Shown here one piece after another: positions 1-64,000 of a stretch of 64,000 nt of DNA. This DNA comes from Cognaticolwellia beringensis. Lineage in GTDB: Bacteria; Pseudomonadota; Gammaproteobacteria; Enterobacterales; Alteromonadaceae. The translations under genes were made by a program, and so were the position numbers. How positions within the stretch are numbered: the stretch's first letter is position 1; each line of letters starts with the position of its first letter. The stretch is taken from NCBI RefSeq assembly GCF_002076895.1, contig NZ_CP020465.1:4092001-4156000 (forward strand), written 5' to 3'. The notes under the pieces were generated by a model. It was given only the letters and a program-made list of their open reading frames with translations, did no database searches and was not told the origin of the DNA.

Positions 1-688
1 ATATATTCTTAATATTTACAGATTCTTCTGGTGGAGGATCAAGGTTTAGCATATTTTGTATATCTAAAAGGTGAGTTCTCATAAGGGCTACAGCTTTATC
101 AGCATCACCTTCATCAAGAGCATTAATTAAAGCTTGGTGATCATGACAAGGTTCTGTAGCAAGGTGGCCGCTATTCGATTTTTGGCGTTCATATAGCGCA
201 ATGATTAATGAAGTACGAGAGATAATACCCCGTAATAATTCAGTTAATACAGTCTTATCTAAGAGCTTACCAATTAACAAATGATACTCTCCTGATAATC
301 TTATGCGCAGGTTATGATTTCCAGCATTATGAGCACTTTGTTCACGGGTAAGGTGCTCTTCGAGTACTGCACGTTTTTCTGGCGTAAACTGTTGCGCTAA
401 TTCTCTGATTAGCTCAGATTCAATTATTAATCGAGCTTGAAATACTTCTTTAGATTCTTTAATACTGGGTTTTGCAATGAAAGACCCACTATTGGGAATT
501 GTTTCGACTAGATTTTCAAGGGCCAGACGATGCAATACCTTTCTGATTTTTCCACGACTTATACCAAAAATATCACAAAGCTCTTCTTCTTTTAATCGAG
601 TTCCGGGCAGTAGTTTACGCTCAAATATAGCGCCTAAAATCTGGTCATAGATTGATTCTTCATTGTTTTTATTAGTTTTATTGTTCAT
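1..688 (-). CDS. GntR-family transcriptional regulator, FCD subfamily (3' end beyond window)
   Basis: The frame from the ATG at 688 stays open for 229 codons to the window edge, so the C-terminus is missing. Residues about 13-75 form the GntR winged helix (YDQILGAIFE, then LCDIFGISRGKIRKVLHRL). Residues after about 85 look like the all-helical FCD ligand-binding domain, with histidines in GEYHLLIG, CHDHQALINAL and MRTHLLD where FCD proteins bind a metal. Known family members repress or activate catabolic genes in response to small organic acids or related ligands. It shares the minus strand with a permease and a racemase further upstream, and is separated from them by about 740 bp of decayed sequence. 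Control of that pair is an inference from position. A palindrome lies just upstream of its start at 717-734. Confidence 0.85.
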   Translation of the reverse strand, partial: MNNKTNKNNEESIYDQILGAIFERKLLPGTRLKEEELCDIFGISRGKIRKVLHRLALENLVETIPNSGSFIAKPSIKESKEVFQARLIIESELIRELAQQFTPEKRAVLEEHLTREQSAHNAGNHNLRIRLSGEYHLLIGKLLDKTVLTELLRGIISRTSLIIALYERQKSNSGHLATEPCHDHQALINALDEGDADKAVALMRTHLLDIQNMLNLDPPPEESVNIKNI

Positions 689-716
689 CTTTTGTTGTTC
701 TGCTATTCACGGTTTA

Positions 717-734
717 TACAATTGAAATTTTGTA
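717..734. promoter_or_regulatory. candidate regulator operator palindrome
   Basis: TACAA and TTGTA are arranged as an inverted repeat with an 8-bp spacer, about 30 bp upstream of the GntR-type regulator start. FCD-type regulators commonly bind TTGTA/TACAA-like palindromes and often control themselves. The element TGTACAA also occurs upstream of the racemase near 3721-3727. The sequence is short and AT-rich, so chance is possible. Confidence 0.25.
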
Positions 735-1429
735 GAACTGTTTTTCTCAGTACTTAGCTTTAGCATTTTAATCACTGCTAATCACAACTACAAAATATTT
801 TCCAAATTATAGCAAAAAATTATTGCAAAGACACTGAAGACTATTAAACAGGTAAGTTATCGACTGTTGGCTTAATTTGTAACAGGGTAATGGTGTAACT
901 TGACTATGACTTCAGGCGATTTATCCCAAGCCATAGTAGCATCAAGTTGTTTTAACGTATGAGTGATGATCTCATCATGAAAGGTGATATTAGTTTTGCT
1001 AGACGCAGCGTAGAACAAGCATTAAATGCGCTGTTCCATTATGTATACTTATTACCGAATAGAATAATGGCGATATCGTTTGCGTTAAGTTGTAGCTGTC
1101 TGTGAATAACATTTACTTTTTATGACTTATGAACACACCAACATTGAAGGCATTCATTATTTAAAACATTCCCAACTGCATCACTAGTTTCTTGCTCAGT
1201 AATGGGCGTTGTAAATAAGATATCTAACTCAAGCTCATTGCAGCCTTGAGTTAAACATCATCAGTCGCTGTAGTTTTCGCCGATAATTATACATATCTAA
1301 TGTTTTATTCATATTTTCAATATGATTATGGACGATTAATAAATGAAATTAAATTATTTTAATGCGTAATAACCTAGTAATATTTCAGTTTATTTAGCGT
1401 TTTTCCTGTACTTTATAGTCAAATATTGC
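735..1429. other. gene-free stretch with decayed coding fragments
   Basis: No intact gene is visible. On the minus strand a 25-codon ORF begins MNKTLDMYNYRRKLQRL, near 1310, and stops. A neighbouring frame then reads about 40 codons (LTQGCNELELDILF... ending CVHKS) to a stop near 1120. Another minus-strand frame near 880-1000 ends in VIVKLHHYPVTN before a stop. These pieces look like frameshifted remnants of one or more genes, but I do not recognise the parent family. A plus-strand 48-codon ORF at 959-1105 overlaps them. The label remnant is an inference. Confidence 0.35.
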
Positions 1430-2782
1430 TTATTTTCTAAAGCGCGCACAAACAGACCAATTGTTCATCAGTAAGTAGTAACTTAATCCAGCAGGAATTA
1501 AACTTGCGTACCAAGAAACAGATGAGAAGGTCAATGCAATAGCTGCGCCGAATAGTGAAGCGATAATTGCGGCCCAGTTAACACCTTTATAAGGTCCATT
1601 TTCATCATAGAGAAAATCAAGGTTTAATGTACGCTTACGTAGAATGTAGTAATCAACAACCATTACAGCAAAAAGAGGACCAAGGAAAGCTGAGTAGGTT
1701 TGAACGAACAGCTGTAAACCTGCAGAAGATTCTTCTTTGATAAGTTCCCAAGGGAAAGTACCAAATGCCGCTAAACCAACCAAAATAGTGGCAGTACGGA
1801 ACTTCAGTTTAAATACATCCATCAGGATATAAGTTGGTGGTACGACGTTGTTCAAAACGTTTGTTGTTACTTGTGCAAAAGCAATAAACAATAACGTTGT
1901 TACAAGTAGAGGAGTGTTATCAACTGCGCTTGAGAATACTTGGATAGGATCCGAAATACCAGTTGCACCCGAAACCATTAAGCCAATTAAGCCCATAAAC
2001 AAAGTACAAGGTAAGATTGACATGGCATAAATCGTTGTCAATATACTAGGTTTTGCGCCTTTTTCAAGTTCACGAGAATAATCACTAACGTTCAACATCA
2101 TTGTACTATATATGCCAAGGAATAACATTGTAGCGCCCCAGAAAGGTGCGCCCCATGTACCTTCAACATCCACTAGGTTAGTGGTGATTTCATTACCATA
2201 CTTATTTATTACACTATAAAACATATAAACTAGCGAAACGAGAATGAAACCACTACCGATATTCTCCAACCATTTAATACCTTGGAAGCCAAAAATAGAT
2301 AAACCGATTTGCAAAAATTGAAAGGTGACGAAAAAGAAGACTAAGTTATCAAAACCGAACAACGTGGATGACACTGCATTTAATGCACCTGCACCAATCC
2401 ACGATTGAAATCCATACCAAACTATCGCAGGGACAGCACGGACAAGACCTGGGAATCGAGTACCGGTAAAACCGAATGCACTTCGCGCTTGTACCATGAA
2501 TGGAATACCATACTTATAGCCAGCAGCACCATTTAAAGCTAGTGCGATACCTATTATAAAACAACCAATAGCGATAGCTACAGTAGTTTGTAATAAGTTA
2601 AGTGTACCTACGAGACTCGATCCCATGGCAAATGTTCCGATTGAAACACAGCCACCAAACCAAGCTAATAGATATGAAAAACGGCCCATTATTCGCGTTG
2701 TTTGGGGAGCCAGTGATTCCTCGCCCGCAGCTTTGGACTTTGGAATAACTTCGGTGTTATATGCTGATTTTTCTTGTTGCAT
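1430..2782 (-). CDS. NCS1-family nucleobase/hydantoin/allantoin:cation symporter
   Basis: 450 residues, about twelve hydrophobic segments, the usual size for nucleobase:cation symporter-1 transporters. The N-terminal TM1 region (GSSLVGTLNLLQTTVAIAIGC) and the TM3 segment WYGFQSWIGAGALN are typical; in the hydantoin carrier Mhp1 a Trp and a Gln in this TM3 position contact the ligand. The start ATG has an AGAGGA ribosome site. The racemase gene lies 100 bp upstream on the same strand, so the two probably form one operon, and the permease would import the racemase substrate or its precursor (hydantoin, allantoin or a related ureide). A cytosine or uracil substrate cannot be excluded from sequence. 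No hydantoinase or allantoinase is present in the window. Confidence 0.85.
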   Translation of the reverse strand: MQQEKSAYNTEVIPKSKAAGEESLAPQTTRIMGRFSYLLAWFGGCVSIGTFAMGSSLVGTLNLLQTTVAIAIGCFIIGIALALNGAAGYKYGIPFMVQARSAFGFTGTRFPGLVRAVPAIVWYGFQSWIGAGALNAVSSTLFGFDNLVFFFVTFQFLQIGLSIFGFQGIKWLENIGSGFILVSLVYMFYSVINKYGNEITTNLVDVEGTWGAPFWGATMLFLGIYSTMMLNVSDYSRELEKGAKPSILTTIYAMSILPCTLFMGLIGLMVSGATGISDPIQVFSSAVDNTPLLVTTLLFIAFAQVTTNVLNNVVPPTYILMDVFKLKFRTATILVGLAAFGTFPWELIKEESSAGLQLFVQTYSAFLGPLFAVMVVDYYILRKRTLNLDFLYDENGPYKGVNWAAIIASLFGAAIALTFSSVSWYASLIPAGLSYYLLMNNWSVCARFRK

Positions 2783-2796
2783 TGTAAAATCCTCTT

Positions 2797-2811
2797 GAGA
2801 GTTAAACTCTC
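2797..2811 (-). promoter_or_regulatory. short hairpin next to the permease ribosome binding site
   Basis: GAGAGTT-A-AACTCTC is a perfect 7-bp-arm inverted repeat lying directly upstream of the AGAGGA ribosome site of the permease. It sits in the 100-bp gap after the racemase gene. It could modulate permease translation or protect a processed mRNA end. This is an inference from position only. Confidence 0.3.
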
Positions 2812-2882
2812 TATTTGTTATTGTATCTTATCTCTGCGATTTATTTATTTGGCTTATATAGTTTTAAGCTCTTGTTGTTTTT

Positions 2883-3611
2883 TTATTTATTTGATAAATA
2901 TTCGTAAGTACCCGTGAAATGTTTAGGTAATGGATACGCTAGATCTCCAAACTTACTGGTTTTAAGCCCTAAACTGACGAGAGATTCAGCAAGCTTAACA
3001 GCCGCTGTTACGCCTTCGATTACTGGTAGTCCCACTCTTTTACTGATTTCATCTGTTAAATCCGCCATACCACCACAGCCGAGTACAATTGCTCCGATAT
3101 CATCTTCTGCTTTGGCAAGAAGACATTCTTCAACAATTTTATTCAACGCAAGTTCGCTATTATCCTCAAGATCAAGCACAGGAATTTCTGCAGCACGAAT
3201 TTTGCGACAATGATGAGAGAAGCCATAAGATTGCAGAAGGTGCTCAGCAATAATTCCGGTACGACCTAGGGTTGTCACAATTGAGAAACGGGTGCTAATA
3301 AGAGTTGCCAAATGAAAAGCTGCTTCAGCAATACCAATAACAGGGGATTGGGTCAGTTCTCTGGCAGCCATCAAGCCTGGATCACCAAAGCAAGCAACGA
3401 TATACGCATCGGCATCTGGATTACGTCGTATTTCATCTAGTACACCAACAGCACTGATTGCTTCATCGAAATGACTTTCAATAGATACAGGGCCACTGGT
3501 TGGATTAGTTGCAACTATCTTAGTGCTAGAACTTGCTACTTGTTCAGCTGCCTCACCTATTTTCTTAGTCATACTCGCCGTTGTATTTGGGTTTATTAAG
3601 TGGATTTTCAT
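2883..3611 (-). CDS. hydantoin racemase / Asp-Glu racemase family protein
   Basis: 242 residues from the chosen start. The N-terminus MKIHLINPNTTASMT is the signature of hydantoin and allantoin racemases. The two catalytic cysteines are present: C74 in VACFGDPG and C179 in LGCGGMA, the pair that performs two-base racemisation. A longer in-frame reading begins 27 codons upstream, but its extra residues are hydrophobic and atypical; the ATG at 3611 has GGAG seven bases ahead. It would interconvert D- and L-forms of 5-substituted hydantoins or allantoin in the cytoplasm so that a stereoselective hydrolase can act. It lies upstream of the NCS1 permease, which supports ureide use. The exact substrate is not determined by sequence. 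Confidence 0.85.
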   Translation of the reverse strand: MKIHLINPNTTASMTKKIGEAAEQVASSSTKIVATNPTSGPVSIESHFDEAISAVGVLDEIRRNPDADAYIVACFGDPGLMAARELTQSPVIGIAEAAFHLATLISTRFSIVTTLGRTGIIAEHLLQSYGFSHHCRKIRAAEIPVLDLEDNSELALNKIVEECLLAKAEDDIGAIVLGCGGMADLTDEISKRVGLPVIEGVTAAVKLAESLVSLGLKTSKFGDLAYPLPKHFTGTYEYLSNK

Positions 3612-3792
3612 CATTGTGCTCCAGAGGTTGAAATTGATAATTCTATTATCGCTAATTATTTTGTGAACAATGATTGCTGTTAATGTAAACATTGCTGGTG
3701 AATTATAATATGTATCAATGTGTACAATTACAAGCTTAATGATTAATTAGGTGTGGATTTTGAAAAAAAGTCTTACTATTTTATAATTAAAG

Positions 3793-3828
3793 TGACGTGG
3801 TCTAATTGATACGACTACCCCAGTTAAG
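3793..3828 (+). repeat. left terminal inverted repeat of the IS3 element
   Basis: 36-bp terminus starting TGACGTGGTC and ending CCCAGTTAAG. It aligns without gaps to the reverse complement of 5030-5065. The first ten bases differ from the right end at one position. Confidence 0.85.
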
Positions 3829-3855
3829 ACATAATAGACTTAACTGGAGATACAA

Positions 3856-4149
3856 ATGAAAAACCGTAAAACTTATTCAAAAGAATTCAAACTAGATGCA
3901 ATTGCACTCGTTAGAGATCAAAACTACGCTGTAGCAGAAGCCGCTAGAAATTTAGACGTCAGTGCCCAAGTGCTTGGTCGATGGATCAAAGAAGCTGAAA
4001 ATGATGATGGTCATGCTTTTAGAGGAAATGGAAAGCTAACGCCAGAGCAAGATGAAATCCGTAAACTTAAAGCTCAAGTAAAGCGCCTAGAAATGGAGCG
4101 TGAGATATTAAAAAAAGCGACGGTCTTCTTTGCAAAAGAAACGAAGTAA
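3856..4149 (+). CDS. IS3-family transposase OrfA (helix-turn-helix subunit)
   Basis: 97 residues. Residues about 8-50 form the transposase helix-turn-helix (YSKEFKLDAIALVRDQ, AAEAARNLDVSAQVLGRWI) that binds the element ends. Residues 64-92 are a leucine-zipper coiled coil (EIRKLKAQVKRLEMEREILKK). The start has GGAG upstream. Near the end, the codons AAA AAA preceded by A form a run of seven A at 4110-4116 followed by G, a classical -1 slippery site. The -1 frame is open from there straight into orfB, so the element probably makes an OrfAB fusion transposase by programmed frameshifting as other IS3 members do. Confidence 0.9.
   Translation: MKNRKTYSKEFKLDAIALVRDQNYAVAEAARNLDVSAQVLGRWIKEAENDDGHAFRGNGKLTPEQDEIRKLKAQVKRLEMEREILKKATVFFAKETK
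4110..4117 (+). promoter_or_regulatory. programmed -1 frameshift site in the IS3 transposase
   Basis: A7G at the 3' end of orfA. In the OrfA frame it reads TTA AAA AAA GCG; slipping back one base gives AAA AAA AGC GAC, which continues open through 4149 into the orfB frame (KRNEVKYSFVTQHKKIW). This matches the known IS3-family recoding arrangement. Efficiency is unknown. Confidence 0.7.
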
Positions 4150-4187
4150 AATACTCGTTTGTTACCCAACATAAGAAGATCTGGCCT

Positions 4188-5024
4188 GTGATACTGATGT
4201 GTCGAGTACTGGGTATAAAAAGTAACAATTATTATAGTTATCAGAAAAGAAAAGCTCAAAGACCCATTGATACAACCCATCAAGAGATGCTGAAATGGGT
4301 GAAAGATATTGCAAAATTTAGCGATAATACTTATGGCGAAAGACGTATTCAGAAAGCGTTGAATGCACTCAGCTTCCCAGTTAGCCGTAGAAAAACAGCG
4401 CAATTAATGAAAGAAGCAAACGTTTGGGTACGTTACAAGAAAAAATATAAAGCAACGACAAACAGCGAACACAACAAGCCCGTTTACGCGAACGAACTTG
4501 AGCAAGACTTTGATGTGCAACAACCTAACCAAGCGTGGGTGCAAGATATTACCTACATATGGACTTCAGAAGGCTGGCTATATTTGGCGATAGTAATCGA
4601 CCTATACTCTCGTAAAGTTGTCGGTTGGAGCATGGGTTCAAGAATGAAAGCTCAACTTGTTTGTGATGCTCTCACCATGGCAATGTGGCAACGAAAACCA
4701 AAGGCTGGACTGATAGTACATTCAGATCAAGGTGTTCAATATGCGAGTCATCAATATAGACGAATACTCAAGTTACATGGCTTTGTTGGTAGTATGAGTA
4801 AGAAAGGTTGCTGCTGGGATAATGCGGTAGCAGAGAGCTTCTTTGGTAGTTTAAAACAAGAACGCGTGCATTGGCGTAACTATCGAACACGTTATGCAGC
4901 TCAACAAGATGTGCTGAACTACATCGCGATGTGGTACAACAGCAAAAGAATGCACTCATATCTTGGTTATCAAAACCCCAATGAATTTGAGTGTAAAGAA
5001 AGAGAACTGAAAAAGGTAAATTAG
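4188..5024 (+). CDS. IS3-family transposase OrfB (DDE catalytic domain)
   Basis: 278 residues from a GTG; the same frame is open upstream to 4143 and onto the slippery site, so it is probably expressed mainly as the C-terminal part of OrfAB. The N-terminal HTH_21 segment (YGERRIQKALNAL) is followed by the integrase core. The catalytic residues are visible: first Asp in WVQDITYI, second Asp in VHSDQGVQY, and Glu in NAVAESFFGSLK. Length and order are normal for the IS3 group. No internal stop or frameshift was seen, so the element looks competent. Confidence 0.92.
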   Translation: MILMCRVLGIKSNNYYSYQKRKAQRPIDTTHQEMLKWVKDIAKFSDNTYGERRIQKALNALSFPVSRRKTAQLMKEANVWVRYKKKYKATTNSEHNKPVYANELEQDFDVQQPNQAWVQDITYIWTSEGWLYLAIVIDLYSRKVVGWSMGSRMKAQLVCDALTMAMWQRKPKAGLIVHSDQGVQYASHQYRRILKLHGFVGSMSKKGCCWDNAVAESFFGSLKQERVHWRNYRTRYAAQQDVLNYIAMWYNSKRMHSYLGYQNPNEFECKERELKKVN

Positions 5025-5029
5025 CGAAC

Positions 5030-5065
5030 TTAACCAGGGTGTCTGAATTTAGTTGACCAGGTCAA
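5030..5065 (-). repeat. right terminal inverted repeat of the IS3 element
   Basis: Read on the minus strand it starts TGACCTGGTC and ends CCTGGTTAAG, the partner of 3793-3828. The following AAG (5066-5068) repeats the AAG before the left end. Confidence 0.85.
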
Positions 5066-5068
5066 AGT

Positions 5069-5386
5069 GCTGACTTTATTATGGGATTGGTGCGGTTATT
5101 AAAACTATCTGTATGTATTAAATAGGTATTTTTAATAGCCTAAGAAACATTAAAAATTCTCTTTTAATGTTTATGTAAAGCTTTAGTGGTTGAGCAAAGT
5201 TATTTACAAGCGGAGGCAACTATAGATTTGGGGGCTAACCCAATATGCTTGGCCGTTGCATAAAAGAAGCTGTCTAGTTAAATATGGGAAGTCGAGAGTT
5301 TGTTGTTCTAAACCTTCGAGTAGAAAGTAAATGCTGCACAATGGGTGAATTAATGAATGGTTTATTTAATAAAATGTATGTAAAAA
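5069..5386. other. gene-free stretch
   Basis: About 320 bp between the IS right flank and the end of the STN-containing receptor gene. I see no ORF with family features, no clear hairpin with a T-run, and no repeat. Confidence 0.5.
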
Positions 5387-8353
5387 TTAGAAATCCCACC
5401 CCATACGAAGGTAATAATGACCACCGTTAAAGCTAGCAGGGGAGTTTAAAGGATAAATAGCACCTAAAAATCCAGAGGTACGGCCTTCACTATATTCTTT
5501 CGGATAGGCATCAAAGACATTTTTAGCACCTAAAGCAACAACTAAATTATCTGTAATATCATAGGAAAATTCTACGTCAGTAATAATGAGAGGGCTAACT
5601 TTTTCAATGAGAGATACGTCATTAAATTGTGCGTTATAAAAGCTACCATAATAATTAATACGCACCATCGCACTAATATCTTCTTGAGAAAAAGAATAAG
5701 TTAATACAGAGCGCGTTTTTGGTATTCCTTCCTCCCGCTCTCTAAGTACATTAATATCTGTAATTGGACTTTTAGGATTGGTTACCGCTAGTTGTGTGTC
5801 TGTGAAATTAAAGGCTAATGATATAGAGTCATATTCTCCGATAAAACTTAATGGTAAACTTACCACTAAATCAACACCTTGAGTCGTTGAATTAAAATCA
5901 TTAGTATAATATTGAATATTGGTTACATTCGAATTAATCTCAGAGGCTGCTAATAATGGTGCATCACTTGCCACTATTTCACTGGAAAATAATGATAGCC
6001 GATCATCTACTTCAATATAAAAATAATCCAAAGTAATATTAATTGGCCCTATCTCTGATAATACGCCAAAACTAAAGCTTGATGCAGTTTCGGGTTCAAG
6101 TTCCCCTCCATAACGTGCGGTTGCAATTGGGCTCAAAGCACTGACCAATTGTGATCTTTGCTGTACAACTCTATCATTTACAATAGAGTTTGAGGTCGAT
6201 ATACGTTGAAGAGTGGATTGAGCCACTGTAGGAGCTCGGAAGCCTGAACTTAGTGTCGAACGTAAGGCAATTTCATCAGTTACTTGTAACCGAGCTGAAA
6301 GTTTTCCATCAAAACTATTTCCGATTGCGCCTATATCCTCATATCGCATTGCAAGTGATATTGAGAAATTATCAGTGATGTCGGTTTCTAAATCTAAATA
6401 TACGGCGTTGGATTTACGCTCATTCTTGCCAGCAGTATCGGGGGAGAAACCTGGAAACCCATTCGACCCAATTGCTTCACCATTGCTTGAAAAAGGGCCT
6501 ATCTCATAAGATGCGCTATCTCCAGCAACGACTTCAAATTGTTCGAAATGATGTTGAAAACCAAAGGCTATATTCAACTCCGATTCAAAACCAACGTCAA
6601 CGGGATAAGTAAAATCTGTATTAAATATGCGTTCTGTTTGAATTTGTGAGCCCAATTCGAAGATACTTGGTGAGTTTTCACCTAATGATGCATTTACGCT
6701 ATTACGTAGGCCATAATCAATATAATTTCTACCGACTACCATACTAATGTCATAAGTTAATGCAGCACGATTGTTATCTATAGAGCCTCGAAAGCCACCG
6801 ACTATACTGCTATCATTTATTTTGCCACTAAACCTTGGGGTAAATCCTCCAGGAAAACGTTCATTAAAAGCAAAACAATTAACATTACTAAAAACGGACT
6901 TTAAGGCTTCTGCATCTCCCGTACTTCCTGGAATTGTAGGCGCAGGACAGTTACCTGAATTATTATTAGTCATGTCAAAAAATAGGCGGGTACCATCATT
7001 GGGGTTGGTAAATATACCTGCACGAGTATTTGGGTGGCGATAAAAAAAACTTCCATCAACGGTGCGTTGTGCCCAGTTACCAAAAAGATAAAGCTGTTTA
7101 TAATTACTGTTACTTGCAATATCCACTTCAATATTGCCCACTAGCTTTACATTGTTAGTAATTTTAGGAGCCCCCCAAATAACAACAGGGTCTTGTATAT
7201 CATTTATATTAATACCACTATCAATTAAACTCTGTACGGCAGGATCCTGAATCCCGCGAGAAGTCGCATCGCTTTCTGATAATTCGAATGAAAAGTTCGC
7301 CGTTCCACTTTCAGAAAAATTTGTTCCTACTATACCTGACAGTTCAAACTTTGTGCCATCACCTTGATAGTATTGGCCTGTTCGCATTTCAATACGGTTG
7401 ACATCTGCACTATTTTCTAGACTAAAATTAATAACCCCCGCGATGGCGTCAGAGCCATATTGAGCGGCCGCGCCATCTCTTAAAACCTCGACACTTTTCA
7501 GTGCAATACTCGGAATAGGTTCTAAATCTACTCCGTGGGCACCGACATTCAACCCAGATATATATTCATAAATAACACCACTACGGTGACGACGTTTGCC
7601 ATTGACTAATATTAAGATACTGTCTGTGGGTAAACCTCTAAGATTAGCCGGTCTTACCAAAGTCCCCGCGTCACTAATGGCTTCCTGCGTTGAGTTATAT
7701 GAGGGAATAACACTTGATAGCGTAGAAATAATATCGCTATTACTGCGCGTTTTTAAATCTTGCTTATTAATTATATCTAAAGGCGCTAATGCATCTCTAG
7801 GTGAGCGATTTATTCGACGTGAACCTATTATTTGAATACGTTCCGCTTCAATTTCCTTATGTTCATTTTTTGATTTTAATTCAGCTGTATTTTGAAAGGT
7901 AATTGACGGTACATTGACGTCAATATTTAAAATATCATTAAATTGGCGATTTAATTCAATTTTCAACAGTAACTTGGTGTTGAAGTGCTCTGAGTAACTG
8001 TCGTAATTTGTTAATGTTGAAGATACTGCAATCACATGTTTTTCGGTAGCAATAGCATTAATCGGGGTATTTAAAAGAATTTTGGCTAAGGCATCGGGAA
8101 GTGAATAAGTGCCAAATAGCGGATTGGTTTGTACGATAATAGCATCACCAAATGGATATAAAAGTGAATATCCAGATATATCTGCCAATTTATCTAAAGC
8201 TTCAGCAGCATTCATGGCGGGTAACTTAAATTCATAATATTCAGTGGCTTGACATACGAAAGTATGACCTGACAACAGCAAGCTAAATACAATATTGAAT
8301 GAACTGTATTTATGCTTTTTAGACTTTATTAACCGACTGAATATTTTATACAT
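5387..8353 (-). CDS. TonB-dependent receptor with N-terminal STN signalling domain
   Basis: 988 residues. A signal peptide (to about residue 36, ending CQATEY) is followed by the STN domain at about 39-112 (FKLPAMNAAEALDKLADISG ... LLYPFGDAIIV), as in FecA-type transducers whose STN contacts a FecR protein in the periplasm. The plug is at about 175-320 (LRGLPTDSILILVNGKRRHR, EVLRDGAAAQYGSDAIAGVIN) and the rest is a 22-strand barrel ending in Trp-Asp-Phe, the usual outer-membrane terminus. It imports an unknown ligand with TonB energy. It is a paralogue of the next receptor, which lacks STN. A terminator lies between the two, so this gene probably has its own promoter in 8354-8690. The ligand cannot be told from sequence. 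Confidence 0.92.
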   Translation of the reverse strand: MYKIFSRLIKSKKHKYSSFNIVFSLLLSGHTFVCQATEYYEFKLPAMNAAEALDKLADISGYSLLYPFGDAIIVQTNPLFGTYSLPDALAKILLNTPINAIATEKHVIAVSSTLTNYDSYSEHFNTKLLLKIELNRQFNDILNIDVNVPSITFQNTAELKSKNEHKEIEAERIQIIGSRRINRSPRDALAPLDIINKQDLKTRSNSDIISTLSSVIPSYNSTQEAISDAGTLVRPANLRGLPTDSILILVNGKRRHRSGVIYEYISGLNVGAHGVDLEPIPSIALKSVEVLRDGAAAQYGSDAIAGVINFSLENSADVNRIEMRTGQYYQGDGTKFELSGIVGTNFSESGTANFSFELSESDATSRGIQDPAVQSLIDSGININDIQDPVVIWGAPKITNNVKLVGNIEVDIASNSNYKQLYLFGNWAQRTVDGSFFYRHPNTRAGIFTNPNDGTRLFFDMTNNNSGNCPAPTIPGSTGDAEALKSVFSNVNCFAFNERFPGGFTPRFSGKINDSSIVGGFRGSIDNNRAALTYDISMVVGRNYIDYGLRNSVNASLGENSPSIFELGSQIQTERIFNTDFTYPVDVGFESELNIAFGFQHHFEQFEVVAGDSASYEIGPFSSNGEAIGSNGFPGFSPDTAGKNERKSNAVYLDLETDITDNFSISLAMRYEDIGAIGNSFDGKLSARLQVTDEIALRSTLSSGFRAPTVAQSTLQRISTSNSIVNDRVVQQRSQLVSALSPIATARYGGELEPETASSFSFGVLSEIGPINITLDYFYIEVDDRLSLFSSEIVASDAPLLAASEINSNVTNIQYYTNDFNSTTQGVDLVVSLPLSFIGEYDSISLAFNFTDTQLAVTNPKSPITDINVLREREEGIPKTRSVLTYSFSQEDISAMVRINYYGSFYNAQFNDVSLIEKVSPLIITDVEFSYDITDNLVVALGAKNVFDAYPKEYSEGRTSGFLGAIYPLNSPASFNGGHYYLRMGWDF

Positions 8354-8690
8354 ATTTTATTGTCTGATAGTTTTTTCTTAAATAACGATCATAGTGAGCA
8401 TATTACGATCATCACTTGGTTTGGATTTATAAATTTTCCTTGTTATTACTGATGATTATTTAAATCAGTAACTGCAATTGTTTCTTTAAATAGTATAGTA
8501 ACAATGTGTTAGCCACTGATATTGTCATAGTAGTATCACATAAGTCTATCGAACTATCTCAATAGTTTTAATTAGTTGTATTAATGTTGCCGCGTTTTCA
8601 TGGTTTTATAATGTGTGTGCTAAGTTATTGGAGGGTTAGCTTTGCTTTATTTCCTTCATCCGTTACAAAGTTGATGAAATGTTTTTATTT
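8354..8690. promoter_or_regulatory. upstream region of the STN receptor
   Basis: AT-rich, no ORF. It lies downstream of the terminator of the second receptor and directly upstream of the STN receptor start, so it should carry that gene's promoter. I could not pick out a confident ECF-type or sigma-70 motif. Confidence 0.35.
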
Positions 8691-8691
8691 T

Positions 8692-8724
8692 TAAATAAAA
8701 AAAATCCCAGCAAAAGCAGGGATT
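8692..8724 (-). terminator. rho-independent terminator of the 850-residue receptor gene
   Basis: On the minus strand AATCCCTGC-TTTT-GCTGGGATT forms a stem-loop followed by a run of eight T. It begins about 25 bp after the stop codon of the receptor gene. Confidence 0.85.
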
Positions 8725-8748
8725 TATAGTTTATATAACGCTTGTAGT

Positions 8749-11301
8749 TTAGAAGTTATATGTTGCTTTTACGTAGTAGAAACCACCATTAAAGCCAAAT
8801 GGAGATGTTTCATAGTACTTACCACCAAGTAGGTTATTTGGTGTACCAGGTCCAAAATCTAACTCTTCAGCATCTTGATCTAGTAGGTTTTGAGCACCAA
8901 CACTTACTTTAAAGTCTTCCATTACATGATAGCTAACTTCAAGATCAACAGTAACAGCTGCATCTGCATCTTTACTTAATCCGCTAGAGTCAGCATGAAC
9001 ACCTTGGTATTCACCGTAGTAGTTTACACGCGTAAACATACTAACTTCATCCCAGCTTTGTGACCAAGTAAAGGTCGCACGATGGTTAGGTAAGTCATTT
9101 TCTAAACGAGATACTTTAAAGTCACCAGTAACAGCAGAGAACCTATCAACGGTTGTTTCATTCCAGTTATAAGCAAGACCGAATGTAGTATCACCGTTTA
9201 ACAATGAAGTAGAGTAGTTAGCAACAAAATCAATACCTTGAGTTGTAGTATCAAAATCATTAGTAAAGAAACTTACTTGTTGAATTGAGTCTACATTTGG
9301 TACGCCATCTGCTTTTAATTTCACTTTATCTTCAGGAGTTAAATTAACTTTAGCAGACTGAGAAACACGATCAGTTACTTCAATGTTGTAATAATCAAGT
9401 GTGAAATGAATACCTTCTACTTCCCAAACTGCACCTAATGAAAGACTTTCTGATTCTTCAGGTGATAATTCAGTTGCACCCAACTGCTGAGCTACAGGAT
9501 TAGACGCTGCTAATAACGCAGAATCTACAAGTATGCCGTCGTCAAGAGAGGTTTGTACGTTTGAGTAGTTAGCCTGACCAACGGTTGGCGCACGGAAGCC
9601 TGAACTTACAGAGCCACGTAATGAAAAGTCGTCTGTCACATTGTATTGTGCCGTTACTTTGTAGTTCGTGGTGTTACCAAAAGTACTGTAATCTTCAAAA
9701 CGTAAGGCATAGCCCATTAAGAAGTCTTCAGTGTATTGTGCTTCGACATCAAGATAAAGCGCATAGTTTTGACGAGAAAATGAACCGGCTGAAGAGGGTT
9801 TAAAGCCAGGAAACCCGTTAGAGCCAATACTAAAACCTTGGTCTGTATATGGACCTGCGGTAAAAGATGCTTCGTCACCTGCACTCACTTCAAACGTTTC
9901 TTGATGGTATTCATAACCACCAGCAATAATTAGTGGCATCTCCAAACCTACTTCAAGTTCTTTAACTAAATCAACATTAAAGAATTTTTCAAGTTGAACG
10001 TGGCTACCTGGATTAAAGTCACGTGGAGTTTCTGGACCTAATGATGCATTTAACGTGTTGTAGATAACGTAACTTGATTCGTTACGACCTACAGAACCAC
10101 TGACGTCGTAAGACAAAGTGTCATCAAACTGACCACGTGTTCCCATGGTTATTGATGTATCAACGATGTTACCACCAAAGTTAGGTGTAAATCCGCCTGG
10201 TGCTAATTCATTGAATGAAAAACAATTATCATTATTTGCGACATTATCAATGTAATTTTGTTGAGTTAACACGTTACCGGTAGTGATCTCTACAGGTAGA
10301 CAAGTTCTCTCAGCGCCCTGAGTTTGCGCAAGATCACCAATCAATAACGAAGCACCGTCGTCATTAGAGTAGACGCCACCACGGTTATGTGGATTACGAT
10401 AATAGAAACCACCACGAACATCACGTTCAGAGAAGTTACCAAACATATAAACTTCACGGTCGTTACCTATATCTAAACCGAAGTTACCAAAAATAGTGAT
10501 GTCATCATTAATTTCTGGAGAACCCCAAATTTGTGCTAGCGATTCAACATTTGTGTTGCCGGCATCAATAAAACCTTGATCATCAGGACGTTGTTCACTT
10601 CGACTAGTAGCATCTGCATTTTTATATTGAAAACTCAGGTTAGCAAAACCATCATCAGTCAGAGCCATACCAATATTACCAGACACTTCAGTAGTATCGC
10701 CGTCACCTTCGTAATATGAACCATGACGCACATTTAAAGAGCCACCGTCTGCATCATCTTTTAAGACAAAGTTCATTACACCTGCGATAGCATCTGAACC
10801 GTATTGTGCCGCAGCACCGTCACGCAATACTTCAACTTGTTTTAGTGCTGAACTAGGAATAACTGAAATGTCAGGACCCTGAGCACCATCATTAATACCA
10901 CCACCTAATAAGGCAATAACAGAGGCACGATGACGTCGCTTACCGTTGACAAGTATCAAGGTGCTGTCTGAAGAAAGGCCACGAAGGTTAGCAGGTTTAA
11001 CTAAGCTTGCAGCATCTGATATAGGGTTACTTTGCACGTTGAATGAAGGAACAGTACCTTTTAATAATTCAAGCATATCGGTGTTACCCGATTTCTCTAG
11101 TTCCTCAGAGCCTATTAAATCAATAGGTACTGGTGAATCGTTCACTGAACGAGGTGCGCCGCGAGAGCCTACTACGGCAATACGCTCAACTTCTTCTTTT
11201 TTAACTTTGCCTGCATCGTTTTCAGCAGCATATGATTGAACAGTACCTAACGCTAAACTCACAGATAGCGCTAAAGTTGTAATTTTAAATGTTGACGACA
11301 T
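8749..11301 (-). CDS. TonB-dependent outer-membrane receptor (no STN domain)
   Basis: 850 residues with a cleavable signal peptide (ends SYAAEN) and a TonB-box-like ERIAVVGSRG at about 40. The plug has LRGLSSDSTLILVNGKRRHR and EVLRDGAAAQYGSDAIAGVMN, almost the same wording as in the downstream STN receptor, so the two are paralogues. The barrel ends KATYNF. The start has a GGGAAGG ribosome site. It follows the FecI-like sigma and FecR-like anti-sigma genes on the same strand but, unlike a standard FecA, has no STN domain, so it cannot signal by the known route. A hairpin lies between fecR and this gene. Probable function is uptake of an iron chelate, peptide or similar ligand; undetermined. 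Confidence 0.92.
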   Translation of the reverse strand: MSSTFKITTLALSVSLALGTVQSYAAENDAGKVKKEEVERIAVVGSRGAPRSVNDSPVPIDLIGSEELEKSGNTDMLELLKGTVPSFNVQSNPISDAASLVKPANLRGLSSDSTLILVNGKRRHRASVIALLGGGINDGAQGPDISVIPSSALKQVEVLRDGAAAQYGSDAIAGVMNFVLKDDADGGSLNVRHGSYYEGDGDTTEVSGNIGMALTDDGFANLSFQYKNADATSRSEQRPDDQGFIDAGNTNVESLAQIWGSPEINDDITIFGNFGLDIGNDREVYMFGNFSERDVRGGFYYRNPHNRGGVYSNDDGASLLIGDLAQTQGAERTCLPVEITTGNVLTQQNYIDNVANNDNCFSFNELAPGGFTPNFGGNIVDTSITMGTRGQFDDTLSYDVSGSVGRNESSYVIYNTLNASLGPETPRDFNPGSHVQLEKFFNVDLVKELEVGLEMPLIIAGGYEYHQETFEVSAGDEASFTAGPYTDQGFSIGSNGFPGFKPSSAGSFSRQNYALYLDVEAQYTEDFLMGYALRFEDYSTFGNTTNYKVTAQYNVTDDFSLRGSVSSGFRAPTVGQANYSNVQTSLDDGILVDSALLAASNPVAQQLGATELSPEESESLSLGAVWEVEGIHFTLDYYNIEVTDRVSQSAKVNLTPEDKVKLKADGVPNVDSIQQVSFFTNDFDTTTQGIDFVANYSTSLLNGDTTFGLAYNWNETTVDRFSAVTGDFKVSRLENDLPNHRATFTWSQSWDEVSMFTRVNYYGEYQGVHADSSGLSKDADAAVTVDLEVSYHVMEDFKVSVGAQNLLDQDAEELDFGPGTPNNLLGGKYYETSPFGFNGGFYYVKATYNF

Positions 11302-11546
11302 GGTATTACCTTCCCAATATATTTATAGTTTTATAATTATCTTTTTCAGCTGCTATTTGATTAAATTTTTTGCAACTTACACTAAAGAGTTAGATTGTTT
11401 ATAAAACCGTAAAGAAAATTTGTTTTTTCTTTAAATAATTTCTGCAAAGGTATATTTAATGCTTTTTTACAGCTTTATTGTTAATCCTTGTTTTTAGTAA
11501 CAGAGGTAATAACAGAGCGGATAACAAGGGTTGTCAGGAGGGGATG
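11302..11546 (-). promoter_or_regulatory. upstream region of the 850-residue receptor
   Basis: About 245 bp of non-coding sequence between the receptor start and the hairpin following fecR. Its size suggests that the receptor has its own promoter rather than depending only on read-through. No confident ECF motif was identified. Confidence 0.4.
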
Positions 11547-11579
11547 AGGTTTTATCATTCATATTCAATGATAAAACCT
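11547..11579 (-). terminator. hairpin after the anti-sigma gene
   Basis: AGGTTTTATCATT and AATGATAAAACCT are perfect 13-bp arms around a 7-bp loop, about 60 bp after the FecR stop. There is no following T-run, so it may be a processing or mRNA-stability element rather than a full terminator. Confidence 0.55.
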
Positions 11580-11637
11580 TAATACATAACTAAAATAAAT
11601 GTTTTGGCATCTAGAGTTAACTTTTTAAACTAAGCCG

Positions 11638-12675
11638 TTATATTTTTTTAGTGAGTAATACTTTATTTGCACCAAGACGCTCAGACTTCATATTAAATGA
11701 AAGTTCTATTGCTTCTATTAAAGCTTCACTGTCTTTAAGATCAAAACGCCCACTGATTAGAGTCTTGTGTAGAGAAGGGTCCTTTAAGACTATCTCAATT
11801 TCTACATAGCGATTAATCTCTTCAATAACATCAGATAATTTTTCATTAACAAAAATTAATTTTCCATTAAGCCATGAAAGTTCTCGAGCCATATTCTCTG
11901 CTTTAATGTGCGTTAGCGTAGGTGATTGATCGTTAGTTACTACTACTTTTTCACCTTTAGTAATATAAACATCATCTTTATGAATCGTTCCATTATCTAA
12001 GTCGTTAATGTCAGTTAATGTTGTATTGAGTGCCAGTTTTGACATTTTAACTTTACCGTCAGTTACCGTGACTTGAATATCTTCGGATTGTAAATGTACA
12101 ACAAACTTTGTGCCGATAGCTTGTACCAAGCGATCACCAGCATAAACAATAAAGGGTCGACTAGGATCATGTGCAACTTCAAATAAAGCCTCACCTTTGA
12201 TTAATTTAATAATACGTTTATTGTCACTAAACTCAGTTTCAATATGAGTATTGGTATTTAAATATATAATTGAGCCATCATCAAATGTTGCATCCATTTG
12301 CTGACCAATTAATGTAGCATATGAACTTTTTTGCACGTCATTAGGCATTCCTACCCAAAGCAGCAGTGCAACAAAGCTTATACTTGCTGCCAACATAACT
12401 GGCTTAACGATAGGTTGTAATATCGGCCATATAGATACCTTTACTGATGCATCTTTATTATCAATAATCATCAGTATCTCATCCATATCATCCCAGACAT
12501 CGGCCATCGCTTTTAATGCTACTGGGTGCCTTTTATCTGCCGACAACCAAGCCTTCAATTCTTTTCTTGATTGATCAGATAAATTACCATTGTCTAGTCT
12601 AACTAACCAAATAGACGCTTCGTCATCAATCGTATTTAAGGTACGAAGTGGAATTACTTTATTACTTTTATTCAT
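11638..12675 (-). CDS. FecR-family anti-sigma factor
   Basis: 345 residues. The cytoplasmic N-terminal domain (about 17-60, SIWLVRLDNGNLSDQSRKELKAW) is the sigma-binding FecR N-domain. One membrane segment lies near 95-110 (AASISFVALLLWVG). The periplasmic FecR domain follows (about 125-215, ALFEVAHDPSRPFIVYAGDRLVQAIGT), then a C-terminal STN-like fold (about 265-335, LSDVIEEINRYVEIEIVL). It would hold the adjacent sigma factor until an STN-bearing receptor signals. Its ATG overlaps the sigma gene stop by 4 bp, so the two are translationally coupled. The only STN receptor in view is the second one downstream. Confidence 0.93.
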   Translation of the reverse strand: MNKSNKVIPLRTLNTIDDEASIWLVRLDNGNLSDQSRKELKAWLSADKRHPVALKAMADVWDDMDEILMIIDNKDASVKVSIWPILQPIVKPVMLAASISFVALLLWVGMPNDVQKSSYATLIGQQMDATFDDGSIIYLNTNTHIETEFSDNKRIIKLIKGEALFEVAHDPSRPFIVYAGDRLVQAIGTKFVVHLQSEDIQVTVTDGKVKMSKLALNTTLTDINDLDNGTIHKDDVYITKGEKVVVTNDQSPTLTHIKAENMARELSWLNGKLIFVNEKLSDVIEEINRYVEIEIVLKDPSLHKTLISGRFDLKDSEALIEAIELSFNMKSERLGANKVLLTKKI

Positions 12676-13247
12676 TTTGTTTGCTCTTCGCTTGATTGAT
12701 TAAGATGTACCGGCAGTTTGAGTTCATCAACTTCATATCCTTGAGCACAAAGTGACTGTTTGCATTGTTTTAACCCTTGGGCAATGTACTTTTCAATAGA
12801 ACTAACTGATACATCCATTTTATTTGCTATTTCCTTATGACTTAAACAATAGAGCTTTCTTAATAGTATTGCGCGGCGTTGTTTTTCTGGTAATGAACTT
12901 AAGACCTGATTAAAACGCTCAAATTTTAGTTTTTGATATAAGTCTTTCTCAACCGTATTCTCATCGTCATCTTCAATTAATGCATCATCTAATTCTGTAT
13001 GTATTGCTTTTGATTGTTGCATTAACTTTTTAAGCACTAAGTTTCTCGAAACAACAAATAAATATCCTTTTGGGGATTTAATTTGTTGTTTGGCATCAGA
13101 GTCTAAAACTCTAATAAAAGTTTCCTGTAAAATATCATCAACATCTTGCTGCTCTACACTCATCTTCATAATAGAGCGCACTAAACCATCCCTACATGAC
13201 TGGAACGCTGTTAAAACTCTATTGTTCGATTGCTTGTTTACTAGCAT
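12672..13247 (-). CDS. ECF sigma factor, FecI-like
   Basis: 191 residues. Region 2 (about 10-75) has QQDVDDILQETFIRVL, the core-binding and -10-recognition helix. Region 4 (about 110-165) has LPEKQRRAILLRKLYCLSHKEIANKMDVSVSSIEKYI, the -35-binding helix-turn-helix. There is no region 1.1 or 3, as expected of extracytoplasmic-function sigma factors. A short acidic linker and a C-terminal tail are unremarkable. It is coupled to the FecR-like gene and followed by two TonB receptors, the usual surface-signalling arrangement. The likely regulon includes these receptors, which is an inference from context. Confidence 0.93.
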   Translation of the reverse strand: MLVNKQSNNRVLTAFQSCRDGLVRSIMKMSVEQQDVDDILQETFIRVLDSDAKQQIKSPKGYLFVVSRNLVLKKLMQQSKAIHTELDDALIEDDDENTVEKDLYQKLKFERFNQVLSSLPEKQRRAILLRKLYCLSHKEIANKMDVSVSSIEKYIAQGLKQCKQSLCAQGYEVDELKLPVHLNQSSEEQTK

Positions 13248-13577
13248 TTAATGTTTCCGTTAATACGCGCTTTAACTAAAGAGTCTGCTTGTTATGTAAT
13301 CCATAACAATTTTAGACAAAAGATAAGATAACATCCTTTTTATCACAACTTGTATAAATTATAACCGCGTTATATTTCTTTACTTATATTTTTACCCATT
13401 GAATTAATGGATTTAATTGATGATAAACACCACAACGTTAAATGATTTATCTGATGGTAAATAATGTTTATGAATTTCTTAATAAAAAGTTATGGATTAT
13501 CGCACTGACAAACTCTTTAGCGGTATCGGTGAATTAATTTACTAGCACAATAAAAAATTATAACGGTGGAAATTATT
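13248..13577. promoter_or_regulatory. divergent promoter region, ECF sigma gene / putP
   Basis: About 330 bp of AT-rich non-coding sequence between two divergent genes. It must hold promoters in both directions. I could not assign convincing -35/-10 pairs. Confidence 0.4.
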
Positions 13578-15065
13578 TTGGAATTTGAAACACTTTTTTC
13601 TTTAGGTCTTTATTTTAGTGCAATGCTTGGTATTGGTTTGTATGCGTATCGTAAATCAACCAGTGATGTCGCAGGTTATATGCTTGGCGGTAGGAGCTTA
13701 AGTCCGAGTGTTGCAGCGCTTTCTGCTGGGGCATCTGATATGAGTGGTTGGATGTTGATGGGCTTACCTGGAGCGATGTATATTTCAGGTGTTAGTAGTT
13801 TATGGATTGCTATAGGTTTAGTCGTTGGTGCTTTTTTAAATTACCTGATTGTTGCTCCTCGTCTTAGAACCTATACCGAAGTGGCCAATGACTCTATAAC
13901 CTTACCTGATTTTTTTGAAAATAGGTTTAATGATAAATCGCGTATGTTAAGAATAGTTTCATCGGTTGTAATTGTGGTGTTTTTCACACTTTATACTTCG
14001 AGCGGTATAGTTGCTGGCGGTAAACTATTTGAAAGTTCTTTTGGTATAAATTATGAAGTCGGCTTGTATGTTACTGCGGGCGTAGTTGTTGCGTATACAC
14101 TCTTTGGTGGGTTTTTAGCGGTGAGCTTAACTGATTTTGTTCAAGGTTGTATTATGTTTGTTGCTTTAGTATTGGTGCCTATAGTGGCTATTGGTGAAGT
14201 GGGTGGTATATCAGAACTGCATGCAAGTATTAGTGCCATTAACCCTGCATTATTAGATGTTTTTAGTGGTGTCAGCTTAATCGGTATTATTTCTGCTCTG
14301 GCTTGGGGGCTAGGTTATTTTGGTCAACCCCATATTATTGTACGTTTTATGGCGATACGTAGTATTAAAGACATACCAGCAGCTCGTCGAATAGGGATGA
14401 GTTGGATGGTCGTTTCTATTATTGGCGCAATGGCAACAGGCTTTGCTGGTATTGCATATGTAGCTAAAACAGGATTACAACTTGATGACGCTGAAACTAT
14501 TTTTATTGTTTTATCTCAAATATTATTTAGCCCGTTAATTGCAGGTTTTTTATTGGCGGCAATCTTAGCGGCCATTATGAGTACTATTTCTTCTCAGTTA
14601 TTGGTTACATCAAGTTCATTGACTGAAGATTTTTATAAAACATTTTTGCATCGAGACGCTAGCGACAAGCAACAAGTGCTGGTAGGGCGAATTGCGGTAT
14701 TTTTAGTTGCTTTGGTGGCAATTTATCTAGCTTATGATCGTAACTCATCTATTTTATCATTAGTCAGTAATGCTTGGGCAGGTTTTGGGGCGGCTTTTGG
14801 TCCTGTGGTTATTGGCAGTTTATTTTGGAAAGAAATGACTAGAAATGCCGCTTTAGCCGGAATGATAACAGGGGCGTTAACGGTATTGTTGTGGATTTAC
14901 GTGCCTATTAGTATTAATGGTCAATCATTAAGTTCAGTCATGTATGAACTAGTGCCAGGCTTTATTCTATGTTCAAGCGTTATCTATATAGTAACAAAAA
15001 TAGCCCCACAAGATGATGGAAAGGTTTTAGCCAAACATGATGAAATGTTAACGCATCATGTTTAA
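13578..15065 (+). CDS. putP: sodium/proline symporter
   Basis: 495 residues from the chosen TTG; the frame can also start at a GTG at 13566. The TTG has GGTGGA seven bases ahead, and this start aligns with the E. coli PutP N-terminus, while the GTG has no ribosome site. Thirteen transmembrane segments are expected. The TM2 signature SAGASDMSGWMLMGLPGA contains the Asp and Ser known in E. coli PutP for Na+ binding. Other strong matches are GGRSLSPSVAALS, LPDFFENRF, FFTLYTSSGIVAGG and FGGFLAVSLTDFVQG. It imports L-proline with Na+ as osmolyte or nutrient. No putA is in the window. A long stem-loop lies 40 bp after the stop. Confidence 0.95.
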   Translation: MEFETLFSLGLYFSAMLGIGLYAYRKSTSDVAGYMLGGRSLSPSVAALSAGASDMSGWMLMGLPGAMYISGVSSLWIAIGLVVGAFLNYLIVAPRLRTYTEVANDSITLPDFFENRFNDKSRMLRIVSSVVIVVFFTLYTSSGIVAGGKLFESSFGINYEVGLYVTAGVVVAYTLFGGFLAVSLTDFVQGCIMFVALVLVPIVAIGEVGGISELHASISAINPALLDVFSGVSLIGIISALAWGLGYFGQPHIIVRFMAIRSIKDIPAARRIGMSWMVVSIIGAMATGFAGIAYVAKTGLQLDDAETIFIVLSQILFSPLIAGFLLAAILAAIMSTISSQLLVTSSSLTEDFYKTFLHRDASDKQQVLVGRIAVFLVALVAIYLAYDRNSSILSLVSNAWAGFGAAFGPVVIGSLFWKEMTRNAALAGMITGALTVLLWIYVPISINGQSLSSVMYELVPGFILCSSVIYIVTKIAPQDDGKVLAKHDEMLTHHV

Positions 15066-15103
15066 TTTTAAGACTTACTGAATTTTCTATCAGAAAAATT
15101 AAG

Positions 15104-15143
15104 CCCCTAACAGATCTAATCACTGAGTTTTACCTGTTAGGGG
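15104..15143. terminator. stem-loop downstream of putP
   Basis: CCCCTAACAG and CTGTTAGGGG are perfect 10-bp arms around a 20-bp loop. On the plus strand no T-run follows; on the minus strand the stem is followed by CTTAATTTTTC. It may act as an mRNA 3' stabiliser or a weak terminator for putP. Confidence 0.45.
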
Positions 15144-15580
15144 AACAGTACAATAAATTTTCCTTAAGCGACGTATTTACTCATTATTATCAGCAGTGTT
15201 ATTTTTAGTTAAGTTTTAGAATAGCGCTAAATAGAAGGGGGCTTGTACAAGAAATTTAATTCAAATGGGCCTTTGTTTTATAATTTTAGACCTTGCTTTG
15301 ATCATGTATTTAAATCTCTAATGTAGTCATAAAGTTTAGTCACTAGTTCATGGTATTAGATGATGTAATTATAAAGCGGCTGATGGAAAAAGATTCTCAA
15401 CTAATTTCTTAAGTAATTTACCAAGTATTACCTAGCCGCTAAATTTGCATTTCAACGTTTACCATATAAGCTTATATTTACTACTTTATAAGTCAGAAAT
15501 ATGATTTTCAGTTAATAAATATATTTGTAAACGTCAACGATTGGCTGAAATAATTGAATGTTTTCATAGAAGGGAAACTT
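15144..15580. other. gene-free stretch before the barrel gene
   Basis: About 430 bp, AT-rich, without a convincing ORF or repeat. It should contain the promoter of the outer-membrane barrel gene that begins at 15581. Confidence 0.4.
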
Positions 15581-16858
15581 ATGAAAAAAACTAACAATCA
15601 CTTAAACCTGCCTAGTGTAAAGCGATATAACTTGTTTGTACTTATGTCTACATTGTGGATATCTACAACTCATTTCAGTTATGCTCAGCAAATTACTGAA
15701 CCGCAAGCATCAGATAAAACAAAGTATCAACTTGAATTAGAACGACAACACAAAATGCTCATTAAACAGGGAGAAGAAATTAAAAATTTAAAACGTTTGA
15801 TTCAAAATCAACGTGCTAAAAAAGAACAAAAAAATACCAATTCTCCCCGTAAACCATCAAAAAATAAAGTTACCAAGAAAAATAACAAAGCCAATCCTAA
15901 AGTTGTTAATAAGCCTGTAGGCAAAGCGCCACCTAAAACATCAACACGTATTGATGTAGCTTCCATACCTAAATTAAGTACTAATATTAGCGGTGTGCTG
16001 ACAAAGGCAGGTACTTTAATCGTTGAGCCAAGAATAGGCTATTCGTATACAGATACTAACCGAGTATTTCTAGATGCATATTCATTTCTTCCTGCACTAG
16101 TGGTGGGTTTAATCGATCTTAGAGAAATAAAACGCCATACCGTTATTGGCAGTCTCGGTACTCGATATGGTTTGACTGATCGATGGGAAGTCGACCTCAA
16201 ACTTTCTTACGTTGGCCGTAATGACAGTCAACGCTCTCGTCCTGTAAGTGTTGGGGTTAGTGAAGACGAAATATTTACAGCAAGTGGTAGTGATATAGGT
16301 GATATAGAGCTGTCAACACGATACCAACTGAATTCTGGGCTAGATGGCGGAGCAATTTATGTTTTTAATCTAGTTGCCACGGTGCCTACAGGTACAAGTC
16401 CATTCGATGTTGATTATGTAGAATCAACGCCTGGAGCTGTTTTTCCTACAGAGTTACCAACAGGATCAGGATATTTCAGTGTTCAACCTAGTTTAACTGC
16501 TATTTATCCAACAGACCCTGGCGTACTTTTTGGTAATATAAGCTATGGTAATAATTTAGGCACAGATGAAGATGTAGGCCGAGTCAATCCAGGTGATAGC
16601 ATAGGGTTAAGCTTTGGCTTAGGACTGTCGTTAAATGAACGCACTTCTATGAGTTTAAGTTACTCACATAAACATGTATTAAAATCTAAAATTGATGACG
16701 TTAAAATTGATGGTAGTGAGCTTGATATTGGGCAATTGGTTATTGGTTTTTCATTCAATTATTCCCAACAAACCAATATTAATTTATCACTAAATATTGG
16801 TGTTACAGATGATGCACCCGATGTTCGATTAAACTTCAGGGTTCCAATGGTGTTTTAA
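15581..16858 (+). CDS. FapF-like outer-membrane beta-barrel with N-terminal coiled coil
   Basis: 425 residues from the ATG preceded by GAAGG; a weaker ATG lies nine codons upstream. A signal peptide ends near residue 36 (HFSYAQQ). Residues about 48-85 are a charged coiled coil (YQLELERQHKMLIKQGEEIKNL), 86-122 a Lys/Asn/Pro-rich linker, and about 130-425 a beta-barrel ending MVF, with Phe last as in outer-membrane proteins. The barrel resembles the MetA-pathway-of-phenol-degradation family, to which the amyloid secretion pore FapF also belongs; FapF too has an N-terminal periplasmic coiled coil. It is convergent with four minus-strand genes for secreted proteins including a C39 peptidase, so I infer it is the export pore for the repeat protein. 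A generic transporter role is the alternative. Confidence 0.7.
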   Translation: MKKTNNHLNLPSVKRYNLFVLMSTLWISTTHFSYAQQITEPQASDKTKYQLELERQHKMLIKQGEEIKNLKRLIQNQRAKKEQKNTNSPRKPSKNKVTKKNNKANPKVVNKPVGKAPPKTSTRIDVASIPKLSTNISGVLTKAGTLIVEPRIGYSYTDTNRVFLDAYSFLPALVVGLIDLREIKRHTVIGSLGTRYGLTDRWEVDLKLSYVGRNDSQRSRPVSVGVSEDEIFTASGSDIGDIELSTRYQLNSGLDGGAIYVFNLVATVPTGTSPFDVDYVESTPGAVFPTELPTGSGYFSVQPSLTAIYPTDPGVLFGNISYGNNLGTDEDVGRVNPGDSIGLSFGLGLSLNERTSMSLSYSHKHVLKSKIDDVKIDGSELDIGQLVIGFSFNYSQQTNINLSLNIGVTDDAPDVRLNFRVPMVF

Positions 16859-16905
16859 CTCAATATTTAAAACCTTCTATATAAATAAATTAATTACCCG
16901 AATGG

Positions 16906-17406
16906 CTATAGGCAGTGAGTACATATTGAGTGCAAATTATAAAATTGATCATTATTTGGCGTTAAATTGATATTATTTAAGTTTTTAATATCAATGTTGA
17001 TGTTATTGATGGTTTGTAGTGTTTGGTTGTCGAGATCATTTTGAATAATTGACTGGAATAGGGAACTAGATAACCCTGGTACATTCAATTTTCCATTTTT
17101 CACTATATTATGACTATTTGGTGTTTTAAAATAAGAACTTGCGATTTCTTCTCCATTTTGAAATATGCGTTTTTCAAAACTGATATTAACAATTACACCA
17201 TTCGGTAATATAAATCCGCCACGCGAATAAGCTAATTGAGAGTCTGATACTTTAGACCATTTTTCTGTCTCTAAAGTTTGCACAAAAACTCCATCGCCAA
17301 TGACATCGACGCTACTTGCCGCTGAAACTTTATCTGAACCCGTAATGACGATAAATGTCACTATTATGAGGAAGGTTTTTAAAAGCATGGCTGAGATCAC
17401 ATTCAT
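16906..17406 (-). CDS. small secreted protein of the fibre locus
   Basis: 166 residues, last gene of the minus-strand cluster, 21 bp after the C39 peptidase gene. AAAGGA precedes the ATG. A signal peptide ends around residue 29 (DKVSAAS). Residues about 55-95 carry VSDSQLAYSRGGFILPNGVIVNISFEKR-type sequence: an SDSxLxxxRGG element followed by a strand-rich part ending in FQNGEEIAS. The RGG element resembles the double-glycine sites cut by C39 peptidases. The C-terminus is Asn/Ile-rich and ends in CTHCL, a possible disulphide or metal pair. I do not recognise a named family. By position it may be an assembly factor or a further substrate of the peptidase. Confidence 0.7.
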   Translation of the reverse strand: MNVISAMLLKTFLIIVTFIVITGSDKVSAASSVDVIGDGVFVQTLETEKWSKVSDSQLAYSRGGFILPNGVIVNISFEKRIFQNGEEIASSYFKTPNSHNIVKNGKLNVPGLSSSLFQSIIQNDLDNQTLQTINNINIDIKNLNNINLTPNNDQFYNLHSICTHCL

Positions 17407-17427
17407 GGTTATTTCCTTTAATGAAAA

Positions 17428-18123
17428 TCAAAAATCAATTGCTGAAGGTTGAAGCATATTAAATAATGCTAAACTAGAATGATCTACAGCGAGAACCAAA
17501 TGGCCCTTCACTCTGAGTCTCCATTCAGCTTGAGATTGGTAATGATTAGATGCAATGTCCTTTTTGTCCTGAATAACAAACAAAATTCTATTATTCCACA
17601 CCTCTTCAAATTTTGATCTGCTATAAACTTTAATGCCAACGGCAGGGTCACCAATTAACACTTCGTTTTCATCAATGCCTTTAATAATAACAAAGTGCAT
17701 ATAACCTTTATTATTAATAATAGTTATGGCCGGAATTTCAGCTTTTGCAAGCTGGTTTAAACTAATTTTAAATCCATTAGAGTTATAACCTCTACGTGAT
17801 AAATAATGTTTCATATCTAATAATGAAAAGCCATTCTGTTGTATTTTTGGTTGATCACCATTGCTATACATGTCTTTAAAAACCATGAATTCATCTACAA
17901 CATCATCATAATGAAAAGACAGTAAACTTGCTAAAGTAGCAGAGCCACAACTAAAGTCGTACTGCTGCTTATATATAGTTTTGAAGCGTAATTCCGTGAT
18001 ACTTGAAATATTTATTGAAAAATCGCCACCACTGAAACCACCACCCAAATTAACTGTGCCAGCCTGTGCAGGAGGCATTAGTAGTATTAACGACAAAATT
18101 ACCGTAAATATTATACGCATCAT
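17428..18123 (-). CDS. periplasmic C39-family (FapD-like) cysteine peptidase
   Basis: 231 residues with a signal peptide (ends PPAQAGT). The C39 fold spans about 50-180. The oxyanion Gln and nucleophile Cys are in QQYDFSCGSATLASLL, the catalytic His in KGYMHFVIIKGI, and the Asp in VLIGDPAVGIKVYSR. There are no ABC or membrane domains, so it is a stand-alone exported peptidase like FapD of Pseudomonas amyloid operons, unlike bacteriocin exporters. The gene starts 8 bp after the preceding small secreted protein gene and is followed by another, so all are co-transcribed. Both neighbours contain GG motifs that could be its cleavage sites; this is inference. A C-terminal tail of about 45 residues has no known match. 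Confidence 0.85.
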   Translation of the reverse strand: MMRIIFTVILSLILLMPPAQAGTVNLGGGFSGGDFSINISSITELRFKTIYKQQYDFSCGSATLASLLSFHYDDVVDEFMVFKDMYSNGDQPKIQQNGFSLLDMKHYLSRRGYNSNGFKISLNQLAKAEIPAITIINNKGYMHFVIIKGIDENEVLIGDPAVGIKVYSRSKFEEVWNNRILFVIQDKKDIASNHYQSQAEWRLRVKGHLVLAVDHSSLALFNMLQPSAIDF

Positions 18124-18131
18124 GGTTACCT

Positions 18132-18494
18132 TTAATCTGGAGATATTGTAATAGTAATGATAGTCGAGTCTTGAATGATGACATTATTCCCCGTATTTTG
18201 GATGATTGAAAATATACCACTTGCGTCATTAAATGAGCCTTGATCTATGATGTTATATCCTGTGACACTGTTACTAGCATCATTGTTGGTAAGTACGGCT
18301 CCTAAGTCGGCATTGCTAGTAACATCGACAACTCCACCAAGGCCACGTATTTGATCCAACTCTTCAAGCATTACAGGTGCAACATCAAGAATCACAACAT
18401 CTACAACAACATCTTCGGCAGAGGTCTTGTTACTTATTATCATTAACAAGCTAAACCATAATAATAGATGAATACTTTGATATAGGTTTTTCAT
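18132..18494 (-). CDS. small secreted fibre-related protein with GG motif
   Basis: 120 residues from the ATG at 18494, which has AAGGA ahead; an in-frame ATG 18 codons earlier overlaps a hairpin and gives no signal peptide. The signal peptide ends near residue 26 (KTSAED). Residues 43-54 read LEELDQIRGLGG, resembling a double-glycine leader. The C-terminal half (about 85-110, SFNDASGIFSIIQNTGNN) matches the last 35 residues of the upstream Ser-Asp-Asn repeat protein position by position (FN, GI, QN, G, N, Q). The shared module suggests it is a minor subunit or nucleator of the same fibre, comparable in role to FapB. It is followed by the C39 peptidase after 8 bp. Confidence 0.75.
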   Translation of the reverse strand: MKNLYQSIHLLLWFSLLMIISNKTSAEDVVVDVVILDVAPVMLEELDQIRGLGGVVDVTSNADLGAVLTNNDASNSVTGYNIIDQGSFNDASGIFSIIQNTGNNVIIQDSTIITITISPD

Positions 18495-18511
18495 AGCACT
18501 TATCCTTATAG

Positions 18512-18541
18512 AAAGTTGCTGACAATATTGCCAGCAACTTT
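18512..18541 (-). promoter_or_regulatory. intercistronic hairpin after the repeat-protein gene
   Basis: AAAGTTGCTG and CAGCAACTTT are perfect 10-bp arms around a 10-bp AT-rich loop (itself CAATATTG-like), between the repeat gene and the small secreted gene. No T-run follows on the minus strand. It is well placed to protect the upstream mRNA or partly attenuate, giving more major subunit than downstream proteins. Confidence 0.5.
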
Positions 18542-18581
18542 TTAACATAACGTCATATAAACCTAAATGATGTCCACATCA

Positions 18582-20294
18582 TTATTGATTTACATTAACA
18601 TTCCCTTGTAGTGATATTTGTTGTTGCGTTAAAGCATTAGCACCAAGGTTTTGCACATTTTGGTTAATACCAGCACTACCATTAAAGGTATCTGTCATAT
18701 TGTTGCTAGTTGCTATTGTAGAAGCACCATCGAAGTTATATGCCAAGGTATTTTGAGTTACAGTTCCCATTAATGTAGATTCATTAACGCTATAGGTTGT
18801 AGTAGCGGTACCGCCATTATTTGCTGAAGATGTTCCCCATCCATCAGCCCACGCTGAACTGTTATCGCTATTGTCACTATTGTCGCTATTGTCACTGTTA
18901 TCAACATTGGCAGTACTGCCATTATTCGCTGAAGCTGAGTGATCACTTGCATCAGCAAAACTGTTGTCACTGTTATCTGAGTTATCACTATTATCGCTGT
19001 TATCTACATTAACAGTACTACCATTAGTGGCTACGGCAGACCCCATTCCACTCGCATTAGCCATGCTATTGTCAGAGTTATCCGAATTATCCGAATTATC
19101 TGAATTGTCACTATTATCACTGTGATCTAGATTAACCGTACTACCATTGGTGGCAATGGCAGACCCCATACCACTTGCATTCGCCATGCTATTATCCGAG
19201 TTATCAGTATTGTCAGAGTTATCACTGTTATCAGAATTATCACTGTTATCAGAGTTGTTGCTGTTATCTGAGTTATTGGTGTTATCTGAATTATCTGAAT
19301 TGTCGGAGTTATCGCTATTATCTGAGTTGTTACTGTTATCGTCGTTATCAGCAGTACTGTTATCGGAATTATTACTATTATCCGAGTTATTGCTGTTGTC
19401 GTCGTTATCAGCGGTACTGTTATCGGAGTTGTTGCTGTTGTCCGAATTGTTACTGTTGTCGTCGTTGTCAGCGGTACTGTTATCGGAATTGTTGCTGTTG
19501 TCCGAGTTATTAGTATTATCTGAGTTATCCGAACTATCAGAATTATCACTGTTGTCAGAATTGTTGCTGTTATCAGAGTTATTACTGTTGTCGTCGTTAT
19601 CAGCGGTACTGTTATCGGAGTTATTACTGTTGTCGTCGTTATCCGCGGTGCTGTTATCGGAATTGTTACTGTTGTCCGAGTTATTAGTATTATCTGAGTT
19701 ATCCGAATTATCAGAACTATCACTGTTATCAGAGTTGTTACTGTTGTCGTCGTTATCAGCAGTGCTGTTATCTGAATTGTTGGTATTATCAGAATTATCA
19801 CTGTTATCGGAGTTGTTACTGTTGTCGTCGTTATCAGCAGTACTATTGTCAGAGTTATTGCTGTTATCGTCGTTGTCAGCAGTACTATTATCTGAGTTGT
19901 TGGTGTTATCTGAGTTATCCGAATTATCACTGTTATCACTGTTATCGGAGTTGTTGCTGTTGTCATCGTTGTCAGCAGCACTGTTATCCGAGTTATTAGT
20001 GTTGTCAGAATTATCAGAATTATCACTGTTATCACTGTTATCGGAGTTGTTGCTGTTGTCGTCGTTGTCAGCAGCACTGTTATCCGAGTTGTTAGTGTTA
20101 TCAGAATTATCGCTATTGTCTGAGTTATTAGTATTATCTGAGTTGTTATTACCAGAGTTATCGGTAGTTGCCGTTGAAGTTTCATTTGCAGCAGCTGAGC
20201 CGTTATCCACATCATTGTCCATTGCTAAAGTGGTTGTCGAACTCAGTATTAGGGCAATACTGACTGCTAGTATGTTTTTGTTAAAATATTTCAT
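18582..20294 (-). CDS. secreted Ser-Asp-Asn repeat protein, putative fibre subunit
   Basis: 570 residues, first gene of the minus-strand cluster; GTGGAG precedes the ATG. A signal peptide ends near residue 25 (TTLAMDN). From about 38 to 490 it is almost only Asn, Ser, Asp with some Thr/Ala. First come triplets NSD/SDN interrupted by ADNDDNSNN blocks. Then come four longer units with spacers such as MANASGMGSAxATNGSTVNxD, each followed by SDN triplets. The final 75 residues are different: SAGINQNVQNLGANALTQQ and a Gln/Asn/Val-rich end, a motif also in the next gene. Highly acidic, no cysteine, no aromatic residues in the repeats. I infer an exported amyloid-like or calcium-binding surface fibre. 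Plus-strand and other-frame ORFs over this gene are artefacts of the repeats. Confidence 0.8.
   Translation of the reverse strand: MKYFNKNILAVSIALILSSTTTLAMDNDVDNGSAAANETSTATTDNSGNNNSDNTNNSDNSDNSDNTNNSDNSAADNDDNSNNSDNSDNSDNSDNSDNTNNSDNSAADNDDNSNNSDNSDNSDNSDNSDNTNNSDNSTADNDDNSNNSDNSTADNDDNSNNSDNSDNSDNTNNSDNSTADNDDNSNNSDNSDSSDNSDNSDNTNNSDNSNNSDNSTADNDDNSNNSDNSTADNDDNSNNSDNSNNSDNSDNSDSSDNSDNTNNSDNSNNSDNSTADNDDNSNNSDNSNNSDNSTADNDDNSNNSDNSNNSDNSTADNDDNSNNSDNSDNSDNSDNSDNTNNSDNSNNSDNSDNSDNSDNSDNTDNSDNSMANASGMGSAIATNGSTVNLDHSDNSDNSDNSDNSDNSDNSMANASGMGSAVATNGSTVNVDNSDNSDNSDNSDNSFADASDHSASANNGSTANVDNSDNSDNSDNSDNSSAWADGWGTSSANNGGTATTTYSVNESTLMGTVTQNTLAYNFDGASTIATSNNMTDTFNGSAGINQNVQNLGANALTQQQISLQGNVNVNQ
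18830..20190 (-). repeat. coding tandem repeat, Ser-Asp-Asn triplets and larger units
   Basis: A 9-bp coding periodicity (Ser, Asp, Asn in varying phase) runs for well over 1 kb. Synonymous codons vary freely (TCA/TCC/TCT/AGC/AGT for Ser, GAT/GAC, AAT/AAC), so the protein pattern is kept while the DNA has diverged. Larger blocks of about 30 residues with ADNDDNSNN separators also recur. Such DNA may vary in length between strains. Confidence 0.8.
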
Positions 20295-20857
20295 ATTGTA
20301 TACTCCACTAAAAATTATTTAGTAACTATCAATCTAATTAAAGATATAAACCTTTAATTTATAGAAGAAAAATAGATACACCTTTAACGTCCATATAAAG
20401 CGTGTATGCATGTATAAAAAGCGTTAACCGACATTTGCGTTAACATATATCTGAATGCAGCTGCTTTGTATTCACAATGAATAGTAGTAGATGGCCAACT
20501 TAAAATTCCATTAAAAGCACATCAAAAAAGACTTAAAAAATACTGATTAAAAGATCAAAATACCTGAGTTTTTAAATGAATCTATAAAATGTGACAGCCA
20601 TCAGCAGTTAAGGAATGTGTTAATAATATTGTAGAGTAGATTGTGTTTGTGGCTAATTTTACTGTCAGCTTTTTTTACACTTTATATTGTTTTGTTAACG
20701 ATGATATTAAGTGAGTTGATTAAACTATTGTATTACTGTTAAAAATTATTTTAGGTATAGGTATTGCTTAATTTTTGAGTGCAATAACTATGAATTATGC
20801 TTTCCTGTGTATTTTCTATGACGATGATGTCAATTAATATTATCAAAGGATTTGAAT
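20295..20857. promoter_or_regulatory. long divergent promoter region of the fibre locus
   Basis: About 560 bp without a convincing ORF between the repeat-protein gene (minus) and the OmpR-type regulator (plus). It is AT-rich and unusually long for this window. It likely holds both promoters and binding sites for the neighbouring regulator and others, by analogy with the long control regions of curli and matrix operons. I could not assign a specific operator. Confidence 0.45.
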
Positions 20858-21667
20858 ATGACATGTTTCCAGCCTAACAATAGTTTGCTCATAATCTCAA
20901 ATGATAGTTTTATTATTGGCTTATTAACGGGCTATTGTGTTGCAAATCATTTTACTCTTAATTGTATCTCTAGCGCTAAGCCTCTGCTTAATAATGGTGA
21001 AAATCCTAATTTTAAATTAATTATTTTTGATCTGCGAGAGTTGACTTCTACCGTCATTGAAGAACATTTGGAATCGTTGAGTAAGATACACAATACATAC
21101 TCCACTCCTATTTGTGCCATATATAATTTGAATAGAATGCCGATTTACCGTATGTTGTCTTGGATAAGTTATTATAAACACGACCTTTTTATTGAAAGAC
21201 TGGATGATTATATTAATAAATATATGATCGATTTTACTCACTTTTTTGATGAAAGAAGGAATTATAATCGTCGCTTAGGATCTGGACGCCGTAAATTATT
21301 AGGCACCATCAATTCTTTTTCATCAAAACCACTTAATGGTTCAGCTAGCTTACCTAATGTAGATGCAACTCTTGAGTCGCTAGGTCCTTTTGAAATAGAC
21401 AAAGATTGTCAAAAAATTTATTTAAAAGGTAAAAACTTAGATCTTACGGCTAAGGAATTTAAGCTTTTTAAGTTATTATCTGAGGATCCAGAACGTGTAT
21501 GCACGAACGAAAAATTGATCACTCATTTATGGCCAAATAGAAAACGTGCAAACAAATCTGATCTTTATCAATACATGCATTTATTGAGAAAGAAGGTCGA
21601 ATTTGACCCAAGTAATCCCTGTTGGATCATAACGATTAAAGGCGTTGGTTATAAATTTCATATCTAA
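20858..21667 (+). CDS. OmpR/PhoB-type DNA-binding regulator with atypical receiver
   Basis: 269 residues from the ATG with AAAGGA ahead; a TTG two codons upstream is less likely. Residues about 8-115 look like a receiver fold with D58 in LIIFDLRE at the phospho-acceptor position, but the usual acidic pair after strand 1 is only ISND, so phosphorylation is uncertain. Residues about 125-155 are basic (DERRNYNRRLGSGRRK). The C-terminal winged helix (about 172-268, LDLTAKEFKLFKLLSEDPERVCTNEKLI ... IKGVGYKF) is the standard OmpR DNA-binding domain. No partner histidine kinase is nearby. It is divergent from the fibre operon, so it is the best candidate for its local regulator; that is inference. 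Confidence 0.8.
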   Translation: MTCFQPNNSLLIISNDSFIIGLLTGYCVANHFTLNCISSAKPLLNNGENPNFKLIIFDLRELTSTVIEEHLESLSKIHNTYSTPICAIYNLNRMPIYRMLSWISYYKHDLFIERLDDYINKYMIDFTHFFDERRNYNRRLGSGRRKLLGTINSFSSKPLNGSASLPNVDATLESLGPFEIDKDCQKIYLKGKNLDLTAKEFKLFKLLSEDPERVCTNEKLITHLWPNRKRANKSDLYQYMHLLRKKVEFDPSNPCWIITIKGVGYKFHI

Positions 21668-21787
21668 ATGTTTCGCTCATAATTTATTATTTCACTCTAA
21701 TATACTCGATGTATTAACTTTTTTACTTCTCAAATATTAAGCTTGTAACTCTAGAGGAAAGATACAGCTCATTAATATAACTCCAAA

Positions 21788-21973
21788 TGGGGATTTAGCT
21801 TACAGGTCGTTTGTAAACCAGAGCCAACGCATTTTATGTTTTATGAAAACTGGCAGACCCGTGAACTAGGGCAAACCCATATGACAAATCAACATTTAGC
21901 TGATTATATGGCTGTAACTGAAGTCTGTGTTGAAGAATTTGTTCTTAGTGAAATGACGTTAATCGGCACATAA
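21788..21973 (+). pseudogene. 3' remnant of an antibiotic-biosynthesis-monooxygenase-like (YgiN-type) gene
   Basis: One frame reads about 60 codons to a TAA: LQVVCKPEPTHFMFYENWQ, then TRELGQTHMTNQHLADYM and EEFVLSEMTLIG. The FYENW and H(M/F)xxxHLxxY pattern is characteristic of the C-terminal half of ABM-domain quinol monooxygenases of about 95 residues. The first half is absent: the frame begins without a start codon and upstream bases do not encode the N-terminal strand. It is therefore a truncated relic. A terminator hairpin at 22053 may have belonged to it. Confidence 0.6.
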
Positions 21974-22052
21974 TAAGTTGCTTGTTGATTTATACGATGG
22001 CTTGTTAAGATTGTTTTAATATAAAGCTAAATAGCCTGCCTATCAAATGTAG

Positions 22053-22082
22053 AAAGCCTGTCACGCAAGTGATGGGCTTTTT
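22053..22082 (+). terminator. rho-independent terminator
   Basis: AAAGCC-TG-TCAC, loop GCAA, GTGA-TG-GGCTTT (two G-T wobbles in the middle), then TTATT. It follows the monooxygenase relic and may also end transcription from the OmpR-type regulator. Confidence 0.75.
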
Positions 22083-22312
22083 ATTATAAAAAATAAAGTT
22101 ATAGAAATAGGATGTTTAGACGATACAGCTACATGCAGCGTTAAAGTCAATAAATTACTGCCTTTGAAAAATCCGCGGTTTTCTCTTCACCTGAATAATG
22201 ACATTTAAATACATAACGCGTAACCGTTAAGAGGCCGTATTTTATTTATTAATATTTTTGCGATTTATTTGATTTTTTAGGCTTTAGGGCACTTACTTAA
22301 AGTAAGCTAATT
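22083..22312. promoter_or_regulatory. upstream region of the large Cache membrane protein
   Basis: 230 bp after a terminator and before the 1432-residue gene; no ORF. It should hold that gene's promoter. No recognisable operator was found. Confidence 0.3.
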
Positions 22313-25300
22313 ATGGAAATCCATATGCCGTCATCAATTATCGCCACTCAGCCATCTTCCAGCCAACCGCGTGTGCGCAGCAGAACGTGGATTTATTTAT
22401 TCCTAGGTATACTCTTTATCGCAGGTTTTGCTTACTTTCGTTTTGTAAATGTACAAACTAGCTTTATTAACAATGATTTTTATCGAGTGTTATACGAAGC
22501 ATCAAATAGATTTAATGAGAACCTAAATTCGCTTAGTAAGATGCATGAAAGTGGTGAAAGCCAAGTAGCTATTCGTTCTTTACTTCCAAGTTATAAAAGG
22601 GTTAAGCGCACTTCTAATGTGGATCCCGTAGTTCCTGATGGCGAATATCGTTATCAAATTAGTGGCCAAGACATATTGGTTTTTACGTCGACCTATAAAG
22701 CTGAGCTTAATAATGAAGATATTGTACCTGAAACGGTACAGGGTTTTAGTCAATATTTATTCGCTAATAAGTCTGGCAAGGTAGTGGCTAAAGGTGGTGG
22801 TGAAAAAACCATATCAATTGTTCAGATGGATGATATTAATCTGCAATTAAAAAAGCAAAGTCAAAAATTCAACATAAACTTTTCCAATGATAAATCCAAC
22901 TCCGATAAGGAGGAAGCTAACTTACCTAGCTATAGCAGTCATGTAGATATGCAACTATCTTACGGTGATTTTCGTATTTTTATATTTCCTTTCTCATTAG
23001 ATACAACGTTATACCAAACTAAAACAAACGAGGTTGGAAGTAAGTTAGAACAGTTATATTTAGTGGGCTTATTACCGAAACAGCAACTCAGCAAAAAAGG
23101 TTCAGGGCAGTGGAATATATCGTTACTGGTTGTGAGCTTAGTTAGTCTGATATTTATGTGGACGTTAATTCGGCTAGTTTTACTACCAGAAAATCATTCA
23201 ATCACCCGGTTTTATCAAGGTTTAAGCCAATTTGCCAGTTACGGTTTTTATATCGTTTTGGTCGCAATGATTTTGTCTTATTTAACGCAAAGTGGGCTTC
23301 AGGCGCACAAAACCCTTACAGCACAAGATCATGCTGGGAAAATAGCCAGACAATTAGAGGGAGAGTTACGCGAAGTATTCAATGATTTATCTCGTTATAG
23401 GGGCTTTTATGCGAGTTTTGTAAACAGCATCAATCAACTGCAAGATGAACACGTGAACCAACAAGACCCGCTACATCCCCTTGACTGGCCGTTTGATGAA
23501 ACGATCACAGAAATAAACAAAGCTTTAATGATTTTGTCTGATGATTTGAAATCAAACTGTCAAGGATGTTCGTTAAACAGAATACCTCCACATTTTTTAG
23601 CTGCTACTTCATGGAAGGCTGACATTGAAGAGCAGTCTGGCATAAATAAAATATCGACTAAAGATGCTGAAAACCTGAAAAAATTAGTCAGCTATCAGGC
23701 GAAACCTGAAGAGTTGGGGGTTATGAGTTTTTTTTCAGGTAAATTAGAAGCAACTTTTGATTATAAAAACGAAGTTTTTAGTTCTAATGCGCCAAGAGAA
23801 GGTAGCAGTAATGATTTTAAGGAACCTAAAGAAGGCAGATGTACTAATTATATTACGCGAAGAGAACAAAGCTGTAATGATTTTAATGCTCCCAAAATAT
23901 TGACTATATTTGCCGCAAATAAGCAAGGGGTAACCAATCTTCCGTCTATTTATTATCAAGAATCAAATTCACGGCCTCAAGCGTTTAATATAAGTCATCG
24001 TAATTATTATAAGCGTGTTAGAGATTATCGTGGTTGGCGTGTTGATTTTTATAATAAAGATATAACAAATTGTGAAAAGGAGGTGAAGGAGTGTAAAAAG
24101 GAAAGCTTTAAAAATATTTACATACAACGTTTACTGAATATAAATGATGGCACAAGAGGCACCACTATTTCAGTGCCGATGCACCAACCTCATGATGACA
24201 TGAATGTTGATATGTCAGTAGCGGGCTATGTATTAGGGGCCGATGTTGTATTACCCTCTGTTAGTCTGTCACCCCCTGGGCCGTTTGATTTAATCAGCAT
24301 GATCGTCGACCGAAATACGGGTGATGTATTATTCCATAGTGATGAAAGCCGTTCTTTAGTTGAAAATTTGTTTTTTGCAGGTAACGACAGCTCAACCATA
24401 AGTCAGTGGATTAAAGCAGGGCTTGATAATTATTCTGGTGCGGATGCGAAACAACTTCAGGGTTTTTATCATGGTCAACCAGGAAAATACACTTTGGCGC
24501 CCAGCATAATAGACAGTTGGGCAATAGTCGTATTTTCACCAAACGATAGTTTAGATAGTTTTATGACTAATCAGTTTATGTACATAGTGATCAGTTTTAT
24601 TTTGGTGCTTGCGTTGAGTTTTGCTATTGCTAATTTTCCAAGGTATTGGCGCACCGCAAGTGAAATTAAACGTAAAATGGCATTGCCGAAACAGCTAGAT
24701 AACAAGCGTATTATGTTAATTTGCACTGCTTTGTTTACCACAAATTATGGTGTGTTCTATATTAGTCAATTACTACAAATAAACAGTAAAGTTGAATACC
24801 TTTATTGGCTTATTCCTATGATAACCGTCATTGTTTTAATGTTTTTTATACATTATTTTTATATCAAACACTTTTCTAAATTTGTTGATACAGATAGCGA
24901 AAAAACAACATTTAAACGTGGTGCTTTGCTTTTTGTTTTGGGCTTTGGAGTCACTGCATGGTTGCACTTTGGCTATTTACAATACACGGGTTCTATGCCG
25001 CTTAGCACCCTTAATTTTAACTACGAACAGCAACGATGTAGTGGCATTAATAAAGAACGTCGTGAACTTACTAATATGGCACTTAAACGCTATCCAAACT
25101 CTGTAACCCAAAAGCGAATTCCACCGACTGAATTATTACAAGTTGGTGAAAAACTCAAAGCCGCTTTATCGACTGAGTATGATGCATGCCAAAAAATATT
25201 AAGTGTGGTGGAACCTAGTGATTATCCAAAGTTAAATACCTTGAATAACACCTTATTTGGTTGGGGTTGGTTCAACACCTATATATTAGCTACTGATAAC

Positions 25301-26611
25301 GATGTGTATAGCGAGCAAGGCGAGAAATTAAAAACTGAAATTGAATCTGGCTTGATTTTTCTATCATTAGTTGTGCTACTTGCTTTGGTTTGGTTATGGT
25401 TTTACTTTAATCGCAAAATTCTCTGGCCAAAAATTTACTGTCCGTCGGGGTTTTTAGGACATATAAATCATTTATGCTCAAGTGTTGCCCATATGACCCA
25501 CGGGCAGCCTGAAGAAAACCTTTTGATTAAAATAGACACGACTCAACTAGGTGGCGTTGGATTAGCGCTGTTAATACGCCAACAGCAGGCAGATGAACAC
25601 TTAGAAGAAAAACTGACTCTCGTTACAGGATTTGATGAACTTTTTAAAATAAGTCCAATTTTGCAACTCTTTTCAAGTCAGAAAACTTATTTACCTAATC
25701 TTAAAATTGATATGCAACGAGACAGTAGTTCAGATTTATTGTCGGTACAAATTTGGGACATTGAGACTTGTTTGGAGAAAGTTAAATTTCGACAGTGTCT
25801 GCTAGATCTTATTATGGAATTAAAATCTTTAACTATATCCAATAAGCTACAAAGTTTTACTATTTATTCTGGTTTTAGGAGTTTACGCCGGGTCAAAATG
25901 AAAGACTCTTTATCTGACATTAACCCGTCGATTCCTGAACATGCAGAATACATGTCTTGGTCAGAGTGCTTGATGGATTTTACTGTTAGTGTGATAGAAG
26001 ATTTACAGCACAACATTGATAGCCGCATGCTAGCTAACGAAATAAAGTATATTCCAGAATTAAAATATTTAAATAAATATGTTAACAAAGCTTTAAAGCC
26101 AGAACGCAGAAAACGTGATTGGAGCTTGAACGATAGTGATTTGTCTGAGTCAGGCTGGGCGACTATTAATTTTATTCTTTTACATGCCGATGCATTATAT
26201 CGCTTTAAATGGGAGTCTTGTTCAGGTTCCGAAAAGGTGGCTTTATATAATTTAGCAAAGAAACATCATCTTAATCCTAGTAACACCGATATGATTGAAC
26301 ATTTAGCCATCAATGGCATGATCAAGGTTAAACATGACTATCTTGAGATTATAAATAAAAGTTTTGCCCAATTTGTCTTACAGGCTGAAAGTAAAGAGAC
26401 TATGCAAGAGCTAGTAAGTATAGGAGAAGCAGGCGTGTGGAAAAACTACCGACTACCTCTAGCATTGTTTATTGTCGTCATTGTAGGTGGTATTGCGCTT
26501 ACTTCTGGTGAGTCTATATTTATCATAATTGCCTCTATTGCCGGTGTATTAGGCACATTAGGCAGCTTAACCAGTAGCGCAAATATGCTAAAAGGGCAGT
26601 TTAAGGAATAA
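22313..26611 (+). CDS. large multi-spanning membrane protein with Cache-like sensor domain
   Basis: 1432 residues; an ATG at codon 5 is an alternative start and neither has a strong ribosome site. Membrane segments appear near 28-45, 267-288, 310-328, 755-775, 800-820, 829-851, 869-890, 1014-1033, 1381-1398 and 1401-1420. Between TM3 and TM4, about 515-750 reads like a double-Cache ligand-binding domain (ISHRNYYKRV; MIVDRNTGDVLFHSDESRS). Residues about 1050-1370 are cytoplasmic and include WDIETCLEKVKFRQCLLDLIMEL and a winged-helix-like end, distantly like regulatory NTPase proteins, but no Walker A motif is visible. No kinase, GGDEF or methyl-accepting domain follows. I do not recognise the family. 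It is monocistronic, between a terminator upstream and a shared one downstream. Confidence 0.75.
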   Translation: MEIHMPSSIIATQPSSSQPRVRSRTWIYLFLGILFIAGFAYFRFVNVQTSFINNDFYRVLYEASNRFNENLNSLSKMHESGESQVAIRSLLPSYKRVKRTSNVDPVVPDGEYRYQISGQDILVFTSTYKAELNNEDIVPETVQGFSQYLFANKSGKVVAKGGGEKTISIVQMDDINLQLKKQSQKFNINFSNDKSNSDKEEANLPSYSSHVDMQLSYGDFRIFIFPFSLDTTLYQTKTNEVGSKLEQLYLVGLLPKQQLSKKGSGQWNISLLVVSLVSLIFMWTLIRLVLLPENHSITRFYQGLSQFASYGFYIVLVAMILSYLTQSGLQAHKTLTAQDHAGKIARQLEGELREVFNDLSRYRGFYASFVNSINQLQDEHVNQQDPLHPLDWPFDETITEINKALMILSDDLKSNCQGCSLNRIPPHFLAATSWKADIEEQSGINKISTKDAENLKKLVSYQAKPEELGVMSFFSGKLEATFDYKNEVFSSNAPREGSSNDFKEPKEGRCTNYITRREQSCNDFNAPKILTIFAANKQGVTNLPSIYYQESNSRPQAFNISHRNYYKRVRDYRGWRVDFYNKDITNCEKEVKECKKESFKNIYIQRLLNINDGTRGTTISVPMHQPHDDMNVDMSVAGYVLGADVVLPSVSLSPPGPFDLISMIVDRNTGDVLFHSDESRSLVENLFFAGNDSSTISQWIKAGLDNYSGADAKQLQGFYHGQPGKYTLAPSIIDSWAIVVFSPNDSLDSFMTNQFMYIVISFILVLALSFAIANFPRYWRTASEIKRKMALPKQLDNKRIMLICTALFTTNYGVFYISQLLQINSKVEYLYWLIPMITVIVLMFFIHYFYIKHFSKFVDTDSEKTTFKRGALLFVLGFGVTAWLHFGYLQYTGSMPLSTLNFNYEQQRCSGINKERRELTNMALKRYPNSVTQKRIPPTELLQVGEKLKAALSTEYDACQKILSVVEPSDYPKLNTLNNTLFGWGWFNTYILATDNDVYSEQGEKLKTEIESGLIFLSLVVLLALVWLWFYFNRKILWPKIYCPSGFLGHINHLCSSVAHMTHGQPEENLLIKIDTTQLGGVGLALLIRQQQADEHLEEKLTLVTGFDELFKISPILQLFSSQKTYLPNLKIDMQRDSSSDLLSVQIWDIETCLEKVKFRQCLLDLIMELKSLTISNKLQSFTIYSGFRSLRRVKMKDSLSDINPSIPEHAEYMSWSECLMDFTVSVIEDLQHNIDSRMLANEIKYIPELKYLNKYVNKALKPERRKRDWSLNDSDLSESGWATINFILLHADALYRFKWESCSGSEKVALYNLAKKHHLNPSNTDMIEHLAINGMIKVKHDYLEIINKSFAQFVLQAESKETMQELVSIGEAGVWKNYRLPLALFIVVIVGGIALTSGESIFIIIASIAGVLGTLGSLTSSANMLKGQFKE

Positions 26612-26681
26612 TCAAAGGCAGATAAAAAAGTTAGTTATTATGATTTCATTCGAACATTTTATGTGAATTTTGGCTATAAAA

Positions 26682-26717
26682 AATCCCCTGTATTTGTTGT
26701 GACAACTACAGGGGATT
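26682..26717. terminator. bidirectional terminator between convergent genes
   Basis: AATCCCCTGTA and TACAGGGGATT are 11-bp arms, extended by GTTGT/ACAAC inside. A-rich sequence (TAAAAAATCC) flanks one side and TTGCTATTTTT the other, so it can end transcription both from the Cache protein gene and from the CstA-type gene. Confidence 0.85.
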
Positions 26718-26748
26718 GCTATTTTTATCGCGAGTAAATTCGCTGTAT

Positions 26749-28269
26749 TTACATATTACTCGTTGTATTCAATTTTTTGTAATGCTTCGAGTGCACAATA
26801 GCCAGCGCGATAAAGCCAATAATTGCGACAACAGCACCAATGGGTTTACCAAAGTCGCTTGATAAGTTAAAACCAATTGCCGCAGTTAAAATGTAAGAGC
26901 AGGTTACAGCAGTCGCTATTACTGCAGGAATACTGGTGATCCAATGGAAAGTACCACGGTCAAATAAGTATTTGGTTGCAAGCCACAATACACTGGTTGA
27001 AAGTAGCATGTTAGAGAAAGCAAAGTAGCGCCATATTACTGTGAAGTCGAGCTTAGTCATAAAGTACGCTATGGTTAATATTGGCACGGCAAGCAATAAT
27101 CTATTTCGTAAGCTTTGCGGAATATTAAAAGCGTCAACAACGGTTAAACGCAATGAACGGAAAGCGGTATCACCAGAGGTAATTGGGAAAACAGCAACCG
27201 CAATAACAGCCATAATACCGCCAAACACACCTAAGTAACTATTTGCTACATGGTTAACCACTAAACCAGGGCCACCTTGGTCGAGCAATATTTTTAAACC
27301 AGCGTAACCTTCAGGAAATGCTGCAATACCTGCTAATGCCCATACACAACCTACAATACCTTCACATACCATTGCACCATAATATACCGGACGAACATAT
27401 TTTTCATTGGTTAAACAGCGGGCAATGATAGGGGCTTGAGTTGAATGAAAACCGCTGATTGCGCCACACGTAATGGTAATAAATAGTAATGGCCAAGTAG
27501 GTAAACCATCTGGGTTTGGCGCTAAAAAGTCATGAGCATGGTCAGCTTCAAAATAGGCTAAAAAATCACCTGTTACTGGTAAGTGTGGAGCATCCATTAA
27601 CAAAGCAACAGCCACTAAGGTGGTCATTAAAATCATTAATAAACCAAAGAAAGGATAAAATTTAGTGATAATTTTATCAATGGGTAACAAGGTTGCTAAA
27701 AAGTAATACCCTAAAATGGCTAATACCCAAAAGGTATTATTAGCTAATATTGTACCCTCAAAGAAATCTAGGTTACTTAGCAAGCCGGCAGGGCTCATAA
27801 TAAATACCACACCAACAAAAAACAGCAGCATAGCGGTAAATATCAACATGAAGCCTTTAAAAACTACATTGTAATATTTTCCTGCTATTTCTGGCAGGCT
27901 TTTGCCGTCTTCTTTAATACTCATAACACCTGAGAAGAAGTCGTGAACCGCACCACCTAAAACGTTACCAAGTACAATCCAAACCAAAGCAATAGGTCCA
28001 TATAAAGCACCTAGAATTGGGCCAAATATTGGACCAACACCTGCAATATTTAAAAATTGTATTAAAAATGCACGTACAGGATGAATGGCGACATAATCAA
28101 CACCTTCACTGAAGCGTTTTTGTGGTGTATCAATGGTTGAATCTAGTCCGGCTTGTTTTTCGACAAAGGGGCTATAAAATTTGTAACCTAATATTAAAAT
28201 AGTGAGGCAGATAAAAAAGATGATCATAATGGATATTTCTCTTTGTGATATTTTATTATTGAGTGCCAT
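26749..28269 (-). CDS. CstA-family carbon-starvation transporter (short form)
   Basis: 506 residues with about 13 hydrophobic segments. The CstA signature is clear in the first 150 residues: HPVRAFLIQFLNIAGVGPIFGPILGALYGP, then LGNVLGGAVHDFFSGVMS. The E. coli proteins CstA and BtsT, which carry peptides or pyruvate, are near 700 residues; this one belongs to the shorter group lacking the extra C-terminal segments. In the inner membrane it would import pyruvate or small peptides under nutrient limitation. The start is taken at the first ATG; the ribosome site is weak. It is divergent from the thioredoxin gene and ends at a shared terminator. The substrate is inferred from family only. Confidence 0.88.
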   Translation of the reverse strand: MALNNKISQREISIMIIFFICLTILILGYKFYSPFVEKQAGLDSTIDTPQKRFSEGVDYVAIHPVRAFLIQFLNIAGVGPIFGPILGALYGPIALVWIVLGNVLGGAVHDFFSGVMSIKEDGKSLPEIAGKYYNVVFKGFMLIFTAMLLFFVGVVFIMSPAGLLSNLDFFEGTILANNTFWVLAILGYYFLATLLPIDKIITKFYPFFGLLMILMTTLVAVALLMDAPHLPVTGDFLAYFEADHAHDFLAPNPDGLPTWPLLFITITCGAISGFHSTQAPIIARCLTNEKYVRPVYYGAMVCEGIVGCVWALAGIAAFPEGYAGLKILLDQGGPGLVVNHVANSYLGVFGGIMAVIAVAVFPITSGDTAFRSLRLTVVDAFNIPQSLRNRLLLAVPILTIAYFMTKLDFTVIWRYFAFSNMLLSTSVLWLATKYLFDRGTFHWITSIPAVIATAVTCSYILTAAIGFNLSSDFGKPIGAVVAIIGFIALAIVHSKHYKKLNTTSNM

Positions 28270-28577
28270 ATCATTTCATATAAGAAAGTGTCCACTTTTT
28301 AAAATGGAATGATATTAGATTGCAACTCGATTGTTCAAATATTGAATATTCGGCGCACTTTAGCAAAAGATTAAGACCTTAACAATAATACGTTTGGCTA
28401 ATTTTTTAGTGTCTTTTAGCCGATATTTGTACAATTTGTTTGTTAAATGAACTGATTTGTTTTTTAAGTCAAAATAGAAGTTAAAAGTGAGGTTTTACTG
28501 TTCAATAAATTTCATAAAACGTATTTTCAATTGTGGTTTTAAGCAATGCTTAAGTAAAGTATGCTGTTGTGGTAATT
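28270..28577. promoter_or_regulatory. divergent promoter region, cstA-type gene / thioredoxin gene
   Basis: 308 bp, AT-rich, no ORF. It must hold promoters for two divergent genes. CstA genes are often CRP-dependent, but I did not find a convincing TGTGA-N6-TCACA site. Confidence 0.35.
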
Positions 28578-29132
28578 ATGATGAACAAAAATATTGCTAA
28601 ACCGGTCTTACTTACTATTATATTTAAATTTTTGGATGTTACCATTTTGATACGCAGTTTATTAATACAAACTATTGTTTTTATATTTATTTTTAATGCT
28701 GTTTCGATGTTACGTGAAACCAGTATGTTGTCGACAAGTGCTGACATTGTCCCCGCCACACATGAATTAAAAACACTGAGCAATAACAACATAACTTTGC
28801 ATGCAAACGGAAAAAAAACCATCGTGTATTTTTTTGCACCCTGGTGCCAAGTATGCAACTTCAGTATTGATAATCTGCAAAGTGTCTATCAGAAAAATCC
28901 AGAGTTGAATGTAATCGCCGTTGCTTTAGATTTTGTCGATGTAGAAGAAGTCAAAAAATTTACTAATAATCATCAATTAACCTTTCCTGTTGCGTTAGGC
29001 AATGAGTCAGTAAAAGTAGATTTTCAAGTGATGGGATATCCAAGTTATTATGTTTTAAATGAAGAAAATACCATTATTGGTCGTTCTCTTGGCTATTCGT
29101 CTGAAATTGGTCTGTATTTAAGGAGTCTTTAG
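28578..29132 (+). CDS. membrane-anchored thioredoxin-like protein (TlpA/ResA type)
   Basis: 184 residues from the first ATG of an ATG-ATG pair; the frame is open to a GTG three codons earlier. A single membrane anchor lies near residues 22-42 (LIRSLLIQTIVFIFIFNAV), leaving the rest in the periplasm. The thioredoxin fold has the active site APWCQVCNFS (CxxC) at about 95, followed by the expected cis-Pro region GYPSYYVL. Proteins of this kind reduce or isomerise disulphides in the cell envelope, for example during cytochrome c maturation. No maturation genes are adjacent, so the partner is unknown. Confidence 0.85.
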   Translation: MMNKNIAKPVLLTIIFKFLDVTILIRSLLIQTIVFIFIFNAVSMLRETSMLSTSADIVPATHELKTLSNNNITLHANGKKTIVYFFAPWCQVCNFSIDNLQSVYQKNPELNVIAVALDFVDVEEVKKFTNNHQLTFPVALGNESVKVDFQVMGYPSYYVLNEENTIIGRSLGYSSEIGLYLRSL

Positions 29133-29196
29133 ACTTCTGATCTTTTAAGTGTTTGTGTACACTGTTGCCATTATTAAATAATGAGCAGACTGCCTT

Positions 29197-30324
29197 ATGC
29201 AAATTTCATCAAACTTCGACTCAGGTAATATCGAGGTTATCTCCGCCGAAAGTCCTAGCAATATAGAACTAGCCATTAAAAAAGATCATCAATCAGAATT
29301 CTACCAATGGTTTCATTTTAAACTACATAACACTGAACATTCAGAACATGTTATGCATTTAACTAATGCTGGCAAGTCAGCTTATGTAGAGGGATGGAAA
29401 GACTACCAAGCGGTTGCTTCTTATGATCGTCAACATTGGTTTCGTGTTCCAACAACATTCGATGGTGAAAACCTCTCAATTACTTTCACTCCAGAATATG
29501 ATTCAACATACTTTGCTTATTTTGCTCCTTACAGTTACGAACGCCATCAAGATTTAATTCACAGTGCACAATTAGATATAGATTGTCAGTTACAAGTGTT
29601 AGGTCAAACACTTGATGGACGTGATATGTCGTTATTAAAAGTTGGAGAAGAGGGCGAAGGCAAAAAAGTTATTTGGATCACTGCGCGTCAGCATCCAGGT
29701 GAAACCATGGCTGAATGGTTCATGGAAGGTTTTATTGATCGCTTATTAGATGAAGATGACGGTGTTGCACGTTCATTGCTCAACAGTGCCGTATTTTATT
29801 TAGTACCAAACATGAACCCTGATGGTTCTGCCAGAGGTCATCTTCGCACGAATGCAAAAGGGGTAAATTTAAACCGTGAATGGCTATCGCCAACAATGGA
29901 GAACAGCCCAGAGGTTTATTTAGTTAGAGAGAAAATGCTTGCTACTGGTGTAGATATGCATCTAGATATTCATGGCGATGAGGCTTTACCTTACAACTTT
30001 GTTGCAGGTAGTGAAGGTGTTCCATCGTACAATGAACGAGTTAAAGGACTTGAAGATAATTTCAAAAATATACTTCTCGCTATTACACCAGAATTTCAAG
30101 ATGACAAAGGCTACGATAAAGACGAGCCGGGTAAAGCTAACTTAACAGTTGCTGCTAATTGGGTGGGTGAAAATTTTAAATGTTTAGCTTATACCGTTGA
30201 AATGCCATTTAAAGACAACGATTTATTACCTGATTATAGTGTAGGTTGGTCTGACGAGCGCAGTAGCTTATTCGGTCGAGATTTCCTAACAGCTGTTTAT
30301 CATGTGGTTGATGACTTACGATAA
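29197..30324 (+). CDS. M14-family zinc carboxypeptidase, cytosolic-carboxypeptidase-like
   Basis: 375 residues, no signal peptide. An N-terminal beta-sandwich domain (about 1-120, FYQWFHFKLHN; FAPYSYERH) precedes the peptidase, as in bacterial relatives of eukaryotic cytosolic carboxypeptidases. Zinc ligands are visible in ARQHPGETMAEW (His and Glu) and DIHGDE (His), and the general base Glu in AYTVEMPFK. NMNPDGSARGHLRTNAKGVNLNREW carries the substrate-carboxylate-binding Asn-Arg. The best-known relative is the Pseudomonas aeruginosa PaCCP structure. It would trim C-terminal residues from peptides or proteins in the cytoplasm; natural substrates in bacteria are not established. The AGCS symporter gene follows after 55 bp. 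Confidence 0.9.
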   Translation: MQISSNFDSGNIEVISAESPSNIELAIKKDHQSEFYQWFHFKLHNTEHSEHVMHLTNAGKSAYVEGWKDYQAVASYDRQHWFRVPTTFDGENLSITFTPEYDSTYFAYFAPYSYERHQDLIHSAQLDIDCQLQVLGQTLDGRDMSLLKVGEEGEGKKVIWITARQHPGETMAEWFMEGFIDRLLDEDDGVARSLLNSAVFYLVPNMNPDGSARGHLRTNAKGVNLNREWLSPTMENSPEVYLVREKMLATGVDMHLDIHGDEALPYNFVAGSEGVPSYNERVKGLEDNFKNILLAITPEFQDDKGYDKDEPGKANLTVAANWVGENFKCLAYTVEMPFKDNDLLPDYSVGWSDERSSLFGRDFLTAVYHVVDDLR

Positions 30325-30379
30325 AAATTTTACAACACAATGTTAACTTTATAAAAATAATAATTATTAGGAGTATGGA

Positions 30380-31876
30380 ATGCAAGAAATTGTGAATATG
30401 ATAAATGGCTATATTTGGAGCCCATATTTAATTTATCTGTGTCTTGGGGCTGGAGTTTTTTTCTCTATTTTAACGCGTTTTGTACAAATTCGTCATTTTC
30501 GTGAAATGTTCCGTTTATTACTTTCAGGTAAAAGTTCAGCAAAGGGGATATCCTCATTTCAAGCATTAGCGGTTTCGTTGTCGGGACGAGTAGGTACCGG
30601 TAACATTGCTGGGGTAGCTGCGGCCATTGGTTTTGGTGGTCCTGGTGCCGTATTTTGGATGTGGGTTGTTGCTTTTTTAGGGGCTGCTACAGCTTATATT
30701 GAATCAACAAACGCTCAAATTTATAAAGAAGAAGAAGACGGCCAATATCGTGGTGGTCCAGCGTACTATATAGAAAAGGCGCTTGGACAAAAATGGTATG
30801 CTTGGACGTTTGCTCTCGCGACAATTTTGGCTTGTGGTGTACTTTTACCTGTTGTTCAATCTAACGGTATTGGTGATGCTATGGTCAACGTTTTTGGTGT
30901 CGGCGGCTCGGTTAACTCTTTTATGGGCGCCTTGCCTTTAACAAAAGTGTATACCGCGGTATTTATTGTTATATTGCTTGGCTTTATCATTTTCGGTGGC
31001 GTTAAACGTATCGCCAGCTTCACACAAGTTGTCGTGCCGTTTATGGCATTAGCCTATATCATTATTGCGTGTTCAATCATTGCACTACATATTGATGCAT
31101 TACCAAGAATATTCATGTTAATTGTTTCAGATGCGTTCTCTCCTATGGCTGGCTTTGGTGCTGCAATTGGTTGGGGTGTAAAACGTGGTGTTTATTCAAA
31201 TGAAGCTGGTCAAGGTACCGGTCCTCATGCCGCCGCTGCAGCTGAAGTTCAACATCCGGCACAACAAGGACTTGTACAAGCGTTTTCTGTTTACATTGAT
31301 ACGCTATTTGTTTGTTCTGCAACAGCATTTATGATTTTAATCACACAGTCTTATAATGTAATGCCTGAAGGTGCATCAAGCTTTGTTGTACAAAATTTAG
31401 CCAGTGATGTGGTTATTAACGGACCTGCTTTTACACAGCTTGCTGTTGATAGTGTACTAACCGGTTTCGGTAAGCCGTTTATTGCAATAGCATTGTTTTT
31501 CTTTGCATTTACAACGGTACTTGCGTACTACTTCATTGCAGAAAACAACGTTTCTTATATAAACAAAACCATTAAAATGCCAATACTTAGGTTTGTGCTT
31601 AAGTTAATCATTATGACAGCCGTATTTTACGGTACTGTTGCAGAGCCAAGTGCTGCTTGGGGATTAGGTGACATAGGTGTTGGTTTAATGGCATGGTTAA
31701 ATATTGTTGGTATTATTGCAATTTTCTTTATGGCTAAGCCCGCAATTAAAGCGTTAAAAGACTACGAAAGACAGCAAAAAGAGGGTGTTGAAGATTACAC
31801 TTTTGATCCAAAAACTTTAGAAATTAAAAATGCTGACTTTTGGGAAAACCGTTTTAATAAGCAAAATAAAAAATAA
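30380..31876 (+). CDS. alanine/glycine:cation symporter (AGCS family)
   Basis: 498 residues, normal length, about ten or eleven membrane segments. The family signature GRVGTGNIAGVAAAIGFGGPGAVFWMW lies near residue 70-95, and GVKRGVYSNEAGQGTGPHAAAAAE near 270. AGGAG precedes the ATG. It takes up alanine or glycine with Na+ (or H+) across the inner membrane. It follows the M14 carboxypeptidase at 55 bp and could share its transcript, with peptide-derived amino acids as a theme, though this is weak. A strong terminator follows the stop. The family call is firm; alanine versus glycine is not decided. Confidence 0.93.
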   Translation: MQEIVNMINGYIWSPYLIYLCLGAGVFFSILTRFVQIRHFREMFRLLLSGKSSAKGISSFQALAVSLSGRVGTGNIAGVAAAIGFGGPGAVFWMWVVAFLGAATAYIESTNAQIYKEEEDGQYRGGPAYYIEKALGQKWYAWTFALATILACGVLLPVVQSNGIGDAMVNVFGVGGSVNSFMGALPLTKVYTAVFIVILLGFIIFGGVKRIASFTQVVVPFMALAYIIIACSIIALHIDALPRIFMLIVSDAFSPMAGFGAAIGWGVKRGVYSNEAGQGTGPHAAAAAEVQHPAQQGLVQAFSVYIDTLFVCSATAFMILITQSYNVMPEGASSFVVQNLASDVVINGPAFTQLAVDSVLTGFGKPFIAIALFFFAFTTVLAYYFIAENNVSYINKTIKMPILRFVLKLIIMTAVFYGTVAEPSAAWGLGDIGVGLMAWLNIVGIIAIFFMAKPAIKALKDYERQQKEGVEDYTFDPKTLEIKNADFWENRFNKQNKK

Positions 31877-31890
31877 TTGATGATTACTGA

Positions 31891-31919
31891 AAAAAAACGC
31901 CCGCAAGGGCGTTTTTTTT
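31891..31919 (+). terminator. rho-independent terminator after the AGCS symporter gene
   Basis: ACGCCC, loop GCAA, GGGCGT, preceded by seven A and followed by eight T. A textbook hairpin 15 bp after the stop; the A-run makes it possibly active in both directions. Confidence 0.93.
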
Positions 31920-31953
31920 AGGTAAAATAAAGTATCGAAACAGAGGTAGAAAA

Positions 31954-32283
31954 ATGGCCGTAATAAATTGCCCAAGTTGTAAGAAAAAAATATCCGATAA
32001 AGCTAAGCAGTGTGAGCATTGCCAAATAGACTTAACCGCATTAGATGCTGATAAAATAGCAAGTTTAAAGCGCGTCAGTGCAGTAGCTAAGTCACAACAA
32101 TTAATGAATCATTCTTTTATTGCTATGTTATTATTTTGTGGTGGTTTTCTGTTTTTATATTGGCAAGATGCACAACCGGGTACTTGGGAATATATTTCTG
32201 CAATAACCAGTACAGTATTAGGTTTTATTCTTTATATAATTACCCGAGTTAGACTTATATTAACCAAACGTAGCCAATCTTAA
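31954..32283 (+). CDS. zinc-ribbon membrane protein
   Basis: 109 residues. The N-terminus has a zinc ribbon with two CxxC pairs (NCPSCKKK and QCEHCQID) in the first 25 residues. Two hydrophobic segments follow (about 50-68, FIAMLLFCGGFLFLYW; about 77-96, YISAITSTVLGFILYIITRV). The tail is basic. Proteins of this layout are common and uncharacterised. AGAGG precedes the ATG. It lies 25 bp ahead of yeaC and is probably the first gene of a three-gene unit with yeaC and the DUF349 protein. Confidence 0.75.
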   Translation: MAVINCPSCKKKISDKAKQCEHCQIDLTALDADKIASLKRVSAVAKSQQLMNHSFIAMLLFCGGFLFLYWQDAQPGTWEYISAITSTVLGFILYIITRVRLILTKRSQS

Positions 32284-32308
32284 TTAACCTAATTTATAAG
32301 AGATATTC

Positions 32309-32593
32309 ATGGATATCATTCAGTTAGTCGACAATATGTCAGAAGAAATGTATTTGCGCTTAAAATGTGCCGCTGAAACTGGCAAATGGCCAGAAGGTAC
32401 CGTTGTGGCTAAAGAGCAGCAATTAAGTGCTTTACAAATTACCATGGCTTATCAATCTAAACATTTAAACTCTGATCAAACCCTTTCTATTAGCCCTAAA
32501 GGTGAGATGATCATAAAAACAAAACGCGAACTACGTTCGGATTTCCCTACAGCGCAAGACAGTAATGACATTGCTAGGTTTTCAGATATATGA
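32309..32593 (+). CDS. yeaC: YeaC-family protein (DUF1315)
   Basis: 94 residues. It matches E. coli YeaC along its length: MSEEMYLRLKCAAETGKWPEGT, a run of QxxALQITMAYQSKHLN, and a last part of the form GEMIIKTKREL. The function of the family is not known. In E. coli yeaC lies near pncA, ansA, sppA and ydjA; here it is also close to ansA, sppA and ydjA, a conserved gammaproteobacterial neighbourhood. The stop overlaps the start of the DUF349 gene by 4 bp, so they are translationally coupled. Confidence 0.88.
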   Translation: MDIIQLVDNMSEEMYLRLKCAAETGKWPEGTVVAKEQQLSALQITMAYQSKHLNSDQTLSISPKGEMIIKTKRELRSDFPTAQDSNDIARFSDI

Positions 32594-35451
32594 TTTTTTC
32601 AAAGTTTTTAAAAAAGAAATGGCAACATAAAAACAGTACGGTTCGAGTTGAAGCAATAAACACTAGCTTATCAATTGCTGAACCAGAACAACGTGAAATT
32701 ATTTTAGAGCTTGCTAGAACAGACGACAGTGAAAATGTTCGACGCGCTGCATTAATAAAGCTCGATAACTTTCAATCTTGGTTAACCCATAGTCAAGAAA
32801 ATACTATGGTAAAAGTAAAACAATATGCGATAAAAAAAGTAGCCGCTATTTTAACTGACCAAGATGCTATTAAGCTTTCGGAGCAAGACAAGCTTACTTA
32901 TATTGCAAATCATAATGATTATAGCTTTTATGAACATTGGTTAAAATTAACCGAAAACGCCAACTTAATTATCGCGTTATTTGAAAAATTGGCGACTAAA
33001 AATCAACTAAGTGAACACACTAGCAAACAGGTATTAAAGCCTGGTTTATTGATTAACCTTTTTGGCCAAAAGCAAAACATTCAGGTTCAAGAATACATTA
33101 TTGATAAAGTTGATGATGTAGATACCCTAGAAAAATTGAAGAAAAAATCACAGCAAGCTGAAATAACACAGCAATTGTCTGAAAAAATTGCACAATTGCA
33201 GCTTGCTATCGATCAACCCATTGCATTGCGTAAAAAAGTCAATTTGGTTTTAGCTAAATTACAGGCCTTAAAAGATCAATACGAGTACAAAGTATATCTT
33301 GAAAAAAGAGCATTACTTAACCAAGAGTGGCAAGCACTAGTCGCTGATTTTTCTTGTTTTGAACCGCTAGAAATTTCTGTGTTTACCGATAAACAAGCCA
33401 CGATAGTGTCACAACTTGATAAACTTTTTGCCGCTAAAGCTGAGCAGCATGCTCAAGCTGAAATTTCTCGTGAGCTTATTGAGAAAAAACAACAGGCGCG
33501 TATTCATTTTGATAAAACCTTAGCAATTATTGATCAAACCTTAACGACTAGCATTTTTGAAAATGATGAAATTGAAGAACAACAATATCAAACGCTATTT
33601 GATAAATTAACCAGTGAAATTATTGCCTCTGCGTTAAATAAAGATGAGCAGAACGAATTTATTGCTAAAATTTGTCAACAACAACAAAAATTGCAGCAAT
33701 TACCTGAAATTGCACAATCAGTTAGTGACGCAACGCATTTGATCTCGAAAATATCACAGCTAGCAATGCCCACGACTGTTTTAGAAATGAATGAGCGACT
33801 GCCTGTTTATCAATCGTGGTTAACAGATTGGAAAAATGCAGAGAAAAATTCTTCAGGGACTTTACCTGATTCAATTAAAAACGCAGCCACTGAAATACAG
33901 CGTAACTGGCGTCAAGCCATAAAACCTTTACAACAAGCACAAAAACAAGAGTTTTCAGTCACCCAGAAAAAACTTCATGATGTTAGAAGATTAATTGCTG
34001 CAGGTAAATATAATGCCGCATTCGGCGTATTTAAAAAAGCTAAACAGTTATTTAATGCTTTGTCAGATCAACAGCAATACCGTATCCAAAAAGATTATGA
34101 TTCACTCAGTGAAAAAATTGCCGAATTAGCAGACTGGGAACACTACATTGCAACACCTCGCAAGCAACAATTATTAACAGATATTAAAGCGATAGTAGAA
34201 ACGCCACTTGATAATCCGAATGAACAAGCAGAAAAAGTTAAACAATATCGTAAAATCTGGAACAGTTTAGGTCATGCTGATGACGATGCTGAACAAAGTT
34301 TAAATACTGAGTTTAATAAATTATGTGAAACTGCATTTACCCCTTGTCGATTATTTTTTGCCGAACAAGAAAAAATACGTGCACAGCATTTAATTACACG
34401 TCAATCATTTGTTGAACAAGCAAAATTACTTGCTGAGCAATTAACACCGCCAAAAGATAACGACGACGAAACTACAGCAGTAGATTTTAAAAATTTAGAA
34501 ACTGAACTAAATCAGATAATAAAACAATGGCAAAGCGCTGGTCAGGTTGATCGCGCTGTTTATCAAGAAATTAACGAACAATTCAATTTAGTTTTACAGC
34601 CAATAAAATCTGCCATTAAAGTTTTTCATCAGGAAAATAAATTATTAAAGCAGCAACTTATTTTAAACGCAGAAAAGTTACTCGCTGATGACGATATTTT
34701 TGCCGCAGTTAATCAAGTGAAGTCATTACAAACACAGTGGCGTAATACCGGTTATGCTGGTCCAAAAATAGAAAATAAACTTTGGCAAAGCTTTCGAAAA
34801 ATTAATGATGATATTTTTGCTAAACGAGATCAAAAAAGTTTACAAGAAAAGTCAGCTATAACCGCTAAGGCGGTTGAGTTAGAAAGCACGTTAACTAAAC
34901 TTGAAGCAGAATTTTCGCAAGTAACTGAATTAAATGAACTGCAAAATTTTGAACAAGCATTGCAGTCCCTACATCGTGATGTTATGCAACAAAAGCCTAA
35001 AATGGTAAATCTTGAAAAACAAATTACTGCTAAAGAAAAAGCGATAGCTAAGAAAATTGTTGATTTTAAATACGCGAATGAAAAACGTCAATGGGGCTAT
35101 TTATTTTCAATACTTGAAGAAAGTATAAGTAATGATAAAAGCTTTACTGAGCACAACGATTATTCACATCTAACAGCGTTTTGGCAGAAAAAATTAAAAG
35201 AACTAGCGAATAACGTAACACATTTCAATAGAGAAGATGCGACGCTAGAGCTTGAAATTTTATCTGGCATACCTTCGCCGAGTGAATTGCAACAACGCCG
35301 TATGAAAGTGCAAGTAGACTTGATGCAAGCACAAATGTCTTCAGGTGCAACAATTGATTTACCGGATAAATTTGCTCAATGGTTAATGTTAGGAAAGCTT
35401 GGGCAACATGATTTAGTGTTATTAGAAAGAATAAAGCCTATTTTTCAATAA
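32590..35451 (+). CDS. DUF349 repeat coiled-coil protein
   Basis: 953 residues, cytoplasmic, Gln/Lys/Glu-rich. The N-terminal 100 residues have HEAT-like helices (VRRAALIKLDNFQSWLTH). Most of the remainder is long helices with DUF349 motifs, recognisable by a central Trp and following Gly/Ala: QWQSAGQVDRAVYQEI, QTQWRNTGYAGPKIENKLWQSFR, KIWNSLGHADDDAEQ. Full-length proteins of this type are widespread in marine gammaproteobacteria; their role is not established. Its ATG overlaps the yeaC stop. A perfect hairpin follows at 35462. No catalytic residues or membrane segments are seen. Confidence 0.85.
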   Translation: MIFSKFLKKKWQHKNSTVRVEAINTSLSIAEPEQREIILELARTDDSENVRRAALIKLDNFQSWLTHSQENTMVKVKQYAIKKVAAILTDQDAIKLSEQDKLTYIANHNDYSFYEHWLKLTENANLIIALFEKLATKNQLSEHTSKQVLKPGLLINLFGQKQNIQVQEYIIDKVDDVDTLEKLKKKSQQAEITQQLSEKIAQLQLAIDQPIALRKKVNLVLAKLQALKDQYEYKVYLEKRALLNQEWQALVADFSCFEPLEISVFTDKQATIVSQLDKLFAAKAEQHAQAEISRELIEKKQQARIHFDKTLAIIDQTLTTSIFENDEIEEQQYQTLFDKLTSEIIASALNKDEQNEFIAKICQQQQKLQQLPEIAQSVSDATHLISKISQLAMPTTVLEMNERLPVYQSWLTDWKNAEKNSSGTLPDSIKNAATEIQRNWRQAIKPLQQAQKQEFSVTQKKLHDVRRLIAAGKYNAAFGVFKKAKQLFNALSDQQQYRIQKDYDSLSEKIAELADWEHYIATPRKQQLLTDIKAIVETPLDNPNEQAEKVKQYRKIWNSLGHADDDAEQSLNTEFNKLCETAFTPCRLFFAEQEKIRAQHLITRQSFVEQAKLLAEQLTPPKDNDDETTAVDFKNLETELNQIIKQWQSAGQVDRAVYQEINEQFNLVLQPIKSAIKVFHQENKLLKQQLILNAEKLLADDDIFAAVNQVKSLQTQWRNTGYAGPKIENKLWQSFRKINDDIFAKRDQKSLQEKSAITAKAVELESTLTKLEAEFSQVTELNELQNFEQALQSLHRDVMQQKPKMVNLEKQITAKEKAIAKKIVDFKYANEKRQWGYLFSILEESISNDKSFTEHNDYSHLTAFWQKKLKELANNVTHFNREDATLELEILSGIPSPSELQQRRMKVQVDLMQAQMSSGATIDLPDKFAQWLMLGKLGQHDLVLLERIKPIFQ

Positions 35452-35461
35452 ATAGAAAGCT

Positions 35462-35494
35462 TATCAGCTATCAATTAAAAATTGATAGCTGATA
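35462..35494. terminator. perfect hairpin between convergent genes
   Basis: TATCAGCTATCAATT and its exact complement form 15-bp arms around AAA. It lies between the DUF349 gene (plus) and ansA (minus), 10 bp and 23 bp from their stops. T-runs are weak, but the position suggests a shared terminator. Confidence 0.7.
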
Positions 35495-35516
35495 GTTTAA
35501 ATCTGAGAGTGATAAC

Positions 35517-36521
35517 CTAACTTAATTCACCACGTAAACTTACTTCGAGCAATTGACAAATTTTTGCGTGGCTATATTTTTTACTTAGTAGGTAATGTAA
35601 TTTTGTTAGCGTAGCTTCTAAGGTCATATCATGACCGCTAATAACGCCGATGTTACTCAAAGCGTTGCCTGTAGCATACCCTTTCATATTGACAGTACCT
35701 TTAATGCACTGACTGCAATTTACAATAACTATTCCCGCTTCATTGGCTTGTTTTAAACAATCTAACATAGCCTGATCTTGCGGAGCATTTCCCACCCCGT
35801 AACTACGAATAATTAACGCTTTTACTGGTTGTTTTATAATATTTTTAATCAGCTCTACTGATATGCCGGGATATAAGTGCACAACCCCAATAGGCTGTGG
35901 CGTAATTTGTGCCAATTTTAACGGCTGAGACACAGGCTCGGATATTTTTCCTTCAATTAACTTAATGTTAATTCCCGCTTCTAACAAAGGCGGTAAATTC
36001 GGTGAGTCAAAGGCATTAAAACCATCAGCATAAGCCTTTATACTGCGATTCCCTCGAAATAGTTTATTGTTAAAATATAAACCAACTTCATTTATAGGGT
36101 AGTTAGCAGCAATATAGAGGGAATTGAGTAAGTTTTCTTGTCCGTCAGAACGTAATTGACTTAAAGGTATTTGTGAACCTGTAACAATGACGGGTTTGCT
36201 TAAATTTTCTAACATAAATGAAAGCGCAGAGCTGGTGTAAGCCATGGTGTCTGTACCATGTAGCACGACAAATCCATCATAATCATCATAATGTTGCTTA
36301 ATATCATTGGCAATATGTTGCCAGTCAGCGGGTGACATATTTGATGAGTCAATTAACGGATGATATTCATTAATGGTAAATTCTGGCATTTCTTCACGAT
36401 GAAAATCGGGCATTTTCATTATAGCGTCAGTTAAATGCTGCTTCTGTGGAATATAACCATTTTCGCTGGGTTTCATACCAATTGTGCCACCGGTATAAGC
36501 GATATATATGCGTTTTTTCAT
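35517..36521 (-). CDS. ansA: type I (cytoplasmic) L-asparaginase
   Basis: 334 residues, no signal peptide, matching the E. coli AnsA length. The first catalytic motif YTGGTIGM carries the nucleophilic Thr at about residue 12-14. The second motif VLHGTDTMAYTSSALSFML carries the Thr-Asp pair. QIPLSQLRSDGQENLLNSL contains further substrate-pocket residues. It hydrolyses asparagine to aspartate and ammonia in the cytoplasm. It sits downstream of sppA on the same strand with a hairpin between, the same order as in E. coli (sppA-ansA). Asparaginyl-tRNA synthetase is 3 kb away, probably by coincidence. Confidence 0.94.
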   Translation of the reverse strand: MKKRIYIAYTGGTIGMKPSENGYIPQKQHLTDAIMKMPDFHREEMPEFTINEYHPLIDSSNMSPADWQHIANDIKQHYDDYDGFVVLHGTDTMAYTSSALSFMLENLSKPVIVTGSQIPLSQLRSDGQENLLNSLYIAANYPINEVGLYFNNKLFRGNRSIKAYADGFNAFDSPNLPPLLEAGINIKLIEGKISEPVSQPLKLAQITPQPIGVVHLYPGISVELIKNIIKQPVKALIIRSYGVGNAPQDQAMLDCLKQANEAGIVIVNCSQCIKGTVNMKGYATGNALSNIGVISGHDMTLEATLTKLHYLLSKKYSHAKICQLLEVSLRGELS

Positions 36522-36642
36522 AGCTGAAGTCTTAATGTAAAATTGGCATAATTAAAATGCCAAAGTATAAATATAATTGCTCGGGATTGTAACACACAGG
36601 GTTAATACACTTTCTAGAAAAAGTGAGCTATCTGGCAAATAA

Positions 36643-36666
36643 AAGCCCCGATAATTCGAGGCTTCA
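36643..36666 (-). terminator. terminator after sppA
   Basis: On the minus strand AAGCCTCG, loop AATTAT, CGGGGCTT, then TTATTT. The stem has one mismatch. It follows the sppA stop by about 45 bp and precedes ansA, so ansA probably has its own promoter. Confidence 0.7.
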
Positions 36667-36709
36667 ATTTAGATAAAATTAGTTATACCAAGTTGATTAA
36701 TACCGAAAG

Positions 36710-38572
36710 TTATTCGACTTCACAAGCCAAGCAAAATGAATAGATACCCTGAGGATCATTTAATTGTGCTAATTGTTTAAGCTCGAGTGATAATTGACTA
36801 ATTATTTTAGTGATACTGTTTCCACTATATTCAGTGCTCGATTGTACACCAAGCAAGATAGATGCTTGGCCAAACAAGCTTTGTAAGAATAAAGCACGTG
36901 GGCTTTTTTCTTTCTCAATTAATAATGTATCGTAACTTTCTATGTTTGCCAGTTCAGCTGCAGCTTCAATAGCGTTTTCAATATCACCTAAAGCGTCGAC
37001 TAATCCAAGTTCTAATGCTTTTGAACCTGACCATACACGGCCCTGTGCAATAGCATCAACTTGTTCGGTTGTCATATCTCGATTATTGGCCACAAGTTCA
37101 ATAAAGTCACGGTATCCGCGTTCAATATTCAATTGCACAATATTTGCCATACCAGGTGTTAATTCTCGGGTTAAACCAAAGCCAGCAATATCTGTCGTAC
37201 CAACACCATCGGTATGTATACCTAATTTACTTAAGGTATTTTCAAAAGTCATGAAAAAACCAAATATACCAATTGAGCCGGTTATTGTCGTAGGAGAAGC
37301 ATAAATCTTATCAGCTGATGCTGATATCCAGTACCCACCTGACGCAGCATAAGTTCCCATCGAGGCAACAACGGGTTTACCCGCGGCTTTTAATAATTCA
37401 ACTTCTTGGCGGATGACTTCAGAAGCGTATGCACTGCCGCCAGGGCTATCAACACGAAGTACAACCGCTTTTATAGCATCATTATCTCGGGCTTCGCGTA
37501 ACAAAGCTGCAGTAGAAGTACCACCTATTATGCCAGGTTTTTGATTACCATCTAAAATAGTGCCTTTAGCTACGATAACAGCCACTTTATCGGCGTTGAT
37601 ATTATCAAAAGAAACTTTTGAATTGATAACCGTTAAATAATCATTAAAGCCTATGCTTTTATAACCATCCTCGCCATCGCTCCCTAAGGTGTTGATTAAC
37701 TCATGCCTGATCTGTTCCCTTGTTTTTAATGCGTCGACCCAGTTATTTGCTAAAGCATACTCAGCAATATTTCCATTGGCTGCTTTTAATTTTGTGATTA
37801 AAACATCAATGTCTTCATCAAAATTGCTGACGGCAAAGTTACGTTGCTGAGCAACATCTGATTTGTATTGTTGCCATAAATCGGTAAGCCATAATTGGTT
37901 AGCCTCTTTAGCTGCGTCTGACATATTGTCACGTATATAGGGCTCAACGGCTGATTTATAAGTACCAACACGAAAAACGTGTTGGCTGATTGAAAGTTTT
38001 TCCAATGCAGATTTGAAATAGAGTTGATAACGACCGTAACCGTCTAACAGCATCCAACCTTTCGGATTTAGCCAAACTTCATCAGCATAACTTGCCAGGT
38101 AATATTGGTTTTGGCTATATTGCTCACCAACTGCAATTATTTTTTTACCACTGTTCTTGAATTCAGTGAGTGCCTTGGCTATATCACGTAACTTGGTAAT
38201 ACCTGAGCCCTGCATGTTTTTTAAATCCAACACCATCATACTGATACTGTCATCATTTTCTGCATTTTTGATCACTGATAGTATATCAGCCAGCAATACT
38301 TCAGGTGCAGTTTCTGATTGTTCGAGCGCTTCACTGATAAACGCGTCCATTGGATCTATCTCATGTTTTTGCTCGACAATGTCACCACTTATATTTAATA
38401 CAAGTGCTGAACCTGGCTTCACAACAATACTTTTCTCACCACTACTAATAGCAATAATAAAAATAAATAGCACAGTAAAAAATATTAAATTGAGAATAAT
38501 TTTTCGTGAGGTGTTGAGCAAACTAAATAAGCCTAAGGCTATTCTTGCTATGGTACTTTTACTTTCTTTCAT
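36710..38572 (-). CDS. sppA: signal peptide peptidase SppA, 67-kDa type
   Basis: 620 residues, the long proteobacterial form with two tandem S49 halves. An N-terminal membrane anchor lies near 25-43 (LNLIFFTVLFIFIIAI). The catalytic Lys is in the first half (FRVGTYKSAVEPYIRDNMS) and the catalytic Ser in the second (GTYAASGGYWISASADKIYA), as in the E. coli tetramer where the dyad is shared between domains. The conserved PTTITGSIGIFG follows. It degrades leftover signal peptides in the membrane. It is divergent from ydjA and upstream of ansA, the same order as in E. coli. Nothing looks truncated. Confidence 0.95.
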   Translation of the reverse strand: MKESKSTIARIALGLFSLLNTSRKIILNLIFFTVLFIFIIAISSGEKSIVVKPGSALVLNISGDIVEQKHEIDPMDAFISEALEQSETAPEVLLADILSVIKNAENDDSISMMVLDLKNMQGSGITKLRDIAKALTEFKNSGKKIIAVGEQYSQNQYYLASYADEVWLNPKGWMLLDGYGRYQLYFKSALEKLSISQHVFRVGTYKSAVEPYIRDNMSDAAKEANQLWLTDLWQQYKSDVAQQRNFAVSNFDEDIDVLITKLKAANGNIAEYALANNWVDALKTREQIRHELINTLGSDGEDGYKSIGFNDYLTVINSKVSFDNINADKVAVIVAKGTILDGNQKPGIIGGTSTAALLREARDNDAIKAVVLRVDSPGGSAYASEVIRQEVELLKAAGKPVVASMGTYAASGGYWISASADKIYASPTTITGSIGIFGFFMTFENTLSKLGIHTDGVGTTDIAGFGLTRELTPGMANIVQLNIERGYRDFIELVANNRDMTTEQVDAIAQGRVWSGSKALELGLVDALGDIENAIEAAAELANIESYDTLLIEKEKSPRALFLQSLFGQASILLGVQSSTEYSGNSITKIISQLSLELKQLAQLNDPQGIYSFCLACEVE

Positions 38573-38944
38573 AAGAGCTTGTCTACAGGTTGTTTTTATT
38601 TTTGATAGCTATATGCTACTGAAAATTGACGCGCTTAAATAGTCGTAAATGTAACTATTTTTGTCAGTAGCGGTAATTGAAAGTATTTATTAGCTCGCAG
38701 GTTCTACTATTTATATATTTAAGCTATTTTTAAAAGCTAATGTAAAAGCTGATGCAGATAAAGAAATAAATAGAACAAAGTTATATTAACTAATGACAAA
38801 AGATATTTAATCTATATGATAACAAGCAGATAGCACCTATAGTACCGAGATTTTTAACTTGCAAAAACTCAGTAATATTGACAGCTATAGTCATCAGTTC
38901 GTTTTACGCCCGAAGGATATTAAACTAAAGGAATTTACAATTTT
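38573..38944. promoter_or_regulatory. divergent promoter region, sppA / ydjA
   Basis: 372 bp between divergent genes with no ORF of note. It is AT-rich and should hold both promoters; no operator was recognised. Confidence 0.4.
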
Positions 38945-39493
38945 ATGAATGTATTAGAGTTTTTACATACTCGTCAATCTAATCCTCATTTGCAAGGTAA
39001 TACACCTGAACAGGGTATCATTGATAATATTCTCAAGGCGGGTATGCGCGTACCTGACCATGCAGGTCTAACACCTTGGCGATTTACCGTCGTGAAAGAC
39101 GAAGGCTTAACCAAGTTAAGTAAGGCGTTTAAGTCAGCGACCATCAGTGATGGTGGAGATGAAGCTAAAATTGAAAAAGCGGCTAAAATGCCTTTTCGTG
39201 CGCCTTTAATTATCGTGATTAGTACTAAGTTTCACCAGCACGTGAAGGTGCCTAAGCAAGAGCAATTAATAGCGGCAGGGTGTGCAGTGCACGCGATGCA
39301 GATGGCAGCAACATGCTTAGATTTAGGCTCGGTCTGGCGCACAGGTGAAATGAGCTATCATCCATTAGTGAAAGAACGCTTAAATATTGAACTTCATGAG
39401 GAAATTGTTGGCTTCTTATATATTGGTGAAGAGACTAAAGAGTTGCCATTGAAAAGTAGTAAAGGGTTTGAAGAGTATGTAAGTTACTTTTAA
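38945..39493 (+). CDS. ydjA: nitroreductase-family NAD(P)H oxidoreductase, YdjA-like
   Basis: 182 residues, the small single-domain nitroreductase type; E. coli YdjA has 183. Matches include ILKAGMRVPDHAGLTPWRF (FMN-binding N-terminal helix and loop), KMPFRAPLIIVIST, and AAGCAVHAMQMAATCLDLGSVWRTG. It binds FMN as a dimer and reduces nitro compounds or quinones; the natural substrate is unknown. It lies divergent from sppA as in E. coli. AAAGGA is present about 13 bp before the ATG. A terminator shared with asnS follows. Confidence 0.92.
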   Translation: MNVLEFLHTRQSNPHLQGNTPEQGIIDNILKAGMRVPDHAGLTPWRFTVVKDEGLTKLSKAFKSATISDGGDEAKIEKAAKMPFRAPLIIVISTKFHQHVKVPKQEQLIAAGCAVHAMQMAATCLDLGSVWRTGEMSYHPLVKERLNIELHEEIVGFLYIGEETKELPLKSSKGFEEYVSYF

Positions 39494-39562
39494 CTTACAA
39501 AGTACGAGTAACTATTTTAAAATTTTACTTTACCCGTTTATATTGAACAATTTTCACTTAAT

Positions 39563-39588
39563 AAAAAACCCTCGGCTGAGGGTTTTTT
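39563..39588. terminator. bidirectional terminator between ydjA and asnS
   Basis: AAAAAACCCTC, loop GGCT, GAGGGTTTTTT: perfect 11-bp arms with A-run and T-run on either side, between two convergent genes. Confidence 0.93.
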
Positions 39589-39622
39589 ATTTTATGCGAT
39601 ATCTATTTTGCTTTACGCTAAT

Positions 39623-41023
39623 TTAGAATGCTGCATTATTTGGCGTTCTTGGGAAAGGGATCACGTCACGAACATTTTGCATGCCAGTTGCATAAGCAAC
39701 TAAACGTTCAAAACCTAAACCAAAACCTGAATGTGGCACGGTGCCGTAACGGCGTAAATCACGATACCAACTGTAATCTGCAGGATCTAAGTTCATTTCC
39801 GCTAAACGTTTATCTAAAACATCTAAACGTTCCTCACGCTGACTACCGCCAATAATTTCACCGATGCCTGGTGCTAAAATGTCCATCGCAGCAACAGTTT
39901 TACCGTCATCATTTAAACGCATGTAGAAAGATTTAATATCTTTCGGATAATTTTGTAAAACTACCGGGCCGTTGAAATGCTCTTCAGCTAAGTAACGTTC
40001 GTGCTCTGAGTTTAAGTCAACGCCCCAAGCCACTTTGTTTTCAAACTTTTTACCACAGTTTTCTAGAATTGTGATCGCGTCTGTGTAATCTAAACGCACA
40101 AAGTCGTTTTTGATCACAGAGTTTAATCTATCTATCACTGTTTTATCGACACGTTGTTGGAAGAATGCCATGTCATCCACACGCTCATCAAGCACGGCTT
40201 GAAAAACATATTTTAACATTTCTTCAGCAAGATCTGCAGCGTCAGATAGATCGGCGAAAGCTATTTCTGGTTCAATCATCCAAAACTCTGCTAAATGGCG
40301 CGAAGTATTTGAATTTTCAGCACGGAAGGTCGGACCAAAGGTGTACACTTTAGAAAGGGCACAACAATAGGCTTCGGCATTCAGTTGCCCAGAAACAGTT
40401 AAAAATGTTTCTTTACCAAAAAAGTCTTGGTTGTAATCAACTTCTCCTTGGTCGTTTAACGGTAAGTTTTCCATATCAAGGGTACTAACACGGAACATTT
40501 CGCCCGCACCTTCACAGTCACTACCCGTTATTAACGGTGTGCTGATCCAAAAATAACCTTTGCTATGTAAAAAGCGATGTACTGCTTGCGCCAAGGTATT
40601 ACGGACACGCGTTACCGCTCCGCCAATATTAGTGCGCGGACGCAAATGTGCTTGTTCACGTAAAAATTCAATACTATGACGTTTAGCTGCCATTGGGTAA
40701 GTGTCAGGGTCTTCTACTAAACCTAATACTTCTACTTGTTCAGCTTGTAACTCAAATGACTGACCTTTACCTGGAGACTCAACTAAAATACCGGTAACTT
40801 TTACGGCAGCACCTGTCGTAAGTTTTAATATATCAGTCTGATAATTATCCAAGTTGTTCGGAGCAATTGCTTGAATAGCGTCGAAACATGAACCGTCATG
40901 AACCGCTAAAAATGAAATACCTGCTTTAGAATCACGACGTGTGCGGATCCAACCATGGATAGTAATTGATTCATTAACAGGATATTTTCCTGCCAAGATA
41001 TCAGTAATTGCAATGACTGACAT
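39623..41023 (-). CDS. asnS: asparaginyl-tRNA synthetase
   Basis: 466 residues, exactly the usual bacterial length. The N-terminal OB-fold anticodon-binding domain (about 15-100, [27 protein letters not shown]) is followed by the class II catalytic core. Motif 2 is visible as [28 protein letters not shown] and motif 3 as [15 protein letters not shown]. It charges tRNA-Asn with asparagine in the cytoplasm. AGAGG precedes the ATG at good spacing. It appears monocistronic. Nothing unusual is seen. Confidence 0.97.
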
Positions 41024-41167
41024 TTAAACCTCTTCTTTGTCAAAAATGTTCTCTAATTTTAAGGATTGTTATGTTACCTTGCTTGTAAGGTTTAACAAGT
41101 AAAAATTGCTAAATCTTGTCTTTATAAAAAGAAAAAATACAATTAGAGATAAAAGGCGGTAAAAACT

Positions 41168-41545
41168 ATGAAAAATACGAAAAAAGAGCGTAGGAGTACT
41201 GCTGATTTATGGACTTATTTGTTAAGGGTTTTAGCTATTGTTGGTTGGGGGTTGTTCGTTTTTGCTTTAATTGTGTCTTATTATGCTGCACCAGAGTCTG
41301 ATTACGGGCTATTACGCTACCATGATATTGAAATTAGGAAGTTTTGGCTGACACCATTAACCGGTTATTTGTATATAGTATTATGGCTAAGCGCATTAAG
41401 TAGCTATTTTTGTTTAATACTTGATAAATACCGTAGTCGCCGAAAAAGTGATAGTAAGCATTTTAATATATTATTATTGCTTGTGATCACCATCTCATGG
41501 GTCAGCTTTATATTGGTTCAAATTTCAGAAACTAAAATTGTTTAA
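41168..41545 (+). CDS. small integral membrane protein, unknown function
   Basis: 125 residues with three hydrophobic segments (about 17-40, LLRVLAIVGWGLFVFALIVSYY; about 60-83, LTPLTGYLYIVLWLSALSSYFCL; about 100-118, ILLLLVITISWVSFILV). The N-terminus and the loop after the second segment are strongly basic (KNTKKERRS; DKYRSRRKSDSKH). AAAGGCGG lies ahead of the ATG. I do not recognise a family. It lies between asnS (divergent) and bioA (convergent) and shows no link to either. Confidence 0.7.
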   Translation: MKNTKKERRSTADLWTYLLRVLAIVGWGLFVFALIVSYYAAPESDYGLLRYHDIEIRKFWLTPLTGYLYIVLWLSALSSYFCLILDKYRSRRKSDSKHFNILLLLVITISWVSFILVQISETKIV

Positions 41546-41598
41546 TTGCCAAACTCTAAGATTAAAGCACAAAGAACAAGGTGATAAATGCAAAGCGT

Positions 41599-42936
41599 TT
41601 AATTACGCTTAAAACAATTATCCTCTGCTAACACGGTACTTATCGCCTTTATCAGTAAATTCAGTTGCACTTTGTTACTGATAAATGGCGGCATAATATA
41701 GATAAGTTTACCAAAAGGGCGTATCCACACGCCTAATTCTACAAATCGCTTCTGTATTACTGCCATCTCAACATTTTCAGTTGCTTCAACGACACCAATT
41801 CCACCTAACACTCTTATATCAGCGACTCTTGGGTGATCTATTAATGGCATTAATTCATCTTTGAAAATGCATTCAATATCAGCTATTTGTTTTTGCCACT
41901 CATTACGTTTTAATATCTTTAAACTAGCATTTGCAACCGCACAGGCTAGCGGGTTGCCCATAAATGTTGGACCATGCATGAAGCAACCCGCTTCGCCATT
42001 ACTAATTGAATTAGCGACTTCGTCAGTACACAAGGTTGCTGCTAGTGTCATATAGCCACCGGTCAAGGTTTTACCTAAACAGATAATATCAGGACTTATA
42101 TTTGCCCACTCGCAGGCAAATAGCTTACCGGTTCGTCCTAGACCTGTAGCTATTTCATCGGCAATCAACAAAACGTTGTACTGATTACAGAGTTCTCGGC
42201 AGGCTTTTAAATAATTAGGGTGATACAAGCGCATGCCTCCAGCACCTTGTACTATTGGCTCTATTATAAACGCGGCTATCTCATGATGATGTTTTTCGAA
42301 CATTGCTGATAATTCATCAACGTCAGAAACATCCCATGCTTGATCAAAAGCCGTTTTCGGCGCAGGGGCGAATAAATTTTTCATTAATACCGGCTCAAAC
42401 AGCTGATGCATGCCATTAACTGGGTCGCATACCGACATAGCAGCAAAAGTATCACCGTGATACCCATTTCTAACGGTCAGTATTTTATGCTTTTCAGGCT
42501 TATTCTTACTGTGCCAGTACTGTATCGACATTTTTAACGCAACTTCTACCGATACCGAACCACTGTCACTTAAAAATACTTTATTTAAACCTTTTGGTGT
42601 CAGTTCAATTAAGGTTTGGGACAGGGTAATGGCTGGTTCATGCGTTAAACCACCAAACATGACATGAGCAAATTTTTCGGTTTGCTTTATTAACGCATGA
42701 TTTAATTCAGGATGATTATAACCATGTAGAACTGACCACCAAGATGACATGCCATCAACCAGTTTCTCGCCACTGGCCAAGTTAATGTGAACGCCATCGG
42801 CAGACTCTACCAAATAAGAAGGTAGTGGCTTCGACATTGAAGTATAGGGGTGCCATACATGGTTTTTATCAAATTCTAAATTTTCTGTTTGTTTTTTGTT
42901 CATATGTAAGGTTTGTTCAAGTAAATTAGTTGACAT
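41599..42936 (-). CDS. bioA: adenosylmethionine-8-amino-7-oxononanoate aminotransferase
   Basis: 445 residues from the chosen ATG. The open frame extends 26 codons further and would overlap bioB, but that extension is unlike any BioA. HVWHPYTSMSKPLPSYLV matches the E. coli N-terminus, and an ATG at 42903 is also possible. The class III aminotransferase core shows the PLP pocket (DGMSSWWSVLHGYNHP, VFLSDSGSVSVEVALKM) and the catalytic-Lys region LGKTLTGGYMTLAATL. It makes 7,8-diaminononanoate, using S-adenosylmethionine as amino donor. It is divergent from bioBFCD across a short control region, as in E. coli. Confidence 0.95.
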   Translation of the reverse strand: MSTNLLEQTLHMNKKQTENLEFDKNHVWHPYTSMSKPLPSYLVESADGVHINLASGEKLVDGMSSWWSVLHGYNHPELNHALIKQTEKFAHVMFGGLTHEPAITLSQTLIELTPKGLNKVFLSDSGSVSVEVALKMSIQYWHSKNKPEKHKILTVRNGYHGDTFAAMSVCDPVNGMHQLFEPVLMKNLFAPAPKTAFDQAWDVSDVDELSAMFEKHHHEIAAFIIEPIVQGAGGMRLYHPNYLKACRELCNQYNVLLIADEIATGLGRTGKLFACEWANISPDIICLGKTLTGGYMTLAATLCTDEVANSISNGEAGCFMHGPTFMGNPLACAVANASLKILKRNEWQKQIADIECIFKDELMPLIDHPRVADIRVLGGIGVVEATENVEMAVIQKRFVELGVWIRPFGKLIYIMPPFISNKVQLNLLIKAISTVLAEDNCFKRN

Positions 42937-43002
42937 CTTGGAGTTGACGCATAGACTACCCGTTAATAATACTAGATGCAATTTCAAAACGAGTGAATAA
43001 CT
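42937..43002. promoter_or_regulatory. bioA/bioB divergent control region with bioB promoter
   Basis: 66 bp separate the chosen bioA start from the bioB ATG. TTGACG at 42944-42949 and TAATAC at 42967-42972, 17 bp apart, form a good sigma-70 promoter for bioB. By analogy with E. coli a BirA operator would overlap it. The TTGTAAACC/GGTTTACAA palindrome is not clearly present, so the operator is either diverged or absent. Confidence 0.55.
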
Positions 43003-44106
43003 ATGACACAGCAAACATCAGCAGTAAGTGAATCTAGGTCTACTACTGCCGCTAATAATATCAACCAAAGTAGCAGTGAAGCTCGCCATAACTGGCAAGC
43101 AGAAGAAGTTAAAGCGTTGTTTGACATGCCATTTAATGACTTGATGTTTAAAGCGCAAGTTATTCACCGAGCAAACTTCAACCCTAATGAAGTGCAGGTA
43201 AGTACTTTATTATCGATTAAAACTGGTGCATGCCCTGAAGATTGTAAATACTGCTCGCAAAGCTCTCGCTATAAAACTGACATCGATAAAGAACGTTTAA
43301 TGGAAGTACAAAAAGTACTTGAAGCCGCACAAGTAGCAAAAGATCAAGGTTCAACACGTTTTTGTATGGGCGCTGGGTGGCGTAATCCTAAGGCAAGAGA
43401 TATGCCTGCAGTGGTTGAAATGGTTAAAGGTGTTAAGGCTCTAGGGCTAGAAACTTGTATGACATTAGGTATGTTATCTGCGGATCAAGCGGATGAACTC
43501 CAAGGTGCCGGTTTAGACTATTACAACCATAATTTAGACACTTCGCCTGAGCATTATAATCAAATTATCACTACACGTACTTATCAAGACCGATTAGACA
43601 CTTTAACCAACGTGCGAAGTTCAGGCATGAAGGTATGTAGTGGTGGTATTGTTGGTTTAGGTGAAGAAAGTAAAGACCGAGCGTCATTGTTAGCACAACT
43701 CGCCAATCTTTCACCACAACCAGAAAGTGTGCCGATCAATATGTTGGTTAAAATTGAAGGTACGCCGCTTTCTGACGTTGCAGATTTAGATCATTTTGAA
43801 TTTATTCGCTGTATTGCGGTTGCACGTATTATGATGCCAAAAAGTCATGTGCGTTTATCAGCCGGGCGTGACGCCATGAATGAACAGATGCAAGCTATGT
43901 GCTTTTTAGCCGGTGCCAACTCAATATTTTACGGTTGTAAGTTGTTGACCACAGGCAATCCTGAAGCGAATAAAGATATGATGTTGTTTGATCGTTTAGG
44001 TATTAATACTGAAACTATTGCAACTTCAGAAATAGATGAAGCAAAAATTAAAACGGCTGTTGTTGATCAACAAAATAGTGATTTATTTTATAACGCCGTA
44101 AATTAA
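43003..44106 (+). CDS. bioB: biotin synthase
   Basis: 367 residues. The radical-SAM cluster motif CPEDCKYC uses C77, C81 and C84, and the [2Fe-2S] sulphur-donor cluster Cys are in the later conserved segments ([22 protein letters not shown]). The motif [13 protein letters not shown] is typical of BioB. About 30 residues of Ser/Thr/Ala-rich sequence precede the conserved part, a little longer than in E. coli. The enzyme inserts sulphur into dethiobiotin. It is the first gene of bioBFCD, driven by the divergent promoter region; bioF follows after 5 bp. Confidence 0.97.
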
Positions 44107-44111
44107 TCTTT

Positions 44112-45275
44112 ATGGCGTTTGATTTTTTATCTGCAAATATTGCACAACAAAAACAGCGCGCACGTTATCGTGTGCGCCAATGTGTTGCTGAGCAAAATGG
44201 CCGTTATGTTAAAATTGATGATAAAAGTTACTTAAACTTTTCCTCAAACGACTATCTCGGTTTAAATCATCACCCAGAAATTAACCAAGCATTGATTGCA
44301 GGGGCTGATCGATTCGGCACTTGTGCTAGCGGGTCTAGCTTAATTACTGGTTATTCTTATGCACATCAAGCGTTGGAAAATGACATTTGTGATTGGCTAA
44401 ACAAGCCTAATTGTTTGATATTTGCTAGCGGATTTTCGGCCAATAACGCGCTAATGCATGCCTTAGGGCATGAGAGCTGCCAACTTTATTTAGATAAACT
44501 CAGTCACGCGTCATTAATTGATGGGGCTTTATCAAGTCATGCTAAAGTAAAACGCTTTTTACATAACGATACTGCACAACTACAACGATTTTTAACACAA
44601 AGCCAACAAGCAGCCATTAAAGAGGGTAACGAGCTAAACAAAGTTATCGTCTCTGAAGGTGTTTTTAGTATGGACGGCGATCAGGCCGACGTAGAACAAT
44701 TATCTAAAATAGCACAACAACACCAAGCCTTATTATATTTAGATGACGCGCACAGTATCGGTGTTGTAGGTAATAAAGGTGAAGGAAGTAGCAGTGTTGC
44801 AGATGTGGACGTTATAATGGCAACGTTTGGCAAAAGTATTGCCACTAGCGGAGCTTTTGTTGCTTGTGATGAATTACTCGCTGATTATTTAGTTAATTTT
44901 TCACGGCATTATATCTATTCCACAGCAATTTCTCCGGCATTAGCTTGGGCAACAAAAAAGAGCATTGAAATCATTCAACGTGAACATTGGCGACGTGAAA
45001 AGATTACAGAATTGAGTCAATTACTTGCATCAAAACTCAGCAATAAAGTACAATTAATTAAAAATGCATCTTCAATTCATGCCATCGTTATTGGCGATGA
45101 AGTTGCGACACTTGCTGTGTGTCAAAAATTACGAGATAAGGGTATTTGGCTCAGCGCCATCCGTCCTCCTACTGTTCCAAATAATAGTTCGAGGTTACGC
45201 GTAACCGTAACATCGAAACATGAAAGTAAAGATATCAATTACTTAGCTAATTGTATCAATGAGGTTATAGCATAA
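44112..45275 (+). CDS. bioF: 8-amino-7-oxononanoate synthase
   Basis: 387 residues, normal length for this class II PLP aminotransferase-fold enzyme. Signature parts are NFSSNDYLGLNHHPEI, the substrate loop GTCASGSSLITGYSYAHQALE, the PLP-contact DDAHSIGVVG, and the Schiff-base Lys in MATFGKSIATSGAFVA. It condenses pimeloyl-ACP with alanine. The gene lies 5 bp after bioB and its stop overlaps the bioC start by one base (TAATG), so the operon is translationally coupled. Confidence 0.97.
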   Translation: MAFDFLSANIAQQKQRARYRVRQCVAEQNGRYVKIDDKSYLNFSSNDYLGLNHHPEINQALIAGADRFGTCASGSSLITGYSYAHQALENDICDWLNKPNCLIFASGFSANNALMHALGHESCQLYLDKLSHASLIDGALSSHAKVKRFLHNDTAQLQRFLTQSQQAAIKEGNELNKVIVSEGVFSMDGDQADVEQLSKIAQQHQALLYLDDAHSIGVVGNKGEGSSSVADVDVIMATFGKSIATSGAFVACDELLADYLVNFSRHYIYSTAISPALAWATKKSIEIIQREHWRREKITELSQLLASKLSNKVQLIKNASSIHAIVIGDEVATLAVCQKLRDKGIWLSAIRPPTVPNNSSRLRVTVTSKHESKDINYLANCINEVIA

Positions 45276-46060
45276 TGTCTGTAAAGACTAACCGTTTTAA
45301 GATAGCGAGATCATTTGGCTCAGCTAGTACTTCTTATGACATTTCAGCGCGTTTACAACGATACTGTGGTAAGCATTTAATGCCTTGGTTACCTAATCGC
45401 AACGATTTAACTGCGTTAGATTTGGGTGCGGGTACTGGCTTTTTTACAGAGCTTTTAGCAAGTCGTTATCAGTATGTTATTGGTTTAGATATATCGAAAA
45501 AAATGTTAAATTTTTCAAAAGAAAATCGTAACCAAAGTATTCATTGGCTTGAAGCCGACGCGTATAAAATTCCATTACAAGATAACAGTATCGATTTGGT
45601 TTATTCCAATCTTATGATCCAGTGGTGCGATCCGCTAGATTTAGTGCTAAATGAGGTAATGCGGGTATTAAAACCCGGAGGCCTGTTTGTTTTTAGTACC
45701 TTAATTGATGGGACTTTATTTGAATTAAAATCTGCTTGGGCACAAGTTGATAATGACCAACACGTGATTGACTTTAAAAAAGAAAGTGACATTAGACCTT
45801 TATTTGATGGCACTGATCGAAAATTATTGAATGCTAAACAACAAGATATTGTTTTAGAGTATGAAAATGTTTTACATTTAGCCCATGAATTGAAAAGCCT
45901 GGGTGCCAATCATGTACCTAAAAAGCAGGCCAAAGGTTTGGCGGGTAAAGATAAATGGCAAAAAATGACTAAAAGCTATCAAGACTTTATAGAGCCAAGT
46001 GGAATATATCCAGCCACTTATAAAGCTTTTTCTGGTCTTGTTGTAAAGTTAAACAATTAA
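45275..46060 (+). CDS. bioC: malonyl-ACP O-methyltransferase
   Basis: 261 residues. The Rossmann methyltransferase motif I is LDLGAGTGFFTELLASR (about residue 48-65), followed by the acidic end of strand 2 (GLDISKKML) and ANLMIQWCDPL-like motif IV (YSNLMIQWCDPLDLV), all as in BioC. It methylates malonyl-ACP with S-adenosylmethionine, disguising it so the fatty-acid cycle can build the pimeloyl chain. It starts inside the bioF stop codon. The demethylating esterase (BioH or a substitute) is not in this window and must be elsewhere. Confidence 0.95.
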   Translation: MSVKTNRFKIARSFGSASTSYDISARLQRYCGKHLMPWLPNRNDLTALDLGAGTGFFTELLASRYQYVIGLDISKKMLNFSKENRNQSIHWLEADAYKIPLQDNSIDLVYSNLMIQWCDPLDLVLNEVMRVLKPGGLFVFSTLIDGTLFELKSAWAQVDNDQHVIDFKKESDIRPLFDGTDRKLLNAKQQDIVLEYENVLHLAHELKSLGANHVPKKQAKGLAGKDKWQKMTKSYQDFIEPSGIYPATYKAFSGLVVKLNN

Positions 46061-46115
46061 GCTTGTAAAGTTTAATTGTTGCAAAATTCGTTATTAATTT
46101 AAAGAGTCAGCTGTT

Positions 46116-46793
46116 ATGTTGAAATTATTTATCACCGCCACCGACACAGATGCGGGAAAAACTTACGCCGCTCAAGCACTTGCCCATGCTTTTGTTAGTA
46201 AAAATAAGAAAGTTGCGGTATATAAGCCAATTTCTGCTGGCTGCGAACGCATTCATCATGATCTAGTGAATGAAGATGCCTTGTTATTACTAGCGCAATC
46301 TAATTGCCAGCAAACCATTACTCAAGTTAATCCCATCGCTTTTGAACAACCTATTGCACCACATATAGCAGCCGCTCAGTTAAAACAAGAAATAAACTTA
46401 ACTGATATTCAAGAAGGTTATGAAAGAATTACAGCTTTAGAGACAGACATTGTGATTTGTGAAGGTGCGGGTGGTTGGCGTTTACCGCTTGGGCAAGGGA
46501 AGTTTTTATCAGAGTTTGTTCAAGCAAGTCACCAAGATGTTATCCTTGTCGTTAATATGAAGCTAGGTTGTTTGAACCATGCAGTATTAACTTATCAGTC
46601 TATTATAGCTGATGGCTTGAAATGCTTGGGCTGGATAGCTAATTGCCCAGAAGATATGCCATATTTAACTGAAAATATTAGTGAGTTAACTACATTACTA
46701 CCCATACCTAAATTGGCAGTTTTACCTTTTGATAAAGATATTACTAAAGCGGCGAAGCGTATAGATATCTCGCTATTAACCTCGCTACTTTAA
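46116..46793 (+). CDS. bioD: dethiobiotin synthetase
   Basis: 225 residues. The P-loop ATDTDAGKT near residues 8-16 is the BioD variant of Walker A. VYKPISAGCE and CEGAGGWRLPLG are the substrate and Mg2+ segments. It forms the ureido ring of dethiobiotin from diaminononanoate, CO2 and ATP. It ends the bioBFCD operon, 55 bp after bioC, and converges on pepE with only 25 bp between; no terminator hairpin is visible there. Confidence 0.95.
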   Translation: MLKLFITATDTDAGKTYAAQALAHAFVSKNKKVAVYKPISAGCERIHHDLVNEDALLLLAQSNCQQTITQVNPIAFEQPIAPHIAAAQLKQEINLTDIQEGYERITALETDIVICEGAGGWRLPLGQGKFLSEFVQASHQDVILVVNMKLGCLNHAVLTYQSIIADGLKCLGWIANCPEDMPYLTENISELTTLLPIPKLAVLPFDKDITKAAKRIDISLLTSLL

Positions 46794-46818
46794 TCTACAA
46801 ACGGTTAGTCATCTCAAT

Positions 46819-47562
46819 TTACAGTAGGTAGTCTAAGTTATCATTAGGTGTGATAACTGACTTCTTACTCGCCTTAAATAAAAAACCATTAGCTTCAGTT
46901 GTTAGCTCAGGCAAACCAGAGGCGAGTTTTATGGTGTTTTGCATAATATCTAATGCCGTACCTTCAACAATCGCAACAATGGGTGTCGTCGGGTTAAGCA
47001 CCATAAACTCAGCCAAACGTTGTTCACGTGTTTCCCCATTATGGCCAGCAGGGTTTTGATCGGTATAATGTGGGTTCAGCTGAAAATCAACAAGTTGTAA
47101 GGCATTAAAGCTCAACGGTTCAATAATCGGCATATCATTAGTAGTGCGAATAGAAAGCCCAGCAATATTTGATCCCGCACTCCAACCTATATAAGGCGTG
47201 CCTGTAGCTACTTTGTTCTGAATGGGCTTAATTAATTTATGTTGATATAACTGGTGTAATAAATGAAAAGTATTTCCACCACCTACGGCTATTGCTTGCG
47301 CCGTATTAATTGCGATGATCGGGTCATCATATTGATGGATGCCTGTTACCTTAATACCTATCTCGGCTAATGCGTTTTGAACCTTTACTGTGTAATCATC
47401 ATAATTTAACGTGACTCCAGCATAGGGGATAAACAATAATTCAGTTACCCCATCAAGTTTTGCTTTTATCATCGCTAAAGCATGCTGTAAATATTCTGTG
47501 TTACCAACACGAGAGCTGCTAAGTAATAGTAAGTTTGCATTTTCAATGGTCAATTGATTCAC
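46819..47562 (-). CDS. pepE: dipeptidase E (alpha-aspartyl dipeptidase, family S51)
   Basis: 247 residues. The S51 nucleophile Ser is in PYIGWSAGSNIAGLSI, and VGGGNTFHLLHQLY is the conserved Gly-rich segment. The C-terminal part includes QLNPHYTDQNPAGHNGETREQRLAEF, typical of PepE. It cleaves dipeptides with N-terminal aspartate in the cytoplasm. The frame begins with a GTG; a TTG three codons later has AGGTGA at better spacing and may be the true start. The neighbour on the same strand upstream is a HicB-like antitoxin gene, 120 bp away, so they need not be linked. Confidence 0.92.
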   Translation of the reverse strand: MNQLTIENANLLLLSSSRVGNTEYLQHALAMIKAKLDGVTELLFIPYAGVTLNYDDYTVKVQNALAEIGIKVTGIHQYDDPIIAINTAQAIAVGGGNTFHLLHQLYQHKLIKPIQNKVATGTPYIGWSAGSNIAGLSIRTTNDMPIIEPLSFNALQLVDFQLNPHYTDQNPAGHNGETREQRLAEFMVLNPTTPIVAIVEGTALDIMQNTIKLASGLPELTTEANGFLFKASKKSVITPNDNLDYLL

Positions 47563-47685
47563 CTATATAAATTTTTAATCTTTCTATTTTACCTGATTTA
47601 TAAATCAAATTATTAATAATAATTTTCTGTTTCACTTTATTAAATTACTTTTATTTTTTTACTAAATTCATATTTTAGTTGCTTT

Positions 47686-48090
47686 CTATTTTGCTAACTC
47701 TGTTGAACATGCCATTGCGATAAAGCCAGAACGGGTTTTGTAATGGGAAGATTTAGCCACTCGATCATCAATTTGTTTTATCAATAACTCAGGTAAGGTT
47801 ACGTTTATTTTATGACTTTTACCCATATAGGGAACAATGTCAAAATCAAGCACGGCCCAAATTGGAGACACTGCATCAGACAGCAACATATGCTCCTCAA
47901 TAGATTTTGCGTGTGGTACTTGTTCGCCATATTCAACTAATACTTTTAAGTGTGAAACCATAGCTTCATTTAGTAATAAAAAACCCTCATCCATTGTTGT
48001 AGCTTTCACCTGGCAACCCGGTAAATCAACAATTGAAAACAGATAATTATTTTCTTCATTATTACGTAAAACCAATACGGGATATTTCAT
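47686..48090 (-). CDS. HicB-family antitoxin-like protein, no adjacent HicA
   Basis: 134 residues. The N-terminal half (about 1-65, YPVLVLRNNEENNYLFSIVDLPGCQVKATTMDEGFLLLNEAM) is the HicB partial-RNase-H fold. The C-terminal part (about 90-130, HKINVTLPELLIKQIDDRV ... RSGFIAMA) is a ribbon-helix-helix DNA-binding segment. AGGAAG precedes the ATG. HicB normally neutralises and co-regulates the HicA mRNA interferase encoded next to it. I found no double-stranded-RNA-binding HicA ORF within 120 bp downstream or 695 bp upstream, so it is an orphan. An exact 33-bp-period repeat lies directly upstream and could be its operator array. Confidence 0.85.
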   Translation of the reverse strand: MKYPVLVLRNNEENNYLFSIVDLPGCQVKATTMDEGFLLLNEAMVSHLKVLVEYGEQVPHAKSIEEHMLLSDAVSPIWAVLDFDIVPYMGKSHKINVTLPELLIKQIDDRVAKSSHYKTRSGFIAMACSTELAK

Positions 48091-48121
48091 CGTTCTTCCT
48101 GAGTTCTGCTGTTGACTTAGT

Positions 48122-48253
48122 GTAACCCTAATAACCCCTTAAGTATACAGTATAGTAACCCTGGGAGTTATTCTCATTGCGCTACATGCAACCCTGGTAA
48201 CTCCTTGTTAAGTTGCGATGGCAACCCTGGTAACCCCGGTTAATTTAGGAGTG
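48122..48253. repeat. four tandem units with exact 33-bp period upstream of hicB
   Basis: The octamer G(T/C)AACCCT begins at 48122, 48155, 48188 and 48221, each 33 bp apart. Units 3 and 4 share GCAACCCTGGTAAC, unit 1 reads GTAACCCTAATAAC and unit 2 GTAACCCTGGGAGT. The second half of each unit is diverged. The array begins about 32 bp upstream of the hicB ATG. It may be a phased operator array for the ribbon-helix-helix domain or a decayed minisatellite. Confidence 0.8.
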
Positions 48254-48785
48254 ACTATTCACTTACGTTTAAAAGCCATATTAATAGGCTTACAAATTAT
48301 GATGTTTTGTAATATCGAATTTTAATTTTATTTGCGCTTAGAATGTAAATAGCTTTATTTGTAGAGTTATTAGGTGCTTTTATATGATTTTTTATGTGAT
48401 TTTTATTATAATTTTTATTAAAATTTTATACATAAATTAGCGGAATGAACTTGTATTATGTTTGTCTAGCGAGGTTTTTGTGCTAAAAAAAGTGACTATT
48501 TAAGGACATAATTAAAATTTAATTTTTCATTATATTCTGATCAATAGGCCATTATGAGTGGATAGCAAAGAGCTACTCTATAACGCCTTTAATGGAAGTT
48601 ATAAAATTAGATTAATATTTTTTATCAGTGTTTTTGGTCTATCTGTAGCCATCAGTTTAGAGCTGATCTTGAGCGAATTGATATCATAAAAGCTCAAATC
48701 CTACTGCTATAGTTAGTGATTTTTAGACCCGGCAAACAATTTTAGGTGGGGACTTTTCGATAGTCAGTAATCAACAATCGCTCAA
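48254..48785. other. gene-free AT-rich stretch
   Basis: About 530 bp, very AT-rich, between the 33-bp repeats and fpr. No ORF with family features in any frame, no strong hairpin with T-run. Its low coding content suggests a decayed segment. Confidence 0.45.
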
Positions 48786-49559
48786 TTACCAATAATTTTC
48801 AAAACTAAAATGTCCAGCAGATCGTCTTAAGTGTTTTTGAAAACCTAATTCAAGTAATACATCTCGTGTGTCGTGAACCATGGCAGGATTTCCACATAAA
48901 TAGAAAAAGCTACTTTCTGTATCTGGCGTTAAATTAACTGCCTGCATTAGACCACCATCTTTTAATAAGTCAGGAATACGTCCAGACATTATATGCTGAT
49001 GTTTCTCGCGTGAAACTATCGGTAGATAAGTTAGCTTACCAGTATAATCTTGTTTAAATTTTTCGATTAAATCTTGATAGACTAATTCTTGACGGGTTCT
49101 CACAGCGTGGACTAAGATAACATTGTCGAATCGAGTTTGAGTTTCTATTTCAGCCAACATTGACAAAAATGGGCCAATGGCAGTGCCTGTTGAAAGTAAC
49201 CAAAGGTTAGTGGCGGTTTCAGGAATTTCAGCCAGGGTCATGAAGCCACTCGGCTTTTCACCTACATAAATTTCATCACCTAGGTGTAGTTGCCCAAGTT
49301 TTGGGCTTAAATCGCCATTTGGAACATCTATAATAAGAAACTCCATACAATTTGAGCCTAATTTATGATTTGGAGAGTTAACAAAGGAGTAAGCACGTCT
49401 AAGCCAGTTACCGTTTTCATCGGGCAGGGCCAATTTTGTAAACTGTCCCGCCACATAAGGACCAATTTCTGATTTTACCGTGATCGAAAACTCGTTGTCG
49501 GTCCATTGTTTATAATTAATAACTTCACCTTTGGCAAAACCATTGAGTTTTGTCATCAT
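48786..49559 (-). CDS. fpr: ferredoxin/flavodoxin-NADP+ reductase
   Basis: 257 residues, the bacterial plant-type FNR. The FAD motif is RRAYSFVNSPN (RxYS) near residue 54, the NADP-binding Gly-rich motif LLSTGTAIGPFLSML near 122, and the C-terminus ends ENYW with the aromatic residue typical of the bacterial subclass. AGGAG precedes the two adjacent ATG codons. It shuttles electrons between NADPH and ferredoxin or flavodoxin, supporting Fe-S enzymes such as biotin synthase. E. coli fpr belongs to the SoxRS regulon; no SoxS box was identified here. It is divergent from the GST gene. Confidence 0.94.
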   Translation of the reverse strand: MMTKLNGFAKGEVINYKQWTDNEFSITVKSEIGPYVAGQFTKLALPDENGNWLRRAYSFVNSPNHKLGSNCMEFLIIDVPNGDLSPKLGQLHLGDEIYVGEKPSGFMTLAEIPETATNLWLLSTGTAIGPFLSMLAEIETQTRFDNVILVHAVRTRQELVYQDLIEKFKQDYTGKLTYLPIVSREKHQHIMSGRIPDLLKDGGLMQAVNLTPDTESSFFYLCGNPAMVHDTRDVLLELGFQKHLRRSAGHFSFENYW

Positions 49560-49657
49560 CGTGATCTCCTGATAGTTTAGTTACTATGAGTTATATAAGT
49601 AACTATAGAACTAACGCATTACTTTACATAGCATTCTTTATAATAAAGGAGTTTAAA

Positions 49658-50260
49658 TTGAAGGTATACGGTGATAGTCAGTCGGGCAATTGCTATAAAG
49701 TGCAGTTAACTTGTGCTTTATTAAACATAAAATATCAATGGTTCCCGATCAATATTCTTAAAGGTGACAATAAAAAAGCAAGTTTTCTAAATAAAAGTAA
49801 TAACGGCAAGATACCACTTTTAGAATTAGATGATGGTCGCTGCTTAGTTGAGTCGAACGCTATTATTAATTATTTAGCGCATGGTCGCTATTTATTACCT
49901 AATGATGTATTTGCATTAGCCAAAGTACAACAATGGCAATTTTTTGAGCAATATAGTCACGAACCCTATATAGCTGTCGCTCGATTTATCTCAAAGTACC
50001 TTGGTTTACCTGAAAATAGGCGTGCTGAGTACGAGTCAAAACACTTAGGTGGCTATAAAGCACTTAAGGTGATGGAGCAGCAATTGCAGAAAAGTGATTA
50101 TTTAACGGGTGATAAAATAACCACTGCCGATATAGCGTTATTTGCCTATACCCATGTTGCAGATGAGGGAGGGTTTGATTTATCACAATTTTCAGCCATA
50201 AGTCATTGGCTTGAAAGAATTAAAATGCAAGATAACTATCTTCCAATGCCTTTGTTGTAA
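49658..50260 (+). CDS. glutathione S-transferase family protein
   Basis: 200 residues from a TTG at 49658 with GGAG six bases ahead. A longer ATG frame at 49586 adds 24 hydrophobic residues that do not belong to a GST. The N-terminal thioredoxin-fold domain (about 1-75) has MKVYGDSQSGNCYKVQLTCALLNI with Ser/Cys at the catalytic position, the cis-Pro in GKIPLLEL and the glutathione-binding VESNAIINYLA. The helical C-terminal domain (about 85-190) includes LTGDKITTADIALFAYTHVA. It probably conjugates or reduces electrophiles with glutathione. Its substrate is not known. Confidence 0.9.
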   Translation: MKVYGDSQSGNCYKVQLTCALLNIKYQWFPINILKGDNKKASFLNKSNNGKIPLLELDDGRCLVESNAIINYLAHGRYLLPNDVFALAKVQQWQFFEQYSHEPYIAVARFISKYLGLPENRRAEYESKHLGGYKALKVMEQQLQKSDYLTGDKITTADIALFAYTHVADEGGFDLSQFSAISHWLERIKMQDNYLPMPLL

Positions 50261-50394
50261 TGTCCAAGTATCATATCACTAATAGTATTTGTGCCGACTT
50301 TGATGAATTTACTGATAAAGTAAAACTAGCGGCGCAAATTTTTGTATTTTTACTTGTTTAAACCTGCATTAAGTAGTCCATTAAGTAACTTAAT

Positions 50395-51291
50395 TTAAAG
50401 CTTGTTCTTTTTCACGTCATTAAGGTTAATTTCATAAGCGTTTCTGCCAATCCCGAGAAACTCTTCGTCAGTGAATACTATGTTATCGTTATCAAGAAAA
50501 GTAATCGCTTCTTTTTGTGTAACTATACCTAAGTCAATACGATATCTATCACCAGAAAAAAAGTCATCTCCTTGCCAATTTTCAAATAACCAAATACGTT
50601 GAGAATCCAACAATGCTAATCTTTTCTTGTTAGGACTTAAAGCGGCTGAAGTTATCCAACATAGCTTTACAGCGATAGTACAGGTCTTAAATTTACTTAT
50701 TTTTATGGCATCGTAATTGGCAGCATGATCACCAATTTTATATAAAGTGGTTATGCCGTTAAAAGGCACAGTCCGATTTTTTGTAAATAAATATAAATGC
50801 TTTTTATAAAAAACGAACGCTTCAACATCAAACTCCATTTCGTCAGCTTTAGGTGGAAAACTGGTATGTTCAGGGTATGTGAACTTAATAATTTCTGCTT
50901 GAGTTGTTTCACCTTTAATATCTATAGGGTTTTCAATTTTATATATCGTCAACCATTTGCGAAGATTGTCATTATTGCCAAAGTCGCCTAAAAAGAAGTG
51001 GCCAAAATCATCTTGTGTCATATCCTCCCAGTCAATATTTTTAGCATTAGTGACGGTAATCGACCTTTCAATATCGCCTGACTTATTCAACTGATATAAC
51101 TTTGCTTCATCACCGCTATCATTTATTGCCCAAAGCTTCATGCTTTTATCGAACTCAATACCTGATATTTCGTTCAGTTGAGCGTCAATGGTGGCATATT
51201 TGTTCTTATATAACTGATAGCTCGTAGTCGCTATGATTATAGCAACGGCAATAGCACTTCCGGTAAAAAATCCGGCGAGTGTTTTTTTCAT
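50395..51291 (-). CDS. exported or membrane-anchored protein of unknown function, probably beta-propeller
   Basis: 298 residues from an ATG chosen because it begins a clean signal/anchor (MKKTLAGFFTGSAIAVAIIIATTSY); the frame extends 15 codons upstream. The remainder is strand-rich with repeated segments: SGIEFDKSMKLWAINDSGDEAKLYQL, WEDMTQDDFGHFFLGDFGNN, VEAFVFYKKHLYLFTKNR, ITSAALSPNKKRLALLDS, KEAITFLDNDNIVFTDEE. These blade-like repeats with D-G and acidic turns resemble SdiA-regulated or esterase-like beta-propellers. No catalytic residues could be assigned. It is a single gene, divergent from the TPR lipoprotein. Confidence 0.65.
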   Translation of the reverse strand: MKKTLAGFFTGSAIAVAIIIATTSYQLYKNKYATIDAQLNEISGIEFDKSMKLWAINDSGDEAKLYQLNKSGDIERSITVTNAKNIDWEDMTQDDFGHFFLGDFGNNDNLRKWLTIYKIENPIDIKGETTQAEIIKFTYPEHTSFPPKADEMEFDVEAFVFYKKHLYLFTKNRTVPFNGITTLYKIGDHAANYDAIKISKFKTCTIAVKLCWITSAALSPNKKRLALLDSQRIWLFENWQGDDFFSGDRYRIDLGIVTQKEAITFLDNDNIVFTDEEFLGIGRNAYEINLNDVKKNKL

Positions 51292-51524
51292 AAATTTAAG
51301 GCCACCAAGAGTATAAAATTCAATAGTGCGCAGCATAGCAGGGAATAATAAATATTACTTGTCTCAAATTGTAAGTGAAAACTTAATCAGCAATTTAATA
51401 GGGTTATTAAGCTAGAGCTAAAAAATTGTAATGTTTTATTAATGGTTGATTGAAAATTGAGCGCAATGCAATGAACAGGCATATGCTTAATAGAACGGAA
51501 GTCGCCTGTTTTTTAGGAGGGTAT

Positions 51525-52718
51525 ATGAAAAACTCATTAAACCTCACGTTGCTAGCCGCAATATTTTTTTTCTTAACGGCCTGTCAATCGGCCAACAAAT
51601 TACAAAGCTATGATATTGGTAGTCATACTAATAAATTTTTAGATGAAAAATTTAAAGGTTACAAAGAGATTAACGTAGAGACCGAGGATGAAATTTTTGC
51701 TTTGAGTAAAGAAATGATAATAATGGCAAAAAGTATTAGTTTAGAACGTGATACTCGTAAAAAAGCGCACAAGTTACTGCAACATTTTTTTAGCCCAGAA
51801 AACATCAATCTAGCCTATAAATCGGGGGCCAATGTTATCGCAGCCAAAGCATTTAAAAATAAAGAGGCAAACTGTTTATCATTAACTATTATGGCTTATG
51901 CGATATCCCAAGAGGCTAAGTTAGATGTTGCTTTTCAACGTGTTGAAGTACCTGAGTATTGGGTGCGTAATGGGCGTACCAACATGCTCACAGGACACAT
52001 TAATTTAACGGTTTTGGAAGAAAGCTTTCCTGACAAAAGGGTACTTTGGCAGCGCACCGGTATTGAAATTGATTTTGATCCATTTGTTAATAAAAAGTCG
52101 TTTCCAAAGCGTAAAATTTATAAAAACAATGTGCTTGCGATGTTCTACAATAATAAAGCTGCCACAGCTATGGTTAATAGGGATTATGTCTCTGCCTATG
52201 CCTATTTAAAAAAAGCCACCTCTGTAGATCCTTATTTTTCTTCTGCTTGGGGTAATTTAGGTATTTTATATCGTTTTAAAGGCTTCCAACAAAGCGCAAT
52301 TAACACATATCGATATGCTATTTATTTGAATAAAAATAATTTAACCGCAATGGCTAATTTAAGCATGTTGTTGCACATAAATGGGTTAAATGAAGAAGCA
52401 AAGCAACTTGATAGTCATATTATGCACAAGCGAGCTAGTAACCCTTATTATTATGCGCTACTTGCTGATGAAAGGTTATATCAAGGCGCTTATGAGCAGG
52501 CGATATCTCATTATAAAAAAGCCATAAAACTCAATGATAATATCCATGAATTTTATTTTGGTTTGGCTAAAGTTTATTACCAATTAAATGAAATTAAAAA
52601 AGCTGAAAACTATGTCAGAAAAGCCATAGCAAAAAACCGTAGCCCACAACTCGACAAGCAATATATAGCTAAGTTAAATATTTTAAAACAGATCGATAAC
52701 AATACTAAATTACCATGA
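51525..52718 (+). CDS. TPR lipoprotein with transglutaminase-like domain
   Basis: 397 residues from the ATG preceded by AGGAGG; the frame is open 25 codons upstream. A lipoprotein signal ends FFLTACQS (lipobox LTAC). About 80-170 looks like a transglutaminase-type cysteine-peptidase fold: Cys in KEANCLSLTIMAYAIS and His in MLTGHINLTVL. About 200-390 are tetratricopeptide repeats (AWGNLGILYRFKGFQQSAINTYRYAIYLN; HEFYFGLAKVYYQLNEIKKAENYVRKAI). Such combinations occur in periplasmic assembly or peptidoglycan-related proteins. The stop overlaps the start of the M28 peptidase lipoprotein by 4 bp, so the two products likely act together in the periplasm. Confidence 0.75.
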   Translation: MKNSLNLTLLAAIFFFLTACQSANKLQSYDIGSHTNKFLDEKFKGYKEINVETEDEIFALSKEMIIMAKSISLERDTRKKAHKLLQHFFSPENINLAYKSGANVIAAKAFKNKEANCLSLTIMAYAISQEAKLDVAFQRVEVPEYWVRNGRTNMLTGHINLTVLEESFPDKRVLWQRTGIEIDFDPFVNKKSFPKRKIYKNNVLAMFYNNKAATAMVNRDYVSAYAYLKKATSVDPYFSSAWGNLGILYRFKGFQQSAINTYRYAIYLNKNNLTAMANLSMLLHINGLNEEAKQLDSHIMHKRASNPYYYALLADERLYQGAYEQAISHYKKAIKLNDNIHEFYFGLAKVYYQLNEIKKAENYVRKAIAKNRSPQLDKQYIAKLNILKQIDNNTKLP

Positions 52719-53653
52719 TTAATTTAAAACCTTACTGTTTATTGTTGGTTGTTTTGATAAGCACAGCTTGCAGTATACATAAAAATTCATTTTCAAAGAT
52801 AGGTTATAGCCCGCAAGAAACCGTGTTAAAACACTTACATTACTTATCATTAGATAGCTTGCAAGGACGGAAAATTGGTACAGCGGGTGGAAAATCAAGC
52901 CAAGATTATATTGTTGCCCAACTTGAGTTAAACAACATTAAACCGCTATCAAGTGAATATTTAGCGCCTTTTTCTATTACAGGTTTTTTAAATTCAACCC
53001 AAGGTAATAATGTTGTAGGTTTAATTACAGGTACTGAATTTCCAAATAGATTCATCGTAATTTCTGCTCATTTTGATCATATTGGCGGCCATGGTAATAA
53101 AATATATAACGGCGCTGACGATAATGCATCAGGCACCTCAGCTTTATTATATTATGCAAAAAAACTACAACATTCTCCGTTACGTTACAGTGTGATAGTT
53201 TTATTCACTGATGGAGAAGAAGTTAACTTAAACGGAGCAAAATCTTTCATCAAGCAAAACGCAATAATATTAGACAAAATAGTCCTTAACATTAACCTTG
53301 ATATGATCGCGGGTCATGCGACAACAAAATATTTACGTTATATAAGCAGAGGGTTAAATGATCTCTTAGGCGAGGAAAAATCATTAGTTTTTGAGCAGAA
53401 AAATTATGCTATGCAATTAAAAAAAGGCTTCAGACAGCGAAACCCATGTGAGAACAAAAATATAAAGTGGCAACTCGCGAGTGACCATGGGGTATTTTAT
53501 CGACAGCGTATTCCATTTATTTATTTTGGTGTTGGATGTCACAAAAATTACCACCAAATAAGTGACACTTTTGAAAACATAAATCGCGAATTTTTTCTCT
53601 CAGCAGTCGATATTATCTACCAACAAATTAAATTTATTGATCAAAATATATAA
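52715..53653 (+). CDS. M28-family zinc peptidase lipoprotein
   Basis: 312 residues. The signal ends LISTACSIH (lipobox STAC), so it is a lipoprotein. The co-catalytic zinc aminopeptidase residues are all visible: His-x-Asp in ISAHFDHIG, Asp in GADDNASGTSAL, the Glu-Glu pair in TDGEEVNLNG, Asp in INLDMIAG, and the final His in CHKNYHQISDTFE. There is no PA domain or C-terminal sorting signal. It would remove N-terminal residues from peptides in the periplasm. It is translationally coupled to the TPR/transglutaminase-like lipoprotein gene. Confidence 0.9.
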   Translation: MINLKPYCLLLVVLISTACSIHKNSFSKIGYSPQETVLKHLHYLSLDSLQGRKIGTAGGKSSQDYIVAQLELNNIKPLSSEYLAPFSITGFLNSTQGNNVVGLITGTEFPNRFIVISAHFDHIGGHGNKIYNGADDNASGTSALLYYAKKLQHSPLRYSVIVLFTDGEEVNLNGAKSFIKQNAIILDKIVLNINLDMIAGHATTKYLRYISRGLNDLLGEEKSLVFEQKNYAMQLKKGFRQRNPCENKNIKWQLASDHGVFYRQRIPFIYFGVGCHKNYHQISDTFENINREFFLSAVDIIYQQIKFIDQNI

Positions 53654-53740
53654 ATTTTTCAACTGAGCTACTCAGGCTGGTAAAAATCACGTTATAATAA
53701 CCCTTACTCTAAAAATTAATTAAATGAGGTTAACTCATCG

Positions 53741-54298
53741 ATGGAAAAGCGATTTATAACAGCGCAAGAGTTACTTGAAGATTCATTTCGCGTTGCTGCG
53801 AAGGTATTTGAAGACGGTTTTAGACCACAATTTATTGTTGGCATTTGGCGTGGTGGTGCACCTATTGGCATTGCAGTACAAGAATACTTTGACTTTAAAG
53901 AAGTTGAAACTGACCATATTGCCGTTCGAACATCTTCTTATTACGGTATTAATCAGCAAAGCAAAGAGATTAAAGTTCACGGTTTACATTATATAATTGA
54001 AAATGCAAATGCTGATGACGGGTTGTTAATTGTGGACGATGTATTCGATTCTGGTCGTAGTATCGATGCGTTAATAACTCAAATGAAAAAGTTAACCCGC
54101 AACAATATGCCAACAGATGTAAGAATTGCATGTCCTTGGTATAAGCCAACAAATTCTAAAGTAGATCTAGTGCCTGATTATTATGTACATGAGTCAGCAG
54201 AATGGTTAGTTTTTCCACATGAACTATCTGGCTTAACACCAGACGAAATAGCGCATGGTAAAAAAGATTTGGTCAATATTTTAGACTTATTTAAATAA
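53741..54298 (+). CDS. hypoxanthine/purine phosphoribosyltransferase
   Basis: 185 residues. The PRPP-binding signature GLLIVDDVFDSGRSI lies near residue 97-110, and the early conserved loop GIWRGGAPIG near 34. The C-terminal flexible part has CPWYKPTNSKVDLVPDYYVHE. It is closest in feel to the proteobacterial hypoxanthine-guanine type rather than E. coli Hpt, and would salvage hypoxanthine, guanine or xanthine to nucleotides with PRPP. Its base preference is not decided by sequence. A terminator follows at 54318. PRPP synthetase is encoded 4.5 kb away. Confidence 0.88.
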   Translation: MEKRFITAQELLEDSFRVAAKVFEDGFRPQFIVGIWRGGAPIGIAVQEYFDFKEVETDHIAVRTSSYYGINQQSKEIKVHGLHYIIENANADDGLLIVDDVFDSGRSIDALITQMKKLTRNNMPTDVRIACPWYKPTNSKVDLVPDYYVHESAEWLVFPHELSGLTPDEIAHGKKDLVNILDLFK

Positions 54299-54317
54299 CC
54301 TGTATTTATCTAAGATC

Positions 54318-54356
54318 AAAACACTAACCCATAGCATTGATATGCGTTAGTGTTTT
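54318..54356 (+). terminator. terminator after the phosphoribosyltransferase gene
   Basis: AAAACACTAAC and GTTAGTGTTTT are perfect 11-bp arms around a 17-bp AT-rich loop that can itself pair GCAT/ATGC, followed by TAAAT. It begins 20 bp after the stop. Confidence 0.75.
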
Positions 54357-54528
54357 AAATGCCCATCATTTTATCCACTTTACCTTCATACAAAGTAGGC
54401 CCTCATTAATAAAATAACTATAAATATAAAAGTTTAAAATCGAAATCCCAAAGCTAGCTTGTAATAAAATAGTTAATACCTTATCTTAATCGTTATAAAA
54501 ATTAGCCATATTTTACTGGTATTAACGA

Positions 54529-55728
54529 ATGAATCTAAAAGCAAGTATACTTTTTGGCTGTTTTATTTCTTCCGTAGGTTGGGCTAAAACACCGCTGATA
54601 CTGTTATCGATCGATGGTTTTGCTCAACATTATATAGAGCAATATAAACCCAAGGCATTGACGTCACTTATTCAGCAGGGGACTAGTGCCAAAGCCTTGT
54701 TACCGGTTTATCCGAGTAAAACCTTCCCTAATCATTTAAGTATCATCACTGGTCGCTATCCTATAAATCACGGTATAGTGCATAATTCGTTTTTCCATCG
54801 CGATATTGGAAAAACATATAAATTGGGCGCTGGAAAGAATGATGTTAGATGGCTTACCGCTGATCCTCTTTGGCATATCAACGAAATGCAGGGTAATAAA
54901 TCTGCAGTTTATTTCTGGCCAGAATCTGAAACCGCGATAGATAATAAAACGGCCAGTTATTACTATCCTTATGATCATTTTACACCCAATGAAAATAGGT
55001 TTGAGCAGATACTTGCATGGTTACGGCTTCCCGAATCTGAACGTCCAAACTTTATCGTGGGTTATTTTGCCAGTGTAGATGATGCAGGACACGAATTCGG
55101 TGCAAACTCGCCAGAACTTATTAATGCTATTAGCAAATTAGATATTTTAATTGGTAATTTTGTCGAAAAAATTAACCAAGAGTTTAATGGTGAGGTTAAT
55201 TTAGTAATTGTTTCCGATCATGGCATGACAAAAATTTATCAAGATCATGTCATCAAATGGCAAGAAAATATTGTTGATGGCGTAAAGGCTATCAATGGTT
55301 CGACACAACTTTATTTGTATAGCGATAATGATAAAAAATTGCAGCAAAGCGTTAAGCTATTTAAAAATAATCAAACACAGGCTGAAGAACAAAATTATCG
55401 TATTTACCAATACCCTAACTTCCCAGCACATTGGCGTTTAAGCCGCAAAACGGCCACTGTACCTGATGTTATTATTGAAGCCTTACCCTCTTATATTTTT
55501 GATAATGGCAAAACCTCTATAAAGCCTGAAACACATGGTTACGATCCAAAACTTCAAGCTGAATTAAATGCAATCTTTATTGCTATTGGACCCGCATTTA
55601 GAAAAAACATGCAAGTTGAAGCTTTTGAAAACGTAAATGTATTACCAATTATCACACGAGCTTTAGGGCTTAAAGATGTCGATAATATTGACGGAACCTA
55701 TCAAATAGCAGAGCTAGTCATTAAATAG
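54529..55728 (+). CDS. alkaline-phosphatase-superfamily phosphodiesterase (ENPP-like)
   Basis: 399 residues with a signal peptide ending SVGWAKTP. The nucleotide pyrophosphatase/phosphodiesterase motifs are present: metal Asp in LLSIDGFAQHYI, nucleophile Thr in YPSKTFPNHLSIITGRYP, Asp/His in YFASVDDAGHEFG, Asp-His in VIVSDHGM, and a late His in KPETHGYDP. These match ENPP-type enzymes that cleave phosphodiester or pyrophosphate bonds of nucleotides or lipids. It is exported to the periplasm and may supply phosphate and nucleosides. It is monocistronic. Confidence 0.92.
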   Translation: MNLKASILFGCFISSVGWAKTPLILLSIDGFAQHYIEQYKPKALTSLIQQGTSAKALLPVYPSKTFPNHLSIITGRYPINHGIVHNSFFHRDIGKTYKLGAGKNDVRWLTADPLWHINEMQGNKSAVYFWPESETAIDNKTASYYYPYDHFTPNENRFEQILAWLRLPESERPNFIVGYFASVDDAGHEFGANSPELINAISKLDILIGNFVEKINQEFNGEVNLVIVSDHGMTKIYQDHVIKWQENIVDGVKAINGSTQLYLYSDNDKKLQQSVKLFKNNQTQAEEQNYRIYQYPNFPAHWRLSRKTATVPDVIIEALPSYIFDNGKTSIKPETHGYDPKLQAELNAIFIAIGPAFRKNMQVEAFENVNVLPIITRALGLKDVDNIDGTYQIAELVIK

Positions 55729-55801
55729 CTTTACTATTTTTGTGTTATTGAATCGAAAACTCGCATAAGTCAGCGAAACATACTAAAAAGAATGCGACAT
55801 A

Positions 55802-56254
55802 ATGGCTATATATAAATTTACTGTGGTAAAAGGGCATCAAGTAGCGTCTGGGTGTGCTAATGATCCCCGGTTCCCAAAAGGTACCATTGCAGCCCAAACA
55901 CCATTTTTTCGTGCTCTAGGTCTTGAACTTGCTGTATTTCACCCTGCAACTTTAAATGCACAATTTAACTGCGATGCTATTATATTAAAGCGTTATGACC
56001 ATTTTTTTAAGCAAGTAAAATGGCATGAAGATGTTCCGCCTGAAGATTTCAAGTTTTGTCGATGCCATATCCTAGTAAAGTCAAAATCCTATCCCGCTTT
56101 AATTTATCAACCACAAGTAGTTACTAAAAAAGAACACTTACAGCCCTTAAATCAACTAGAAATCCTCGCGCCATTTATCCCAGGAGTTTTTTACGGTGAT
56201 GTCCTAACGTTAGATATTGTAAATGGGTCAATTTCTCAATTTGACACTACCTAA
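55802..56254 (+). CDS. uncharacterised protein, possibly related to CTP-dependent riboflavin kinase (DUF120 fold)
   Basis: 150 residues, cytoplasmic. The N-terminus reads YKFTVVKGHQVASGCAND with an early Gly-rich turn, then FFRALGLELAVFHPATLNAQF. The C-terminus reads NQLEILAPFIPGVFYGDVLTLDI. Archaeal RibK/DUF120 proteins have the same plan: V-G-x-x-x-SG, LGF-x-PYPGTLNV, and a final (L)EIIAP-x-LR-x-x-x-GD-x-V-x-I. The Thr-Asn of GTLN is kept as ATLN. This is a pattern match by eye, so homology and activity are unproven. The Cys pair FCRCH near residue 82 is unusual. No riboflavin gene is adjacent. Confidence 0.6.
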   Translation: MAIYKFTVVKGHQVASGCANDPRFPKGTIAAQTPFFRALGLELAVFHPATLNAQFNCDAIILKRYDHFFKQVKWHEDVPPEDFKFCRCHILVKSKSYPALIYQPQVVTKKEHLQPLNQLEILAPFIPGVFYGDVLTLDIVNGSISQFDTT

Positions 56255-56388
56255 TGGTATTTTTAACGTACTTAAGATAATTACTGGTTATTAAAATCAT
56301 AAACTTGCGAAATTTTCATTAATTACTTTTCAATAACATGCATAATAAGGTATGTTTTACATACAATAAGTCTTTAAATAATCTTCCT

Positions 56389-57600
56389 ATGCAAATAAGT
56401 TACATTGCCCGTCAGGCTATACTTGACAGAAATCATCAAACGGTCGGTTACGAACTTTTATTTAGAGATAGTCCAGAAAATAAATTTCCCGAAATTGATC
56501 AAGATATTGCTAGTTCGAAATTGATTATTCAAAATCATTTTCAGGGTGATATTCAATCAGTAAGTTTAGGGAAATTAGCCTTTATAAATTTTACTGAAAA
56601 ATGCTTAATTAACAAATATCCACTGATGTTCGATAAAGCTAGTATCGTTATTGAATTAGTTGGGCATCAATCTGCAAGTGATCGGCTCTTAAAAATTGTG
56701 AAGTACTATCATGATAAAGGGTATAAGGTTGCATTGACTGAATATGATCTTGATGAAAAATGGGACGTGTTATTCCCCTATATTGCGATGATAAAAATAG
56801 ATATAGAAATAACCAATGCTAAACGTATACGTCCGGTTTTGGATAGAATCAAACCATTTAATATCAAATTAATCGCAGAAAAGGTAGAAACCAACTATCA
56901 GTTACAATCGTTAGCGGAAGTCGGCTTTAATTATTACCAAGGTTTTTTTTATCACGAGCCTGAAATTATTGAAGGGCAAACCTTAGCGCCAATTAAGTCA
57001 CAAATGCTGCATTTAATCAGCGAAACATTCAATAAACCTTTAGATTTTGATCATATCGCAGAAATAATTGGTCACGACGTCAATTTAACCTTAGGTTTAC
57101 TTAAATTAGTTAACAATGTTGCAACTGGCGCCCGTGTTGAAATTACTTCATTAAAACAAGCTGCTGCATATTTAGGTGAAGACAAGCTTAAGCAATTCGT
57201 CACCATTTTAGCGCTATCTAAATTAACCACCAATAAAACCAGTGAAGTTTCAAGACAGTCGTTAATAACAGCAAAATTAATGGCAGCACTTGCAACGGAA
57301 AGCGCATTTATTGAAGTTAGTGACTTTGCATTTATTACCGGGTTATTAAGTGCAATTGAAGTTATATTGAGTCGACCGATGGATGAAATTCTAAAAACCA
57401 TGCCATTAGCCAAGCCAATTGTAGACGCTTTAGTAAACCATAGTGGATTATTAGGAGAATTATTAGATTTAACCATTAATTACATTACAGGTAATGGTGA
57501 AAATATACAGCAGCTAACTGATTTATACGGGCTTGATGCAAACTTTATTCATAAAGAATTTGTTCATGCTAGCAACTGGTGCAAGTCGTTAGGTATATAA
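56389..57600 (+). CDS. degenerate EAL plus HDOD signalling protein (YuxH type)
   Basis: 403 residues from the chosen ATG; an ATG 17 codons upstream is possible, but MQISYIARQAILDRN is the standard N-terminus. Residues about 1-195 form an EAL-like domain (YELLFRDS, FINFTEKCLI, VIELVGHQ, LTEYDLD), but the catalytic Glu-Ala-Leu and metal ligands are missing, so no c-di-GMP hydrolysis is expected. Residues about 200-385 are HDOD (IAEIIGHDVNLTLGLLKLVNNVATGARVEITSLKQAAAYLGEDKLKQF), without HD metal residues. Such proteins act as regulatory adaptors in motility or biofilm control. It is monocistronic. Confidence 0.9.
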   Translation: MQISYIARQAILDRNHQTVGYELLFRDSPENKFPEIDQDIASSKLIIQNHFQGDIQSVSLGKLAFINFTEKCLINKYPLMFDKASIVIELVGHQSASDRLLKIVKYYHDKGYKVALTEYDLDEKWDVLFPYIAMIKIDIEITNAKRIRPVLDRIKPFNIKLIAEKVETNYQLQSLAEVGFNYYQGFFYHEPEIIEGQTLAPIKSQMLHLISETFNKPLDFDHIAEIIGHDVNLTLGLLKLVNNVATGARVEITSLKQAAAYLGEDKLKQFVTILALSKLTTNKTSEVSRQSLITAKLMAALATESAFIEVSDFAFITGLLSAIEVILSRPMDEILKTMPLAKPIVDALVNHSGLLGELLDLTINYITGNGENIQQLTDLYGLDANFIHKEFVHASNWCKSLGI

Positions 57601-57612
57601 GTTATTGGTCAT

Positions 57613-57644
57613 AAAAAGAGCGTAATGTGGAATACGCTCTTTTT
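57613..57644. terminator. bidirectional terminator between the EAL-HDOD gene and yghU
   Basis: AAAAAGAGCGTA, 8-bp loop, TACGCTCTTTTT: perfect 12-bp arms with A-run and T-run, between two convergent genes. Confidence 0.93.
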
Positions 57645-57654
57645 ATTGGAAATA

Positions 57655-58524
57655 CTATTCTTCAGTTAGCTTATCTTGAGTACGCTCATCAAAGTCTCTA
57701 GCATCATGTCTTTCATGCAGTTGATTCGATAACTCACCCCAGGTTTTATTAACCATAACTCCACGTTTAACCGCAGGGCGCTGATCAATGTTTTCAGCCC
57801 AACGCATTACATTTTTATAAGACTTTAAATCTAAAAATTCTGCGGCATCATATAAACGGTTTAAAGCAAGCGCACCATACCATGGCCAAATAGCAATATC
57901 GGCAATAGTATATGCATCGCCACACATGTAATCATTATCTTCTAGATGCTTATCTAACACATCAAGTTGGCGTTTTACTTCCATTGAAAACCTATCAATA
58001 CAATATTCTATCTTTTCAGGTGCATAAGCATAGAAATGGCCGAATCCACCGCCAAGGTAAGGCGCGCTGCCCATTTGCCAAAATAGCCAAGACATACATT
58101 CAGTCCGATTTTCGGTTGTTGGTAAAAAAGCATTAAATTTTTCAGCTAAGTGAAATAATATTGAGCCAGACTCAAATAATCTCACAGATTGCTCATTACT
58201 TTGATCGATCAAAGCTGGTATTTTTGAGTTTGGATTAACCTCAACAAAACCGCTACCAAATTGCTCGCCGCTACTAATATCAATTAAGAACGCATCATAC
58301 TCTGCTTCCTTTATACCTAATGCTAGTAACTCCTCAAACATAATAGTAACTTTAACGCCATTGGGTGTCGCGAGGGAATATAACTGAAAAGGGTGCTTAC
58401 CTTTTGCTAAAACTTTATCGTGTGTTGGACCGGAAATTGGGCGATTTATACTTGCCCAGTTGCCACCATTTTCAGTATTCCATTGCCATACTTTCGGCGG
58501 AATATATGAATTTTCATCACTCAT
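57655..58524 (-). CDS. yghU: glutathione transferase, YghU/Ure2p-like
   Basis: 289 residues from the ATG preceded by GGGAG; the frame continues 21 codons upstream without support. An N-terminal extension (YIPPKVWQWNTENGGNWASINRPISGPTHDK) is typical of YghU. The thioredoxin fold has FQLYSLATPNGVKVTIMFEELLALG with the conserved Thr-Pro-Asn, and NPNSKIPALID with cis-Pro. The helical domain has YTIADIAIWPWYGAL. E. coli YghU binds two glutathione molecules and reduces organic peroxides and disulphides. The cellular role here would be redox defence. Confidence 0.92.
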   Translation of the reverse strand: MSDENSYIPPKVWQWNTENGGNWASINRPISGPTHDKVLAKGKHPFQLYSLATPNGVKVTIMFEELLALGIKEAEYDAFLIDISSGEQFGSGFVEVNPNSKIPALIDQSNEQSVRLFESGSILFHLAEKFNAFLPTTENRTECMSWLFWQMGSAPYLGGGFGHFYAYAPEKIEYCIDRFSMEVKRQLDVLDKHLEDNDYMCGDAYTIADIAIWPWYGALALNRLYDAAEFLDLKSYKNVMRWAENIDQRPAVKRGVMVNKTWGELSNQLHERHDARDFDERTQDKLTEE

Positions 58525-58722
58525 GTTATCTCCCATAATATAATATTGTTTATACGTTATGGTGAAACAGTTTAAAATGCCAGTCATTCTGACTATTTTA
58601 TTATCTTACCTGGCTATAAGTCAGTTAAAGATGTTTTGAATTAATATTGAACCAATATACATAGTGAATAAACTGATAAGTGTTTACAGATGATATTTTG
58701 CTGCGTGACGGGTAATATCCTA

Positions 58723-59646
58723 TCAATGCGACTGCAACGTTTCTGCGATAGTATCAACAATACTAAAAGCATTACTGCTATGAAGCACGCTGTCTGAGCT
58801 CCAAATGTTAGCAACACCCATAAGGGTAAGTCTTGTTATGGCGTCATCAACAAAAAATGCATGGGTGACTATGATTGAAATACTCGATGGTGCTTGAAGT
58901 TGTATTTGTTCTACCGCTTGTTCAAGGGTTTTTCCCGTACTGGCAATATCATCAACCAGGATCACGTCGCGATTGGTCAAGCTTAGGGCTTTATTGTTTT
59001 TATTACGTCCACTATTTTTATCACCAGTGTCGCTATTAGTTGCTAAGCTTACCTTAACATTCTTATCATCAAAGCGCTTTTTGGTCGCGATGGTATAATG
59101 CCAATTGTGCGGTTTGGCTATGGCTTGAACCCATTGCGCAGATTCTTCATCTGGACCAACGAGGACAGGTTGATTAAAGTGCTGCTGTAAAAATGTCGAC
59201 ATGGCGTTACTCGCATGTAAAGCAATGGCTTGACTGCTAATAGCCTCACTTAAGTTATTAATACGATGCAAGTGTGGGTCGATAGTGATAACGCGATCAA
59301 AATAGTCTCCAAGTAATTTACCAATAATCTTTTGGCTGATAGCTTCACCTTCGTGAAAAGCGGTATCTTGTCGCATATAGCATAAATAGGGCGCGACTAA
59401 GGTTATAAATTTAACACCTTGGGCCCGTGCTGCTGCAGCTGTGATAATTAATTCAATGAGCTTTTCATTAGGTTGGTTTAAAGTACGACATATTATCACT
59501 TGCTTTGGCAATGTAACCGGTAATAAAACTTTTGTTTCACCATCTGGAAATCGATGCAATACAATCCTTTTGAATGGCATCGATAAACTTTTCGCTAGTT
59601 GTTGTGCGGGTATTAAATAATCGTCAAAACCCAGTATTAAAGTCAT
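58723..59646 (-). CDS. ribose-phosphate pyrophosphokinase-like protein
   Basis: 307 residues. The PRPP synthetase plan is visible: HRFPDGETKV near 32, ITLVAPYLCYMRQDTAFHEGEAIS (ATP loop), TIDPHLHRI (metal/ATP), GPDEESAQWV, KKRFDD flexible loop, and the PRPP-binding loop ILVDDIASTGKTLEQA near 228. It is shorter and more divergent than housekeeping Prs, resembling archaeal and accessory forms, so the main prs gene is probably elsewhere. It starts 20 bp after the stop of the AMP/thymidine-phosphorylase-like gene on the same strand, so the two are an operon; together they could interconvert nucleotides and phosphoribose compounds. Specificity is unproven. Confidence 0.85.
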   Translation of the reverse strand: MTLILGFDDYLIPAQQLAKSLSMPFKRIVLHRFPDGETKVLLPVTLPKQVIICRTLNQPNEKLIELIITAAAARAQGVKFITLVAPYLCYMRQDTAFHEGEAISQKIIGKLLGDYFDRVITIDPHLHRINNLSEAISSQAIALHASNAMSTFLQQHFNQPVLVGPDEESAQWVQAIAKPHNWHYTIATKKRFDDKNVKVSLATNSDTGDKNSGRNKNNKALSLTNRDVILVDDIASTGKTLEQAVEQIQLQAPSSISIIVTHAFFVDDAITRLTLMGVANIWSSDSVLHSSNAFSIVDTIAETLQSH

Positions 59647-59666
59647 CGCAACTCCTAAAGGAAAAA

Positions 59667-61196
59667 TTAAATAAAGTAGTTATCGTTTGTCACCGGTGGA
59701 TTTTTTTCTATGACATAAGCATTGTTTTCATTAGAAAATTGTGTGGAAAATTCATAATTACTCTTAAAGCAGGCGTATATCGTAAAAAGAATGTCACCTT
59801 TTTTAACATTATCGCCTACTTTTTTGCTGATATTAATACCGGCATTTTTATCGATAGGAGCGCCAGCAAGGCTTGCGATATGAGCAATATTTAAGTTATC
59901 TATGGCATGGACATAGCCGCTTTTTATAGCGGTTACCGAGTATTCTAACGCGGCTTTACGTTGTTGTTTTTGCTGGACTCCTTGTGCTGCAATAATGGCT
60001 TGCATCTTCTCAAAGGCCCGGCCAGACTCTAAAATATCTCTTGCGATATTATACCCTTGACCGCCTCTAACATCAGGATCAAACTCTAATATACGTCCTG
60101 CTAAGCGTAAAGATTTTTCTCGTAAATCACTTGGGGCACATTTTTGGTTACTTAATACTTGTTGAACATCTCTGGCTTCTAATGCGGGACCAATACCATT
60201 ACCTATGGGTTGGGAGCCATCACTCACCACAACTTCTATATATAAACCAAATAGATCACCAATATATTCAAATAATTTTCTTAAGGCTAATGCCGCCTGA
60301 TTATGATGAATTTTAGCGGAAGTGCCGACCGGTATATCAATGAGCAAGTGGGTTGATCCCGCGGCTATTTTTTTAGATAGAATAGACGCAACTAATTGCC
60401 CAGTTGAGTCCATAGATAATGGACGCTCAACCGAAATTAAAATATCGTCCACAGGGGCCAATCTTGCCGTTCCTCCCCATGTCAACATGCCACGATGCTG
60501 CTGTACCACCTTTTTCATTTGTTCAATGGAGAGCTCAACGTTAGCCAATACCTCCATGGTATCGGCAGTGCCGGCCGGTGAGGTAATAGCACGGCTGGAA
60601 GTTTTAGGCATAAGCATACCGTGGGCAGCAATGATTGGCATAACTATCATGGTGGTTCGATTGCCCGGGATACCGCCAATACAATGTTTATCTACAACAA
60701 TAGCCTCGCCCCAGTTTAAGCATTTACCCGTGTCTACCATAGCTTTTGTTAAAAAAAAAACTTCTTCACGCTCTAAACCGTTATGGCTACAAGCGACTAA
60801 AAACGCAGCAATTTCCATTTTTGAATAACGGTTTTCTAAAATATCCTGACATATAAGATGATATTCATTTTTATTGAGCGTTTCACCGGCAATTTTTCGG
60901 TGTACTGATTCAAGCGATATGGGTGGGGTGGCCGGTGCAATGCTTACGTTAACTCCCTGCCTTTTCGCCAGTTGTCCGAAGGCTTGGGTGCTTAAACCGA
61001 GTTCATTTGTATCGACAATAGCGCAGTCATCAACAATATTTAATACCGCAAGTACAGGGCGAACATTACCTTTTACAGATATTTCTATTTTCATTAATGC
61101 CTGAAAGCCTTCGGTACGGTATAAAGGACAATCCCGATGTAAATAAGCTACGTTCTCTTTAAAGGTGTCAATGGCAACGGATTTGAGTTTTAACAT
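59667..61196 (-). CDS. thymidine phosphorylase family protein, AMP-phosphorylase-like
   Basis: 509 residues, longer than E. coli DeoA (about 440), with an extra N-terminal domain of about 85 residues as in archaeal AMP phosphorylase. The glycosyl-transferase family 3 core includes [31 protein letters not shown]. The phosphate-binding loop is [14 protein letters not shown], where DeoA has KHSTGGVGD, and [18 protein letters not shown] replaces the usual KTS-GRGLG-like part. These variants are those of the AMP-phosphorylase branch, which releases ribose-1,5-bisphosphate from AMP or CMP. The C-terminal domain has [23 protein letters not shown]. The PRPP-synthetase-like gene follows after 20 bp. 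Nucleoside versus nucleotide substrate is not proven. Confidence 0.88.
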
Positions 61197-61506
61197 CAGC
61201 TAATAAATCCTTTTTTACTCAATTATAATAGTTGGAAAGAGTACTCGCCTTTAGCGACGTTAGTCAGTATGCGGTAATTACAAATTTAGCTCCGCTTATG
61301 GTCTTAATGAAAATAACGATTCATAGATATAATGTAGCTAACCACCGCATACCTGCGGGCTATATAGATAATGGTAAAGCAGCAGTATGAGCACGGTATT
61401 TTAGACCAAGTAAATTGATTTATAGGGAAGATATATACATAGCTCATACCTATCAGTTAATTTTAGGCTGTGACGGGGGTGGTGTTAAAACCTAAAGCTA
61501 GCTTTT
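61197..61506. other. gene-free stretch upstream of the phosphorylase gene
   Basis: 310 bp between the universal stress protein stop and the phosphorylase start. No ORF. A short AAAGCTAGCTTT palindrome follows the uspA stop but lacks a clear T-run. It should carry the promoter of the phosphorylase-PRPP operon. Confidence 0.35.
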
Positions 61507-61959
61507 TTATTCTCTACACCGCACTGCTAGCACATCACATTTTGCACCGTGTAAAATAGCATTAGCGGTAGAGCCGAGTAATAATTGCAACCCATGCACA
61601 CCGTGGCTACCCGTTATAATTAAATCGACTTTTTTACTTTCTGCAAAAGCTAAGATTTCCTCGCTAATGCGTCCTATAGGTATATGCAAGCTTTGCTCTT
61701 TAATTCCTAGGCTTTTAGCCAGAGGTTTTAGTTGCTCTTTCGCACGCTCTTCCAATATTCTTAAGGTACTAACACTATCTGTTGCGTCTAGGTTAGGAAC
61801 AACACCGTATATACCACCATAATAAACCTCAGGTATCGGCTCTATTACATGAATAACACTCAGTTTGGCCTTGGTAAGCTGTTGCAATTCTTTAACTTTA
61901 TTTTCAATGTGACTTTTAGTGTTATTAAGTTCTGTGGCTAATAAAATGTGCTGATACAT
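61507..61959 (-). CDS. universal stress protein, UspA family
   Basis: 150 residues from the ATG preceded by GGAGAAG; an ATG four codons upstream lacks a ribosome site. MYQHILLATELN is the usual first strand, with an Asp-to-Glu change at the position that contacts ATP in many members. The ATP-binding signature G-x2-G-x9-G-S is present: GSHGVHGLQLLLGSTANAILHGAKCDVLAVR. UspA-like proteins act in starvation and stress survival. It is 14 bp downstream of the beta-CASP protein gene and co-transcribed with it. Confidence 0.9.
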   Translation of the reverse strand: MYQHILLATELNNTKSHIENKVKELQQLTKAKLSVIHVIEPIPEVYYGGIYGVVPNLDATDSVSTLRILEERAKEQLKPLAKSLGIKEQSLHIPIGRISEEILAFAESKKVDLIITGSHGVHGLQLLLGSTANAILHGAKCDVLAVRCRE

Positions 61960-61973
61960 AGACTTCTCCATTT

Positions 61974-63362
61974 TTAGATAACAATATTTTGTTTGTAACT
62001 GGCTTGTACAACACTGACTTTGTGTAGGTGTTTTAGTTTTTGTGAGAGCACTTCCATTGCTTCTTCTTCACCATGAACAAGAACCACAGGGGGACTATTT
62101 TCAAAACCTTGATACCACTCTAATAAACCTTGCTGGTCAGCATGGGCAGAAAAGCCACCAATAGTATGAATATGGGCATTAACTTGTATCTTCTCACCCC
62201 ATAAGTTTATATTTTTAGTACCATCGACAAGCGCTCGGCCTATGGTGCCTCTCGCTTGAAATCCAACAATTATTACATGGGCATTTTTACGCCAAATGTT
62301 ATGTTTAAAATGATGCTTAATTCTACCTCCTGTACACATGCCGCTACCTGCGATGATGATAGCACCTGAATTAATTTGGTTGATTTTCATTGAGTATTCA
62401 GTTTTTTCTGACATGTGCAGGTTAGGAAGATCGAATAGACCATCATGATTCTTGTTAATATCTAGCGCTTTTTGGTCGTAAACTTCGCTGTGTTTAGCGT
62501 AAACACGGGTTGCTTTTATCCCCATAGGACTATCAAGAAAAATTTGCCAATCACCCAGCTGCCACTGGTCAAAATGTTGTTTAAATTCATAAAGTAGCTC
62601 TTGGGTTCTACCAACAGTAAAAGCAGGAATCAATATATTGCCTTTATTACTTTTAGCTTGAGCAATAATCTCACCCATTTCTTGCCAAGTATCGTCCCAA
62701 CTGCGATGCAGCCGGTCGCCATAGGTACTTTCCATAATGACGAGATCAGCATATTTAATTTTGCATGGGTCACGCAAAATAGGGGCGTTCTTATGACCTA
62801 AATCACCACTAAATACCACTTTTTTGTTCACACCATTGTCATTAAGCGTTAATTCAACGATGGCTGAGCCAATAATATGCCCTGCATCTTTGAGAGTTAG
62901 TTTAACACCTGGGCAAATTTCCACTTCCTGATCATAGTTAAGCCCTTTAAAATACTGTAATGTTCTTTCGGCTTCTTCAGTGGTATAAAGTGGCTCTATT
63001 AAGGGTAAGCCTTTACGTTCAAGTTTTTTGTTTTCCCAACGCGCTTCTTTTTCGTGAATATAGCCCGAATCAACCAGCATGATTTCACATAAATCTACGG
63101 TAGCGTTATGAGTAAATATATTGCCATGAAAACCTTCTTTAATCAGCATGGGTAATCGCCCCGTGTGATCAAGATGCGCATGACTGACAATCACTGCATC
63201 AAGTTCAGATACATCAAAAGGAAAGTCGTCATGATTATGTCGTTCATGCTCATGAGAGCCTTGTAACATACCACACTCCAGTAATATGTTTTTATCATTA
63301 ACTTGTATCATATAGCACGAACCTGTGACTTCTCTCGTCGCACCAAAAAATTTAATATTCAT
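61974..63362 (-). CDS. metallo-beta-lactamase / beta-CASP RNA-processing exonuclease-like protein
   Basis: 462 residues. The MBL metal motif SHAHLDHTGRLP is near residue 60, with HIIGSAIVEL and SGDLGHKNAPIL supplying further ligands. The beta-CASP insert is at about 210-330 (GNILIPAFTVGRTQELLYEF, IIAGSGMCTGGRIKHH), and the RMMBL C-terminal motif is HTIGGFSAHADQQGLLEWY with VHGEEEAMEVL. This is the prokaryotic CPSF-like group of RNases, distinct from RNase J. It would process or degrade RNA in the cytoplasm. It lies between a cytochrome c gene (18 bp upstream) and uspA. Confidence 0.93.
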   Translation of the reverse strand: MNIKFFGATREVTGSCYMIQVNDKNILLECGMLQGSHEHERHNHDDFPFDVSELDAVIVSHAHLDHTGRLPMLIKEGFHGNIFTHNATVDLCEIMLVDSGYIHEKEARWENKKLERKGLPLIEPLYTTEEAERTLQYFKGLNYDQEVEICPGVKLTLKDAGHIIGSAIVELTLNDNGVNKKVVFSGDLGHKNAPILRDPCKIKYADLVIMESTYGDRLHRSWDDTWQEMGEIIAQAKSNKGNILIPAFTVGRTQELLYEFKQHFDQWQLGDWQIFLDSPMGIKATRVYAKHSEVYDQKALDINKNHDGLFDLPNLHMSEKTEYSMKINQINSGAIIIAGSGMCTGGRIKHHFKHNIWRKNAHVIIVGFQARGTIGRALVDGTKNINLWGEKIQVNAHIHTIGGFSAHADQQGLLEWYQGFENSPPVVLVHGEEEAMEVLSQKLKHLHKVSVVQASYKQNIVI

Positions 63363-63380
63363 CTAAAGCTCCAATAATTA

Positions 63381-63836
63381 TTATTGAGGATAATATTGAT
63401 ACTTGGTATGTCGGTAAGGGACTAAGGTATAATTTGGTTGTAAAAAGGTCACCAAATCAATCAGTTCAGTTACCGTCATTTCGTCATTAAAAACTTTCAT
63501 TTTAGATTGTCCGTCAGCCGTTTTTGCCTGAGTTAAGGCAGGATTAGAAAATTTATGAGAAGGGTTAATAACTGAAGTAACTAATTCAGCATAAGTGACA
63601 ATTTCAGTTTTATTGCCGCCAAGGAAAATTGAAATACTTTCATTTTTCTCAATACTGGCATCCTCAACATTCTTAACTCTGTGGCAAGCTAGACATTGAA
63701 ACTTTAAAAATACTTTTTCACCTGCAGCTACAGAGCCTTTAGGAAGGCTAAATCCTTTAGGAGAATCAACACCTTTAGTACAGCTGAACAGGGTTAATAA
63801 CACAGTGATAAGTAAAGTGAACAGAGTGTATTTCAT
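63381..63836 (-). CDS. monohaem cytochrome c lipoprotein
   Basis: 151 residues. The signal ends in LFSCTKG (lipobox-like FSC), so it is probably membrane-anchored by lipid in the periplasm. One haem motif CLACH at about residue 50-54 follows KFQ; an axial Met is likely in SKMKVFNDEMTV. LIDLVTFLQPNYTLVPY is the usual C-terminal helix of small c-type cytochromes. It transfers single electrons to an unknown partner. It is the first complete gene of the minus-strand block with the beta-CASP and UspA genes, spaced by 18 bp. Confidence 0.88.
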   Translation of the reverse strand: MKYTLFTLLITVLLTLFSCTKGVDSPKGFSLPKGSVAAGEKVFLKFQCLACHRVKNVEDASIEKNESISIFLGGNKTEIVTYAELVTSVINPSHKFSNPALTQAKTADGQSKMKVFNDEMTVTELIDLVTFLQPNYTLVPYRHTKYQYYPQ

Positions 63837-63946
63837 TATCTTTCCTTAACTGATTTATTGCTTAGATAATCGCCTATTTCTTCTTAAACTAGCAGCCTTG
63901 CGGGAAATAGCAGCGTTATATTTAAACCATGCTATCTTCAAGTTTT

Positions 63947-64000
63947 TTACATAGCTGAGAGTAAAGCTTGTCTTTCAGTATAGTTAAACTTATCCGATAG
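63947..64000 (-). CDS. possible 3' end of a gene entering from the right
   Basis: The minus-strand frame from the window edge is open for 17 codons, ending RQALLSAM and then TAA. It lies about 110 bp upstream of the cytochrome gene on the same strand. So little is visible that no family can be named, and the open frame could be chance. Confidence 0.25.
   Translation of the reverse strand, partial: LSDKFNYTERQALLSAM

Follow-up and report, generated by a model that had tools for sequence, protein, structure and literature searches.

A probable Fap-related fibre secretion locus in Cognaticolwellia beringensis and a leader motif common to its smallA protein and FapE

The described systems closest to the locus reported here are Fap of Pseudomonas (fapABCDEF), the Acinetobacter-type Fil system, with the C39 protein FilB and the barrel FilC, and the Neisseria nap island, which according to the accessible part of its description combines a C39 protein (NapP), a FapF homologue (NapF) and double-glycine peptides (PMC11798529). 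FapD activity is essential for amyloid secretion in Pseudomonas: in the available parts of a 2017 paper, the catalytic cysteine of FapD is required for FapC secretion, and the Cys38Ala substitution abolishes secretion (PMC5557850). In those same parts FapE is already suspected of being a FapD substrate, it alone among the Fap proteins yielded no N-terminal peptides in mass spectrometry, and the Fap proteins were judged to have no canonical C39 sequences, with GG and GA motifs noted in FapE. The available portion of a 2025 review describes FapD merely as thought to process FapE and FapF. Adjacent homologues of fapD and fapF are already known from five further phyla (PMC6173800).

The locus, carried by a marine bacterium, lies within what we call the window, the whole stretch of 64,000 nucleotides that was analysed and in which positions are numbered. 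All six ORFs predicted by a first-pass annotation are present in an ORF listing of this stretch, at the positions given below; signal peptides of exported proteins were read from the sequence by eye. We consider that the locus probably encodes a system for secreting and assembling fibres that is related to Fap but branches next to its canonical form. The annotation had likewise proposed a Fap-related export-and-assembly locus and perhaps a separate subtype, and both proposals are supported, the first by a FapF-like barrel, a FapD-like C39 protein and wide co-occurrence of the genes. The Fap HMMs divided: the NCBIfam FapD and FapF models match window proteins, but the FapB, FapC and FapE models match none, although all three give matches under the cut-off at L123, a distant Fap locus.

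The gene set recurs in dozens of loci, which is beyond chance. All five genes were found together in 65 of 80 loci seeded with the C39 protein, a count that leans on itself because the gene-set models derive from the seeded loci. They were also found in 11 of the 14 loci from a search with the FapD model (L138-L151), which lay outside model building and were assigned to the window type, that is, to loci resembling that of C. beringensis, by score band and gene content, with tree support afterwards. The 15 Fap loci (L123-L137) were so termed from score band and tree, and gene-by-gene naming with NCBIfam covers L123 only. The usual order across the recurring five-gene loci is fibre protein, smallB, C39 and smallA, like the Fap order of repeat proteins, C39, FapE and FapF, and smallA holds the position of FapE. 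Unlike in Fap, the barrel gene is convergent in the window, although separation of fapF is a known variation of Fap too, and no FapA-like gene was noticed in the window's ORF list, which was read without a FapA model; fapA is often absent from Fap systems (PMC3792158). A block at 15170..21777 (no strand assigned) is shared at 83-91% with a congener (G008), where what flanks it differs on either side. On the left, about 4 kb separate the block from a symporter in G008, and to the right of 21777 no match to G008 was found within the stretch fetched. Because the block is shared but its flanks differ, the six genes act as a single module.

The FapF-like outer-membrane protein is encoded at 15581..16858 (+). 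It consists of an N-terminal helix (residues 13-34) that is probably the signal, a coiled coil (44-85), a disordered linker (87-137) and a beta-barrel (146-425). The protein matched NCBIfam FapF with an E-value of 8.2e-44 (150 bits, far under the equivalog cut-off of 700), FilC with 7.1e-17 and the PDB entry of FapF, 5o67, with 4.1e-30; a profile search of the PDB gave FapF at 1.6e-62. When its AF2 model (mean pLDDT 75.4) was submitted to Foldseek, the top 18 matches were all FapF chains (TM by target 0.76-0.84). The barrel is thus a FapF homologue by sequence, PDB match and fold, as the first reading of a coiled coil joined to a FapF-family barrel had it, and does not belong to an unrelated transporter family. 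In a barrel tree of 61 rows, drawn from each third seeded locus, the window type did not form one group (2 changes; 1 change in 0% of bootstrap trees).

The stand-alone periplasmic C39 peptidase (17428..18123, -) has 231 residues and no fused ABC transporter, which sets it apart from exporter-type (PCAT) proteins. It matched NCBIfam FapD with an E-value of 8.7e-40 (136 bits, far under the cut-off of 330), and Q53, C59, H143 and D159 are each conserved in no fewer than 97 of 98 proteins of the window type and in 15/15 Fap proteins. These matches, with the signal peptide read by eye, agree with its earlier description as a periplasmic FapD-like protein. It had also been expected to group with FapD, and here the tree went the other way: in an unrooted tree of 96 rows, in which window-type rows were thinned by omitting even-numbered loci between L022 and L090, the window-type proteins formed a group (94/99) beside a separate canonical FapD group (98/91). 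Six PCAT domains branched apart (100/97), as did a group of five other C39 proteins (100/100), two of which were scanned and had FilB as best match. By sequence, the window's C39 protein is FapD-like but a member of its own group. Like Fil, the locus combines a C39 protein with a FapF-superfamily barrel; unlike Fil, its C39 protein scores 136 bits against FapD versus 122 against FilB and its barrel 150 against FapF versus 62 against FilC, neither has Fil as best match, and the C39 protein falls in a separate tree group. Models of smallA, smallB and the fibre protein found no match in 11 C39-plus-barrel loci of other types.

SmallA (16906..17406, -) is a FapE-like secreted protein, as judged by a profile match, with a Sec-type signal followed by a double-glycine leader, KVSDSQLAYSRGG (residues 52-64; 17215..17253, -), located with a motif pattern. 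The predicted cut falls after G64 and before FILPNG. The leader motif, [AV]SDxELxxLRGG followed by F, was found in 66 of 67 smallA proteins, in 49/49 smallA homologues from databases and in the smallA of 13 out of the 14 loci found with the FapD model. The leader recurs in FapE, with Arg or Lys at -1 in all 24 proteins examined, 12 of which are of Pseudomonadaceae type (above the FapE cut-off, and from the family of a genome that bears a Pseudomonas 16S probe); the FapE profile search returned no match named Pseudomonas. The patterns themselves require position -7 to be Leu/Met, -3 Arg, -2 Gly (or Ala) and +1 Phe/Tyr, while -1 must be Gly for smallA and Arg/Lys for FapE, so these figures count matching proteins and do not measure column invariance. 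With any residue allowed at -1, the 12 Pseudomonadaceae-type FapE proteins still had Arg or Lys alone. Among 7983 background ORFs, 4 had the motif L/M-x3-R-G-[GRK]-[FY]; two of these are FapE genes, from L131 and L136, that had escaped the FapE selection. A smallA model at 1e-3 retrieved 142 ORFs, including smallB and overlapping frames, and 77 had the motif. The register of the motif agrees with the rule for C39 recognition, L(-12)xxxE(-8)L(-7), and with groove contacts at -4, -7 and -12, as given in the accessible part of PMC6363468. A point against is that Gln occupies -8 and Ser -4 in the leader of the window itself.

The leader and mature part of smallA together matched a FapE profile with an E-value of 5.2e-7 (score 45.9; the highest of 40 column shuffles was 17.2). 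Without the leader, the remaining part gave 15.7 versus a shuffled maximum of 16.0, which is not significant, and the match to FapE is limited to the leader and adjacent residues. A CTHC at the C-terminus of smallA in the window was also compared with CxxC, which we take to be a feature of FapB/C; this was dropped, as four other Colwellia rows shown do not have it.

The smallA double-glycine leader and its counterpart in FapE are new, the idea of FapE as a FapD substrate being older, and the shared leader offers a residue-level prediction of where FapD may cut. The leader might instead be an uncut docking element for the C39 protein or the barrel. Such a role would fit the -1 residue of FapE, which is Arg or Lys and not Gly in 24/24 proteins, as C39 substrates typically end in Gly-Gly, Gly-Ala or Gly-Ser (PMC6363468, accessible part), but we think it unlikely given the effect of FapD Cys38Ala, the FapE N-terminus missing from mass spectrometry (PMC5557850, in part) and the Gly at -1 in every smallA motif found, a residue that the pattern requires. 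Cleavage is the reading we carry forward.

A double-glycine leader would also suit a peptide or bacteriocin-like exporter, in which the C39 protein and the barrel mature and export smallA and smallB as signals or lysins and the Ser-Asp-Asn protein described below is a surface accessory; the nap island provides a precedent. As described in part, however, that island is set apart by its cationic peptides of less than 10 kDa that promote autolysis (PMC11798529). A fibre-type gene is present in 70/80 and 11/14 loci, smallA and smallB are related beyond the leader (post-leader parts, score 40.0 versus 14.3), and FapE, a fibre component in Pseudomonas according to the accessible text of PMC5557850, bears the same leader. 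Peptide export as the function of the locus therefore seems to us distinctly improbable, and we retain fibre secretion.

SmallB (18132..18494, -) is a short secreted protein with a degenerate leader and one diverged Fap-type repeat, the latter identified by a match to a FapB/C repeat profile. Its ORF spans 18132-18548 (-), and the internal ATG at 18494, which gives 120 residues as in G008, is the more likely start. The leader-like motif PVMLEELDQIRGLGG (18333..18377, -) was found with a strict pattern, present in 51 of 80 smallB proteins versus 25 of 2533 background ORFs; it took the place of a looser pattern (77/80) that had picked up spurious matches. The alignments were limited to ORFs of at most 260 residues (67 rows for smallA and 80 for smallB, counting those of the window). 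The repeat occupies residues 97-138 of the 138-residue ORF (18135..18260, -), and smallB matched the FapB/C repeat profile with an E-value of 1.5e-5 untrimmed and a score of 28.1 when trimmed, versus at most 22.7 in 30 shuffles. AF2 modelled smallB poorly (pLDDT 60.8), and the model was set aside.

The Ser-Asp-Asn repeat protein (18582..20294, -), the predicted major fibre subunit by composition, has a signal peptide, a long acidic low-complexity tract and a C-terminal Fap-type repeat (residues 531-570; 18585..18704, -). It had been described as unrelated to Fap fibre proteins and the locus as devoid of FapC-like repeats. The several Gln/Asn/Gly repeats of FapC are indeed absent, but a single diverged repeat probably ends both this protein and smallB. 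In profile comparisons the C-terminus of the fibre protein matched that of smallB with an hhalign score of 55.7, where 30 column shuffles peaked at 14.3, and had a weak match to the FapB/C repeats (19.1 against 14.9). The alignment of the fibre C-terminus has 64 rows, the pattern having missed 20 loci. Detection from single sequences and by HMM failed: no window protein gave a significant match to the Fap-repeat HMM, which among 6176 ORFs matched just five, all smallB, so the repeat homology rests on profile-profile comparison.

Across taxa the last 40 residues, with the repeat, are conserved, and the acidic tract is not; it is a hypervariable spacer, Thr-rich or Gly-Ala-rich elsewhere, and sets the system apart from Pseudomonas Fap. 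If the signal is taken to end at residue 24, the mature protein is 546 residues long, 113 of them acidic and none basic. This composition, the changing make-up of the tract and the single repeat per subunit, versus usually three in FapC (PMC3792158), would also be expected of a non-amyloid adhesive or cation-binding surface polymer that uses the same secretion route, with a functional acidic tract (calcium or mineral binding, or a cryoprotective gel) and no cross-beta core. The conservation of the repeat and not of the tract argues against such a polymer, as does the single repeat of a known Vibrio FapB (PMC3792158), and we give it little credence beside a putative, possibly amyloid, fibre.

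In the fibre system that we favour, the exported parts would reach the periplasm via Sec. The Ser-Asp-Asn protein and smallB would remain unfolded and exit through the FapF-like barrel, putatively a trimer, whose coiled coil would guide them. The C39 protein would cut off the second, double-glycine leader of smallA, and perhaps that of smallB, and leader removal might license or anchor secretion. Outside the cell, the single C-terminal repeats may stack into a fibre core from which the variable acidic tract would project as a charged spacer or brush, possibly with a role in biofilms.

More broadly, Fap could belong, as a single branch, to a wider superfamily of fibre exporters that work in two steps (Sec, then a periplasmic C39 protein), a proposal for which we see an even balance. 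In that case the smallA leader would represent the N-terminus of FapE in an ancestral or a parallel form; the FapE sequence differs in ending in Gly-Arg/Lys where smallA ends in a double glycine. FapD would cut FapE after L-S-D-x-E-L-x-x-L-R-G-[R/K] and before [YF]-V-[ML]-P, and in the window branch each fibre subunit would contribute one repeat, with free evolution of its exposed arm, be it acidic, Thr-rich or Gly-Ala-rich. The full double-glycine leader of the window-type system makes the register visible in FapE and reduces the question of the FapD cut site to a single mutation and a single mass-spectrometry run. The C39 tree suggests that Fap-like secretion is wider, spanning Gamma-, Beta- and Alphaproteobacteria and Geobacteraceae, and it includes single MAG contigs labelled Myxococcota and Ignavibacteriota; the chemistry of the fibres may be more tolerant than the canonical models reveal.

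Scans of the locus gave 42 promoter-like sites versus a shuffle mean of 34.1 (sd 6.5), not clearly above shuffles, and 2 terminator-like sites versus 3.4, with no clear excess. A divergent winged-helix regulator (20852..21667, +), within the block shared with G008, starts at an ATG at 20858 preceded by AAAGGA. The first-pass annotation had called it OmpR-type: its C-terminal half matches Trans_reg_C (1.3e-18), but a domain search recognised no receiver domain. The window locus, with this regulator, differs from loci that have one particular family of activators, which we take to be of sigma54 type from their GNVRE motif. That family, whose distribution speaks for a tie to Fap, was found at 0/11 other C39-plus-barrel loci, at 19/80 and 7/14 window-type loci and at 10/15 Fap loci.

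All six genes of the putative fibre locus were confirmed at the positions given in the first-pass annotation: a barrel gene (15581-16858, + strand), then on the - strand genes for a FapE-like small secreted protein, here smallA (16906-17406), a C39 peptidase (17428-18123), another small secreted protein, smallB (18132-18494), and a Ser-Asp-Asn fibre protein (18582-20294), and a regulator gene (20852-21667, +). Pfam matched the barrel protein (Phenol_MetA_deg, 2e-5), the peptidase (Peptidase_C39, 2.2e-21) and the regulator (Trans_reg_C, 1.3e-18), and had no convincing match for smallA, smallB or the Ser-Asp-Asn protein. Against NCBIfam, the barrel matched FapF (8.2e-44) and FilC (7.1e-17), and the peptidase FapD (8.7e-40) and FilB (2.9e-35), all far under the curated cut-offs; the FapB, FapC and FapE models matched none of the window proteins. 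In a control, the distant Fap locus L123, all of FapB, FapC, FapD, FapE and FapF were matched by NCBIfam, also under the cut-offs. On the strand opposite the Ser-Asp-Asn tract lies an open frame of 391 residues with Leu-Ser-Glu-Leu repeats (19147-20322, +); most probably the Ser-Asp-Asn repeat produces it as an artefact.

FapF was the sole PDB protein to match the window barrel at E<=0.01 (best 4.1e-30). With the barrel family profile, FapF was matched at 1.6e-62 and, besides it, only MotB, weakly (0.0017), along the N-terminal part of the barrel protein, which holds the coiled coil. The AF2 model (mean pLDDT 75.4) has an N-terminal helix, a coiled-coil helix (44-85), a disordered linker (87-137) and a barrel from residue 146. 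FapF chains took the first 18 Foldseek ranks (TM by target 0.76-0.84), followed by the COG4313 channel 4rl8 (0.68-0.69). In the barrel tree, FapF of the Fap loci formed one group (100/99); the window-type barrels were not recovered as one.

Of 2022 database candidates, 1781 proved to be relatives of the window C39 at E<=0.001. In a C39 tree of 96 rows, several of whose outgroup branches were long, the window-type enzymes formed one group (94/99), which a single branch set apart in 97% of bootstrap trees. Separate groups were formed by canonical FapD (98/91), by the C39 domains of ABC exporters (100/97) and by five further proteins (100/100), two of which were scanned and scored best to FilB. 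Gln53, Cys59, His143 and Asp159 were conserved in no fewer than 97 of 98 window-type C39 proteins and in all 15 of the Fap type. In one genome, G071, a Fap locus (L127) occurs together with a window-type one (L151).

The species-genome scan found at least 430 relative-encoding stretches among 594 candidates; the best 80 served as the seeded set, so that nearer relatives are over-represented in it. Using a model of each protein to assign the cassette genes, we found smallB in 77, smallA in 78, a fibre-type protein in 70 and the barrel in 75 of these best 80 loci, with the five-gene set complete in 65. The order fibre-smallB-C39-smallA was the commonest (58 of the best 80, plus 9 with two fibre genes). 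When 369 genomes of the class were searched with the FapD model, 45 matched at 1e-12 and none over the cut-off; this yielded 14 further window-type loci, all with smallA, smallB and barrel, and 11 with all five genes. One activator family, its members 40-56% identical to the L123 activator, was present in 19 of the best 80 loci, 7 of the 14 further ones and 10 of 15 Fap loci, and in none of 11 other loci with C39 and barrel genes. We take these activators, by their GNVRE motif, to be of the sigma54 type. The window regulator is OmpR-like, unlike that family. Adjacent fapD and fapF homologues were already known from five further phyla (PMC6173800), and the FapD and FapF models are reported to match larger families (PMC3792158). 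The cassette was not found described in the open PMC papers searched.

After its signal peptide, smallA carries a double-glycine leader ahead of the predicted cut, [AV](-12)-S-D-x-E(-8)-L(-7)-x-x-L(-4)-R-G(-2)-G(-1)-F. The pattern [LM]-x3-R-[GA]-G-[FY] was found in 66 of 67 smallA proteins, the remaining one being without its N-terminus. Leu occupied -7, where the pattern allows L or M, in 66/66; at positions free in the pattern, Asp was found at -10 in 53 and Glu at -8 in 41 of the 66. The leader was also present in 49/49 database homologues of the window smallA and in the smallA of 13 of the 14 FapD-model loci, L145 being the one where it was not found. The window's own leader differs in having Gln at -8 and Ser at -4. 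In smallB the leader is looser, the strict motif occurring in 51/80 against 25/2533 background ORFs. Outside the genes of smallA and of FapE (below), the motif that these two share occurred in 2 of 7983 ORFs and, of the 407 other ORFs of the cassettes, in one barrel. In the C39 rule of PMC6363468, L(-12)xxxE(-8)L(-7) stands ahead of the double glycine, and -4, -7 and -12 lie in a hydrophobic groove.

FapE has, in the same register, L(-12)-S-D-x-E(-8)-L(-7)-x-x-[LM](-4)-R-G(-2)-[RK](-1)-[YF], followed in Pseudomonadaceae-type FapE by V-[ML]-P. The latter came from 12 of 59 genomes in the family of G220, a genome bearing a Pseudomonas 16S probe; all 12, over the NCBIfam cut-off, had the motif, and under a looser pattern their -1 residue was still only Arg or Lys. 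The motif was also in 12/12 other FapE, themselves selected with a similar pattern among 15 Fap loci; in the three loci outside that pick, motif-bearing FapE is visible in L131 and L136, and L133 has a 331-aa ORF with the motif. By profile search, 23 of 25 FapE homologues (two being the L135 and L123 genes again) matched a pattern; of the others, one is the L123 gene in a shortened model and one has the leader with Ala at +1. Leader and following part together aligned smallA with FapE (profile score 45.9, with a maximum of 17.2 in 40 shuffles); what follows the leader, taken by itself, was not significant (15.7 against 16.0). Another small secreted protein, with an ILWDE motif, is encoded in four of the 15 Fap loci (L123:9366-9785, L124:3198-3533, L125:9185-9499, L131:4939-5277), preceded in L123-L125 by a leader-like motif; NCBIfam has no name for the L123 copy. 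Possibly, this protein is another FapD substrate.

According to PMC5557850, FapC secretion depends on the FapD catalytic Cys; FapE alone gave no peptides from its first ~70 residues; canonical C39 sequences are said to be absent from Fap proteins and the FapD target to be unclear; and GG and GA motifs are pointed out in FapE, with FapE (or FapF) proposed as substrate. A 2025 review states that FapE and FapF are thought to be processed by FapD (PMC12822426). The open PMC papers searched gave no description of a double-glycine-type leader in this position of FapE. Two FapF-like barrels, those of L138 and L145, have ...RGG stretches that match the leader weakly (2.1 and 3.6 bits), which agrees with the published suggestion that FapD may cut FapF.

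Taking the signal peptide to end at residue 24, the mature Ser-Asp-Asn protein contains 31% Asn, 22% Ser and 20% Asp; 113 of its residues are acidic and none is basic. Among relatives, the middle varies (Ser-Asp-Asn, Thr-rich or Gly-Ala-rich) and the end is conserved, with the majority pattern sN.i.dsfng.AGInQ.vQN.G.naL.QQqVsfQGN. This end aligned with that of smallB at a profile score of 55.7, where the best of 30 column shuffles reached 14.3, and only weakly with FapB/C repeats (19.1 against 14.9 shuffled); the smallB end scored 28.1 against those repeats (22.7 shuffled). Neither window protein was detected by a plain HMM built from 36 Fap repeats, so we call the two ends diverged repeats, with moderate confidence. 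According to PMC3792158, three repeats are usual in FapC, with exceptions known both ways, and Vibrio FapB has one.

Homology, gene order, leader and fold are shown by computation. The locus is best read as a Fap-related exporter whose C39 peptidase would cut the FapE-like protein, licensing secretion, and whose fibre would be built from single-repeat subunits; cleavage, secretion, fibres and amyloid are predictions. Naming this branch Fap is a matter of definition: the system has FapF and FapD homology, but its fibre protein differs from the multi-repeat architecture of FapC and its C39 lies outside the canonical FapD group.

In the close relative G005, window 11001-15158 is present at 93.5% and similarity resumes at 28575, ~2 kb replacing the window's 13.4 kb (15158-28575). 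The congener G008 keeps the block 15170-21777 (83-91%) with a different right neighbour; there a putA gene (L186:2857-6693; NCBIfam PRK11904, over cut-off), missing from the corresponding place in the window, lies between block and symporter. Some C39 match was found in 9 of 60 genomes searched, the species' own included, and a near-identical one (97%) only in G008. The locus thus occupies a variable chromosomal site, being acquired or lost as a whole. Also within this site, a 1432-aa protein (22313-26611) has no Pfam match at 0.01 or NCBIfam match at 1e-5; of 16 other genomes searched, only two, G008 and G010, have homologues (~40%). Elsewhere in the window (8749-13247, - strand), an outer-membrane receptor-like gene has FecR-like and sigma-factor-like genes upstream, as named from sequence.
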